Assembly: GCA_030386875.1 (NCBI GenBank)
Contig: CM059577.1
Location: 24,191,038 to 24,255,037 of the forward strand
Direction: 5' to 3'
From: Morinoia aosen
Lineage: Eukaryota > Arthropoda > Malacostraca > Amphipoda > Talitridae
DNA: 64,000 nucleotides
A program made the translations under genes and the position numbers. The notes under the pieces were generated by a model that worked only from the letters and a program-made list of their open reading frames with translations, was not told the origin of the DNA and did no database searches. Of the stretch, positions 1 to 64,000 are shown in pieces. Numbering within the stretch: the stretch's first letter is position 1; each line of letters starts with the position of its first letter.

Positions 1-1423
1 GGAAAAAATTTTACCACCTCTGCATTACTTTGGGGGAGGTACAGAGAGGAGAATACTCGTCGAGCTTTCTGGATCATGAATCTGTTCGGTATTGGGATCC
101 AGTCGAGTTTTCCTAAAAGAGGGGTGACATGATCGTATTTATTGAAATTTCCTTTGCATACCACTTTGGCGGCGAAGTTTACACATTTTTGCAACTCTTC
201 CTGACGACATTTAGGTAAGTCTCCCCACACAAGACTGCAGTAGTCCAGACGCGGTAAAACTAAAGACTGAATCACTAATAATCTAGATTTTTCGTCAAGT
301 GTGTTCTTTATACGATGAAAGAACATTAAGGTTCCGTTAAGTTTGTTACACATTGTTTCGACGTGTGAATTGAAAGTCATATTTTTGTCAAACCAAACAC
401 CCAGATTTTTAACCTTATCGACTGGTTTAATTGTATCGTCTATAAATGTTAGCTTGAATGGTGGTAAATTTTCAGTTGCATTCTGTGATCCAAAATTAAT
501 GCATTGCGTTTTACTTGCGTTAAGTTTGAGGCCATTATGGTCATACCACAATTTCAGATTTCTCAGAAGGTTTTCAGCGTTGGCTTGTGATCTCTGTTAA
601 ATCCGCTGTTGAGCTTGTCATGGCAATTTGTACATCATCAGCATACATTGAGATTTTTGTGTTTGCCGGCATGGTGGGGAAATCGTTGATGAAAATTGAA
701 AATAGGAGTGGGCCGATGATTGAACCTTGAGGAACGCCAAAGTTATTTGGTATGAATGATGACATTTTGTTATTCAAGCACACTGCATGAGAGCGGTTTC
801 GTAGGTAGCTTTCAAACCACTGAGTGTCTATTCTGAGGTTTGAAATTTTTTGTAGAAGTTTCTTATGCTCAACACTGTCGAAAGCTTTGGCTCAACTGTC
901 TCTGTTATGTTTAACAGGGCGTCCTGAGTACTGGTATTCCTCCTGTAAGCATATTGATTGCGATGCAGTAGATGTGACTCGTCTATGTAATGACGAGAGC
1001 TGGTTTGTTATTACTTTTTCTAATATTTTGGACATAACAGGCAGGAGACTGATTGGTCTGTAGTTTGACGCTATGTCGATATCACCAGATTTATGTAATG
1101 GCTTAATTATGGATAGTTTCCATTGATCGGGAAACTTGTTTGTGACTATAGATGTATTTATTATCAAGCGAATAAAGGGTGCTGTGACAGGGAAGCTGTC
1201 TTTTATATGTTGGAGGTTTATGCCATCATGTCCAGTCGCTTTAGTATTCTTTATTGAGTATAAGATTTTTCGTATCTCTATGACGCTAACTGGCTTTGGT
1301 CTCCACTTGTTGCTACTATTTGGGGATGAAACATCGCTCAGATTTGCCTCTGTAGATGTGTCTGAAACTGTCCTGAATACTTCATTGAAAACATCTTCGC
1401 CAACTTTTGAGAAGAAAGTGTTT
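1..1423 (-). mobile_element. 5'-truncated LINE, second copy of the OTU-LINE family
   Basis: The reverse complement of this stretch follows the plus-strand LINE at about 12010-13463 almost base for base, so it is the same family in opposite orientation. It covers ORF2 from just before the reverse transcriptase palm (NYRPISLLP, YADDVQIAM) toward the C-terminus, and the 3' part lies beyond the window edge. Similarity stops near 1423, where Copia-type sequence begins, which is the usual abrupt 5' truncation of a LINE. Compared with the other copy it has lost about 45-50 bases near 890-900, removing the strand before the first catalytic Asp of the RT (the LDLSKAFD region). It is a dead copy, probably younger than the Copia fossil it interrupts. 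Confidence 0.9.
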
Positions 1424-3412
1424 TAAATGATGGTAATTTTATTCTTCTTCCTCAGGATCCAGAACCAGAAGACTCTGAGGGAGGGGTGGAGCATAGACAG
1501 TCAGATGCTGGGATGGAGGGAGTGGAGCCTAGACAATCAGCCAGGTATCGACGCGCTCCTGATAGGTTTGGTGAATGGGTGTATTTAATGAAAAATGAGC
1601 TTGATATACCATCTTGTGTTCAAGAAGCACTCAGTGGACCAGAAGCAAAACTATGGGAAACAGCTATGGAGAATGAGATGGAGTCTATAAATCAAAACAA
1701 AGTATGGTCTCCTGTAGAGTGTCCTAATAACAAAAAACCTATCAAATCAAGTGGATCTTTAAAAGAAAAACCGGACCCGACGGAAGCATTTGCTCGTACA
1801 AAGCTCGCCTTGTGGCTCAGGGCTACTCACAAAAATATGGCACTGACTACGACGAGACCTTCAGTCCCGTGGTTCGATTTGAATCTGTCAGGACAGTACT
1901 AGCTTTGGCTGCCAAATGCAACATGCAAGTCTATCACATGGACGTTGCAACAGCCTTTCTTAATGGAGAACTGGTTGAAGAACTGTACCTGGTTCAACCT
2001 GACGGTTTTGTTATCAAATGCAAAGAAAATCTTGTGTGTAAACTACAAAAATCGCTCTACGGACTAAAACAAGCTCCTAAGTGTTGGAATACTACGCTAG
2101 ATAGCTATTTGAAGAAATTGGGTTTTGTACAATCTAAGAGTGATGCTTGTATATACACTCGTGTTCAAGAGAAGAAACTGTGTATTGTGGCGGTGTATGT
2201 AGACGATCTAATAATTGCTTCTGAGTCTGGTGACGAAATAAATCAAATAAAGATGAGTCTTTCTACCCAATACCAAATGAAAGACCTTGGTGTGCTGAGT
2301 TACTTCCTAGGTGTAAGTGTTGTACAATCTAAAAACAATGTTTTCTTAAATCAAACTGCTTACACTGAGGCTCTGTTGTCAAAATTTGGCTTTGATAATT
2401 GTAAACCTGTTGCAACTCCCGCGGATGTAAATGTAAATCCGATATGCTCCCCAAATGGCGTCGAATTTGACCCTGCTACTTATCAAAGTGCTGTAGGTAG
2501 CCTTTTGTATTTGTCAACCAGAACTCGACCTGACATTGCATTCGCAGTGAATAATGTTGCTAAATACAGCTCCAAACCTCTTGAACAGCATTGGATGTGT
2601 GTTAAGAGAATATTCAGGTACCTGAGAGGCACCTCCAAACTAGATCTCTTGTATAGCAAATGTTCTGATACTTGCATTGGTTATTCAGATGCTGACTGGG
2701 CTGGTGATAAAAATGACCGAAAGTCTACCTCTGGTTACTGTTTCACCCTCAGTAATTCGGTAATTACGTGGAGAGCTAATAAACAAACTTGTGCAGCCCT
2801 CTCAACTGCAGAAGCCGAATACGTTGCTCTTGCCGGTGCGGCTCAAGAGGCTGTCTGGTTGAAGCACTTACTCAGTGATCTAAAATTTGGTACTGTGGAA
2901 CCAATGGTTATAAACGAAGACAACCAGTCAGCCATCTGTCTTGCCAACAATCCCAAATATCATGGGAGGAGCAAGCACATCGATATTAAGTTTCACTATG
3001 TACGGGATCTTGTAAGTAACAAAGACATAGACGTAGTGTATTGCCCTACCGACGAAATGCTCGCCGACATATTTACCAAGAACCTGCCCATAGAAAAGTT
3101 CTCTAGGCTGAGAACGAAGTTAGGAATGGTCTCATCTGACACACATTCAATGTGAGAAGGAGTGTTGAAACCTTTATTGTAGCACCTTGAATGTATATGT
3201 GTATAATACTGATAATGTTACAGTGTTCTTGTGTTAGAATGTGTTTAGACAGTACTCCGCGCTGAGAACTGAGCTCATGGTTCTCGGGCTTGGCTGGAGC
3301 CCACTCCACCGCTATCCTTCGTGATGTAAACTGTGTCCTGCTGTGTGTACTGATTATACAAACTCAAGTGTCTCGTCTTACTTAACCTACCTCCAATAGA
3401 CAAAACATACCT
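1424..3412 (+). mobile_element. Copia-type LTR retrotransposon fossil, 3' part
   Basis: The coding part matches Ty1/Copia Pol. It starts in the integrase-RT linker (motifs of the EALSGPEAKLWETAMENEM kind), runs through the reverse transcriptase with YGLKQAPKCW and the YVDDLIIAS active site, and ends in RNase H with YSDADWAGD and STAEAEYVAL. A purine-rich tract and an LTR-like TGTTGAAA start follow the coding part. The 5' half (LTR, gag, protease, integrase core) is not seen, because a LINE fragment occupies the upstream side and the window edge follows. The copy is broken: besides the missing half there is at least one coding break. Age cannot be set because only one LTR is visible. Confidence 0.88.
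3163..3412 (+). repeat. putative 3' LTR of the Copia fossil
   Basis: It begins with TGTTGAAA directly after a purine-rich tract (GAGAAGGAG) and shortly after the Pol stop, as expected for a Copia 3' LTR. The right border near CAAAACA at about 3406-3412 is a guess, because the 5' LTR is not available for comparison. Confidence 0.45.
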
Positions 3413-4262
3413 AAAGGCCCATTACATTTCATTTAATGCTCTACGACCAGTTAACACTGTACCATTTTTCGAAAAAAAAACTCGATAATCCAGTAAATAA
3501 ATTTATTGCACTTCCTAACTGTTTCAAAAATAGATCTATCACTATCCAAGAGAGCGTTTCTGTGAATAGATAAAATGAATAGACAAAATGAGAAATATAA
3601 ACAGACGAATGAAATAAAGCACAATTTTAGCATATGATTCGTGAAAATTATCTATCTGTCCCTACGATGAACAAGCTATGAATTTCATTTTGAGTGCATG
3701 TTTGCTTATATGTTTCTTGCGTTGCGCGATCTTTTACTAAATTACTTTTTGACTAACCTCTTCTGACTACTTCATTGTCATTTACGTCTGTATTTCAGTC
3801 TGTTTCGGTAAAGCTTTTTTGTCTTTTCTCATTTCGTTTCAACAAATAAATGATGAATTCCGAACGATTCTCCAGTAGTATATAAATTATTTATTAGTTG
3901 TAAGCCATCTCTCTGTGTATAAGCTATCGCACACATGATATTTTGATGCTTCTCTCAAAAACATAATTAGGCTCCGACATGTCAATTAGCCTGCGACATG
4001 GTTAGTCTATTAGTACGCCGGATAAAGCATACTTTAAGGATACCAGCTTCATCTGGTGTTCATAAACTACACCCAGTTTTTTCGAGGTCCTTAAAACGTA
4101 CTTGGGTGATATTTTTGATAAATAAAATGACATTAAATACAAATTTTAGCCATGTACAAAATCAATGCATAAAAAGCGTATGAAGAGACGGTCAAAACAT
4201 AAATACATAATACATTTTTCTTTCTGATTAGTGAATCATTGTTTGTTATTGTAATGGATACT
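3413..4262. other. non-coding stretch with an old dispersed repeat
   Basis: No gene is visible. The part at about 3480-3725 resembles 14685-14895 in the same orientation (shared landmarks: AATAAATTTTATTGCA, GATCTATCAC, GCGTTTCTGTGAAT, ACAAGCTATGAATTT). The short motif GTCTATTAGTACGCC near 4003 matches the tandem unit at 15108-15225. It looks like an ancient copy of a repeat family present several times in this window. Confidence 0.6.
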
Positions 4263-7214
4263 GAGCGGCGATGTTGTTACAGAACACTTTCAAAGCGTTT
4301 GATGAGAAACGGTCAAACCACATGAATTATATTATATCTCAGTTCAACAAGTCTCTATATAATGACATAATAATCTGCGGGGATTTCAACTACGATCTTC
4401 TACAATATGATAGCTGTGAACAAATCTCAAACTTCATAAATGTTTTTCAGTCTAGCTCCTTCCTTCCAATCATCACGAAACCTACACGTGTTGCTTCTGA
4501 ATCGGCTACGTTACTCGATAATATTTTTTATGTTAGATCCGACTGATTTTCTTACCGGAATAATAATTTCTGACTTATCTGACCATTTCCCGGTGTTTCT
4601 CATCAAGAAAAATGTCTATAATCCTTGTTCTAGCCCACAGGCTGATACTTATTCATTTCGTTGTGTAAACGAATACAACTTGGGAACAATGCGAACTGTT
4701 CTAGAAGAATTAATGCCATCATTAGACGTCTATGAACGGGACAATAGTGCGATTAACATTGATGAAGCAATACTAAATTTAACTGCAATTATAACGACCG
4801 CATATAACCAGTGCTGTCCAATAATCACCCGCACAATTACGCCTAAAAATAGACAAAAGCCCTGGATTACTGAAGATATCGTGATCAATATAAAGAAACG
4901 TCAAGCGTACCTAGCCTTACTATACGAAGGGCGAATATCTAAAGTAACGTATAACAGATTCAGGAATCATGTGACAAATCAAATACGAACCTCAAAACGA
5001 GACTACTTCACGCGCAAATTTACTGAATACAAAACTGATATTAAAAAAACTTGGCACCTGCTTAATTCATGCTATAAACCGAATAATAATACTACGAAAA
5101 CAATTGAGTCCGTCGTTCACGAAAATGTAAAATACCACGAGAAAAAAGATATTGCAACTGTTTTTAACAACTTTTTTGTAAACATAGGAAAAAATATAGC
5201 CGATAGTGTCTTCAGTGAACCCAGAGACCACTTGCAATACATGGACCATGTCCGTGAACCTAACTCTTTCTTTTTCACGCCAACTAATCCCTCCGATGTA
5301 ATTACGTGCATAATCAACTTGAAAAATAAATCAAGTGGATTGAAAAATTTTTCGGCTAAAGTTCTTAAGGCTATAGCTGATATAATAGCACCGTGCATAT
5401 CTTATATTATCAACCAATCCCTTTCTCAAGGTATCTTCCCCAACTCTTTCAAAATTGCGAGAGTCACCCCTATTTTTAAAAATGGTGATAAAAACTGCGT
5501 TAACAATTATAGACCTATCTCTGTACTACCAACTATTAGCAAAATATTCGAGAAAATTGTGTATAAAAAAGTGTATTCGTATTTTGAACAAAAATCTTTC
5601 CTCTACGACAAACAATACGGTTTTCGTTCTAAGAAATCTACGACACAAGCTGTATTAAATCATTTGCAATACCTTTATTCTAATATAGATGAAGGAAAGC
5701 TTGTTTTCTCCGTATTTCTTGACTTTCGAAAAGCATTCGATTGTGTGGACCATAACGTATTACTCTCGAAACTACATTGTTATGGCATTCGAGGGGCTGC
5801 CCATGATTGGTTTAGATCATACTTAGCAAATCGGAAACAATACGTTGTCATTGACGACGCAAAATCAGACCCACAGACAATTAGCCATGGGGTTCCACAA
5901 GGATCTGTCCTTGGGCCTCTCCTATTTCTAATTTTTATCAATGATATCATTAAATCTACATCATTCTTCAAATTCATACTTTTTGCCGATGACAGTACCC
6001 TTTCTGCGGTCCTTCCAGACCAAAATCCCGCTAGGATGGCGGAGCGTATAAATAATGAACTTCATAAGGTTTCATTGTGGCTTAAAGCTAATAAAATAAG
6101 CCTTAATATCGATAAAACAAAATATATTACATTCTCATACAAGAAAAATATATCTCTCCCACGCATTCAAATTGGCGAAGGTGAAATCGAAGAAACCAAC
6201 TCAAGTAAATTCCTCGGCATCATAATAGACAAACATCTAACCTTTAAAGAGCACATCGCTCATATTAGTTCTAAATTATCAAAATCTATCGGAATCCTAA
6301 ATAAAGTTAAGAATTTCCTGCCTGAAACAGCCTTACAAATGCTCTACCGAACGCTCATTTCACCATACTTGCAATACGGAATAGAAGCATGGCACGGAAC
6401 TGATAAAAATAAAACCAACAAAATTTTTACCCTGCAAAAAAGAGCCATAAGAGCGATAAAGAATCTAGAATATAATGCTCACACAAATGACTCATTCAAA
6501 AATTTACGAATACTTAAGCTCTCGGATCTCTACAAAATCTCCATTTGCAATTTCATTTACAAAACATTAACAAATGATGGCGACAATAGCCTAAAACAAC
6601 TATTAACTACGCAAACTGGTCATCACGACCATTTAACCCGAAATAGAAGTAAATTCATGCTTCCTTATTACTCAAAGGCTCGGTCACAACACAGTATCCT
6701 CTTCGTTGGAACTAAAACTTGGAACTCAATACCTGCGGAGATCCGTGAAAGTAATTCTTATAAGGTGTTTAAAAAAAGTCTTGAGTCTCACTTCCTATCA
6801 GATTACTAGTCGTGTAAGATCACAGAGTCAAACCTTGTCCCCTACATAACTGGTCCTAATAATGTAACTCGCCTTGATTAATTTCGCCGATCTTCAGTCT
6901 GTTCTTGAATCGTTTGTCGAATATACTGTTAAATCTAGTCCATATGAACTATATTGTGAAATGAAGTATCTAATTTCGAGTTACTTATCTCATTGATCAG
7001 TCTAATGCGTCTCTAGTTTAAGTGAATTAGGTTAAACATTATTGTACTCCTAAGACTAACCTTGATGGTAGGATGCCCTAGAAGTCACTGAACTTATTCG
7101 GGCCCACAGGTAGCTATACTGAAATTTGACCATTGTACTAGACTTAAGAAACATTTTATCTCTGTATCTCCTGTGGTAAATAAATTGTTTAAAAAAATTG
7201 TTTAAAAAAAATTT
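4263..7214 (+). mobile_element. 5'-truncated LINE, Jockey superfamily type (CR1/Daphne/Crack-like)
   Basis: The element keeps the C-terminal half of the endonuclease, the full reverse transcriptase and a 3' UTR of about 400 bases. The 3' end carries a short tandem tail of two ATTGTTTAAAAAA-like units at about 7184-7211, a tail type seen in CR1-like LINEs that do not end in plain poly(A). No RNase H domain follows the RT. The 5' end near 4263 is approximate and there is no ORF1, so this is a dead truncated insertion. Confidence 0.85.
4271..6809 (+). pseudogene. LINE ORF2 remnant: APE C-terminal half and reverse transcriptase
   Basis: From 4271 the frame encodes the end of an apurinic-like endonuclease (IIICGDFNYDLL, then TKPTRVASESATLLDNIF). 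A one-base frameshift near 4543 moves the coding to the frame that runs to 6809. This second part has the RT blocks in order: NYRPISVLPTISKIFEKIV, FLDFRKAFDCVDH with the first catalytic Asp, HGVPQGSVLGPLLFLIFIND, FADDSTL (FADD in place of the commoner YADD), then the thumb and a C-terminal domain ending SLESHFLSDY. About 790 residues are open after the frameshift, so the copy is fairly young, but it has no endonuclease N-terminus. Confidence 0.88.
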
Positions 7215-7261
7215 CGCTGACAACAATTCAACTTCATGATGAATTTATATCGATTTCAATA

Positions 7262-7505
7262 TCTTTCAATCGTTTGAGTGTGGACACCGGTCACCTGATC
7301 AACAAAGTTAATGGGGTGGTTGACCGATTTGTGTTGGAGACCTGTAATCTCTGTAGTCCTCCAGTAAGCTCACCATTCGTCACTATGAATTGTAGTACCT
7401 GCTTTCACCACTTTTTCAATAATTGGCCCCAGCGTGGCAGTATCCAATGGCAGGCTTAGTGCTTGTGTCTACCAAGCCAAACACCCATACGGGTTTTTCT
7501 TGTGA
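7262..7505 (-). pseudogene. Merlin (IS1016/ISXO2-like) transposase remnant
   Basis: Read on the minus strand, one frame gives GPIIEKVVKAGTTIHSDEW, then AY, then HKSVNHPINFVD and GVHTQTIERY. This is the C-terminal half of an ISXO2-like DDE transposase as found in eukaryotic Merlin elements: the HSDEW motif carries a catalytic Asp and the VNH.xxFVD.xTGxHTQxIE block is diagnostic. At least one stop (directly after HSDEW) and a frameshift upstream interrupt it. No terminal repeats were located. It is a fossil DNA transposon. Confidence 0.7.
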
Positions 7506-7734
7506 TCTTCCACGGCTTCGATGATGTTCGATTCATTTTATTAAAAAGACCACGGTTTTTCATATTATAGAAAACAATTATAATTCGATCTGATTGCAGT
7601 CAAGACAGCAGAACACCGTAGCATAGATACATTCAAAAATTCACTGATGTCCTAATACTACTCTTAGATTAAACTGGTGTTCCTAAAGTACACCTGGGGC
7701 CGAGTTTGCAAATTTGGTGTCCTTCAAGTATACT

Positions 7735-7880
7735 TGGTCCAGTACACCTCGTATGGTCTGTTCATTAGTACGTCTCGCATGGTTTATCTATCAATTAAGG
7801 ACGTTTATATTAAGAAATTTTTAAAATACAATGCGTTGTAATGCATCTCATATATAATTTTTTAAAATAAATGGTTTCTC
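7735..7880 (+). repeat. dispersed repeat shared with 15105-15305
   Basis: Contains two diverged units of the motif seen in tandem at 15108-15225 (GTACACCTCGTATGGTCTGT, then GTACGTCTCGCATGGTTTAT). Sequence resembling 15232-15305 follows (TATTTAAGAAA, then TGCATCTCAT and AAATAAA). It is in the same orientation as the other copy, and together with 3480-4020 may be the other half of one old repeat split by the LINE at 4263-7214. Confidence 0.5.
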
Positions 7881-8385
7881 TTAACAAGCACTTAAATTCC
7901 TTAAAAGTGGTAAGGAAACGCTCAAGCGGTTACCTTGGAATACTTGGGAGTCTCAGTAGTTAAAAGATAGTATTTAAAACTCGTCTAGTTATTGCGAACA
8001 TTATCTGTTAAAATCTGTTACATACTTCACTAAGATATGTTGGTATTCGCTTTCAGGGCTGAGAGCAACTGAAATGGAAAGTGAGCCATTTGATACTCCT
8101 ATACGATAGGGACTGAGCTCGAAAGGTTAGTGTTTTCGTCCAAAATGCGGGTGTTTCTGTGATCGACAGTCAAAGCCAACTGCAATTGAAAATCAGCACC
8201 AATTGAAGGTTAGTGGACGGTGACAACGGCGAATGACCAACAAAAAACTCGTCACAACCCCAAGTAACGGTTTTGTAAGTGAAACTCGTTATCGGCATCC
8301 CGTGAGCAGCCTTTAGATTATTGCTTCCATCCAGTTTACATTCACTCGCAATAAATAAAATTATGACACAGATCATCTTGTATCT

Positions 8386-10695
8386 ATGAGGAAAGAGAAT
8401 TTGATAAATACGACCTTACGTAGCAAAGTGCCTGCAAGTAGGGGACCTACATCCTCTCACGCACAAGATTCTAATGCTCAAAATACGGGAGACTTGTTAA
8501 CAGCTGTCAGTTACCCCGTCAAAGAATGTGTGTCACCTTCCGAAGCAACGTCAGTGAAGACTATGCAACCAATATCGCCGGATGAAGGAAAACATATCTG
8601 CCAAACCTCCAGCAATCATTTGAAGGTTCGAAGCAGTGAAGTCTCAGCCGCAGCACCACAATCACCTGCTCCTCATCTGAACAAGCATAACAGCGTGCCA
8701 GCTCCCCAGCTCTGCGTCAACAACAACGCTCCGAACTGTCCGCCAGCGGCGGGGACACAAACACCATCCTCATCAGTGGTACAAGAAAAAATAGTTTTTA
8801 CTAATAAGGACATTTCAAGCGTGGTAGACTTTTCTCGTTCTCCATATAATATGTTCGATAATTTTCGCGCACAAACCGATACTGGCAGTAAATTACCCCA
8901 GAGCGCAAGCTGTGAAAACAAAATAAAATTTCCAGTACAGAGCAATAAAAATAACACTGTTGCTTCTTTTAATGGCTACTTGCACCCGCTTCAAATAACA
9001 AGCTCTCAAAAAATTCATGAAATTATTCACAATTTGTCTCTAACAACAGCGTTTTTCAATAAATCCCTAAGACAACGTGAGCCTCCAAGCCCGTCGTCGA
9101 TTTTCTCTACAGTATCAAACATTCAGAACCTAACCGAACAGCTTTTTGCTTTAAATTCACATATAAGTTCTCAAGACCTTGCACCTGTGGTACCTGCTAG
9201 TATCTCTTGTGAAATCGACTCCAATTGTCGAGAACCTTACGACACTTTGCTGCTAGGTGATAATATCCTAAGCACGATCAGAAGAAAGGACATCGATCGC
9301 TTGTGCTGGATCAAAACTGTTCCATCAGGGCGCTTCGATGACCTTCTCCATACTGTAAATTGCATGCTTAGATTTAAAAATTATATACTAAGTTTTGATG
9401 GTCTCTGCCACTCGCCCTCAGACCTTGCTCGAATCAAACAACAAATTCTAAGAAAGTACGCACTTTCTCGCATTTATATTGCCAATGCTTGCAGTGCAAA
9501 CGAATTCAACAAAGCGAGGCATTTTTGCAAAAACCTGGGTTTAAACTTGATTCAATTTCAAACTTACCCAGATAATGAAAATGGTGACGCACTCAATAAC
9601 TTTCAATGGCCTCGGACCCAGGAAGAGAACTTCTGTTTTCTTCAACAACTTGCAATGAAATCAACATTGCGAATCACCGTGCCATATTGTCCTCGTTTCA
9701 ACAAATGTCAAGCAATAAATGGAATTGTAGATCATTCCAATGAATCGAAAAATTCACGGAATGAGACAAATAGTATCACCTTAGACTTTCAAAAAGAATA
9801 TAAGCCTATGCACATCACTGCACATGGTACACCAAATCCTTCAAAATTGATTGCGTCATCAAGCAGAGGTCTGAGTAACTCACTCACCCACAGCATGAGG
9901 AACGTAAATAACCCTGAGCCTTTCCCTGATTCGATCTCAGACAAATATAATGTCAGTACGAAAAATAAATTTGCGTTACTTGCAACAGACACAAATAGTG
10001 ATTGCGACATGCCCTCCTTTTCAACCAATTCTCAACTTTCCAGTGAGTACGCAGGAACCAAGGAAAGTCAAGCGAATACCGATATTCAAAACTATTCCCA
10101 AAAAAATCAAATTATTCGAAAAAAATCTGATGCCTCTGCCGGGCCTCCGTCGAACGACCAAACTAATACTGCTACCGAAAAATCAACAGTGAATCAAATT
10201 TGCACACGCGTTGCATACACACTGGACGACTTGAAACGATCGCTCAAATTGGAGCCTGCTTACACTGTAGGTGACGGACACTGTCTCCTCCACGCCGTAA
10301 CGACGCAGCTTGCTTCACAACAAAAATCGAAATGGAATTATATATCTCTGAAAAAAGCCATCAAAACTGAGAGCTCCAGAAACAAGGACCAGTATGCAAA
10401 ATTCGTTGACAAGAACAGTGGCAGTTTCGAACAACTCATCGATAAATACATCGATAGAAAAGTCTTCGATCACGCAGTTGGAGACCTCATACCCCAAATA
10501 CTTTCTAATGTAACGAGAACACCAATTCACGTATTTGATGAAAGAGACAATGGGATTTGGAAGACGACAATCTCCCCTACATCAAATGCTCTGATAAACT
10601 GTCCTCCCGTAAACATACACCGGAAACAGGACCACTATAGCGCCCTCTTGAAAATGCGTGATGAAAATCGTGTTGCTCCCTCCCCCATTTTGTGA
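8386..10695 (+). CDS. LINE ORF1 protein with C-terminal OTU cysteine protease domain
   Basis: A 769-residue protein from ATG at 8386. Residues 1 to about 280 are Ser/Pro/Asn-rich and probably disordered. Residues about 285-420 begin with YDTLLLGDNILSTI and resemble the start of SGNH-hydrolase-like modules known in some LINE ORF1 proteins, but the usual GDS is GDN, so activity there is doubtful. Residues about 620-760 match an OTU domain: VGDGHCLLHAV contains the Asp and catalytic Cys, and RKQDHYSALL supplies the final His. OTU enzymes are cysteine proteases, often deubiquitinases. No CCHC zinc knuckle is seen. The stop is TGA followed by CTA, and the frame stays open into ORF2. Confidence 0.85.
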   Translation: MRKENLINTTLRSKVPASRGPTSSHAQDSNAQNTGDLLTAVSYPVKECVSPSEATSVKTMQPISPDEGKHICQTSSNHLKVRSSEVSAAAPQSPAPHLNKHNSVPAPQLCVNNNAPNCPPAAGTQTPSSSVVQEKIVFTNKDISSVVDFSRSPYNMFDNFRAQTDTGSKLPQSASCENKIKFPVQSNKNNTVASFNGYLHPLQITSSQKIHEIIHNLSLTTAFFNKSLRQREPPSPSSIFSTVSNIQNLTEQLFALNSHISSQDLAPVVPASISCEIDSNCREPYDTLLLGDNILSTIRRKDIDRLCWIKTVPSGRFDDLLHTVNCMLRFKNYILSFDGLCHSPSDLARIKQQILRKYALSRIYIANACSANEFNKARHFCKNLGLNLIQFQTYPDNENGDALNNFQWPRTQEENFCFLQQLAMKSTLRITVPYCPRFNKCQAINGIVDHSNESKNSRNETNSITLDFQKEYKPMHITAHGTPNPSKLIASSSRGLSNSLTHSMRNVNNPEPFPDSISDKYNVSTKNKFALLATDTNSDCDMPSFSTNSQLSSEYAGTKESQANTDIQNYSQKNQIIRKKSDASAGPPSNDQTNTATEKSTVNQICTRVAYTLDDLKRSLKLEPAYTVGDGHCLLHAVTTQLASQQKSKWNYISLKKAIKTESSRNKDQYAKFVDKNSGSFEQLIDKYIDRKVFDHAVGDLIPQILSNVTRTPIHVFDERDNGIWKTTISPTSNALINCPPVNIHRKQDHYSALLKMRDENRVAPSPIL

Positions 10696-13658
10696 CTAAA
10701 TAACAGTGATCAAATTGAATATGAAGCTGAAATCACAAACAATGAACGCGGCAATAAAGACCTAGAGACGAATACTAAATGCCCTGCTAGACCTAAAAAA
10801 TGCGATAACTCCACTAAAGATCTGCCTATTGAGGTAAATAATATCAAAATATTGCACATAAATGCTCGCAGCCTCAATGGTAAAATGGATGACGTACGAT
10901 TAATGTTGATCACTAACGATATCGATATTTTATGCGTATCTGAAACATGGTTCGATTCACGAGTCGAAAGCTCATATCTCAGCATTACCGGGTACAAATT
11001 GTACCGTTATGACGGAGTCAAGAGTAAGAGAGGTAGCGGTTCATGCATTTTCATCAAAGATGTCTACTCTACATCCTTAGTTCCGATAAAAGAAAAATGC
11101 GAAGACATAGAAATGGTTTGGCTCAATGTTCAAGTAAACAAACACAAGTCTTTCATTATCGGCAGTCTTTACAGACATCCGTCAGCATCTCTTCGTCCAA
11201 CATTAGATTTCATTGAAAATACGCTTAGATCAATCTCTGCAGCCAAAAAGTCTTTCTATGTTTTCGGAGATTTTAACGTGGATCTGAAAAATAAAAACAA
11301 TCAGCTAAGCAAGATGCTGCACAGACTTAATCTTTCTCAAATGGTCCAAGAACCAACGCGAATTACCAACACTTCTAAAACTCTTCTTGACCTAGCAATT
11401 ACCAACAATCCCCAAGCAGTACTCAGCACAGAAATCTTACCGTCCTTTTCTGATCACCATTCGGTAGAATGCCAAATCAATATTGCAAAAGAGAAACAGA
11501 AATCAAGTTACATTACATATCGCATGAATAACGACTACTCCCCTGAAATATTTCAAGAAAAGCTATTAGACAGATGGAGTGAATTTCAAGGCATGGAAAA
11601 CACCGATGGTGTCAATCTACAAGTTTCGCTTTTCAACGAAAATTTCATATCAGCTCTTAACGAATGCGCACATTTCACTACGAAGAAAGTTAAGCCAAGA
11701 ATTTCTAAATGGATAACAGATGAGATAAAACATTTGAGCAGAGCTAAAAGAAATTTGCAGCGTGAGTACAAACTGAATAAATCAGACAGTACGCGTCGAA
11801 AATTATATAAAGATCATGAGAAGATCCTACGAAGAAAAGTTAAGGAAGCAAAACGGGACTACTTCCACAAAGAACTCTTGGCGGCAAAACAAAACCCTAA
11901 AAGAACTTGGGAAATCATTAGAGAAGCTGCTCAGTATAAAAATTCAGACTGCAAAAGCACTTTTGACAACCCCTCAGAAATGGCGAATGACTTTAACACT
12001 TTCTTCTCAAAAGTTGGCGAAGATGTTTTCAATGAAGTATCCAGGACAGTTTCAGACACATCTACAGAGGCAAATCTGAGCGATGTTTCATCCCCAAATA
12101 GTAGCAACAAGTGGAGACCAAAGCCAGTTAGCGTCATAGAGATACGAAAAATCTTATACTCACTAAAGAATACTAAAGCGACTGGACATGATGGCATAAG
12201 CCTCCAACATATAAAAGACAGCTTTTCTGTCACAGCACCCTTTATTCGCTTGATAATAAATACATCTATAGTCACAAACAAGTTTCCCGATCAATGGAAA
12301 CTATCCATAATTAAGCCATTACATAAATCTGGTGATATCGACATAGCGTCAAACTACAGACCAATCAGTCTCCTGCCTGTTATGTCCAAAATATTAGAAA
12401 AAGTAATAACAAACCAGCTCTCGTCTTACATAGACGAGTCACAACTACTGCATCGCAATCAATATGCTTACAGGAGGAATATCAGTACTCAGGACGCCCT
12501 GTTAAACATAACAGAAAAAATTTACAATGATATTGACCAAAAAAATTAACTCTCTTACTATTGCTTGATCTCTCCAAAGCTTTCGACAGTGTTGAGCATA
12601 AGAAACTTCTACAAAAAATTTCAAACCTCAGAATAGACACTCAGTGGTTTGAAAGCTACCTACGAAACCGCTCTCATGCAGTGTGCTTGAATAACAAAAT
12701 GTCATCATTCATACCAAATAATTTTGGCGTTCCTCAGGGTTCAATCATCGGCCCACTCCTATTTTCAATTTTCATCAACGATTTCCCTACCATGCCGGCA
12801 AACACAAAAATCTCAATGTATGCTGATGACGTACAAATTGCCATGACAAGCTCAACAGCGGATTTAACAGAAACACAAGCCAACGCAGAAAACCTTCTGA
12901 GAAATCTGAAATTGTGGTATGACCATAATGGCCTCAAACTTAACGCAAGTAAAACGCAATGCATTATTTTTGGATCACAGAATGCGACTGAAAATTTACC
13001 ACCATTCAAGCTAACATTTGGAGACGATACAATTAAACCAGTCGATAAGGTTAAAAATCTGGGTGTTTGGTTTGACAAAAATATGACTTTCAATTCACAA
13101 GTCGAAACAATGTGCAACAAAATTAACGGAACCTTAATGTTCTTTCATCGTATAAAGAACACACTTGACGAAAAATCTAGATTATTAGTGATTCAGTCTT
13201 TAGTTTTATCGCGTCTGGACTACTGCAGTCTTGTGTGGGGAGACTTACCTAAATGTCGTCAGGAAGAGTTGCAAAAATGTGTAAACTTCGCCGCCAAAGT
13301 GGTATGCAAAGGAAATTTCAATAAATACGATCATGTCACCTCTCTTTTAAGAAAACTCGACAGGATCCCAATACCGAACAGATTCATGATCCAGAAAGCT
13401 CGACGAGTATTCTCCTCTCTGTACCTCCCCCAAAGTAATGCAGAGGTGGTAAAATTTTTTCCATCTAATATCCCAAACGAAAGACCAAACCGGAGGAACG
13501 ATGTTTTAGTCAGTTACCGTTCATCTAACGTGGGACAAAAGGCTCTCTCAGTTTCTGGAGCTTTTTTGTGGAACAAGCTTCCCCAGCATATCAAAAACTC
13601 TAAAACTGGAAAAGAATTTAGAGTAAATGTGTCACGTCATTTTGCATCTCTGTCATAG
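10696..13658 (+). pseudogene. LINE ORF2: APE endonuclease and reverse transcriptase, one frameshift
   Basis: The frame is open from the base after the ORF1 stop to 12549, with no stop between. Endonuclease motifs are HINARSLNGK, DILCVSETWF (catalytic Glu), YVFGDFNVDL and SFSDHHSVE (the catalytic His pair). The RT has NYRPISLLPVMSKILEKVI, LDLSKAFDSVEH, FGVPQGSIIGPLLFSIFIND and YADDVQIAM. A missing A in the run at about 12539-12546 ends the first part, and the rest is open in another frame from about 12551 to 13658. The C-terminal part contains SRLDYCSLVWGDLP and ends HFASLS. ATG codons are scarce near 10696-10850, so how ORF2 starts is unclear. Confidence 0.88.
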
Positions 13659-13975
13659 GGCCTGCAGCATCTCGGTGTGAACTTCCCATATATCAGAAAT
13701 TTTAATTTTTCCTGAAATTTCTGTTAGAAATTTAGAAACTATTTCATTTTACGTTTGCTAAGCGATTCTTATATTCATCTTACTTATTTCTGTCGACAAC
13801 AATGAGCACCACAGCCGTCAGTTCAGTGCAGCAGAACGAACGTTCTTTCCATAATTAGGAGTATTTCCTCGTCTTTATTTTGTTATTTCTTTCTCTTTTC
13901 TGTATTGATATTTAACGTCCGTATGACAAATATACCATGAAATACATTTTGTGTGAACACCAATAAACAGGTTTA

Positions 13976-15825
13976 TAGATGTGAGGGTTGTGCAAAGTCT
14001 ATAATGAATTAAATTTTTGGCTAACGTTGTCTCGCTATTTCAAAATCATTCTCGAAGATGTTTTCAATCGATTTTCGGCTGAGCTGGGGGGAAAGGGGTA
14101 ATTTAAGCATTGCATTTAGTCTTTTTATTTTTTTCCGTGCGTTCAGCGCACACTAGCACTGAACTTTCAAATCGGAAAAAGCTCTAAATTTCTGTAATTA
14201 AAATTATCATTTTGGATCAAGGCCTAATCTTCCTATATGTGCCAATTTTGTGAATATTCTCCACTCAGATGTGATATCCGGCCACAATGTTACTCCATTT
14301 TATCCCACGTACACATGTCCGTATAATGCTGAAGAGTTGTGTTGCTTCTTGACTATAACCTGATTTTTCTTAAAAATTTCTGTGAAGAAATTAAAAACCA
14401 GCTCATCAGCTCATTTTTAGGTTTTTCGAAGTCTTCTCTTCTTTTTAGTTTTTTTTTGCGAAAAATTTCTTACGATTACAGTGAGGTCAGCTGTCATTTT
14501 CTGTGTAGTAGATGGTAGGTTGCTTCTATCTTTAATCTTATATACGTATTTTTTTCTAATATTTTATTTTCAATAAGTATATATAGTAATATGTGTGTGT
14601 ACGTGTGTAGGTATATATATGTATCTACATAAATAGATATACATGTTTCTATTTCATTTCTTTACTCAAAAACCATTCGGTTAATAAATTTTATTGCAAT
14701 AGCGAAATGATTCAAAAATTGATCTATCACTTCCCCAGAGGGCGTTTCTGTGAATCGGATTAATGTTATATATAATTAATGAAATAAAGTGCAATTTGAG
14801 CATATGAATCGTATTAAAATTATCTTTCTGTCCGTGTGTTGTACAAGCTATGAATTTTGATATTGAATATATGTTTGTTTACCCATTTCTACCAATATTT
14901 TGTAGATATTTGTCAATCATGAGTGGTAACCGGCTTACACTGTATCTCTATTTTATCCCATGTACCCATGTCCGCATGATGTGGTGAATATCGAGAAGAT
15001 ATGAAATATGTTTTTGGTGGTGATAGGGCTTTGCATATTTTTAGGGCATATTTTTCATTTCTCATTCAACTACCCTTGACAGAGATAGACTATTGGCAAG
15101 CCACGTGTGGTTTGTCTATTAGTACACCTCGTATAGTTTGTCTATTATTATGCCTCGTATGGCTTATCTATTTGTACACCTCGGATGGTTTGTCAATTAG
15201 TACTCCTCGTTTGGAACATTTGTTTTAGGATGCCCTATATTTAAGAAACTCTTAAAAGCCAATATGTTGGCATGTATCTCATGTGACAACTTGGAAATAA
15301 ACATTTTTTTTTTTTTTGATAACTGGTCGTTAGCAGTTTAAGGCTTAAGGGACGCAGCGTTCGTTAGTAAGTATGGTTATTTTCGTTTCCCGATAGGCAG
15401 ATGCCAAATCTAGGATAGTATCGGAATACGCATTACCTAGATTTAGGCTTTTCACTTCACAACATGATGAAAAATAATAAAATTTATGACGTGATTGAGA
15501 ACATCTAAACTTAAAAAGCAGAATCACAGCGGAAATTGTTGCCACACACAAGAGTGGATTGCTAAGAATTTATATATAAAAAAATTGTTCATTGGGTAAT
15601 AATTAAATTTTGAGAATTGTGCGTAAATTTTAATTAATGAATTAACTAATTTTCATCATAATAAATTATTCTTGTGAAGCACAATTTGAAAATAATAGCA
15701 ACTTGAATGAAAAACGTTTTGGGAGCAAAGTTGGATACCACAATAGGTCGACATTTAATTGCTCTAGAATTTATAAACATGTACATGTGAATAATAAATA
15801 AAATAATACTTATTTGGAATTCAAA
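13976..15825. other. AT-rich non-coding stretch with dispersed repeats
   Basis: No gene or transposon ORF was recognised. It contains a segment at 14685-14895 similar to 3480-3725. A short internal duplication is also present: about 14275-14335 and 14930-14985 share TTTTATCCCA and ACCCATGTCCG-like words. The tandem array at 15108-15225 and a T run at 15305-15318 follow. The stretch reads as decayed repeat sequence. Confidence 0.5.
15108..15225 (+). repeat. short tandem array, period about 28
   Basis: About four diverged units of the type GTTTGTCTATTAGTACACC followed by TCGTATG. Single or double units of the same motif occur at about 4003-4020 and 7740-7795, so the array belongs to a dispersed repeat family. 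Confidence 0.65.
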
Positions 15826-17340
15826 TGATGAACTTGAACTTGAACTTGAAATTGAGGGCCGACAGCGTCGGGGCCTTTGTAACGGCCTACAATTCCCTCC
15901 ACAGCTATCACACAAATAGTTCAGCGCCTGGTACCAGACTTGTCCACTAAACTACTCAGGATCTACCAATCCTTGTCACAAGCTGCCATTGGATAGCGTC
16001 ACTGGGATAGCCAGTGTGTCAAAACACCATCCCCAGGCATATTGGGTCATTACTGACCATTCTACCCGACTGGCTCATTCCAGTCACTGTCTCTTACTCC
16101 AGGCCCGCACAAGAAACATTTTCATAGCTTCAATGATACTCAAATTACACTCCTGATCCAATCCAGCAAGACAGCTCATACCGCAATCATCTTCAGCACA
16201 TCTGGCATACCACTCATTCTCTCCATACTGCTCAAGCACCACATTAATAAAACTTTCTCTCTCTTGCTCATACTTACTACATTCCAGCACAAAATGCTCA
16301 ATTGTTTCCTCCACTCCACTAATACACTGCCGACATAATCTGTTATTATTCTCATTCCACCTCCATGTACGTCTGTTCACACTCAATGACTTACATCTCA
16401 CAGCAAACAAGAGTTGACTTCCAAAACTACCATCATAGAAAATCTCAAACTTAGGTGCCTCTTTTTTCATATACCAGTCAAGTGTAGGCTTCCACACCAT
16501 GCTAAGCCTCCACTTATTCAATCCATACTCTTTTGTTTGCCTCTCAACTCAATCTCTTTCTTCCACCTCTTGCAGTCCCACTCAGGCCCTACACCTCCAG
16601 GATTTATTAAACTCCAGTCATCCACAGGTCTCCCAATTCTAACATGAATAATCTTTTGCTTACTAAGCTTCCTTGCATGCCCCCAACACACTTTCTCACA
16701 ATAGCTTACACTCAGATTCCATTAAAAAATTCGCTTTACCCATCTGCTATTCTGCATTCTTTCAATTCTCACCTTATAATTCAGCACCGCTTTCATCATT
16801 CTTTCTGAAAATAGGCTCCACCCAAGGTCACCTCTAATGGCTTCTGTAGCTGTCCATTTTGGAGCACCCAATGCTAACCGTCCTACCTTATTTTGTATTA
16901 CATCCAGCTTTTCAAGATCACTTCCATTCCAGGCAAGAGCACTCATACCATACATGACACTAGGTACAGCAACATACTTCCACATTCCTCTCACACATTC
17001 ATACTTGTTTGCTCTGTATCTGGCCACGCTACTTAATCGTCCACTCCACTGCATAGCTTTTGCCACTTCCTCACCCTTAGTTCAAGTGCATCCATCTTCA
17101 CTTATCATACAACCTAGATATTTGTATTCTTTTGTTCTACCTATTCTGATTTCTCCAATATTCCACAGTCTGTCTCTATCAGTCTCATCACTGTTTATAA
17201 CCATAACCTTGCTTTTGTCGGCACCGAAGTTCATCTTGAAATCTGTACTATATCCGTTCACAATGTCAAGCATCCTTTGCAGTTCATGTCCACATCCACT
17301 AAATCCACATCGATTATTGAAGGGCATGAGGTATGGCAAG
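15826..17340 (-). mobile_element. 5'-truncated LINE remnant with hexanucleotide tail
   Basis: On the minus strand, from 17339 down to 16084, the coding matches the C-terminal third of a LINE reverse transcriptase: KSKVMVINS, KEYKYLGCMISEDGC, VPSVMYGMSALAW, then a zinc-finger-like CRQCISGVEETIEHFVLEC. A TGA at 17082-17084 and later frame changes before 16521 break it. About 250 bases of 3' UTR end in a (TTCAAG)n tail, seen on the plus strand as GAACTT repeats at about 15830-15853. The 5' truncation near 17340 removes the RT active site. The clade could not be fixed from this part. Confidence 0.8.
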
Positions 17341-17749
17341 TATTATCATCATGAATATCTGCTCTGTAAACAAATATTTAACGTGCCCACATTAAACCCT
17401 TGATATTTTTCCTCACATTTTATTTTTGGGCTTTATTTAAGAATATTTAACCATAAATGTTTCATTTATCACAGGTGTGAAGTAAATTTTTCCTTAAAAA
17501 TCTCAACCGAATTCTAAAGGGCATGATTTAACTAAAGAAGCCCAACATAGCACATGTTATTCGATTTGTTTATCAAATAAGCTTTAATTAAAAAAACATA
17601 ACAAATAAACAATAGTTTGTTCATATGCGTTAGATGTAAGGCAGGTACTAGACGCCATTTACATTGAAATCTACATCTTTTCATGCATGACATGGTAAGC
17701 CTAACATTTGCTTTAGAAACTGTGGCAACACTTTGACGCTCGAAATCTC
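17341..17749. other. upstream flank of the plus-strand host gene
   Basis: AT-rich sequence with no recognisable gene. It lies between the LINE fragment and the probable first exon of the RGG/RRM gene, so it should contain that gene's promoter. No clear TATA box is assigned. Confidence 0.4.
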
Positions 17750-17859
17750 GTATGTTAGTGGAGCGAAAATGTTTGGGCAGTGTTGGTGTATTAAATTAAT
17801 GTGCCGGTAGACGAATACGTTCTCAAAAATGGTGATCAAGTGATATTTTAATCGCGTAG
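17750..17859 (+). other. probable noncoding first exon of the RGG/RRM gene
   Basis: The stretch ends in a strong 5' splice site, GCGTAG followed by GTAAGTAT at 17860. Locally it is less AT-rich than the intron beyond. The only ATG near its end (17829) opens four codons and then stops, so the exon would be 5' UTR. The start is unknown, and the link to the coding exons 9.3 kb downstream is inferred from position and orientation only. Confidence 0.4.
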
Positions 17860-18889
17860 GTAAGTATATTTCAAGTGAATGGTGCCAATTTCAAGCTGTA
17901 ATTTGTGAAAGTGAAGACTTCGTTGGTGTTCAAATGCCGCCATACTCTGCTCGTAATGGCGGCCGCCATTGCAATGACTTCGAACTACGTTATCGCTATG
18001 ATCTGCCTCAAAACACTCCAAAAGTGCACTAAAATTGCATAATAATTGAATTTATATTTTAGTCATGGCCAAGTCTATTTAATAAATTTTATTTTCGGTG
18101 TTAACCGATGAGATACTGAATGAGATCAGTATAAAGAATGGGGAGTTGCCCGGCTGTGCCTACCGCGCTTGGTCAGGGTCAAATATTGTATTATCTGATC
18201 ATATAATTGAGTTGTTGCGGAGTTATAAAAGTTCTAACTCGTGAAGAATGGATTAGTGACAGTTCTTGATGTAGCATGGCTTGTTTGGTCTACTATATCA
18301 GTAACGGAGTTCCACTGTCGAAATCTCCCGCCAGTGTTGTGTGTACGGCAGCGTCAAAATTTTGTGTTCGTGAGATTATTTGGCGTAAGCTTTTTAAAGC
18401 TCATTAAACTTCAATTTCAAGACATGTACGATGGATTGACCTATAATTACATCTTGTAGAAGTGAAACAATAATTGAATTGCAAATTGTTCTAACACCAG
18501 TCCTTGAGTGATTGATTAGAAGTTAATCTGTACTCTAGTATGCTGAATTTTTTTATGTTCAAGGTTTGTAAATTTTATTTGTTGTTAATAAATTGAGAAA
18601 TGTTAGTGTTTTAGAAATGTGAGTTTTATTTAATTGAGAATAATATATTTATAGCTTCAATATTATGAATTTGATAACTTAGAACATGTGTAGAGTGCTA
18701 AATTTCATCTGTATGATATAAGCTTCTTTAAGATATGCATATGACTATTGTAAGGTTATGGGACATTTGATGAGCATTGAATTATGAGTGCTGCACATCA
18801 TGGTAGCCTAAATGTTGAGGATTTTAACCAGGAATCTATTTTTCACTTTTTGAATCCTAAACGTAGTAAATTAACTTGCATCAAAATGT

Positions 18890-19905
18890 AAAGTTTTGGT
18901 AAATCTGAAGGAAATGTCAGTTATCGATTTTGTAAATTTTGTGAATTTTGATGCCGAAGCATAGTTAATTAGATCGAAATAAACAAATTTTCTTCTATGC
19001 ACTTTCCGTCTCAAATGAATATTTTATTAGTTGTAGCAATAAATGACCACAACTCCAGTGTTTGAAGCACCAAGTAATTCAAGGAGCACGTTGGACAGCA
19101 ACACTGCAATGCACACTCGCTTCCAGCGTGATCGTCATCAAAGACGAAACCAAACCTACCGCTATACCTCGTTAAATACTCATTTGACAAAAAAAGTGTA
19201 TAGAAGAAAAGTTCTTTATTTCAATGTTATAACCATGATTCAAGCAAAAAAAAATTTGAAAATCGATGAGTAGCTGTTTATTCGAGCGCATTTGTCATCA
19301 AAGACGAAACTAAACCTATAACTCTTAATTTAATCATTTCAGACGGAAAGGCATAGAAGAAAACTTGTGTATTTTGATTAAATTGATTATGTATAGGCAA
19401 CAAAAAGTCAGAAATTGATTGTCATTTCCTTCAGATTTATAGTTTTCTTTTATGCTCTTTGTCATAAATGAGTATTTTACAAATTATAGCGGTAGGTTTA
19501 GTTTGGTCTTTGATGACGAATGCGCTCAGATAAACAGCTACTCATTGGTTTTTTAATTTTTGTTGTTTGAATCATGGTAAGAACTTCAAAATGAATTACT
19601 TTTCTTTTATACACTTATTTTGTCAAATGAATATTTTATGAGTTAGTGCGGTAGGATTAGTTTTGTCTTTGATAACAAGCGTGCTGGAAGCCAGACTCCA
19701 TTGCAGTGTTGCCATTCGCCAGGCTCGATGAATTACTTCCCGCTTCTAACATTTGAGCTGCGGTAACTAATTCACCACTATAACTCTAAAATACTAATTT
19801 ATGATGGAAAATGCAAAGAAGCAAACTTGTTTATTTTGATCTAATTAACTATGTTTAGGCACCAAAAAATCAAACACTGATTCCTTGTTAATCCTCAACA
19901 TTTAC
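18890..19905. repeat. 1 kb multi-arm foldback structure
   Basis: Related half-units alternate in orientation. The sequence from 18955 (CATAGTTAATTAGATC, then AATAAACAAATTTTCTTC) returns reverse-complemented at 19340-19400 and again at 19810-19860. The motif CGTCATCAAAGACGAAAC at about 19132 and 19290 returns inverted at 19505-19520 and 19665-19675. The outer palindrome spans about 18890-19905, with a second palindrome of 18900-19440 nested in it. No ORF is present. It may be stacked foldback MITEs, but no target duplication was resolved. Confidence 0.7.
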
Positions 19906-21890
19906 TTACATAATTTTGAGAGGAAACAATCCTTTGCTGGGATACAAGTTTCTTAAATCTAGCACCTCAACACCATTCAGCCAAGGTGCCAGCTGTTCAG
20001 TCAAGTCATGTTAGATAAGTTTTTTACCGTGTATTTTATCCTGCAGTGTTGCTACTCTACAACTGCAGCTTTTCAAAGAAATATTGGCATGTAGTTAATT
20101 TCCTGCTTTACATTGGTTCCCATGGTATGTAAATAAATTAGCAGTCCATATATAATTCCACTCAAGGATGTACAACCAATGCATATATAAAAATATTGTT
20201 TAAGGTCAAGATATCAATTTCCAAGCTTATGGTTAGGTGGTTCATTCTTTGTTCAAATTGAATAGGTTTTTTGGAACAAATAGTTCTTTTGTGTGTCTTG
20301 TTTATTACTGTCATTTTTTAGGGTATTATTTAACAAATGTACCACACAAGATATCTGGGTTGAATGTTTTTCTGGGGTTTTAGAGTATGCTAACCTCAAA
20401 TCTGACTGGCAGCCGTCTCAAACAAGCCAAAACCTAACCAGGACAATTACTTTTGAAAATGCAACATTGTATCAATAATCAATCTTTCACTAATTGCCGA
20501 GTTGCTGTGGTCACTTCCTTAAGGAAGTTGTAAGAAAAAAAGTACATTTGCTGGTGGGACAGGAGAAATGTAGTCATAGCATGGTGGGAGGTAACAGAGG
20601 TTGTACCTCATGAATTCAATACATCTAATTTGATGGCTGTGGTCAACAAATTTTTGTTTAGCACCCTCTAAGGTTAGGTTAGGTCAGTTCTCATTTGTGA
20701 CGGCTGCCGTTGTCAGATTTGTGTTCAGCACTCTTTAAAATCCTAGAAAAATATATGCACGACCCTGAAATTGCGTGTAGTGCACTTCATAAAATTTTAC
20801 CTTTTTTAGTGCCCCTGACTTCACTCTTCAACTCGTCTGTTTCAAAACCTGCATTTCTAACTTCCTGTTTCTACATATAGAAAACGTGTCTCAAAACATA
20901 GATTCTTCTTTCTCTTCACTTCATATTCTATTACTAACTAATGGGAAGAGACTTATAAACAAATTTTTCTATTATAATTATCTAATCAGATGTAATTTCA
21001 GAATTGGAGATCGTAAATTATGTAGTTTGAATTTTTTTGTTATGCAGGCAGAATATGACAGCCTTTGCTGTGGGTAATATCAGAATTGTTGGTTTTATGA
21101 CCAAGTATGTTTTGTACTTGTAATTTAGTATGGTATGGCTTTCTATAGCAAATTTGAATTACTGTTGACATAATGCTCATTGAATTGTTACTCTTTTCAT
21201 TAGCAAGTATGGGATGTAGGAGAAAAAGTCCTGATTAAATGTTCTTCCTAATTTAATCAGATGTACCTATGTATTTTACCATAATTTTGATGACTTAGGT
21301 TTCTTCTGGTGGCTGGTCTTTGAAATCTGAAGATTGTAACTTCAGAGATTTTTTTATGTGTGGTTAAATACATTGTGAATTATGAGCATGAGATTCAAAT
21401 GGATTGATAGTGTTAGCATGATTTTTGCCAGCCCATTGAAAAAATTGTTCAAATTGTCCTTATTGAGTAATGTAGTTCAGGAATTATTTATTTAAACTAA
21501 TAATATTTTTGTTATATACAGTATAGGATTATTCTGTCTAAAATAGCTTAAAAAATAAACTAGAACAGTGTGTTAATGTTGGGATTTAAAGTTATTGTTA
21601 CAATTACCAGCAAAAATGGATGGGTAACTTTTGAAATAGGAGCCTGTTTCTTTCAATGTTTGAGATACTTGAATATCTTCTTGTGATAATTTTCTGATGA
21701 TAAACGCTATAATTTGCTCTAGTATAGCTCTAATTTGCTTCTAGTGTATTTTACTAAAATATGTTACAAATGATTTACAATCTATGTATTACGATGCATT
21801 GTAACTATAACGTTCAATTTTACTAAGATTCATGAATTAGACTGTGTTGAAGCTAAACCATGTATTTACTGATTGTTGCTTTAGAGTAAA

Positions 21891-22644
21891 GGGTCAATAT
21901 GTATTTTAGGTCATCCACGGAAATTGAAAATTCTGTTACAAAGAATTGTTATAGGAGCCCATTTAAAAACGTTTTACACGAATGACATTCTGCTCGCTGA
22001 TGCATTATTTTCGAGTTATTCAACTTTGAAGTTATGGGAGCAGCGTTAATGGAATGGCTTTCGTGCGCAGAGGAGAGGGTGTTCCAACAATGCAACAGCA
22101 GGAGGAAAGTTATTGTTTTCGCAATATATGGCGTAATTTATTGTTTGCCGACCCTGCGGAGCCTGAGCCCACTTCTAGGATGTTTTAGTTAAAAACACAA
22201 GAAAGGTCATAACCCAAAAATATTTACGCGACTGGAATAGTGAAGACTTGAATCAATTTGCACTCGACAGGACTTTCAAGATGGTGGCAACCGTACCGGA
22301 TGGCTGCCCATTTTGGAACTGATGTAAGCAGCCTTCACTAATCCAGTCTCACTAATATTTTTGGGTTATAACCTTTATTGTGTTATTAATTAAAACATCT
22401 TAGAAGTGGACTCAGGCTCCGCGGGTTGGGCAAATAATTAATTAAGCCATATATTGCAAAAACAATAACTTCTGCTTTGCGTGGGAAAGCCATTTCCCCT
22501 ATAACTTCAAAGTTAAATGACTCAAAAATAACACATCAGCAAGCAAAATGTCATTAAAGTAAAATGTTTTTAAATGGGTTCCTATAACGATTCTTGGGAA
22601 TGGAATTTTTAATTTCCGCGGATGACCTTAAATACATACTGACT
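21891..22644. mobile_element. foldback DNA element (MITE-like), about 754 bp
   Basis: The left arm (ATATGTATTTTAGGTCATCC onward) and the right arm (ending GCGGATGACCTTAAATACAT) are reverse complements for roughly 300 bases each with modest divergence, meeting near 22280. The 7-bp word GAGTAAA flanks both sides (21884-21890 and 22645-22651), a candidate target duplication. No transposase ORF is present. The superfamily is not assigned. Confidence 0.78.
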
Positions 22645-22802
22645 GAGTAAAATTGGTAAGGGCTACCAAAGCAAGAAACTAAGTGCCTGTTTAGGCAATT
22701 CAACTTTTGGGATGATTAGCAATAAGAATAATCAGCCGCAGTTTAGAAACCTTATTTTATGATGCAGAAAACTGTTCATGTACTCTTTACTCTATTACCA
22801 CT

Positions 22803-23192
22803 TTATTATAACTAGTCTATCCCTTTGAAAATTCTAGAGTTGAGTATAATATTTTTGCCTTTTATTTGAAATAAGATAGAAGTTGAAATGAAAACAGACC
22901 GTAAGAAATGAAAAAAATCAATCTCCTGACAGTTCATGAGGCTGAGTGCACACGGCTCATCAAAAATCTATACTAAAATAAGAGCAGCATCCGTCGGTTA
23001 GTCCAAAGCCAGCCGAAAGTATGTGATGAGCGTATCTGTGATACAAGCTCCACTCCTATATATTTTGACGGGCCGTGTTCATGCGGCCTTATCAACTCAC
23101 TCTCGAGAGAATTTTTTATTTCTTACGGCTTTTCACTCATTTCGTCCCCTGCTTTTATTTCAAATGAAGGGGGTTGGACTAGTTTATAATAA
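22803..23192. mobile_element. second foldback DNA element, about 390 bp
   Basis: The arms begin ATTATAACTAGTC on the left and end GGACTAGTTTATAAT on the right. They continue as inverted copies through a TTTATTTGAAATAA block and a CCGTAAGAAAT block to the interior words GCACACGGC and GCCGTGTTC. Arms are about 150 bases with indels. It lies only about 160 bases beyond the first foldback, and no target duplication was established. Confidence 0.65.
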
Positions 23193-26038
23193 TGTTTGAC
23201 TGATCATATGACACAGGCTCCTATTTCCTAAGAATTCAAGTGATATTCCTACTTGAATCTGATGGATTTATATACTGAAAATTGTGGAGTTGAAGCTTGC
23301 TCATCTCACACTTTCAGCTAGCTTCGAACAGACAGATACCCCTTTTATTTTAATATAGATTCCATTCATTTGTTGATCAGTTGAAGTGCACACTTAGTTT
23401 GCTGAATATCTTAATAAATATCTTATGTGATATTTCATATAAGTTGCTGGGTGGTGATTTCTTCTGTGGTATTGAAGTTTTTTCTCCACTCAAAAAGTTT
23501 ATTTTCTGTATATGGGATGCATAATAAAAATCTGTGATCCTAGTTTTTATTTGCATAAGTTATGCAATATTCTGTAGCTAACAAAACTGTAATGCATGTA
23601 TGGAGATATATATAAACATTTTCTTTTAGTTTGGATTGATTTTTTGTATGGAATCTGAAATAGATGTAGAATGATGGAATCAAATGCAGTATCATTAGAA
23701 TCAATATGAACTTACTGGCATTGTGTAGGTAGTGTGATTTATTATTTCTACTGTACCACACTGAAATTGGACTTGATAGACTTCTGTACAGGTAATATAG
23801 AGAAGTGGTAATGAGGTAATATTCTAAATAATGTTAAAATGCAGACTGCTCTAGAATTGTTGCACAATGTTCGTGTTTTAGTAAAGTTTTTCTAGTTATC
23901 AAGCACAGCATCAGCAATGCCATCTGTCATCATGACATTACAGTAGCTAACTTGAGTCTTGAAAACTTAGTTGTTTACTCTCTATTGACAGCATGCATTA
24001 AGATTTATAATTACTCCTACGGTAATTTTTGTTCCTATGATCTAAACTTTATTTCTTTTTAATACTAGTTTCTTACTATATCTGAGCTTGTTAGTTTTAC
24101 TTTACAGAAATATAGTTAGGCAGAAGCTTTTATCTTTTTCAACATCCTTTTATGGTAAATTTTATTTTTAACTTCATAACTATAATCCTTTTGTGAAAAA
24201 CATTTCTTGGAAATATTGTGTGGTAAACCCAAATGATGACTTTATTGATTTATACTGTATGCATTTTTTCAACAAAAAGATCTCAGTATAGCATAAAGTT
24301 ACTGTTAAAAGTAAAAATCTAAGAAATTTTTTATGCCTATTGCACAAAATTTTTTTACCTCTGAGCTTACTTATTGTGATATTGGTATTTTTCACTTAAT
24401 ATATAAATGGAGAGTAGGCATGTAAGGCTGTTCAATATTTTAGTTTTTGCAGTGAAGAGCTCCTGGAAATGCTGAAAAAGGAGTGAAACTTTTATTTTTT
24501 CTCTATGAGAAACTTGATAAAACTGGACAGTGAAGAAGATAGATTATGCAAATCTATCCCATTAGTGATAAAGAGATATGGTTGTGAGCAAGGTATTTTC
24601 TAAAAGTTGACTGCATTGTTATGCAGTAGGGTTGGAACTTGCAGAAAAAAATCAATGTCTGTACTAATTGAACATGTAAAATCCATGTAGCAGATGTGAA
24701 AGAAGTAGATTTAAAGGACTTTTAAGGTGATGGTATCTTTGTGGAGAAATTCCTTTTAGCTTTTGTTTCTCAAAGTAAAACAATCATGAGTGAGAAAAAG
24801 TCTTCTGCAATATTATTGTAGTTGCACACACACACACTGTGTCTATATAAAATAATACAATGGTTGGGTGGGTTAACAACAACAGGCACTTTTTTAATGA
24901 GTTAAATTGCTGGCAACTTAAATTTTTTGCTGTATCCAAATGAAATTAATATACATCCCTTGCTTCCACAAGCATTGGTCTGTTATGGCGTGTTCTAATG
25001 TGTATTCACGTGGATTTCTTTGTGTACATCTTGATAAAATTGAAATAAATATTCAGCTGTGAAGTAGAAATTATACTTTCTAAACAGCTTATCCCGAGTG
25101 GACTACCGTTAATAGAATATTAGGATGAGTTATATTTATTTAATGAATAAATAGAACTATTAATAATATTTAATAGTTGTAACTATTGATCAAACACAAA
25201 TATTCTATTAATTAATTTTAATAATTTATTTGAGAATTAGGTTAAGTTACAAGTAAGATCCAATTTTCCAAATGTGGATATTGTCCTTCTAGTTTTGAAA
25301 AAGTTTTGGATAAGGTAGTGTTTTTGTCCATTGAAATTTATAATTATTTAAAATAGGTTTTCATTCATTTGCATGTTTTCATCTCGGTTTGATTCTAGTT
25401 CCTTGCTTTGAGTCAACAATCCTAACCTTGCATTCATTTGTTTGGGGCTCTCATTTCTGTTGTGAGGCACTAGGGTTGCCAAAGGGATTCAAGTTGAGTG
25501 TAGAGTTTTATATTCAGCTGGAAGGAAACGGATTTTTGCGACAACACTTGGCGTTGAGCTTAAGTTTCATGAAATGAGTAAGTTTATTATTTAAGTGGGG
25601 TAAGTTGTTCAATAGCTAATAAAGGTTGGGTAGTGTCAAATTTTAACTCCAAATAAAGTTCATTCTTAAGCTTAAGTTGCACATAACCCCTTAAGTTTAG
25701 CTTGTAAGATGGATAACTCTTCACTGCCTACTGGATTATCTCATATGAGGTGTTGATCTTGTGTAAGATGGCTATACTTTAATTCTAAAAGTATTGGTAG
25801 CTTAATTCTTCTTCAATTTACCCCTTTTTCTGAAGGTGTTTTTAGTCCTGCTTCTGAAGGTTTGATGGGTAATAAGCACACATTAATAATTTGGATTGTA
25901 TTGTTCTTGAGAGTTAAATTTTGGCATTGATTGATTAAGTTAAGCTCTTGAATTGTAACTCCTGAGAAAGCTTCTTCAACAGCATTTCTTATGTATGTCT
26001 AGTTTTTTCAAAGCATTTCATTTGTTTGACACCCTGGT

Positions 26039-26115
26039 TGCTGTGGATGATGATCACAAGTGTGTGCGTTGTGTAGACAGACGTGTGTGTGAATTGAGTT
26101 GGTGTGTGTGTGTGA
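26039..26115 (+). repeat. interrupted GT-rich microsatellite
   Basis: Runs of GT/TG (GTGTGTGCGTTGTGT, then GTGTGTGTGTGTG) lie within the first intron of the RGG/RRM gene. Confidence 0.6.
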
Positions 26116-27224
26116 TCCGAAACAACCCTTCAATGGCAACACTTCTTCTTGTGATCTTTGTTTAATCATCTTATCTTCGTTTGAAGTTCATGCACTTCAA
26201 TCTACAGTTTCCATGAAACTGCAACATCTTTTTTAATATAGAAATGGTTTTGTGTTTTTTGAAGGCTCACTATAGAAAAAATGATACATCTACCTAGCTG
26301 ATGAAATGAATGACCATGTGCCACTTGTGTATCATGGTTCATTTTCTTGTTTACTACTTAAGATTTTATTAGGATGATAAGAAATGATTGCTTATGTGAA
26401 TTTTGCTTCATTTGAAGCATATTTTATAGCTGTCCATTGCTAATATAAGAGATTGATTTGGTGTTATGTACGTATAATCTATGCTTTTCCTGCTGCAATC
26501 TGATGAACTGCCATCCATTTTAAGCCTATTTTAGGTTACATCAGTAACACTGGCTACTCTAATTGATGAAAATGTGCATTAAACCAATGAATTACTGAAT
26601 TTCAGAGATTTTCTTTATCGAGGGAGACAGACATAAAGAAGTGGCAGGTGCCGTAACTTCATACGAGGCAGAGTGTCATAGAAAAATCATTGGCCAAGCT
26701 GCCTCTACAAATAATCCTGCTTAAGCGGACTAGTTAGAGAGCTGATACTAAGCACAGGTCGGCTATCATGTAAGTAATATAACAGCAGTCACCTCACTGC
26801 AACATTCCTGTAAGCCAAGTAAATTACTATTATCTTTATCTGGCATGAGTTGACGTCTATCCTCCAAGAACGGGATGCCTGTGTGTATGGGCTGTTGCTG
26901 TGTTGTGTGCTTGGATGATATCGTTATTTTTACAAACTTATAGTATAATTTTGCAGTAACTTGAGTCTTTCTATAATAGTAACCAAACTTAGCTGTTATC
27001 AAGTTGTAATTCAAAAGTACATTTTGATATTGAGTTTAAATCAGTTAAAGCTTGGAAATGGTTTTTGTGTGTGAATTGTTTTTGTGGTGGTGATAGCTGC
27101 TGTGATTCTGCCTGTTAGAGATGGTAAGCTTTGCATTCCCTGCACTAGTTTTTGCTTTGTTGATTCAAAGGACATCAATTCTTTCAATAATACTTGTGTC
27201 TGCTGCAGGTACTACAACAACACC

Positions 27225-27263
27225 ATGTATGACCCCAGCTACAAGCAGCGGGGAGGCTATAGA
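27225..27263 (+). CDS. RGG/RRM gene, coding exon 1
   Basis: Acceptor CTGCTGCAG ends at 27208, ATG is at 27225 and donor GTAAGT is at 27264. It encodes MYDPSYKQRGGYR and ends in phase 0. The 16 bases between the acceptor and the ATG are also open in frame. Confidence 0.75.
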
Positions 27264-30200
27264 GTAAGTGCCCCACCTGGGGTATGTATCTTGTTTTTCC
27301 TTGTTCATTTAACATGTTGACAACATAGTGAGGCATTTTTGTACCACTAGGTAAATAGCTCAATTGCACTCTGCATAAATAAATAGCATTTCAGTTATTT
27401 CACTATCTTCAATTTCAACTTTAGCATATGATGTGAAGTATTATTTTGCAATTATATTTTTTTTCAATTTTTAGAAAAGATAAAAATGGATTTGAGCAGT
27501 ACAGTCAGTTTTTCAATTTTGCTACTGACAACCTAACTATGTTGACAATTAATGATTTTTGTTCTTTGTAATAAGCATATTTTTGTAGTTGGTGCTTTGA
27601 ATTTGGTCAAAATTCTTTTGCAGTTAATTGTTTTAGATAGAGCAGCTGTGGTTTACTGCAAAACTTAGAGGTGTATGTCTAACCTTATTTGTGTGCTAAT
27701 ATGATTGTGATTGCAATGCAGGTATGTTGAAAGTCATGCATTGAAATTTTAATGACCTTGACTTCCAGTGGTAATATACAAGGTCCCAAGCTAAAGGTTA
27801 GGCAGGCCATTATTTTGTTGAAATATTTTTATTTATTTTGTGGCCATCTTTTTTGGTTCACTGCTGTCCGACTACTTTCTCCTTTACCTTGTATATAATG
27901 TTTCATGAATTTCTTTCTGAACTTGCTGTTTTTATACTCTTGGTATATAGGTAGATTCCCCCATTCTCCTAAGTTCATACTAAATGGTGTCAGTCCTTCT
28001 TCCTTTTTTTGGAATGAGTTTGTTGTGGTTTAGGGAGAGTTATACTAATATCTAATCTTATCTTTAATGACCTTGAATGATGTAAAAAGCATCAAACAGA
28101 AGAGTAGCATATTTATAATAAAGTTTGTGACTCAGGGCGCTCCCCGTGGTGGTGGCCGTGGCGGCCGAGGTAGCTGGGGCTCCCAGGGCAGCTACTACGG
28201 AGGTGGTGGAGGCAGCGGTGGACAGATTGACGGCTTCAGAGGAGGCCGAGGAGGGGGCTTCCGTGGTGGCCGTGGGGGCATGGGAGGGTCCATGGGTGGT
28301 GGCTACCGTAATGATGGAGGTGGATACCGTGGTGGATCTGGCGGTGGATACCGTGGAGGCTTCAGAGGCAACATGCAGCAGAGCAGCTACGGTGGACGTG
28401 GTGGTGGCGGCGCTGGCGGGTCAGTGTGTTGCTTAGCTTCATTTTAGGTCCTGTTTGTGAAATATGAAAATGATGGGTAACCATACTTAAAAATTATTTT
28501 TCTCATAAATTACAATAGTTTCTCCATGTAATCAATCATATAATGCAACAGAATATAAAGTTTTCAAAGGAGCAGTTACAATGAAAGCATTATGAGTGAT
28601 TTCTAGATTCCCATCAAAAAAGATAGTGAGCATTCAAGTTGGTTAAAATTTCAGTTCCTGGGAAGAAATTTCTTGAAAGTGATCCACTTGCAAATATCTT
28701 CTGTGTCTGAAGTTTCTAATAACTTGTGACATAACTCCCTCATTAGAAAATCGTAAATTTACTGAGCATTGAAGAATATGTTTGTTGTAACCAATGAATT
28801 GCCATGGAATTGCATTTTTTGGCGCAGTTAGATTTAAAGAGAAATTATTGGAAAATGAAAGTTATACGTTCAACGAAAACGGTTATCAAGTGCTGGAAAT
28901 GGTATTTACAAATGTCAGAAGTTTTTTCACTTGAAAATTCTATCTTACTGGTATTTAAATAGCTGGACACTAAATTTGGTTACCTCTATCACAATTATAA
29001 TTTTATTCATCGAATTTAATTTCAAGTTATTGCTGTTGGTGTACAGGTACTACGGTGGAGGGGGCTACCAGCGAGGGGGCATGAGGGGCTCAATGGGGGG
29101 CTACAGAGGCGGCCAGTCCTACAGAGGGGGCATGGATCACAGCCGAGGTGGCATGATGAACAAGGTAATGTCATTTAAACTTCCTGGTGTCCTTACAGCA
29201 AAATTATCACCTAAGAACCTTTTTATAACCGTATTTGAATCCAGTTGTTTCTAATGAACTCAATCATTCAAATTCTTGATGTGTTCTTCTGGCAAAATGA
29301 TCGCTTACGAAAATTTTTATGATCTTGTTCAAACTCGGTTGTTGTTGTTGTTTTGTGAATGAAGTAATGTGTAAGTTATTGCTCCAGATGCTTTAGGAAG
29401 GTAGCCTTTCAATGAAAATTAAGTGTAAGAATGCTGTTAATGACTACAATTGAATTACACAATTGATAACTTGATATGAGGTTGAGTGTATTTGATATAC
29501 GTGGCATACAAATATACCCCTGCTTTGTTGACAATTTGTCTTGCTCATCTACTTGGACTAGTTGAGACTGACTTGAGGCAGGGCATATCACTGTAGAGGT
29601 CAGGGCTGCCTGCTTTGGAGTGTTGGCTGTGCAGTAGTATACCTCTCGTACACGTGAACCTCTCACTTATATCTTGCACTGCACATGAAAGTGTTCAGTT
29701 GCCAGAGACATTCCTTGGAATTTCCTTGTGTATCTAAAAATATTTACAATTGTTGCTATCATGTAGAAGCATTTGTTTTTAGGGCCTTATTCGAGGGTTC
29801 TTAGTTGAACAGTGATATTCTGATGAGGAGAGATGGATGGCTTGTGAATAATTTTATATGTGAAAATATTGTAGAATTCAGTGGTATCTATCTGTATTTA
29901 GTTGTCTCCTCAATCAATAGAATGTTTTTACTTGGTTGATTTTTACCGTCGCGTTTTTCTAAGTCTAATACTGTGTTTTTTCTTTACGCATTTCAATTAT
30001 TTTAATGTCTTTATTATATCGTTCTATTTGGTTTGGTGTCTGCTGCTAGGTAGATTTTTATAATGACTCGGTATTCATTAAATATTAGTTTTTGTATCAG
30101 TCATAGTCTTTCTGAAAATACATTTATGTTATGCACTCTCAGTGCTTGTAAAAGAAAATGAATGCTGTTGATTAAAATGCCGTTTCTGTCTAAGGCCTAA

Positions 30201-33200
30201 ACCAAATGATACTTATGACTGTACTCTGAAATGTAATTTCATGCTAAACAATGCGAATTACCACTCTTATTGCATCTTTCACTTAGCTGTTGTGACGTAT
30301 GACGTACTCAAGTTCTGGCGCTCTTTAATGTCAGCCTTGTGAAATGCTCATGTTAGGATGGATAATTCTTTTGAGTAATTTGATCCATGATCAGTTCATG
30401 GCAAATCTCCTCTCCAGTCAAGTATTGGAATGGTAAAAGCTACTCTATAGTCAGTAACTGTTCTTCCATTTCTGTTAGAAGTGATTCAATCAATCATCTG
30501 CTTAAGCAAGCCTGAATTGATTGTTCTCAGTATCCCGTTCGTCTTTAGCAGTGTTGTTGACGAAATTTACAGTGCTTGGAATAAAATAGTGCAGTACCCA
30601 AGTCTTCACATCGCATTCATGCATGAAAGACGCCCTGGTTCAGATCAGTTATTCGGAAGATTTGTTCCATTATTTGTTTATTTATATCACCGTAATGAAA
30701 TAATACTTCATATCAAAAGGTGGTATTTGGGGCTTGCACCTACTCAATTATATAAAGGGAAACCAGCAGTTTTGAGTGGGAAGTACGATGTATATCTAGT
30801 CCCCAAGACCTTAATGAATAAATTGTTTGAGATGCCTATGTCAGGTTGCTATATTTATAATTTTTATGTGAATATTTCAAAATATTCTTCTCGATGTTTC
30901 AGCGCTCCCAGGGGGACAATGTGAGGGCCCGAGCTGAGAGTTAGGTAGCCCTTCTTTTTTGTTGAAATAAAATGTTTTTGTTATGTTAAGGACCACCTTT
31001 TTTCGGTTCACTGCTGTCCTGTTCTTCAGCTCCTAATACTTCTTCAACTTTGATCTTGTTTCATAATCTTCTTTCACAACTTACTGTTCCTATGCCTTTC
31101 TGCATAGATTCCGCATTTCCCTAACTCCATACTAAATGGTGCCTTCCTCCTTCCTCTCTTTGGATCGCATTTGTTGCTGGGTAGGGAGGCTAAAACTAAC
31201 GACTAATCTAATCTCGATGTTTCAGTTTCATCCGCAGAATCGTCTTGGCTCCGGCCCACAATACAGGAAATCGGATATCACACTATTCGAAGAGGTCAGT
31301 ACCGTCTCGTGTGTGGGGGGGTGATGTTTGTGTATAATGTGTGTTCTTCCTTATGATGCTCAGGGGCTTTCTCAATTTTTCAAAACTTGAGAAAGCGAGG
31401 TGACCGTATGTGACGTAGATGAGACTAGTGATCTGGTGTGAATATTAGCATCAGGTGGGGTTTTCATTATTGAAATGGTGGAATAGTAGGGTGTGTTCTT
31501 ATTTGAAGTCTATACGTGCATTTGAAATATTTGGATCTTGCTTTGTTTGTTTCATTTAGTATAGAAATTTGGGCGCGATCGCAATGTTCACGGTTATGGT
31601 ATGTATGCGTGCCTAAAAATATTGTGATTTTTGCCATCTGAACTCATGAAAATGACTTGTTCCGATTGTGGAGTTAGCCTTAATACTGGATTATGAAGTT
31701 AGCCTTATTTTCATTCTGTGCTGATTTTGCTTTGCTTTTCAGGGCTTAGATTTAGACCAGAGAAAAAGGATGGTGAAGCTTACTCTGGACAACAAAATCA
31801 CCAGAAAAGATTTTGACGAACTTTTACAAACGGAGGGAGTCATCGATCTTCACATGAACGGGTGAGTTAATTGAAATTTAGTTGAGCTGATTCGTTTGTC
31901 TCTGGCTATCTCCCTTGCACTTCAATTAATCATAGCCACATGCAAATCTATTTTGAATAGGACGTTCGTGTGAAGACTCAAGGCATGTGTAATTAAACTT
32001 CGTTAGCTTACCGGACTTCTTTCATTCCCGGGAGTACGAAATTTAACACATATCATTATGACATTGTCAATTATCACGTGATGAATGATAAATTGCTCTC
32101 TTTTACGGGGATTTTTATTGACTGAGTACATGAATCATTCACCCTAATTTTGTTCATAAATTGGTGGTGAATAACATTGAGATAGGTATGAATGTTTTTT
32201 CCCCTCTTGACCACACGAATGTATAATTTTGTAATCCCTTCTGTATTTTGTTGGTGTGATTACATTAAAGTGATATATTTTTTCGAGAGTGCCCTGTGCA
32301 GTTGATTTTTTTGTATGTGTTTGACTATATTGGCAAGTGTTGCAGCAATATGGGAAAATTGGCATCCTAGGATATTATTAAAGATTTGTTATTTAGATGG
32401 TGTGAGTAATTTTTATTTGCGTGTCCTTGGTCTGTTAAAATACATTTTCGTATTTTTTCCCTTCATTTTGCCTTCACTGTCTGCCAGTAGTCCTTCATGG
32501 GATCACACAGTACAAGTTGGTTCTGTATGGACTAAGTGCTTCGTTTAAAAAAAAAATGTTTTTATTGTGCAGTCACTTGTTGGCCGAGTACAAAGACGAG
32601 GACGAGGACAGAATGCTTCAGGCGTTCCAAGAGGCAGAGCAGCTGACACAGAACGGCATCCCGTGCTATGCTGACCTGACGGGCAAGCGCAGCAAGAATC
32701 ACGGCAAGGAGGGCGTGCGTGACCTCAGGAGAGTCGATGTCAGGAACTTGCCTGAAAAGACCACCATCGATATGGTCAAGGAGGCCTTCCCCAGCGCTCT
32801 TGTTGTCTGGAAAAACCAAAAATTGTGAGTAAGCTCTTTCCAAATGCACAGAATTTACATAGTGTCTTCAGTTGATTCTCATGTGAGCATTCATGTAGAA
32901 AACCTTGGCTGTCAAAGTGGTAAATGTAGCTTGTGTATGCTTTTTATTTCAACTACAAGCGCAGATGTGTTTCTTGAAGCATGGGGACCTCTCAGGGGGA
33001 TACAACTATTGTATCTATGGGAATTAGCGCTCCCAGGGGAACCATGTGAGGGCCCGAGCTAAAGGTTAGGTAGGCTTCCTTTTTGTTGTAATAAAATAGG
33101 TTTTTGTTTTGTTACGGTCCATCTTTTTTCGGTTCACTGCTGTCCTGTTTTTCAGCACCTACTACTTTCTTCTTCAACTTTTTTCTTGTTACATGAACTT

Positions 33201-36200
33201 CTTTCCTAGCTTACTGTTTCTGTGCACCTTGTGCATAGATTCCGCGTTCCCTCAACTCCATACTAAATGGTGCCTTCCTCTTTCCTCTCTTGGAACATCT
33301 TTGTCGTGGTTAAGTCAGGCTAAAACTTTCTTGTATAATAATAATAATGAATCATAGGGGAGAATTTGGAGCTCCTCTGAGAGATACTTTTTTTTTGGTC
33401 AGTGGATACTGGCTGCAATTGGTGCTCTCATTTGGTTAGAACAATTATTGTATGTGAGAATTTGTGTTTTCAAATGGTAGATATCGGGTCTTCAGCTGAA
33501 GTTAAGCCAGGCTATTCTTTTGTTGATGTATCAAAAACTTTTGTTTTCTTGCCGATTCTTTTCGGCTCACTGCTGTTTGATTCCCTGTTTTTCATGCGAA
33601 ATTGTGCTGTTTTCTCTTGGGAGCACATTATTATTATGTTGCGATTAGGGAGGCTTTAGTAACCCTATTCCATTTATTTCTGAAATAGGTACTTGAATTT
33701 GTGATGCTCCCCCCAGGAGATATTACTTGTATCTATGGGAATTAGCGCTCCCAGGGTGAAAATGCAAGGCCCCGAGTTAAAGGTTAGGTAAGCTTTTTTT
33801 TTTGGTGTTGTTGTTGAATTGGAATAGGTTTGTGTTTTGTTACGGACCATCTTTCTTTCGGTTCACCACTGTCCTGTTTTTTTTTTTCAAGGTTTTACTA
33901 TTTTCTTCATCTTTTTTTATTAACTCCTTTCTCGATTAACGGTTTCTATGCACCATGTGCATAGATTCCACGTTTCCTAAACTCAGTACTAAATCGTACT
34001 TTTTTTTCTCTCTCTCTTTTAAACGTCTTTGTTGCGGGTAGGAAGGCATAGACTGACATCTAATCTAATTTTTAATGCTGCAGCAGGTGTATGATTTTCT
34101 AGTTATGGGTCATCCTTCTACATTTTTTGCTATGTATGGATGTGTTTTGATAATCATCAAGCACTTGCCAAATCTATCTTCACTTTTCTCCGTTTACAGT
34201 AACATCATCGAGCTATTATTCGCGAATGAAGAGGAAGCTTGCGAAGCTATTTTAAGCGGGCAGCAGAAAGAGATCAACGGAGTGCTGCCGTACGTCATGT
34301 TCCATAGAGAGAATCAGGCGGACCTATCAAAGCGACCACGTGAAGACGACACCACACAGCAGCCTGCTGCTAAGAAGGTTAAGGTGGGAACGGTACTTGT
34401 GTCTTGCAGTGTGTCTGTGTGGTTTGTTTGTTCCATCTTCATCCCTTATGGTGTTGTTGGGTGACGTTTTGATCTAACCCAGAATAATCTTGGCTAACAA
34501 TGAGGAACATGCTTGAATCAAACTTTCTTTGTTCGTTGATATCGAATTACCTGATTTCAGCTTGTGATGAGTTGAGCGTAATTCGGAAGAGCACGAAAGA
34601 TGAGACTATTTGGTGGAAGAGAAGACGTGACTCCGTTACTATTGTCTGCTTGTGGTAGTGTGCAGTGACTGCAGCTGGTTGAGCTATGATAGGGATGTGA
34701 GCATCTCGTTCGAAAACTTGGCTTATCCTTAGTTGGTCGTCTCGAATGAAGCTGAGAATTGTTTTTTTGTGTGTAAATAAATAAGGGTTTAATAATTTCT
34801 TAGAACTTTTGAAATAAATTTTTGAACTTCTTGCGGGAAGGAACTTAAGTGTGCGAATTTGTTAGCTACAGAATGCGTTTTAGTTGTTACGTCGGTTTAG
34901 CCTTGTAATGTCCAGAGCTGCAATAGATGGAGAAACAGAAATTTTTGTGAGTGTAGGTTTGAGAGCACTAGATTATCATTTCCTTTTTGGTAATGGAGCA
35001 ATAATGCCTTGAAGATGACTTTCACAAAATTATCTTTAATATAAACTCAGTGAGTGTTATTTGATTTTTGCATTTAATCAATATGGTACCTTAGGAAAAA
35101 AGATCCAACAGTTTTTGCTAACCTTTTAGTCGCTGTTGAAATATCTCGATAGTGTCCGAGTATACCGATTTTATTCTCCCATGGGTCAGTTATCTATCTC
35201 TTCTCTCTTGTGACCTATGGACCTTCTGCAGTTCACTAGTTATTTGGTGACGTTTCTAAGTGCGCGCATTCTTATGCGAGAAGTGATGGCACTTTGGACA
35301 CATTGCGTGGATATATTAGCAAGAAGAATTGTTTTTTTGGTGGTAACCCCAAAGCGTGGCTAAATTAAATCAATAATTTTAATTTTGGCGAATAACTAAA
35401 TATGCATATACTGTTTCAGCCTTATTGTGTTTTAAGGATTTGGGAATCACTTATCCATAAAACGGCCGAATCCTTAGGTTGGAAGAAATGTATTGAGGCT
35501 TTGGTGCACAAAGTTCAATGATTTTGAATGTAACCTATAGGAATAGTTTTATAGAAGCAGTGTGGAATTTCGACTTCATCAGTTTCACCTTACTCTCAGC
35601 GCCATTGTTAAAAAGTAGCACCGGAGAGAGTACTTGCAGTAATGTAATTCTGGGATGGAAGGTTATCAAGTCAAGTGCGGAGCAGGGAAGTTAGCGCAAC
35701 ACGGACCTCAGGTCGAGACGCTTATGAACGCTCTTTAAATTGCCACCTGCCGACTGAGCTGGAACTCTATTCGACGAGCTGTACCCGAGTGGTACATTCC
35801 CAGTTTGTTGCCGGGATCTTGTGCCAACACTTTAGTGGGAGTTTAGGGAAATTATTAAACAGGTAACAAGAGAGCTTGTAACGCAAATTTACGAGTTTTG
35901 AGGTGTGATCTCCTGTCATTGTACTTTACATCAATTGAAAACTAATTACAGTGAAGGATATTTTTATATGGGTTTAAAGACGCAATATTTGTGCGTTATA
36001 CCGTAGATGATCGCACTTGAACTCTGGCTTCGGCCCTGCTGATACGTTACCTTGAGCTGACATTAGCGCAAAGATGAAGCGTGTTCATTTTCCACAGAAG
36101 GACGTGGAGGCTGAGGAGGAAAACGAGAACGGAGACGAAGCAACACACAATGAAGAGGAAGAAAATGGCGGGGAGGAAGAAGACTGCGGTGAAGAGGAAG

Positions 36201-36214
36201 AAGGAGACGAGTAG
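27225..36214 (+). CDS. RGG-rich, RRM-like, acidic-tailed RNA-binding protein (8 coding exons)
   Basis: Join 27225-27263, 28136-28419, 29047-29164, 31226-31294, 31743-31861, 32573-32824, 34200-34383, 36098-36214. All borders are GT-AG and all phases agree, giving 1182 nt and 393 residues. Residues 1-147 are Gly/Arg/Tyr-rich with many RGG boxes (RNA binding, arginine methylation, phase separation in such families). About 170-230 reads as a weak RRM-like fold (MVKLTLDN, then DELLQ). About 275-340 is a better RRM candidate: RRVDVRNLPEKTT as RNP2 and NIIELLFANEEEACEAI as RNP1. A basic PAAKKVKV stretch, a possible nuclear signal, precedes an Asp/Glu tail. Nucleolin has the opposite order. ATG at 27225 has a good context, but the exon is open upstream, so an earlier start is possible. 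The protein family was not recognised. Confidence 0.82.
27762..28062 (+). mobile_element. short retroposon copy 1 (5'-truncated)
   Basis: It shares with the other copies AAAGGTTAGGCAGGC, TTTTTTGGTTCACTGCTGTC, CATACTAAATGGTG and a TCTAATC-type tail. It is flanked by the 14-bp direct repeat TTTAATGACCTTGA (27748-27761 and 28063-28076). It lies about 60 bases upstream of coding exon 2. Confidence 0.85.
28136..28419 (+). CDS. RGG/RRM gene, coding exon 2 (RGG boxes)
   Basis: Acceptor ACTCAG ends at 28135 and donor GTCAGT is at 28420. The exon is strikingly GC-rich against AT-rich introns. It encodes about 94 residues dominated by GGRGG, RGGFRGG and GGGYRGG repeats, and ends with two bases of a Gly codon. 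Confidence 0.88.
29047..29164 (+). CDS. RGG/RRM gene, coding exon 3 (RGG boxes)
   Basis: Acceptor GTACAG ends at 29046 and donor GTAATG is at 29165. The first base completes the Gly codon from exon 2. It encodes YYGGGGYQRGGMRGSMGGYR and further RGG repeats to MMNK. Its start (GTACTAC) is the same as that of exon 1. Confidence 0.88.
30903..31211 (+). mobile_element. short retroposon copy 2, inserted at a splice acceptor
   Basis: It begins CGCTCCCAGGGGGACAATG (5'-truncated relative to the copy at 43450-43842) and ends CTAATCTAA. It is flanked by the 14-bp direct repeat TCTCGATGTTTCAG at 30889-30902 and 31212-31225. The downstream repeat is the 3' splice site of coding exon 4. Confidence 0.9.
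31226..31294 (+). CDS. RGG/RRM gene, coding exon 4
   Basis: 23 codons in phase 0: FHPQNRLGSGPQYRK, then SDITLFEE. The acceptor GATGTTTCAG ending 31225 is the downstream copy of a 14-bp target duplication made by the retroposon at 30903-31211. Donor GTCAGT is at 31295. Confidence 0.78.
31743..31861 (+). CDS. RGG/RRM gene, coding exon 5
   Basis: Acceptor TTTTCAG ends at 31742 and donor GTGAGT is at 31862. It encodes GLDLDQRKRMVKLTLDNKIT and on to DLHMN, ending with two bases of a Gly codon that exon 6 completes. Confidence 0.85.
32573..32824 (+). CDS. RGG/RRM gene, coding exon 6 (start of RRM)
   Basis: Acceptor TTGTGCAG ends at 32572 and donor GTGAGT is at 32825. It encodes HLLAEYKDEDEDRML through RRVDVRNLPEKTTIDMVKEA to VVWKNQK. 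It is GC-rich, and two bases carry over to exon 7, giving Phe. Confidence 0.88.
32988..33348 (+). mobile_element. short retroposon copy 3
   Basis: Near full length, starting CTCTCAGGGGGATACAAC, with a TAATAATAAT tail. The flanks GAAGCATGGGGA (32976-32987) and GAATCATAGGGGA (33349-33361) look like a diverged target duplication. Confidence 0.8.
33382..33660 (+). mobile_element. short retroposon copy 4, strongly diverged
   Basis: Recognised by TTTTCGGCTCACTGCTGTTT, GATTAGGGAGGCTTTAGT and a matching order of words with copy 3. Borders are approximate, and it is probably the oldest copy in this gene. Confidence 0.55.
33707..34063 (+). mobile_element. short retroposon copy 5
   Basis: It starts CCCCCCAGGAGATATTACTT, shares TCTATGGGAATTAGCGCTCC with copy 3, and ends ACATCTAATCTAA. 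The flanks ATTTGTGATGCT and ATTTTTAATGCT are a likely diverged target duplication. It ends about 135 bases upstream of coding exon 7. Confidence 0.78.
34200..34383 (+). CDS. RGG/RRM gene, coding exon 7 (end of RRM, basic stretch)
   Basis: Acceptor GTTTACAG ends at 34199. It encodes NIIELLFANEEEACEAILS through PREDDTTQQPAAKKVK. Two in-phase donors are possible, at 34378 and 34384, differing by two codons. Confidence 0.85.
36098..36214 (+). CDS. RGG/RRM gene, terminal exon (acidic tail)
   Basis: Acceptor TTCCACAG ends at 36097. It encodes KDVEAEEENENGDEATHNEE and a further Glu/Asp/Gly-rich run to EEEEGDE, with stop TAG at 36212-36214. About 370 bases of 3' UTR follow to a candidate poly(A) signal. 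Confidence 0.85.
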   Translation, partial: KDVEAEEENENGDEATHNEEEENGGEEEDCGEEEEGDE

Positions 36215-36578
36215 TTAATTAGAGCTATTCTAAAATTTTATTTCCATTACTCTCCGTTATTCTTTATCAGTTTTCTCATTTTTTCTTTCCCTGTCTCAAG
36301 CTTATTATTTTGTGTGTGTGCGACATAGTCCATGCTTGTTATATGATTCCGAATCTTTCCTAACTTCTGGGCTGGGGTGCTCGGATACTGTAGTGGTGCA
36401 ACGCTGGCACCTGTTTCGGTACTTCCGTATCGCTTTATTTCGATTTGGTGAGAAATGAATTCATCAGTGTTCTGGCAGTTGTGGTCATCTAAATGCCCTT
36501 CTATTTATCCTTATGGCAGCGTGGCTGCTAATTCAATTCTCGTAACATCTTACGATGAGCTGCTCTTATGCTCACCTT

Positions 36579-36584
36579 AATAAA
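36579..36584 (+). promoter_or_regulatory. candidate poly(A) signal of the RGG/RRM gene
   Basis: AATAAA in the context CACCTTAATAAATACC, the first clear hexamer after the stop codon. Later hexamers cannot be excluded. Confidence 0.45.
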
Positions 36585-36599
36585 TACCTTGCACCCAGA

Positions 36600-38470
36600 A
36601 AGGCAGTTTTAAAGGCGTCAGTTCGACGGTCATGTTATGCGCTAAATTACTCCCTCGATGACAGTTCAAAATGTTTTGCAGCGAACTTTTTGTCTGAAGT
36701 GAAATTTTCTATTGTTTGCTGCTTGTGGTAGTCTCGGAGAACTCTGCGATGTATCATAATCCTTTCTCCGAACCGTTCAATAGCTCTTGGTCTGTATTAC
36801 TTAATTATCCCTTTCGAAAAATGCGGTTTGTTCTGTCAAGTAGGCATAGTTAATTAAAACTTACCACGAAATTCGTTGATGAAACTGTCTGACATTGCGC
36901 TTATTTTGATGAGCCTCAATATTTGCACACGAGCCGCTGGTCTCTTATTAAGAATTTTTTTAACCAATTACGGCGCGTGGCCCGCCCCAGATTCTATGTA
37001 GTCGTGAGATTTTTCTACTACAATCTCGAAGTTGATACAGAACAAGCACGTCAGCATGCACGATTACGTTTAGATTCCATGTAATTGCTTCAGGGAGCTT
37101 GCGAGTCACTGTGAGAGTAAAATTTGATCTATTTGTAATGCGTAATTTTTGAGCAACGATGTTTTCATCAATGTTGTCGAGGAGCGTGGTTCACGTTAGA
37201 TTTTTCCTTAAGATTTCTTTTGACATTGTGCAAACCAGTTCTAGTATTACGTTAGCACCATATTGTCTCGTGTCAGCTATTGAATGTAGTTGAGTACTGT
37301 GTACACGTCCGGAAGCCCGCAAATAGATACTATTGTGTTTGGGTTCATTTCACATGTCATCGGCTGCAATTGTTTGCTTACCGATTAAGTATCTTGAACA
37401 CGGGCCCAGTGCAATCTTGAACGATGATACCTCTACTACCAGAGATTGCCTGTTAATTTTGTGAGGTATTGTGGGCCAGATTCGTTGCGGTTCCCAAAAC
37501 TTTTGCTGACGACGTCTATGAAATGTCTCGAAACTGTATATTCCTGTAACTTGAAGTTCATGGCTGCTGCCGATTGTATGCTATTTAATAGCACTGCAAC
37601 CTTGTCAAAACTCAACACTCCATGAGTGTTCCGCGGTGTGACCCATGGCTTGTACAGCATCACGGAATGAATTAAATCATACGACTCAGCAAGTCGAGCT
37701 GGGATATTTAAGCATAACCACTCTTGTGTACAAGTTGGTAGGGTAACTGATGCAGCCGCGTCAGTTGTTTTATTTATGTGTGGCTCGTCTGCTAGCGCTC
37801 TAGGATGTTTCTTTCTAGTGTTAAGCATTTATTAGTCTTCATCATTGTGAGCAGAAGTGCAGAAAATAATCGTACATTCATTCATTTTCTGGTTTCATTT
37901 TCTTGTCTACGTTTGGGCTGTCAGAGTAACGAAATTGATGAATCAGAGTCTCGGAGAGAATTGGGTTGTTCTCGGGCAGGAACCACACTTCTAAGTAGCT
38001 ACTAGTTGGTCAATGTAAAGTTCAAAATTAGTCAATGAGCAGATAGAATTTTTTTAAATTCAAATTCCAACGAGAAATCGAAAAGTAAAGAAACTTGACA
38101 TTTTATTGCAATCATGTGTACAAATTTGTGTATCTTAATTTATGAACAATAGATAGTTATTTCTCAGGTGTGTGTGTACATTTTGTCGGAAATTTTACAG
38201 CTTGGAGACTTCAAAGATTAGAACTTTATTTCTTTTAGCTTTTCATTTTGGTAACGTCATTCTTTCCGTAGAGGCGATCAAAATAATTTTTTCAAATATT
38301 TATACGTTAACAAGGGTAAGAAAAGATATATCACTTAGCTTATATCCCCACACATGTAAGGAGTGCAAAATTTTAGTGGTGAACACTTCACCTTCTAACT
38401 AGTAAGATTAGAGTGGACAGTTCAAACTGCAGGGAATATAACCAAAATTTTAGACAAGTTTCGCTCTACT
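36600..38470. other. intergenic region between two convergent host genes
   Basis: It lies between the 3' end of the plus-strand gene and the terminal exon of the minus-strand gene. A minus-strand run of 130 codons at 37436-37828 matches nothing recognised and is probably chance. The lower-coordinate part should contain the 3' UTR of the minus-strand gene, for which a minus-strand AATAAA at about 38100-38105 is a candidate signal. Confidence 0.45.
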
Positions 38471-38709
38471 TCACTTGTTCGTTGACCCGGAGGGCTTCTG
38501 CTGCTCTTCCAAGTCGGTGGCCAGCGACTCGGTATATGCGACTATCGAGTCGCTGTCTGTCAGCTCCGGATTAGCAACCTGCGTGTTATCGGATGACTTG
38601 TTAACTGCGCCCTCCTCAGCCGATGGGACCAACGCATTAGCGCCACGGTCCTGAGGGCGAGCAGGTCGCCGAGGAAAGCAACACGCAGAGTGGTCATCTT
38701 CCTCTCCCT
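38471..38709 (-). CDS. terminal coding exon of an unrecognised minus-strand host gene
   Basis: On the minus strand the acceptor TATTCTTGCAG is followed by AGGGAGAGG. The exon opens with the last two bases of a codon and then encodes 78 residues, EEDDHSACCFPRRPARPQDR through LATDLEEQQKPSGSTNK, before TGA at 38473-38471. The content is hydrophilic and rich in Ser, Asp and Glu, with higher GC than its surroundings, consistent with a disordered C-terminal tail. The incoming phase (two bases) fits the exon at 53088-53268, which ends with one base. The protein family was not recognised. Confidence 0.68.
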
Positions 38710-39235
38710 CTGCAAGAATAAAATAAAACATAGTGAACGGGCAAAAGTGGTCCTGACTGCGTGAATAGGCTCGTTTGATTTTGGGTTCAACTTGAAAAAA
38801 ATGTTGATAAATTGATACTTTTTTATTGACAGTTTTATTTTATTGATAAATTGACAGTTAAATGAACTAGGTATTCCGGATAATTTCAGCATGTACAAAT
38901 ACGTATTTCGTATAGATTCGTCATTATGATGCCTGCTGTTAAATTCAATATATTTGCATGAAGCTCCTCTCCTTTCTCTAAAGATAAATGACACGAGTTC
39001 AGGATAATAATTAGTGACAAAAAAATTTACTCGGCCAAGATGCGATTTACTCGCCCATTATTGAACTTTTAGAAAACTAAGGTTTTTCAAGTTTAGCGTC
39101 AAACAGCGTTGCGCTATTAGTAGTTAATATTGTTGGAGCTACCTTAGATGATAGCGGAAATACGTTAAATCTAAATAAAGGAGACGAGAACAATCAACTT
39201 TCCGATACACCTGTAGTATTCACTGTTTGCTAGAG
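38710..39235 (-). other. 3' end of the large intron of the minus-strand gene
   Basis: AT-rich sequence without ORFs, between the acceptor at 38710 and the first LINE segment. The whole intron is inferred to run from 53087 to 38710 and is mostly LINE sequence inserted antisense to the gene. Confidence 0.45.
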
Positions 39236-40127
39236 AGCTACATAAACGAACCCCTCCCTGTACACCCTGTCCTTGTCGTGGGGGGAGGGCTTCTCGTCCC
39301 TGTGAAGTGCAGGGCCAAGCTGACCAGGTGCAACCATGTCAGGCGGGCCTACACCGAGGGACCTGACTAACGGGGGTGGCATCGGTTGAATTGGCTTCGA
39401 TTCGGACCCCAACTGGATTTTCCTTTGACCACCCCCTATAATGACTACAACTCTGGAGGAGACTTAGCCTCGGCTTCTTCAGTTTTAATCGAGTCAATTG
39501 CGACGAGGGAGCCCCGGGGTCGGTTGGTGGCTGTTTAAACGTGGTAGTGCGGAGTGGCGCCCGTTCCTGCCATTAGTCAGGCGCAGCATCTGATTTAGAT
39601 TCTTGGGCTTTTGAAGCTATATTCGCACGAAAGAGTGGTCCCGCTGAGACTGCGTGTGCCTGGCTCCAGGGATCCCCTTGTTGGAGGCTTAACATGACGG
39701 CCTGCTTGACGTGCGAACGAAACCTAAACAAACTTCTTCATGGAACCCCCTCAAACTGCGCCACTGACGACCTGGATTCAAATGGACCTTCCTACGGAAA
39801 CTCCCTCTCAAGAGCCGTTACCACAGCTGCCATCGCAGGTTCCCCCCGCGAGTGGAGGTGCTGCAGGCGGACATCAACATGCTACTGACCTCACAATTGA
39901 ACCCTACCAACGCCCAACTATGAAAACTGACGCAGCCGATGTTCCTGGTGGAAGATGGGGAAGTCAGGCACGCCGTGGAGGCCGCCGCAGCAGGCAACTG
40001 CACCTCATGGCTGCGGATAATCATGATCCGATTCTTCCCACGGAATACAAACGGTTTTTCAACATCAAAACTAACGATGGCTCGCCACTGACCCATATAG
40101 ATGTCACTGCAGCCCATCGAGATCTGT
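39236..40127 (+). mobile_element. older I-group LINE, 5' segment (leader and ORF1 N-terminus)
   Basis: The open stretch 39740-40156 is related to the ORF1 N-terminus of the neighbouring LINE: TIEPYQ matches TLEPYQ, and TEYKRFFNIKTNDGSPLTHI matches PEYKRFFHISSPTDVNLSTI. The similarity stops at CATCGAGATCTGT (40115-40127), a near-identical word to CATCGTGATCTGT at 46810-46822, where ORF1 homology resumes. The segment is therefore read as the upstream half of the element that continues at 46810. The left border is approximate. Confidence 0.75.
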
Positions 40128-40460
40128 CCCCCTCGCGCCATCCTGCCCTTGTATAGGGAAGGGGGGCTTGCGTGTCTCGAGGAAGGCGGGGGCTGGGCTT
40201 TCGGGGAGAATTGGTCTCCCCGGCAGATTCTATCATGTTGGAGTGGCTCTGCTGGAGAGATCAGACCAACTGGGGTGGCAAAACCTCAAGCTCAAGGTTT
40301 AACTGTGCTGATGAGCTGAGTGGTCGCCGGGGTTAAAAGGCGGCAATAAGCAGTTTTTTCAGCTCTGTCCGTCTTCAGATTGGCAGAGCCCTCTCCTTGG
40401 GGCGGGCAACTGGGATTTGTATTCTCTCTACAGACCCGCCGTTTTTGAACCAGCCTCTCC

Positions 40461-43449
40461 ATGGGCGATTATGAAAATTCTGAAAACTCTCAGGGGATGG
40501 GGCCCCCTTCTCAACCCCAACCTTCTCTCGGCAATGACTCGGCGCTTCCCTTGGACTCTGCTGGGATGTCTAAAAGGACAACCAGCCCTACCTCTCCTTT
40601 GATGACCTTGAGCCCACATATGGATTTTCCTCTGACCACTTCAAGGGTGATGACTGCTGCACCCCTCAATAAAGACAGCGATTCTCACTTGACTGCAGAG
40701 AAACTTTCTGAAAACCCAGATGGCCCGAAATATGGAACCCTAGAGCCCTACCAACCAGCTTATAGAGGACGAGGACGACGAGCCCGGAGACCACGAGTCA
40801 ACAGCTCCGTCTCCTTCTTCCCGCCGCTGGAGGAACAGAGGCAAGCACCTGAATACAAACGATTCTTCCATATTTCCTCACCTACTGATGTGAACCTGTC
40901 TACCATCAACGTTATTAGGGCTAATGACGAGATAGAACGAACTATCGGAGGCCCGCCCAAGAATATTAATGAAGCAAGATCAGGGCAACTGATAGTGGAG
41001 GTCTCAAACCAAGCCGAGTCGAGCCATTATGAACCTGAAATCTTTGGATTCACACGAGGTGACTGTTGAACCACATAAAACTCTTAACAAAATAAAAGTC
41101 ACTATTTATTACAGAAATAACCCCAAATTTTCACCTAGTGAAACCCTAGAGGGACTCGAGAGACACAAAGTTCTCGAGGTCTACCAAACAAAAAAGAGAG
41201 TCACTGGAGTCCTGATCGACCAACCAATTTATATATTAACCTTCGATGCATGTCAGCTGCCCGCTGAGGTCTCAATAGGATGGACGAAGTGCTCTGTCAG
41301 GCAATATGTGCCCAAGCCCAGGCGGTGTTTTAAATGCCAAAAGTTTGGACATGGAGCTGGGACGTGCAGAAGTGACCTAAGTACCTGTTGCCACTGTGCT
41401 GGGGAATTACATGAGCTACCTTGCTCCTGACCTGCTTGCTGTTCTAACTGTGAAGGACCTCACCCGGCCTCCTCCTTGAGCTGCCCAACCTATAAGAGGG
41501 AAGAAGAGATTATGGCCCTGCAGGTAAATCACTAAAAGATAGACTATCATATGTTGAAGCTAAGCGGAAAGTAGCCGCCCGCTATGTCAAACAGAACACT
41601 TCCTTCGCTGACGTTCTCAGGTCTACAAATGTGACTGCGACACACCGGACAGGCCGCTCGATAACCTCCATGAGTGCTCCCTCCGGTTGGAGACCCCCGA
41701 ACCCTGCTTCGGAGACTGTGCCTGCTGGTACCCTAGAGAACATCGCTGCCTGTACAGAAGTGAGCCTCTCAACAGAGAGCCAAGACACTCGAGATACCGA
41801 ACAGATCCCTACACCAAATCCTCATTACAAAAATACCCCAACTTCGAACAGAGAAGAATCCCCTCTAATACTACCTGATATAAATCCAAGAGATGCCAGG
41901 AACACTACTGTCGAAGGCCGAAAAACTGAGAAACCCAAGACTTTCCAACCGAGACAAGCCTCGAATCGCAGCAAAGCCAAATATTACTGCCCCTGATGCA
42001 GTTCATCCCACGAGCCAAACCCAAACTCGGAAGCCAGTTGAAGTGGAGGTGAGTACCGGAATCCCTCGAAAGCGCCTTCAAAGCGGAACACCACCAAAAG
42101 ATCTTATCCACAACAAAATCCCTGAAGGGCAATCGGATTCTAGGCATGAAGAAAAGGCATACCCAATAAGTAGAAGGAACACAACCTCACAGACCCACCT
42201 CTCCAGAGATAGTTTTAAAAAGCCCTCGCAGCCTCACTCGCGGAGAATGCACTCTCTAGACAGAGTCACTGAAGTCCCAGCTGACATCAGTGCAGACCTC
42301 CTCAAGAAATATCCTCCTCCTCCTAACCTCCCGTCAACGCCCCCGCCTGCTATCCCTATGCAGGTTTGGGGAGAAACCAGAAGAAAGTCAGACGGAGAAC
42401 GACCTATTCCTACCATTGTAAGCCAACAGATTCGGAATTTAGAAACAAGAAAAGATCCACCAAGAAATCTCCCTCAATGTCGCTCAATGCACAATATCAT
42501 ACAATGGAATTGCCGTGGTTTTAGACGAAATTATGAAGACTTGCAAGCTATATTACGAGAACACCAACCTGCATGCATATGCCTACAGGAGACCATGCTT
42601 GGTAATATCAGGCCTGGCAACCTCCAACAGTACAATGTGGAGGCCTCCTCCTCCAATCCTAACCCTGTTCCTGGCTCCGGACTTGCAGTTTTAACCAGGT
42701 CTGACGTGCCGCAACTTAAGATAGATATAAATTCACCCTTTCAGACATTGGCAGTTCGAATCAAACTTGGCGCGATCTATCTCACCGTGTGTAACATATA
42801 TATTCCCCCGAATCTGGCTCTCAATCCTGACGACTTACTCAATCTAACCACGCAGCTACCTCCGTTTCTGCTGGCTGGAGATTTTAATGCTAAGCATGCT
42901 GCATGGGGCAACTCTATTAGCGATCAGAGAGGAAAAACCATTGAGCGATTGATCTCCACCACAGACACCTGTCTCCTAAACTCAGATGTCATGACCCACA
43001 TACACGTCCAAACTGGCTCCTCGTCGGCTATAGACCTCAGCCTCTGCTCACCTGAAATATCCCCAGATATTGAATGGACCATACTGGAAGATACCCATGA
43101 GAGTGACCACTTCCCCATCATAATGACCTTACTGACTCGCCATCTCGTTCATACTCAGCCGCGCTACAAACTCCACCGTGCTGACTGGAGTACCTTCGAA
43201 GCGCTGACTTCCCTCGAAGAAGAGGAAGTCCAAAGCGTGGATGATGCCGCAGAAAGAATCCGAAGAACTATTAATGACGCCGCATCCGTATCCATCCCGC
43301 GCTCAAGAGGCGGTTATGTGCAACATCGAGTGCCCTGGTGGAACGACAACTGTGCGCGTGCCAACTATGAACGGAAAAGAGCTCTACGACGCTTCCAACG
43401 CAGTCGCACGGTTGCAGATAAAATTCTTTACCAGAGAGCGAGAGCCAGA
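40461..43449 (+). pseudogene. I-group LINE ORF1 and endonuclease part of ORF2, broken
   Basis: ORF1 opens at ATG 40461 (MGDYENSENS). After a frameshift near 41050 it shows the zinc knuckles CFKCQKFGHGAGTC and CCHCAGELHELPC, with further breaks near 41428-41890. From 41893 one frame is open through the Pro-rich ORF1 C-terminus (MHSLDRVTEVPADISADLLK) straight into the endonuclease: IIQWNCRGFRRNYEDL, ACICLQETMLG, LLAGDFNAKHAAWGN, ESDHFPIIM. The intervening stop seen in the relative at 48305 is absent here. The retroposon at 43450 interrupts the coding after the endonuclease (QRARAR). Confidence 0.82.
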
Positions 43450-43842
43450 TTAGATTAGATTAGATTAGATTAGATTAGATTAGATTAGATTATAAGTTAG
43501 TTTAAGCCTCCCTAACCGCTACAAAAATAGAGCGTATCGAAGAGAGGAAGGAGGAAGGCACCATTTAGTATGGAGATAAGAGAATGAGGAATCTATGCAG
43601 AAAGGGCATAGAAACAGTAAGATGAGAAAGATGTTCATGAAACAAGATAAAAGTTGAAGAAGGAAGTCAGAGGTGCTGAAAAACAGGACAGTAGTGAACC
43701 GAAAAAAGGTGGTCCTTAACATAACAAAAAACATTTTATTTCAACAAAAAGAAGGCCTACCTAACTCTCAGCTCGGGCCCTCACATTTTTCCCCTGGGAG
43801 CGCTAATTCCCATAGATACAATAGTTGTATCCCCCTGAGGGG
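43450..43842 (-). mobile_element. short retroposon, full-length copy inside the LINE
   Basis: Minus-strand orientation, 393 bp, from CCCTCAGGGGGATACAACTA to a pentanucleotide tail that appears on the plus strand as GATTA repeats at 43450-43492. It is flanked by the perfect 12-bp duplication GCGAGAGCCAGA (43438-43449 and 43843-43854). It is the best reference copy for the five copies at 27.7-34.1 kb. It has no ORF. A tRNA-type A/B box pair was not convincingly seen, so its origin (SINE or 3' end of a LINE) is open. Confidence 0.9.
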
Positions 43843-43854
43843 GCGAGAGCCAGA

Positions 43855-46583
43855 GCCCAATTCATTAAGAAGGCAGCCAGGAAGTAATCTTGGCAACAAT
43901 ATGTATCCTCGCTGAACACCGACACACCAACCTCCAAGATATGGCAACGAATTCAGAAAATGAAGGGAAAAGGCAGACAAAAACTGCCATCACTTGAAAT
44001 AAACGGAGAACTGGTATGTGACCTAGATCGCGTAGCCACCCATCTAGCTGAGCATTTTGCGGAAATTAGCAGCGGGAGACATTTCTCGCCTACATTTATC
44101 CAACTTAAGCAACGACAAGAGGAAGAGGAACTTGATTTTACTACTAATGAACAATATGCCTACAATGAGCCAATTACATATCTGGAAATATTTCATGCCC
44201 TTCAACAATCCAGAAACACCGCACCAGGACCAGATGGAATATATTATAAAATGCTGAAAAAGATGCACCCTACAGCCATAACATATCTCCTCTCTCTTTA
44301 CAACAAAGTCTGGGAAACACACTCCTACCCCTCCGCTTGGCAATTAAGCATAATAATGGCCTTTGCAAAGCCCAACAAACCCCCAACAGAAGCGACAAGC
44401 TACCGCCCAATAGCCTTGACAAGCTGCTTGGGAAAGCTATTATAGAAAATTGTCAACATTAGACTGATGCGACATTTGGAATCCCAAGACCTCCTCTCCC
44501 CTGTTCAATTTGGGTTTCGACCTCTGAGGGGTACTACTGACGCCCTTGTTAGACTTCAAAACCATATTATCAGGCATCGCATCCAAGGTAAACACACTAT
44601 GTGTATCTTCTTCAACATGCAGAAAGCCTACGACACGACTTGGCGATATGGAATTCTGAAGAGGGTACACGAGCTCGGTATAAGAGGCAATTTGGCTTTT
44701 TATCTTCGGGAGTTCCTAAGGCGGCGCTGCTTCAGAGTAAAGATTGGCTCTACTCTTTCCCCACTCATGACTCAAACTGAGGGCGTTCCCCAGGGCAGCG
44801 TTATAAGCTGTACCTTGTTCTTGTTAGCCATCGACGCTATATCGAATGCTCTGCCAGCCAATATCTCATGTTCGTTGTACGTAGACGACTTCATGATCTA
44901 TGCCTCCTCGAGATACCTGCCGGCTCTAACCCGTCGTATGCAGGATGCAGTTAATAGAGTAAATGCTTGGGCTCGGGACCATGGTTTTACCCTCTCCAGT
45001 GAAAAACCGTGATGTTACACATACAGCCCAACCGTACCCACGAACCTACTCCCGAGCTACTCCTCCAGGGTAGGCCAATAAGATCTTCCCCTACTGTGAC
45101 GTTTCTGGGCATGATCTTTGATGACAAACTCTCGTGGAAACCTCATATAAAGGCTCTAAAAGGAAACTGTACCCGAAAGCTAAACCTTCTGAAATGTTTC
45201 TCTAAGCTGACCTGGGGAGCAGATCGAGTGACCCTGCTGAGAATTTACAGAGCTACCATCAGAGCAAAGCTCGACTACGGATGCATTATTTACCAAACTG
45301 CAAATGTCTCCTCATTGTTAGATCCAGTGCACAACAGTGCTTTGAGGCTATGCACAGGTGCCTTCAGGACATCGCCGGTTCTGAGTTTGCTCGCGGAGAG
45401 CGGCGAACCAGCACTGCAGTACCGTCGAGCGCAATTAACGCTGCAGTACCTCGTGCGGCTTAAGCAGGTCCCTGCCTCGACTACCTGGGACAGTGTGGTG
45501 GGAGACGCTCAAGCTGATGATGCCTTCCCCTACTTTCTTCCATCATCCACCGACTACGGGATTTTACTAGGCCTTTCACAACTCGCACCATTTGAGATTT
45601 CTCCGGCGCCAAAGAGAGGAGAGCCGACTTGGCGGATCCCAATTGGAACTTTTTGCCCAGCTCCTGACTATCCCAAGAAGAATGACCAGACAAGTGTGCT
45701 ACTGCGGCACCTGTTCATTGATCACCTACTACAAAATCATCACGATGCTGTCAAGATATATACGGACGGCTCAAAGACCGACGGTGCCGTCGGGTATGCC
45801 GCGGTCACTGAGGAGCAAACGGTGATGCACAGGTTGCTTCCCGAAACCTCAATTTACTCAGCGGAACTCCTCGCTATCCTCGCCGCCTTACGTATCGAGG
45901 AGGAGCGTCAGATCCAGGGACCATACGTAATACTAACAGACTCTAAGGCAGCCCTTCTAGCCATCCGAAATTATAACTCGAAGCATCCGATTGTTGCTGA
46001 AATTGCCTGCAGCCTCGCGCGACTCTCCCGCACTCAGAAGCACGTGTGTCTGTGTTGGGTACCTGGGCATGTTGATGTGCGCGGCAATGACAGAGCGGAT
46101 GAAGCCGCGGGCTCGACCATGCCTCCCCAAAATACTGCAGTCCCATGTCGAGATTTCTATCCTCTAATCAAAGCAGCGATTAGTGACGTCTGGCAGCAGC
46201 AGTGGGACGACATCGATGAGAACAAGCTGCGAAAATACAAGAATACCGTCCGAGCCTGGCCCTCATCGAGCCGTCGTAACCGACGGCTTGAAGTTTTGCT
46301 GTGTCGCCTGAGGATCGGGCACATTCGCTTGACGCATAAATACCTCATTGAGCGGAATCCTCAGCCCCTCTGCGGCGACTGCTTGGTACCGCTCACGGTG
46401 CGCCACCTGCTGGCGGAATGCCCGAGCCTTGCCGACTTCCGCTTGCAATATTACCCTGCGTTGCCTAGAGATAACCATGATGCCTTCTTAGAGGGTATGC
46501 TGGGAGACCCTCCCCGTTGCGCCTTTAATTTCGATTCTTTAATTGCTTTTCTTTCTGATGCTCATCTTATAGACGAGATATAG
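43855..46583 (+). pseudogene. I-group LINE ORF2, reverse transcriptase and RNase H, broken
   Basis: RT blocks: NTAPGPDGIYYKMLKKMHPT, SYRPIALTSCLGKLL, FGFRPLRGTTDALVRLQNHI, FNMQKAYDTTWR, EGVPQGSVISCTLFLLAIDA, SLYVDDFMIYAS (YVDD). The RNase H begins VKIYTDGSKTDGAVGYAAV, with YSAELLAILAAL and WVPGHVDVRGNDRADEAAG (catalytic D, E, D). A C-terminal RLRIGHIRLTHKYLIE with a CGDC knuckle and HLLAECP ends it. Breaks: a stop in the RK.SW stretch near 43891, a TAG at 44443-44445, and a frameshift near 45010. Confidence 0.85.
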
Positions 46584-46820
46584 GATGCTTGACGATATTG
46601 TACATCCTTAATGAATTCGTGGCTCTTTGAGCTGAACTTCTCAACATTGGCTGTCCTGACTTATTGACCGTTTAAACAGTTTTTGTCTCTCCTACGTGAA
46701 CTCTCCGGAAACCAACCACTTGATTGGACACTGTGAACATTGAGATCTTCGGCGCGTTATAGTCTTTGTTACTGAAGCGCTAGAAACCTGGTTTTACTAC
46801 TACTACTACCATCGTGATCT

Positions 46821-48305
46821 GTGCCGAGGGCTGGGAGGAAACCGGCCAAGATCACGGAGACTCGTGGAGGTGGCCTCTTGGTGGAGGTGCGCAACCAGGA
46901 TCAGAGCCGTGCTATCTTGTGCATCCGCCATTTGGCTGGCGTGAGTGTTGAGGTGACCGCACATGGCAGCCTAAATGAAAGCAAAGGCACCATATGGTAC
47001 GCAAACTACCCACAGTACACTGACGAGCGCCTTTTAGAAGAGTTGCAGCAGTGTGGAGTTGAGGCCCTGTACCGGATAAAGAGACTGCAAAATGGCATTT
47101 TGGTTCCCACGTCCATATACATCCTCACTTTCGACCGTTGCTCTCTCCCTCAGTCGGTGGATATTGGTTGGACGAGGTGTAGGGTACGGCAGTACGTCCC
47201 AAAGCCACGCCGTTGTTTTAAGTGCCAGAAGTACGGTCACGGAGCAAAGACATGCCGATCTCTGAGGAGCATATGTGCTAACTGTGCTCAAGAACAGCAC
47301 GAGCCGCCATGCGACCGACCTCCTATGTGCTCAAACTGTGATAAGCAACACTCAGCTGGATCCCGGGACTGCTTCTATTACAAAATAGAAGAGGAGGTGC
47401 TTGCCACGCAGACGACTCGAAGGCTAAGCTATGGAGAAGCGAAACGGTTAGTAAGCAGCAGGTACATCACCGGTGGTACGTCATACGCTGAAAGAGTGCA
47501 GGCCCCTCAGAGAAGACCAAGTGTTCTGACGACTGTGCGACCAGTGGGACCTGATGGAAACTCTGGTGCAGCTAGTCGAGAGCCCATTGCCGCTGTGGGT
47601 AGTTTGTCGCGTGCTGCGGGCCGCTCTGATATTAGATCACAGCATAGCACTAAACCAGCGCAGACTCCTAGACCCTCTTTTGCTGATGCTCTGAGCGATT
47701 TGCAGCCAGGCCTTCCGAATGTTGAACTTTCCACGGGCGCTGTTGCCCCTACTGTCTCGAGAAAACGTGTCCCGAGCGCATCGTCTCCTCCTACTGGCGC
47801 TGCCTCAGCAAAAGTGGCAAAAGCTTTGACGGGGAAAGACTGGAATAGAGATGGACCATAGTGCAAACGAAGCAGCATGGAAAGCGGCAGGAGCGACGAC
47901 GTGTCGCCAGTGCCTGGGGAGGACTTGCAGCCATCTAGCGGCTTGGGTTGTGCCCCGGACCCGGTGGTGGCTCGGACTGATGAGGATCTTGCAGCCCCGC
48001 GACGTTCTGATGCAAGACGCGACTCACTGACCTGTCGCCGTGCGGATAGCACCCGACCGAGCCGTGATACCATCGTGAGGCGCGACTCCGTAGCGCAGCG
48101 TGTGCGTTCGCTGGATCGCGTGATCACCGTACCCGAGGCTGTTTCTTCCCACATGTTAAAAGTATGTCCACCATCAAAACCTACCTCAATGCCCCCTCCC
48201 AAGGTGCCTTTGCATGTATGGGGCGATAGACCTGGCCAGCATAATCCGCCATCTTTGCTAAAATTACCAGATCCCAAAAAGAAACACCCAGACGATAAAA
48301 CCTAA
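46821..48305 (+). pseudogene. older I-group LINE ORF1, middle and C-terminal parts
   Basis: Open from about 46821 in one frame to 47861: LLVEVRNQDQSRAILCIRHL, then three knuckle-like clusters CFKCQKYGHGAKTC, CANCAQEQHEPPC and CSNCDKQHSAGSRDC. This is the RNA-binding Gag-like part of LINE ORF1. After a frame change the C-terminal part is open at 47877-48305 (VRSLDRVITVPEAVSSHMLK, PKVPLHVWGD) and ends TAA TAG. The upstream ORF1 N-terminus lies at 39740-40127, beyond the inserted LINE and one base out of frame. Confidence 0.82.
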
Positions 48306-48317
48306 TAGTGACATTTG

Positions 48318-51300
48318 ATGCAAACCATTATTCAGTGGAATGTTAGGGGGTACCGGAGAAACTACGGCGACTTGCGGACCCTCATAGAACAATACCAACC
48401 ACTATGCATATGTCTCCAGGAAACAATGCTGGGAGACCAAACCCCATCTCCTCCTGGGGTTTACAATATAGAAACTTACTTCCATGTGCCCGACCCGCTT
48501 CCCGGATCAGGACTGACCGTCCTCATCCGGAGAGATCTGGGCTATGCAAGGCTAGCACTGAATACTCAAATCCAGGCTATGGCGCTTCGCCTTTGGATTG
48601 GGAACAAACCCCCTAACAATTTGTAATGCATACATCTCGCCAGCAGGGCCAGTTTTCTTGCCAGACCTGATAAACCTATATAATCAACTGCCTGAACCCT
48701 CCGTTTTCGTTGGGGACTTCAACGCAAAGCATCCAGCGTGGGGTAATGTACAGAGTGATCCACATGGTAGAACGATGGACTCTTTCATTGTTAATACAAA
48801 CTCCTGCCTGCTGAACAACGGGGCGGCTACACACTTTCATGTTCAAACTGGCACTACGTCGGCAATAGATTTGAGCCTGTGCACCCCCGATGTCTTCCCG
48901 GACTTGCGATGGCGCGTGCTAGAGGATGCTCACGGCAGTGACCATTTCCCAATAGTCATTCATTTGGAGCAGTATGAGCCAATACCCACGGAGCCACGAT
49001 ATATGATGAAGCGATCAAATTGGAAAACCTATGAGGATATGACGCAGATGGACGAGGATGCTGAATATGGGAGTATGGATGAGCTAGTAGAACAGTTCAA
49101 CAGAACCCTGAGAAGCGCTGCGAACTTAGCTATCCCGGTGTTGCGCGGGAGTTTTCCCAAACACCGCGTCCCCTGGTGGACCAATAGCTGCGCTGTGGCC
49201 AATGTTGAACGAAAGCAAGCACTGAGGCGATACCAGCGTAGCGGTGAGCTAGCGGACAAGATAGCCTACAATAGGGCTAGAGCCAGGGCGCACTACGTCA
49301 AGGATGAAGCTCGCAAAGCCTCTTGGCGCAAGTATGTCACTGGTCTTAACGCAGACACGCCCATGTCCAAGATTTGGCAACGGGTTAGGAAAATGAACGG
49401 TCATTATAGTGTCAGCAAGCCTTGCCTAGAACTGGACGGTTCCCTCACGGCGGATCCGCAGCGAGTGGCGGATGCCCTGGCCGAGAATTTTTCCTCAGTA
49501 TGTAGTGATGCACATTACCCTCCTGCTTTCCGGGTGTATAAAAGGAGACAGGAACAGCTGAGACCGAACTTTACAGCTGAAGACGTTGTCTAATACAACG
49601 AACCACTCCCCATCCTTGAAATCTATCGTGCTCTGAAGAAATGTAAAAACACCGCGCCTGGGCCTGATGGAATCCATTACAAAATGCTCAAGAAAATGCA
49701 CTCCTCAGCTTTCCGTCACTGCAACGGTTCTCGCTTTTGCAAAACCCCAGAAACCTCCTGCTCGCACTGATAGCTACCGCCCCATCGCCCTCACAAGCTG
49801 CGTTGGGAAACTAATGGAGAAAATTGTAAACGTACGCCTGGTCAGATGGTTGGAGGCTGAAGAAATTTTAAACCCTGTTCAGTTTGGCTACAGGCAACTT
49901 CGAGGGACTACAGACGCTCTTGTGCGTTTTCAGAATCATCTGGTTAGCAGCGGCACGGCCCGTAAAAAGACTCTGTGTGTCTTTTTTGATCTTTATAAAA
50001 CTTACGACACGGTCTGGAGGCACGGGATCCTGCAGCGTGTGCATGAATGCGGCCTCCGGGGTAATATGGCGATATATCTTCAGCAGTTCCTGAGGGAGAG
50101 AAATTTCCGTGTCAAAGTGGGAAATGTCCTATCCCCGCTGCAAATCCAAGAGGAGGGCCTTCCGCAGGGGAGTGTGATGAGTTGTTCTCTCTTCTCCCTC
50201 GCCCTCAATGGAATCACCTCTAACTTGCCAGCCGGTGTGGCCTCGTCGCTCTATGTTGATGACTTCATAATATACTCCTCTTCAACTCTATTGCCGGCGT
50301 TGACACGTCGGATGCAGCTAGCAATAAACTGTGTGAACAACTGGGCTGGCCAGAATGGTTTTAGATTTTCTCCTGCCAAAACCGCAGCTCTTCTTTTTCA
50401 AGGCCGCTGTCGGCACGACCCTCCGCAGTTGTTGCTTCATGGGGAGCCGCTTAGTTTTGTGCACAGGGCAAAGCTCCTCGGAATGATTTTTGACGACAAG
50501 CTATCGTGGAAGCCTCACTTGGCTACCCTCAAGGCAGACTGTACCAGGAGGATGAACCTTCTCAAATGTGTCTCTGGACGATCCTGGGGAGCGGATCGTG
50601 CCACGCTGCTCCGACTATACCGAACGCTAATTAGGAGTAAGCTGGATTATGGTTGTATAATTTACCAACATGCGAAAGAAACTGCGCTAAAAACTCTGGA
50701 CCCCGTACACAACGCCGCTATCAGGCTTTACACTGGTGCTTTCCGAACCTCCCCCACGGAGAGTTTGTGTGTGGAAAGTGGTGTACCTCCTCTCTGGCTC
50801 CGCCGTGTACAGCTGAGCCTGCAGTACCTTGCCCGACTTGACCAGCTACCTCTGTCTCCGACGTGGGTTAGCGTACATGCACCCCTTGGACGGCACCTTC
50901 CTTTCCCATATTTTCTACTTTCGTCTAGAGATTACCCGACATTAGTAGCCACAATGCAACTAAGGCCCACGAGAGTCCTTCCGGTACTCTTTGACAACTC
51001 TCCAACATGGCGCCTACCAGTGGAGACTTTCTGCCCCGGGTGCAGAATGCCAAGGAAGGAGTCCATGCCAGCTAACTTTCTCAAGCATATTTTTATTTAA
51101 GACTCCCCATGCTGGAGGTGCATGGGGAGTCTTTTAAGATCTACACAGATGGTTCCAAAACATGCGGAGCTGTAGGTTGTGCTGCTGTTTCTGGGATGAG
51201 GGCGAGGGCTAAAAGATTGCTACCCGAGACCTCGAGCTACACCGCGGAGCTCTATGGTGTTTTGGAAGCACTTCAACTAGTTAAGGAGCACCCGCATGAT

Positions 51301-51870
51301 AAATTCACTGTTTTTATTGACTCGAAAAGCGTCATTGACTCTGCTCAGGCTTATGATAGCACTCACCCCCTCATCGGCGAGATCGTCATGACGCTGGTGC
51401 AGCTTGTGCGTGAGCACAAATATGTGAAATTGTGCTTGGTGCCCGGACACGTGGGGGTGTCAGGCAATGAAAGAGCCGACCAGGAGGCGAAACGTGTTGC
51501 GGATAGCGAAGAGGGAGCTCTAAATCAAATGGTACCTTTTCGGGACTACTATCCCGTGATCAGGGCTGCTGTAAGGCGTCTGTGGCAACAGGAGTGGGAC
51601 AACAGAACTGACAACAAACTGAGAACTATTAAACAAACAGTTCTGGAATGGCCCTCGTCGAGGTGTCGCGTCCGCCGGGTGGAGGTGCTGCTCTGCCGTC
51701 TTCGCATTGGACATACTCGACTGACCCACCGTTATCTAATGGAGCGACAACCTCAACCGCGATGCGAGCGGTGTCACGTTCCTCTGACCGTCAAACACAT
51801 CCTTGCTGAGTGCCCGAGATACGCTGCTGACCAAGTGTATGCTTTCCAAACCTCCGTCCTTTTGCCGTAG
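48318..51870 (+). pseudogene. older I-group LINE ORF2: APE, RT and RNase H, broken
   Basis: ATG at 48318 (MQTIIQWNVRGYRRNYGDL). Endonuclease: PLCICLQETMLG, FVGDFNAKHPAWGN, GSDHFPIVI. A frameshift near 48610 separates the N-terminus, a stop lies at about 49591, and a deletion of some 50-60 bases near 49700 removes part of the RT N-terminus when compared with the inserted LINE. The RT continues SYRPIALTSCVGKLMEKIVN, FFDLYKTYDTVWRH, EGLPQGSVMSCSLF and SLYVDDFIIYSS to 51100. The RNase H follows in another frame at 51109-51870 (FKIYTDGSKTCGAVGCAAVS, YTAELYGVLEAL, PGHVGVSGNERADQEA). Confidence 0.85.
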
Positions 51871-52340
51871 ATGAGGTGTTGACCAAAATGCTCGCGGAGA
51901 TCGATCGTGTAACTTTTAATGTGGATGCACTGGTGTTGTTTCTTGAGAAATGCAAATTGCTGTCAGAAATCTGATCGAAAATCGCACTTGAGCATCCCTG
52001 TTGTTTTTGTATTTGTTATCCATACTCTCACGTGCTCGGAAATGTATGTTTTCCTTGTTGTACTGCTTGAGAGATTTGACAGAGAGCCGCGCTGTAACGC
52101 ATTATAGTGAGGTCGGCTTGGAAATTTGAAAATGTAGAAACTGTAATATGGCCGGGCGCGCTGCGTTGGTACCTCGGGGGTTTCAGCGTGGGTAAGGCGT
52201 CCGGCCATAAATGGGTGGGCAGCTGAAACCCCCTACGGGGTTTGGCTGCTCAGTGCGTTCGAATGTACTGTGTTCTGTACAAACTTTAATGGGGCGACAC
52301 TTGTAATCTTGAGTTGTAATTATGATCATGATGAGTTAAA

Positions 52341-53087
52341 AAATACAAGCGTTCAGCTATATGGCAATGTGATCAGAATTAAAGGTTTCTAACAGACTTA
52401 ACTCAACATGCTCAACTGACTTTCACACCAGAAATTTAGGTTATGAGGAGATAGAAATGATAATTGTACTGTATTGTTGAGATTAATTATTCTATTATAC
52501 TCTGCGTTTATATTTGAGAGTACTAAGGAAATATGTATATGAAGAGCAAGAAATTGAGCCTCCCACCACTAAAACAGTCAAGACTTGAATAAGAATAGAC
52601 AATCAGCTATAAGGAGAACTAAAACGATTTTCCTAGAAAATAAAGGTCAGCATTGAAGAGTAGCCTTCACAATCGATATATTTCAACAGGTTTCCTCGAT
52701 TATCTCGACGTAAAGTTTGATTACGTCGGTACAACCTTGTTACGTGAAATTCGCGAGTTCAAGATTGAGCATGTAATTGAAATTCCTCATAAACAAGATC
52801 ATTCAATGCGAAGGCGCTGTTAGCCATCATATGTCCACCATCACAAAAGCTTTTCAACGGCCTTTTACAAATTAACTTATTCTAACCTCACAGTAACTAA
52901 AATGAACTCGTCTCTCTAGAGCGTCCGAACTCGGCTGCATCATTCTCTGAAATTACGCTCCCTGCATGGATAAATGTGTGTAAACTATCTACCAAGACTA
53001 TGTAGATAGATAGCTTTTAGCTTAATACTAAAACGATTAAATTGAAAGCGATCGCCAATGAACTCCTAGGGGTTCAATAAACCTCAC
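52341..53087. other. 5' end of the large intron of the minus-strand gene
   Basis: AT-rich, no ORF and no recognised repeat. It lies between the LINE 3' end and the 5' splice site of the exon at 53088-53268. Confidence 0.4.
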
Positions 53088-53268
53088 CTGGTCGCAACTG
53101 TACGGAGCTCTCGCACTGGTAATACCTTCTGCTGTCCTTCGGTCGATTCATTGACAGAAGCTGTACTGCAGTCACGTGCTGGAGGCCGAATTTGTCTTCT
53201 TTGTATTTAGCGTAAAGAGAGGCCGGGATTTTGCGTGGGGCTTTCGTGCCGCTGGAAGTTTTGCGAAT
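53088..53268 (-). CDS. internal coding exon of the same minus-strand host gene
   Basis: On the minus strand AACTTTTCAG is followed by ATTCGCAAAACTTCC, and the exon ends GCGACCAG with donor GTGAGG. The 181 bases are open in phase 0: IRKTSSGTKAPRKIPASLYA, KYKEDKFGLQHVTAVQLLSM, NRPKDSRRYYQCESSVQLRP, plus one base. That base joins the two at 38709 to give Glu, so the next residues are EGEEDDHS. Basic N-terminal half, no known motif recognised. Upstream exons should lie beyond 53268 but were not found. There is no ATG start in this exon's N-terminal part, so it is internal. Confidence 0.68.
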
Positions 53269-54060
53269 CTGAAAAGTTGATAGTTATGCTACTAATTTAA
53301 AAACTGAATTTTACACATCATCTGGCTTTCAAGTAACTATAAAACGTGGTGCCGAGCGAGACTGTTCATATATTTTTTCAGATGATTTGTAGTCAAACTG
53401 ATTTCGATTCTAGTCAGGTCTTTTACCCCTAAATCGACTTAATTTTTCACGCATATTAACGTTATTGCTACCACCATTAGACTGGCGCTGGCATCAGGTT
53501 CTCTTCGCATCACAATAAGGAAAGAACTGCCACTCGGTAGCAAACTTCAAAAAACACAATTTGACAAGAAATTAAATTAATGAGCATTTTTCTTGAGCGT
53601 GTCATAGCCAGCACTTGAGGCGTTAAGGGTTAACATAAATAATACAAAAATGAGTTCATGTAAATAATAAACGATCAATATGAAATTCATTGCGTCTCCG
53701 CAACTCAATATTAAAATTGGGTTTCTCAATTATGCATTACTTCTTATCGGACCTATAACTTATCTATTTTGCATTTTATACAAAAACTACAACAACAAAG
53801 CATCATAGTATTCTTTAGGGTCAATGACTTCAAAATCTAATTGCAGGCGTGTAAACATGTCATGAAATATTTTACTACAAACAAAACTGAGTAACAGAAA
53901 AGTCACACCCATATTTAATTGACCGATTCTGGGAACAGTCTAGCTCGATAACAATAATACGTAATTTTTAAATTCTCTCTGCAATCCCGAAAGAGAGAGG
54001 ATCGCACATTTCTAATGCTTCTCTTTCCACTGAAGTTCAGACCTGCACAAGTGTAGAAGT
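53269..54060. other. intronic sequence upstream of the minus-strand exon
   Basis: AT-rich with no ORF. It is expected to belong to the next intron of the minus-strand gene. No further exon was recognised. Confidence 0.35.
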
Positions 54061-54094
54061 ATGCAACTGGAAACAAATGTTCTCAACTTTTGAT

Positions 54095-54600
54095 TCATTA
54101 AAAACTTCCTGCACTCGAACAATGCCGAGACTTAGAAGAGAAAAAATGCACTCTCGTCATTTCTGGGAAGGAACTACCGCAATCACACACCAACGAAAGT
54201 TGCAAAGCAACAGTCTGCAAACTTCTGAAGGACATCAACATCGACCTCAGTGATGCTGACATCACGTCAGCTAACCAAATGGGGGAGAAAACAAATAACT
54301 GGAAACGAGGATCGAAGAAACATTGCTTTCGAACTAAAACATTATAACAAAAAACGCGAAATTCCCACCGCCTACCGAGCAAATAAACCAAAGTTCTTCA
54401 TTAATGAAGATCTAATACATTCACGAGGCAAGATTATGTACGCCTTGAGAATAGCCAGAAGAAAATTCCCGGAAAAAATTGGAATTCCGAGGACCCAGGA
54501 CGGAAACATCTTCGCATTCACCCCTTGACAACCGGACTCAAGACGCCATCAGATTAATACGCCAGAAGAGCTGGACAAATACCTGATGCTGCAACTGGAT
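54095..54600 (+). pseudogene. LINE ORF1 remnant with FP25K-like C-terminal domain
   Basis: Two frames carry one conserved pattern. First KELPQSHTNESCKATVCKLL and INIDLSDADITSANQMG, then at about 54300-54525 RRNIAFELKHYNKKREIPTA and KPKFFINEDLIHSRGKIMYA to RTQDGNIFAFTP. The xxFINEDL...R..IMYALR pattern is that of the baculovirus FP-like domain found in ORF1 of many Jockey-superfamily LINEs, an RNA-binding helper for the RT. The frames are shifted against each other, so the copy is dead. The following AT-rich spacer (54600-55116) leads into the hAT-like insertion. Confidence 0.62.
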
Positions 54601-55149
54601 ATGTCATCGAAACAGGTCTTGGATGATTAGGCTTAAGCTTGGATGATCACCTCAATTAGTCACCATCATAATATGTAACTGTCACTGATTTCATGTCACT
54701 GACGCCTAAAATTTTATAACATTACACTATAACTTTATAACTTCAAGCTGTATAGCTTCATGTCGTAAATCACTTCCAACTTTTTAAAATATTAAAGATA
54801 TCAGTCTCGCCCCAATTTTTACAATTTTTCGGCAGATGTATGTGAACACTTATGACAGATGTATGTGAACTTGGCAATAACGCCATCAGCAACATGTAAC
54901 TACCAATGTCATAATGGAATTTAGATTTCCACCTTGTTCGCTTTCCCACCTTATTTGTATGTAATTTTTACCAGTATGATCATTATTAAGTGTGAACTAT
55001 ATTAGCTGATTAGATATGTCATTGTCGCCTTATTTTTTAAAACTTAATACCTGTTGTATGAGAACTTTGTGACAACGCCTCAGCAATTTGTACACACCCA
55101 TGTTGTGATATTGAACCAGGGTTGCGGAGTCGGGGGGTGGAATAAATTT

Positions 55150-55410
55150 GCGACTCCGACTCCGACTCCACCTTTCCAGAATTTGGCGACTCCGACTCCG
55201 ACTCCGACTCCACCCTTTCAGAATTTGGCGACTCCGACTCCGACTCCACCTTTTCAGAATTTGTCGACTCCGACTCCGACTCCACCTTTTCAGAATTTGG
55301 CGACTCCGACTCCGACTCCGACTCCATTTCTCCAGAATTTGGCGACTCCAACACCGACTCCGCCTATTCACAATTTTGTGGCTCCAACTTCACCTATTCA
55401 TAATTTATAA
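55150..55410 (+). repeat. GACTCC minisatellite, left subterminal array
   Basis: About seven higher-order units of roughly 33-39 bases. Each has two to four GACTCC hexamers and a spacer of the type ACCTTTTCAGAATTTGGC. Reading frames through it (Thr-Pro or Ser-Glu repeats) are artefacts of the repeat. Confidence 0.9.
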
Positions 55411-55679
55411 GATGAATATTTTATTTCTTAACTAGTGTACACACACCGTCAAAAATGACGAGATTCAATACCTTTCTTCAACATATTTTCGTTTGAGTGG
55501 AGTTTCCATGCTTTCAGCTTTTTCCAAAGGTAACTTAATTTTCTTATAAGAGTAATAATCACTCAGAACACAGCATTTTTGAGCCGCAAGAGAAGTAGTT
55601 ATAGCCATTCGTGTCGTATCCAAGATACAGAAATTCAGCATTACTGAAAGTAACTGCGAACATGTGTATGTATATTTCA

Positions 55680-55752
55680 ATATGCAATACAGTACATTGC
55701 AATACAGTATATTGTAATATACAATACAGCATATTGTAATATGCAATACCCC
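55680..55752. repeat. short AT-rich tandem/palindromic repeat
   Basis: About three units of CAATACAGCATATTGTAATA-type sequence, each partly self-complementary. They lie within the hAT-like element, with no gene nearby. Confidence 0.6.
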
Positions 55753-56509
55753 GCCGAACTCGGTATTCACGATACAAACTTGAGTATATAAGGCTATGGA
55801 TCGCTCTAATTGTGATGAAAGTGACTTATCATAGAGCTATTGCACAACGAAAATGAGTGTATTAATTGACCGTGAACTGGAACCAAGACCGCCAGTGCAA
55901 ATTTTTTCCTATCAATTATTCTTAACAGCGTGACACAAAACGTATAAATAAACACACGACAGTCATTCTTAGTAGTAAACGGTTGCAGGTGTTGAAACCT
56001 GTGCATATATTCATTATATTCTTTATTATCGAACGACTTTTAAATTGACTACAGATTGTTAATAATCAAGATACTAGTGTACATGATTGGTCAATAATGA
56101 CGGGATCCAATGGTATCGTTTTAAAAAAATCTCAAGATAAAAATGGCAAACAAATATATCCATTGTAGAAGTACCCGCGATTAAAATACAGTATTCTCAT
56201 ACTTGTGACTGGTAAAACTCGTATCACAGATACGGTCATTAAGCATATTTAAAAACGTCACAAACGCACACAACAACCAAGCAAATTGTATAACATAATA
56301 CCTATCTGAATTTTAATTTAAATTATTGTTCGCAAGAGGTTTTTAAAAAATTTGCCATACCTTTTAAGCATTTAAATGCCTTTGAAATTTAAATGCGATG
56401 AGCCGCATTTTCTTGACAGTTGATTCGATTTTCACGCAATGGTTTTTACTTATAAACATAAGTGAGCAGATGCCTGGTTTTTCATATTTCGATGGTATTT
56501 ATGATACTG

Positions 56510-57517
56510 AGTTTGGAGACTGGTTACAGAGTTTGGTAGAGTGTGCGAAAGGCGGAAATTGAGGGTAAATGTGAATAAAAGTAAGGTGATGAGATGTTCA
56601 AGAGGTGGAGTGTTTGGAACTTTGGATGTGAGGTTGAATGGGGAAGTTTTAGAGGAGGTAGAGCATTTTAGGTACCTCGGGTCGGATGTGACTGTTAAGG
56701 ATAGTATGGAAGTAGAAGTGAAGCATCGAGTGAGTGAAGGTTGTAAGACATTGGGTGCAATGAGGAAAGTTTTTGAATGCAGGAGTTTGAGTATGAATGT
56801 TAAGAGGGGACTGTATGAAAGTTTGATTGTGCCAGTTTTGTTGTATGGAGCAGAGTCCTGGGGGTTGAGAGCAGCTGAGAGGAGGAAGTTGGATGTGTTT
56901 GAGATGAAGTGTTTGAGGAGCATGTATGGAGTAACTAGAAGAGATAGGATCAGGAATGAGTTGGTTAGGGGGCAGACGGGTGTTATCAAAAAGTTGAGCA
57001 GGCGAGTGGATGAAAGAGTGCTTGGATGGTTTGGGCATGTTGAAAGAATGAATGTTGAGCGGCTGGTGAAAAAGATATATATGTCGGAAGTGAGTGGTCT
57101 TCGAGCGCGAGTTAGACCACGGATGAGTTGGATGGATGGGGTGAGACGTGCTTTGTATGAGAGGGGTCTGACTGTGGACGTGGCGAGAGGGATGGCTGCG
57201 GACAGAAGTGAGTGGGGGCAGTGTATAAGGAGGTAATTTTAATTTTGACGCGTTACTGGAAGCTGCCCGCGTGTGATGGGGTTGACCTGTCATGTGCGGG
57301 GGGAGGGGCTGCACTCAATGAAGCGGTCGGGGTAAACCAGCTGTGGCTGTCGGGCCTGACTGTGGGAGGTGGTTGTGCTGGGCTGCTGCTGATCCTGGCA
57401 GTTCAGGTGCGGCCAGTGCTGCCTCTCTCGCCTCCTAGTGACTTAGTGTGGGGATTGTGGCCTGCTGTCGGCTACCCTCCCATAGGGAGGATAAGCCCGG
57501 TATATGTATGTATGTAT
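56510..57517 (+). mobile_element. 5'-truncated LINE with TATG tail and 15-bp target duplication
   Basis: It is flanked by the perfect direct repeat GTATTTATGATACTG (56495-56509 and 57518-57532). The body encodes the C-terminal part of a LINE reverse transcriptase to TAA at 57234-57236: RYLGSDVTVKDSMEVEVKHR, LIVPVLLYGAESWGL, WFGHVERMNVERLVKKIYMS, RPRMSWMDGVRRALYERGLT. A GC-rich 3' UTR of about 265 bases ends in a (TATG)n tail at 57504-57517. About 230 codons are intact, but the RT palm is missing, so it is inactive. The perfect duplication suggests a recent insertion. The clade is not certain. Confidence 0.92.
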
Positions 57518-57623
57518 GTATTTATGATACTGTCCAAGCAAGCAGATTCCCATTGTAATGAGATAGGGGAAATTACGCACGAGAACATATACTTATCATT
57601 GACGGACACCTGGTTTTTTATTA

Positions 57624-58400
57624 TATCGGGTGTCCTGTAAAAATGTCCCCGATTTATAATTAATTATATCTCAGCTTTAAATTAACATATTTGAATTGCC
57701 TTTGTTCACAATGTAGTAAATTTTGTTTCCTTTTCGAACAATTTATGTTATTGAAAATCGGTTGAATAACCACTTTATAATGTCCAATTTACTGAAAGGA
57801 GTAGAAAAATTAATTGTTCAAATGAAAAGTTTTTTAAACAATATTGATATTCTTCCTTATTTTGTAGTTTCCATAAAACTGAACACACAAAAATTTTAAG
57901 GAGTCACAAATCATTACCTTATCTAACGTTTAAATAAATAAAGTAATTTTAGTATCCAACGACATACCCTCCATTTCTCTCAAGGCAAGTATTACTTCAA
58001 GCCACCATTGAACGAAGAGTTTTACCCATTATTCCACCGTTTTCTATCGGTCCTTGAAACACTATTATTGAGAACACTTGAAACTTGAAACCTCTCAGAG
58101 GGTTTAAATACTTAGTTGTATGTACGATACATCGTTATGAAATTATTCTCAACAGTAGGTATTGAGGAATGAAGAAGAACACCAGTGTTGTTTTTAAAAC
58201 TTTCCCTTTGAACAATTTTTCTACCCCTTTCAGTAAATCGATCATCTTGAAGTTTATTCAACTGATTTTCAAAAACTTATATTATTTCAAAAGGAAACCA
58301 AATTGAATAAATTGTAAATAAAAGACAATTAAAATATGTTAATTTAAGCGGAGATATTATCAATTAAAAAATCCGGGACATTTTTATGGGACACGCAGTA
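57624..58400 (-). mobile_element. decayed mariner-like element with long inverted repeats
   Basis: The left end TATCGGGTGTCCTGTAAAAA and the right end (GGGACATTTTTATGGGACAC, then GCAGTA) are inverted copies extending about 200 bases or more each, with TA at both borders. The interior read on the minus strand gives a mariner-like transposase C-terminus (MGKTLRSMVA, then CLERNGGYVVGY) with a stop inside. Most of the transposase is gone, so it is non-autonomous. Confidence 0.75.
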
Positions 58401-58402
58401 TA

Positions 58403-59633
58403 GTATTGATTGTTCTTATACAATAAATGGTCATGTGTCTCCTTTGAACAAATTAATAAATAGGTTTAGCTATTTCGTGAGCGTAATCTCTCCTATGTTA
58501 GTACAATGAAGTTTTAGGATTTAAAACTTAAGAGCAATTGGTCGAAAATTTATTTCAAATACAGAAGAACTTCAAGGGAACAACAGCAAGTCGTTTCCCG
58601 AGATGCGCAAAAAGAGAAACCGTACCCAAGTTAGGCGGATCTTGAGGATTCCAACAGTATGCACAGGAGCGTCCTCTGTGAAATTTTTATTATTGAATTC
58701 CTTTAAAATGGAGACCGAAAATCTTCTTTAACGTAAGGTTAGTTTTTAAAACGATACTCGCTAAAAATAGAAGACACCCAATGGACGCGGCCGGTCATCA
58801 GCACGGTACTCCGGTAGGAAATTTTAGAGGCGTTCTGAGTAGAGAGATACAGAGTTTTAAGATGTCCGGTCGCCGACTAGGTGAATATCGTATCTTATTG
58901 TAAGATTACATATAGCACTAAGATTTTAACAATTAATTGAAAATTAATTACCTTGAATAGTAAGTGCCTATTCAAGAGGCTGCAAAAGCCGGGTCGAGGA
59001 GTTCAAGTCGCAGAAAGAGACTGCTTTTTACGCAATAGAAATAAGTTAGAGGTACCAGACCCACTTTTATTAAAAGGACGACATGCTGCTTAAGCAGAGC
59101 AAGCTCAAAGATAATTTAATGAGTGAACGCCAAAGCGTCACAAGTAATGTTAATTAAAGCTATTTAAGGTTAATGCAGTCTGCTAGAAGCGCAAACATGC
59201 TTGTTTATAGAAAGTTAAATTTAAACACAAAAACCGGAAAAAAATATGCAGCTGCAAAACAAAAAACAACGAACAAAAAGATCTAATTTCATCAGTTTTA
59301 AATTCTTGTCTGTGAACTAAGAGAGGCCAACTGAAGAAAACTTTTTCTTCCACAAAGCCGCCATCAGAAATACGGAAAATATTCAACAGGAAATTTCATT
59401 GAACAAACAAAATTGGCTGTTCGTCTTTGTTGGTTGATCTGTCTCCCTTTCACGCTCTTAGAGATACTTAACTACTGTATCTGTGATGCGAGTTTCACCA
59501 GTGCACAAGTATTAGAATATTTTAATCGCGGGTGCTATTAGGATGAAAATATTTCTTTATGGTCCACATCTGGAAGATTTCTATACAGACAATATCGAAT
59601 CCCGTCATTTGACGAGTCGTGTACACAATTATG
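58403..59633. other. hAT-like element interior, no gene recognised
   Basis: AT-rich sequence with scattered short open stretches only. A minus-strand stretch near 58690-58570 has a CAYC-like cysteine pair after a CAG, but it could not be tied to any family. Confidence 0.35.
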
Positions 59634-59635
59634 TA

Positions 59636-60264
59636 TACCGAGTGTTTCAGAATACGAGGTACAAAATTGCACATCAAGTAGAAAATGGCCAAATGAACAC
59701 TTTTTGTCCTAGGAAATTTTTACCCAAAAAATCGGGGTTGGGAGGCATTAGGTGTTTATTGTTTTTAAGGTTTAAATTTAATGGCACAATTACTCGCGAT
59801 ATTGATTCTGAATTTACTTTACAAAATTGTTAAAATGTGTTCCACCTACATCTATGCACTTTTCGAATGTTAGCCTTAACGGCTGCCGAATATTAGGAAA
59901 CACGTCTGGCATTAAGGTATCTCACCTGCAGCCACTGCAATTCTGGCCACAAGATCTTCCTCAGACTCGATGGGTGTAGCATAAACAAGGCTCTTCACGT
60001 GTCCCCAAAAATTGAAATCGAGTGGAGTCATGTCATGAGATCTAGGAGGTCTTGCAACTAGCACATTTCGCCCGATCAACGTAAATTCAAAATAAATATT
60101 GCGCGTAGTTTATTCATTAAATTTCACCCTTTAAAACAATAAACTGCTAATATCTCAATGTCTCTTTCTTCGGATAATTTTATAGAAGAAAAAGTTTTTA
60201 TTTGGATATCTTCTACTTGGTGTGCAATTTTTTGCCTCTTATTCTGAATCTGAAACACCCTGTA
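59636..60264 (-). mobile_element. decayed DD41D-type mariner, about 629 bp
   Basis: The ends TACCGAGTGTTTCAGAATAC and (reverse complement of the right end) TACAGGGTGTTTCAGATTCA are inverted, followed by shared GCACATCAAGTAGAA and GCACACCAAGTAGAA words, with TA duplications (59634-59635, 60265-60266). The minus strand at about 59920-60060 encodes RPPRSHDMTPLDFNFWGHVK and SLVYATPIESEEDLVARI. This is the same C-terminal block as the intact transposase at 61900-62967. The rest of the gene is deleted. Confidence 0.82.
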
Positions 60265-60266
60265 TA

Positions 60267-61640
60267 TTACTGACAAGTGTTTTCAGAGTAGGTAATGTAG
60301 GCATTGTCTACACTGAGAAGCATAGATATGCATCAACAGTTTTTTATTACTAAGTATGCCCTAATTCAGTGAAATTATAGCAGTTAATTAAATGACTATG
60401 CTTCAAATCCCCAAAATTATGATATACGTGTAGATAAGGTAGGTAAGATTTGCACACTGCCTTTTCTTCTTTGTATCTACACTATGCAGGGTAACAATGC
60501 AGAAAAAGTGTCATATTATTGCTCAACACTATGTTACATTTCGGCTATAATAAGCAAAAGTTGTTCTGCTTTCATTGCAGGGGCATGACGTTTTCAGAAA
60601 GTTTTTTTTACGAATAAAAGTCACTTCTAGCTTCTTTGCGTGTATTATGATACTATCTCTTATTTTCGTCTAACTTTTTACTTTGTATTGGACACTTTGT
60701 TATTTTAATAAGCGCCCAGGTTCTTCTCATTTCGTGTTTTTTGGAGCAATTTGAAACGTTTCCAGCAAGAGAATTTGTACTATCGCATAAATGCAAAAAC
60801 CACTGCAGCTGAGATAGTGCATTGTTTTCAGTTACAATGTGTGTGTGACTGTAAGTGAAGTTTTTGCTGGTGTGTGTAATTATTTTCATTGCAGCTCGTT
60901 TACATCGTATTTTTATTTTTTTCGTGTCTCAATGCCGATATAGATAACCTTACAACATTTCCAAATCTTCCCTTACAAGAAGTAATTAATTACATAATGC
61001 TACAAAACAAATACTATTTCAGTTTTTTAAAATGTATCAACATAATTATAAAATTCTGCATTTCAGCGTATACTAGCTTAGAAACTGGGGAGTGATACGA
61101 AGATAAAAATTAAACATGATGATGATATAGTGAAAAACAACATAACTCTGAAAGAATCAAATTACATTCAAGGAATAACTTGAGAAATGAGAAGAAATTT
61201 TTAATATTAATACATGTTAACTTGACTTAAAAACATGGAAGCTATATCAACTTTGATAACATGACTTGAAAACTAGAAGTCTTTGTGCACTAGACCATAG
61301 CTTCAGGTTTCGGCGAAGACTACTCATTGGCAATGAATCATAACCAAAAGACTAGAAATGTTTATGATCATTATCAATCAATGCATCATTTTGAGCATAC
61401 AGAGTTACCACTCTTTATGTGAGTACAATGTATTGCATCAGCTGAAATGTTCTGCAAGTAACTTGCAACACATTTACTACTATTTTACAGTTCCTATGTA
61501 TTAATTGAAGGAAAAATGAACAAAACAGAAATATACAGAATGAATTTGCGATGCTTTCAATTACTAATTCCTGTTTTTAACTACGAAATATACATTAATG
61601 CTGGGTACAAAAATTATATTTCGCACTCGTAAGTTTCTCA
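60267..61640. other. hAT-like element interior, no gene recognised
   Basis: AT-rich, without long ORFs or recognised repeats, between the decayed and the intact DD41D mariners. Confidence 0.35.
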
Positions 61641-61642
61641 TA

Positions 61643-61810
61643 TACAGGGTGTTTCAAAAATACACGGCATAATTTCAGGTATGTATTTCCCACATGTAGA
61701 CAATCAAAATAGTTCATTACAACATATGTCCGGAAATGCTTCATTTCCGAGTTATGGCCTTCACAACATTGAAATTCACCGGAACGTTTTTCTTTCCGCA
61801 GGTCGTTGCC
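61643..61810 (+). repeat. left terminal inverted repeat of the DD41D mariner
   Basis: 168 bp from TACAGGGTGTTTC to CAGGTCGTTGCC. The target TA is at 61641-61642. Confidence 0.93.
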
Positions 61811-61899
61811 GTCAAAGGACACATTAAGAGGGCACTCTGACAGATCATTCCTAGGCGAAGGTTAAATTCAGTGTTGTGTTTGGCGTTCGACTGTGTGTC

Positions 61900-62967
61900 A
61901 TGTACACAAATCAGGAGCTGGCAGAGATGCACTTGATCTACGGTAAGGCAGACGGCAATGCTGCGCTGGCTCGTCGTTTGTACCAGGAGAGGTACCCACA
62001 GCGACAATGTCCAGATCGGAAGACATTTGTAAGTCTCCATCAGCGTCTGTGCGAGTATGGAAAATTTGACTCTCCTGGATTGGGAAGGGGACGACCAAGA
62101 TCTACAACTCCAGAAGAACAGGAGGAGATTCTAGAGATTGTGAACAGAACTCCTTCTATCAGCACACGAAGGTTAGCGTTGCAAGTGAATGTTCCCCATA
62201 CGACTGTCTGGAGACTGCTGAAAGAGTATCAATTGTATCCTTACCATTTGCAACGTGTACAGGCGCTGTCACCAGCAGATTACCCTGCACGAGTTAGGTA
62301 CTGTCAGTGGTTCTTGCAGCAATGTGCTGCAAATCCGAACTTTCCTGCCTTAGTATTATTTACAGATGAAGCACAGTTCTCACGAGATGGCATAACAAAT
62401 CTCCACAATCAGCATGTATGGGCGTATGAAAACCCAAATGCAACTGTTGTATCTCATCACCAGGTGCGGTTCTCCCTCAACATGTGGGCCGGTATCATTG
62501 GTGATCGGTTAGTTGGACCCCATGTACTTGTAAACAGACTTACGGGGCAGGCGTACACAAACTTCCTGGAAAACATCATACCTGATGTTTATGACGACAC
62601 TCCACTGATCGATCGTCAGCACGCTCACTTCTTGCATGACGGCGCTCCTGCACACTTCAGTCGTACGGCTCGCCGGTACTTGGATCGAAGATTTCCTGAT
62701 CGATGGATAGGTAGAGGTGGCCCAATTGCTTGGCCTCCACGCTCACCTGATCTGAACCCTCTCGATTTCTACTTGTGGGGCCATTTAAAATCATTGGTTT
62801 ATTCGTCTCCGGTGCCTGATTTGGAATCCCTTCGGAATCGAATTGTGGCACGCTCTGAGGACATACGCAACATTCCTGGAGTGTGGGATCGTGTTCGCAG
62901 GTCAATGAGACATCGATGTGAGGTCTGTATTCAAGCAGGAGGTGGTCATTTTGAACATCTTCTGTAA
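61900..62967 (+). CDS. DD41D mariner-family transposase, 355 residues
   Basis: Cuts and joins the element at TA sites in the nucleus. ATG at 61900 is chosen over an in-frame GTG at 61876. Residues 1-110 form the helix-turn-helix region (TNQELAEMHLIYGKADGNAA at the start, in the style of the DUF4817 domain, then RRLALQVNVPHTTVWRLLKE). A linker-like GLGRGRPRSTTPEEQEEI lies between the helices. The DDE_3 catalytic part has LFTDEAQF, FLHDGAPAHF and WPPRSPDLNPLDFYLWG. Between the Asp of HDG and the Asp of NPLD there are 41 residues, hence DD41D. The C-terminus is CEVCIQAGGGHFEHLL. The stop TAA (62965-62967) lies one base before the right inverted repeat. No defect is seen. Confidence 0.92.
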   Translation: MYTNQELAEMHLIYGKADGNAALARRLYQERYPQRQCPDRKTFVSLHQRLCEYGKFDSPGLGRGRPRSTTPEEQEEILEIVNRTPSISTRRLALQVNVPHTTVWRLLKEYQLYPYHLQRVQALSPADYPARVRYCQWFLQQCAANPNFPALVLFTDEAQFSRDGITNLHNQHVWAYENPNATVVSHHQVRFSLNMWAGIIGDRLVGPHVLVNRLTGQAYTNFLENIIPDVYDDTPLIDRQHAHFLHDGAPAHFSRTARRYLDRRFPDRWIGRGGPIAWPPRSPDLNPLDFYLWGHLKSLVYSSPVPDLESLRNRIVARSEDIRNIPGVWDRVRRSMRHRCEVCIQAGGGHFEHLL

Positions 62968-62968
62968 T

Positions 62969-63136
62969 GGCAACGACCTGCGGAAAGAAAAACGTTCCGG
63001 TGAATTTCAATGTTGTGAAGGCCATAACTCGGAAATGAAGCATTTCCGGACATATGTTGTAATGAACTATTTTGATTGTCTACATGTGGGAAATACATAC
63101 CTGAAATTATGCCGTGTATTTTTGAAACACCCTGTA
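62969..63136 (-). repeat. right terminal inverted repeat of the DD41D mariner
   Basis: Reverse complement of 61643-61810, ending CACCCTGTA with target TA at 63137-63138. Confidence 0.93.
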
Positions 63137-63369
63137 TATCTGTGCAAACCCTCAATGACTAGATAAGATGACGGTATTTGGTGATAGGAATAAATACGCT
63201 GTTTCAAACTTAGAACAAAACAATCAACGAAAACATTGCGTATTTTTTAGATTTTTCAGCAAAGCATTCTAACTCTGTTTTGGTTTACTTCTAGTTTTAA
63301 AGAATTATAAATAATTTTTAGCAAAAATTAGAATCGAAGACACCAAAAAATAGCGACTCCAACCACGGC

Positions 63370-63660
63370 TCTACCACATCCGAATGAACGACTCCGACTC
63401 CGACTCCGACTCCACCACATTCGGATATGCGACTCCGACTCCGACTCCATCACACTTCAGAGTAGCGACTCCGACTCCGACTCCACCACACTTCAGAGTA
63501 GCGACTCCGACTCCGACTCCACCACACTTCAGAGTAGCGACTCCGACTCCGACTCCACCACACTTCAGAGAAGCGACTCCGACTCCGACTCCACCCTAAA
63601 ACATCCGACTCCGGCGACTCCGACTCCGGCGACTCCGACTCCCGACTCCCGACTCCGACT
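63370..63660 (+). repeat. GACTCC minisatellite, right subterminal array
   Basis: The same design as the left array: GACTCC hexamers separated by ACCACACTTCAGAGTAGC-type spacers, becoming denser and irregular toward the right terminus. Both arrays show GACTCC on the plus strand, so they are direct repeats of each other although the 17-bp termini are inverted. Confidence 0.9.
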
Positions 63661-63679
63661 CCGCAACCCTGTATTGAAC

Positions 63680-64000
63680 TCCATTATTATTCGCTCATGG
63701 ACTGAGTATGTGTGTACTCACGAAATTGCGCTAGATTTTCTTTTCTTTACTCTTTTCTCTCTCACTTCCTAAGGTAGTTTTTAGACAGGAATATGTTTTT
63801 AATCTTGACTCTGTATTTCTTTTTAAGTTATACGAATTTTAAATTTACTAATTTTAAACGACTGATCACGCTGATGTATTCGATGATATAGACCCAGATC
63901 TCAATCATTTAAACAGAATATATCCAAACCTACACGACTCTGATAACTGCATGTATACTAATATCTCAAAATTCAACGAAACTATACGAATAACTCGCAA
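63680..64000 (+). pseudogene. LINE ORF2 start, continuing beyond the window
   Basis: After an AT-rich leader, the frame from about 63859 encodes DHADVFDDIDPDLNHLNRIY and PNLHDSDNCMYTNISKFNET up to the window end. The pattern IDPDxN...Y....FN is typical of the N-terminus of ORF2 in CR1/Daphne-type LINEs, just before the endonuclease. It probably belongs to the same LINE as the ORF1 remnant at 54095-54600, separated from it by the hAT-like insertion. State beyond the window is unknown. Confidence 0.5.

Follow-up and report, generated by a model that had tools for sequence, protein, structure and literature searches.

The insertion at positions 55117-63671 of the window (the whole 64,000-nucleotide stretch of Morinoia aosen DNA that was analysed) very probably belongs to a family of large non-autonomous hAT elements that are moved in trans and whose GACTCC arrays are expanded subterminal repeats, putative binding sites of the transposase. 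The family has defined ends and 8-bp target-site duplications of the pattern nTnnnnAn, and the window copy lies in a repeat of which uninterrupted copies exist. Thousands of ends are present in the host genome, mostly as pairs of 6.0 or 7.0 kb in the sampled contig, and the whole unit has spread together with a captured LINE. Its size and copy number are unusual.

Ends and arrays of the insertion

The first-pass annotation had described perfect 17-bp inverted termini, a perfect 8-bp direct repeat and minisatellite ends. All three are present, with a GACTCC array at each end:

55117-63671, whole insertion, with perfect 17-bp inverted ends and the 8-bp duplication TATTGAAC
55109-55116 (left) and 63672-63679 (right), no strand, target-site duplication TATTGAAC
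55117-55133, plus strand, left terminal inverted repeat CAGGGTTGCGGAGTCGG, 0 mismatches
63655-63671, minus strand, right terminal inverted repeat CAGGGTTGCGGAGTCGG, 0 mismatches
55152-55361, plus strand, left subterminal array, 19 GACTCC, unit of about 36-42 bp
63355-63662, plus strand, right subterminal array, 28 GACTCC, unit of about 36 bp
55362-63354, no strand, interior with passengers inside and no hAT frame found

With up to 3 mismatches allowed, the only matches to CAGGGTTGCGGAGTCGG in the window were these two termini; shuffled windows gave a mean of 0.04 matches, and 0 of 100 reached two. The word TATTGAAC occurs 7 times in the window against 3.5 expected, and 8 of 100 shuffles reach 7; the word alone is thus not rare, and its weight comes from its position and from the genome-wide copies. 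The left and right 420 bp contain 19 and 28 GACTCC, respectively, in the same orientation in both arrays, and no forward GACTCC was found between the arrays of the window copy. The length of the inverted repeat falls within the range of about 10-25 bp given for hAT elements (PMC3942097). A scan of the left end for bacterial-type promoters gave nothing, which carries little weight here, and no tRNA was found in the window.

Copies in the host genome

A search for other copies with the same ends, as had been suggested, gave 3772 exact occurrences of the 17-mer (1871 on the plus and 1901 on the minus strand) and 0 of the reversed control. The second next base is G in all but 122 of the 3772, as in standard ends. 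Among the first 100 ends on contig C1, 84 fall into 42 pairs and 16 are unpaired. The pairs measure 4.8-15.1 kb (shortest, 4824 bp), and lengths near 6.0 or 7.0 kb account for 30 of the 42; the pairs listed on contig C2 include one of about 3.5 kb. Exact 8-bp duplications flank 16 of 20 fetched pairs, and no matching 8-bp word was seen in the remaining four (L010, L017, L022 and L023), two of which, L010 and L022, represent a single locus that has been duplicated. The duplications of L025, L026 and L028 weigh less because both flanks lie within one tandem repeat. Seven of nine further independent pairs have an exact duplication, and the other two agree at 7 of 8 bases.

Each of the 20 copies compared (window included, the duplicate L022 left out) has a GACTCC array at either end. 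An exact terminus was present within 300 bp for 28 of the 37 array clusters on C1 and at a distance of 0.7-8.1 kb for 5, and the last 4 had none. The earlier guess that such arrays belong to hAT elements therefore holds for most of those sampled. Near-identical copies occupy unrelated sites, with identity of up to 99.7% (L024/L027). The subfamilies have the interior in common; a comparison of the young with one old subfamily gave 97% identity in the terminal 250 bp as against 86-95% in interior windows, and in L017 the ends are not better conserved (93.2 and 90.0%, with interior windows up to 95.2%).

The alternative offered by the first-pass annotation was composite mobilisation, in which the DNA lies between a pair of smaller elements, each complete with a GACTCC array and a second terminus, and is carried along by them. 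Such a composite would fit the long unrelated DNA that separates the ends and arrays, as well as the single ends on C1, yet none of the 42 C1 pairs is shorter than 4.8 kb, the C2 pair being the one shorter case. The left and right ends also differ from each other and are each constant in kind across copies, the interior is common to the subfamilies, and one internal LINE junction recurs 331 times (see below). The pairing on C1 and this junction refute the composite as a general account, and we find it scarcely credible.

Target sites

Of the 3772 ends, 2030 fit the pattern nTnnnnAn, compared with 9% expected from the base composition of the window; this is the target preference described for Hermes (PMC10368747, PMC2803484). 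The window insertion sits in a repeat. When its flanks were joined, 40 places matched across the joint, uninterrupted, with 85-93% identity, and the joined flanks of copy L020 matched an uninterrupted copy in the window at 3576-3912. The search for empty sites that had been proposed thus yielded 40 uninterrupted copies of the target, which support a single insertion and argue against a two-element composite here. Together with the paired ends, their 8-bp duplications and the target pattern, they bear out the single hAT-type event that had been proposed.

Duplications of 8 bp are not unique to hAT elements, and another superfamily that makes them, such as the P superfamily, might be considered on that ground. 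We hold this to be extremely unlikely, since the family's ends share CAGGGTTGC with host hAT elements that encode PF05699 transposases (L062 and L065/L066) and the target pattern is that of Hermes.

Nested elements and the mobile unit

The interior contains an inverted repeat and several passengers:

56096-56280, plus strand, internal inverted repeat, left arm; complementarity to 59430-59609 is piecewise, at 72-86%
59430-59609, minus strand, internal inverted repeat, right arm
56496-56509 and 57519-57532, 14-bp duplication TATTTATGATACTG of the LINE-like piece
56510-57518, plus strand, 5'-truncated LINE-like insertion with a (TATG)n tail, flanked by the 14-bp duplication TATTTATGATACTG
about 57620-58405, no strand, MITE-like mariner-type element, ends approximate, common to close copies
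about 59636-60264, no strand, MITE-like mariner-type element with TA flanks, ends approximate, common to close copies
61645-63134, plus strand, Tc1/mariner-type insertion with a TA duplication, ends 98% complementary, private to the window copy

A LINE and three mariners had been read as nested insertions. The LINE and the third mariner are insertions, their sites being empty in the other copies aligned. The other two are real inverted-repeat elements of MITE type, truncated in copy L018; they lie within DNA shared by close copies and are therefore old passengers, not insertions into the window copy. The mobile unit is consequently not the residue of about 4.6 kb that had been obtained by subtracting all four, and measures about 6.0 kb with the two MITEs and 7.0 kb with the LINE too.

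The host genome contains 331 occurrences of the left junction of the LINE-like piece, and the flanks of the sampled carriers are unrelated, indicating that element and LINE have spread as a unit. The 241-aa frame of this piece matched no Pfam family. The third mariner was absent from all 20 fetched copies; its 370-aa open frame matched DUF4817 above the Pfam cut-off, and DDE_3 and a Tc3-type HTH each just below theirs. The older copy L011 has a similar pair of internal inverted-repeat arms. It also contains a Penelope-like fragment, read by eye and from one tblastn match to L046, without Pfam confirmation.

Search for a transposase in the interior

That the interior holds no recognised hAT transposase, as first noted, was borne out. 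In a consensus built from 13 copies, the longest frame does not exceed 106 aa; tblastn of host hAT frames against the element gave no match at E 0.01; and the profile search that had been proposed, run with 7 open interior pieces against Pfam, gave nothing better than E 0.14. Changes between subfamilies show no 3-base periodicity. With no PF05699 transposase found inside, the element can at most be a non-autonomous hAT member. The only tblastn hits, in copies L011 and L023, trace back to an L046 frame that is RT-like, and a search for structured RNA in the element gave one match far below threshold (E 0.73).

An autonomous hAT element with a decayed transposase gene, or with one divided among exons that escape recognition, would be compatible with the size of the interior and with its being common to close copies, and introns do occur in hAT genes (BuT2 has five exons; PMC3942097). 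The frame, tblastn, Pfam and periodicity results speak against such a gene within their reach, and we consider it very unlikely.

Host hAT transposons and the putative helper

Host hAT groups with a transposase were found around L060, L062, L063/L064 and L065/L066. L062 and L065/L066 encode the PF05699 transposases mentioned above, and L060 and L063 matched Hermes in the PDB. Like the GACTCC family, they have short inverted ends of CAGGG or CAGTG type (one L062 end is TAGGG) and, adjoining these, an iterated short motif (GTACCAA in L060, GTAACAA in L062, AGGGAAA in L065/L066) which, where it was counted, has predominantly the same direction at the two ends. Duplications of 8 bp were seen in three of these four groups. 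They differ in their length of 2.6-2.8 kb (L063/L064 is longer, its far end not located), in a transposase frame of 607-719 aa, and in both inner end sequence and motif. The host motifs number 7-8 per 600 end bases, compared with 45-47 GACTCC here; single shuffles reach the host number in L062, L065 and L066, not in L060.

The comparison of ends covered the groups around L060, L062, L063 and L065/L066, which were rejected as the helper because of these other ends and motifs; further hAT groups lie at C11:65247973, C21:90629108 and C4:31358417. Across 38 hAT loci, 30 of them represented by 3.2-kb stretches only, no transposase gene flanked by GACTCC-family ends and no GACTCC pair was found. When up to 3 mismatches were allowed, the 15-base end had only two matches, both in L061 on the same strand with 3 mismatches, and neither was a terminus. 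On C1, none of the 5 hAT places seen lay between paired exact ends among those listed, of which only some are included beyond 49.6 Mb.

Discussion

We propose that a hAT transposase from another element would recognise the 17-bp ends and may bind the GACTCC hexamers of both arrays, by analogy with the Hermes BED domains at the Hermes left end. It would then excise the unit and reinsert it at a site staggered by 8 bp, with the interior as cargo. The ancestor presumably retained its ends, had no transposase gene, either through loss or from the outset, and acquired the MITEs and the LINE. The arrays may further be a competitive adaptation, in which binding sites multiplied far past those of coding hAT relatives allow a unit of 6-7 kb that has no coding capacity and exceeds its likely helper in size to capture the helper's transposase; we regard this addition as rather unlikely. 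If it were true, short derivatives would be scarce because the spacing of the ends or the interior matters for capture.

Among known systems, house fly Hermes (PMC10368747) encodes its own transposase and has another end and motif sequence and far fewer repeats. The hAT MITEs, such as mar of Drosophila (PMC3517528), are likewise non-autonomous and moved in trans, but are short; classification as a hAT MITE of hundreds of bp was rejected on the lengths of the shortest C1 and C2 pairs. The lepidopteran (GTCY)n MITEs and Xenopus miDNA4 (PMC9659126) are also cases of tandem repeats spread by non-autonomous DNA transposons, in the form of small MITEs, whereas here a 6-7 kb unit has an array at each end. 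In the literature searched, we found no paper with GACTCCGACTCCGACTCC or CAGGGTTGCGGAG, and one unrelated paper for hAT with GGAGTCGGAGTCGG; the family may already bear a name. The 29-base left end had 0 matches in prokaryote genomes. Viral contigs contain 7 exact 17-mers, in DNA of GC 0.54-0.74 and without GACTCC pairs, which we take to be chance.

Most sampled GACTCC arrays are thus accounted for by a single transposon family whose ends they form, and need not be seen as free minisatellites. Paired ends that follow a clear target rule are now also available in large number. Set against the 2.5-5 kb usual for hAT elements (PMC3942097), a coding-free unit of 6-7 kb with more than 1800 exact ends per strand, few shorter sampled forms and identity between copies reaching 99.7% is well suited as a natural test of the number of subterminal sites that a hAT transposase can exploit. 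The recurrent LINE junction provides an example of such a unit acquiring and spreading cargo.

Structure and genomic spread of the GACTCC family

The insertion in the window is real and single and belongs to a large family, and the first-pass annotation was correct in the main. The perfect 17-bp inverted termini and flanking 8-bp direct repeat that it described were both found (window 55117-63671), and with up to three mismatches allowed the end matched twice in the whole window (0.04 expected). The two GACTCC arrays, placed by tandem repeat analysis, share one orientation; 47 forward hexamers, all close to the ends, and 3 reverse complements, one of them in the left terminus, lie inside the element.

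Parts of the window element
55117-55133, plus strand: left terminus
55145-55376: left GACTCC array
56510-57518: LINE-like piece with a 14-bp duplication; site empty in other copies
about 57620-58405: MITE-like element within DNA common to close copies; truncated in host copy L018
about 59636-60264: MITE-like element within DNA common to close copies; truncated in L018
61645-63134: mariner private to the window, skipped by all 20 fetched copies
63389-63663: right GACTCC array
63655-63671, minus strand: right terminus

Across the host genome (1.99 Gb, 29 contigs), exact copies of the end number 1871 and 1901 on the two strands (reversed control 0), and 1491 of these 3772 ends continue with the left-type NGGAATAAATTT. 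Of the first 100 ends on contig C1, 84 fall into 42 inward-facing pairs of less than 16 kb, 18 of them 5.7-6.2 kb long, 12 at 6.8-7.1 kb and 12 others within 4.8-15.1 kb. MITE-sized derivatives seem scarce in this family: none of these 42 pairs is below 4.8 kb, and contig C2 has a single one of about 3.5 kb (C2:16864761/16868218). The proposed search for further copies with 8-bp duplications was borne out: the duplication is exact in 16 of 20 fetched pairs and in 7 of nine further independent pairs, including a 15.1-kb unit, and agrees at 7 of 8 positions in the other two (10.7 and 13.9 kb).

Comparison of 20 copies (window included, L022 left out) revealed a young subfamily of 13 close copies (92.9-99.7% identity), six more copies that match these at 87.5-92.6%, and L011, an old branch with 66-72% identity in aligned columns, its middle not being truly alignable. 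Recent movement of the family is supported by L024 and L027, which occupy unrelated sites at 99.7% identity. L010 and L022 are the only two of 21 elements with common flanks and represent a single locus duplicated in inverse orientation (G000 C1, 0.6-0.7 versus 7.0-7.1 Mb); the ends C1:703838 and C1:7020913 also have 9 identical flank letters. Either the contig itself or its assembly contains a large inverted duplication here. Part of the genome-wide end count is segmental duplication.

Single insertion, target rule and nested elements

The window left flank with one TATTGAAC was joined to the right flank, and this 197-base query aligned across the joint in at least 40 genomic places, with 85-93% identity (40 of 1433 candidates scored; judged by coordinates and identity rather than by the letters at the joint), with 4 additional partial matches. 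The element therefore lies inside another repeat, other copies of which run on without interruption, in keeping with the proposed single event. The joined flanks of L020, whose letters were compared, align to window 3912-3576 across the joint (79%, small gaps); this counterpart does not keep the 8-bp word exactly. TnnnnAn precedes 2030 of the 3772 ends versus 9% predicted from window base composition, and among 17 exact duplications, including the window's, T stands at position 2 in 11 and A at position 7 in 14. The target preference given for Hermes in passages of two papers is nTnnnnAn (PMC10368747, PMC2803484).

The left LINE junction (23 bases including the target) occurs 331 times in the genome (171 + 160; control 0), and 13 of 15 junctions on C1 lie within listed end pairs. 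Since the window element, L010, L019, L021 and L028 carry the LINE at unrelated sites, the unit moved after acquiring it. Copies displayed letter by letter have a plain TA at the site of the window mariner, whose 370-aa frame matched DDE_3 and a Tc3-type HTH just below Pfam cut-offs and DUF4817 above. Of the nested LINE and three mariners originally annotated, the LINE and the private mariner stood, but the other two are MITE-like and lie in shared DNA. An internal inverted repeat of 180 bp (56096-56280, 59430-59609) with a third partial copy (55433-55470) perhaps represents the remains of a further element; L011 has a similar arm pair. L011 also contains a fragment (3309-4742) resembling Penelope-type reverse transcriptase with a GIY-YIG end, a reading that Pfam did not confirm.

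A 20-base word from the arrays has 10909 genomic matches (5267 + 5642; controls 0 and 2). Its first 100 matches on C1 form 37 clusters, 28 of which have an exact end no more than 300 bp away (a zone that covers 0.4% of the stretch) and 5 have one at 0.7-8.1 kb (for 8.5 kb the zone covers 11%); 4 of these 5 appear to occupy positions at which a partner end with an altered terminus is expected. The idea that GACTCC arrays belong to hAT elements thus fits most clusters, but 4 of the 37 are isolated, with no exact end nearby.

Interior and host hAT elements

As first reported, no hAT transposase was recognised inside. No frame above 106 aa occurs in the 5990-base consensus of the 13 copies. When the longest frames from 36 hAT loci of the host served as tblastn queries, matches at E 0.01 came solely from the reverse transcriptase-like frame of L046; the weight of this search rests on the long frames (L059-L064) because many of the 36 are fragments. 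In the suggested profile search, seven open segments of the window element's interior yielded no Pfam hit below E 0.14, and changes between subfamilies lack 3-base periodicity.

The hAT transposase profile PF05699 was positive at 150 of 150 scored host places (of 2753 candidates), and four groups were read.

Host hAT groups: ends, duplication, length
L060: end CAGGGCTGCCGAAATT; duplication GCGTGGAA; 2834 bp
L062: end CAGGGTTGCCAGAAG, other end TAGGG; duplication ACTGGCTC; 2574 bp
L065/L066: end CAGGGTTGCCAGATG, other end CAGTG; duplications ATTGACCC and GTGCTCAG; about 2630 bp
L063/L064: CAGTGCTTCCACTTTAGGGTAA at one end; duplication looked for, none found

Like the GACTCC family, L060, L062, L065 and L066 carry an end motif whose copies mostly share one orientation at the two ends, but their top 7-mer reaches 7-8 copies in 600 end bases (0 in the middle), whereas the same count gives 45-47 CGACTCC in two GACTCC copies. 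Shuffles gave means of 3.3-3.6 and maxima of 6-11; of the four, only L060 exceeded its own shuffle maximum. L063 (from 928), L064, C4:83788925 and others form one hAT family with end motif TTTAGGGTAA and a 3' tandem repeat of about 190 bp; with 20 full-length transposase places whose identity rounds to 100%, 19 of them free of stops, it was probably active in the recent past.

The ends, 8-bp duplications, target rule and spread of the LINE-loaded unit are observed directly. Judging from the host relatives and Hermes, the family would be moved in trans by a hAT transposase made elsewhere, with GACTCC as its putative binding site; the four groups read did not include this helper. Hermes transposase is described as touching subterminal repeats via BED domains (PMC10368747), and a passage on hAT-encoded CGG-binding proteins reports binding motifs matching subterminal regions of their own transposons (PMC8097297). 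The family is of a known kind, unusual in size and numbers.

The first and last 250 bases of the young subfamily share 97.0 and 96.9% identity with those of one old subfamily over aligned positions (gaps 20-21%, because array unit number varies), against 86-95% in interior windows. L025 behaves likewise and L014 nearly so (ends 95.8/98.7%, one interior window at 96.0%); the pattern is absent from L017 (ends 93.2/90.0%, interior up to 95.2%). L011 ends are 94-95% identical over the alignable 42 and 77%, its alignable interior mostly 77-88%, and GACTCC hexamers are intact in old copies too (L011: 25 exact, 1 single-mismatch). Transposase constraint, homogenisation in tandem arrays and easy repeat alignment would each predict this pattern, and any of them may lie behind it.

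Elsewhere in the window, arms at 1-1422 and 11995-13462 (95-99% complementary, about 10.6-12.3 kb apart) may represent a recent large inverted element or duplication, and several inverted repeat pairs (84-92%, about 10-12 kb apart) lie at 30901-33802 and 43537-43842.
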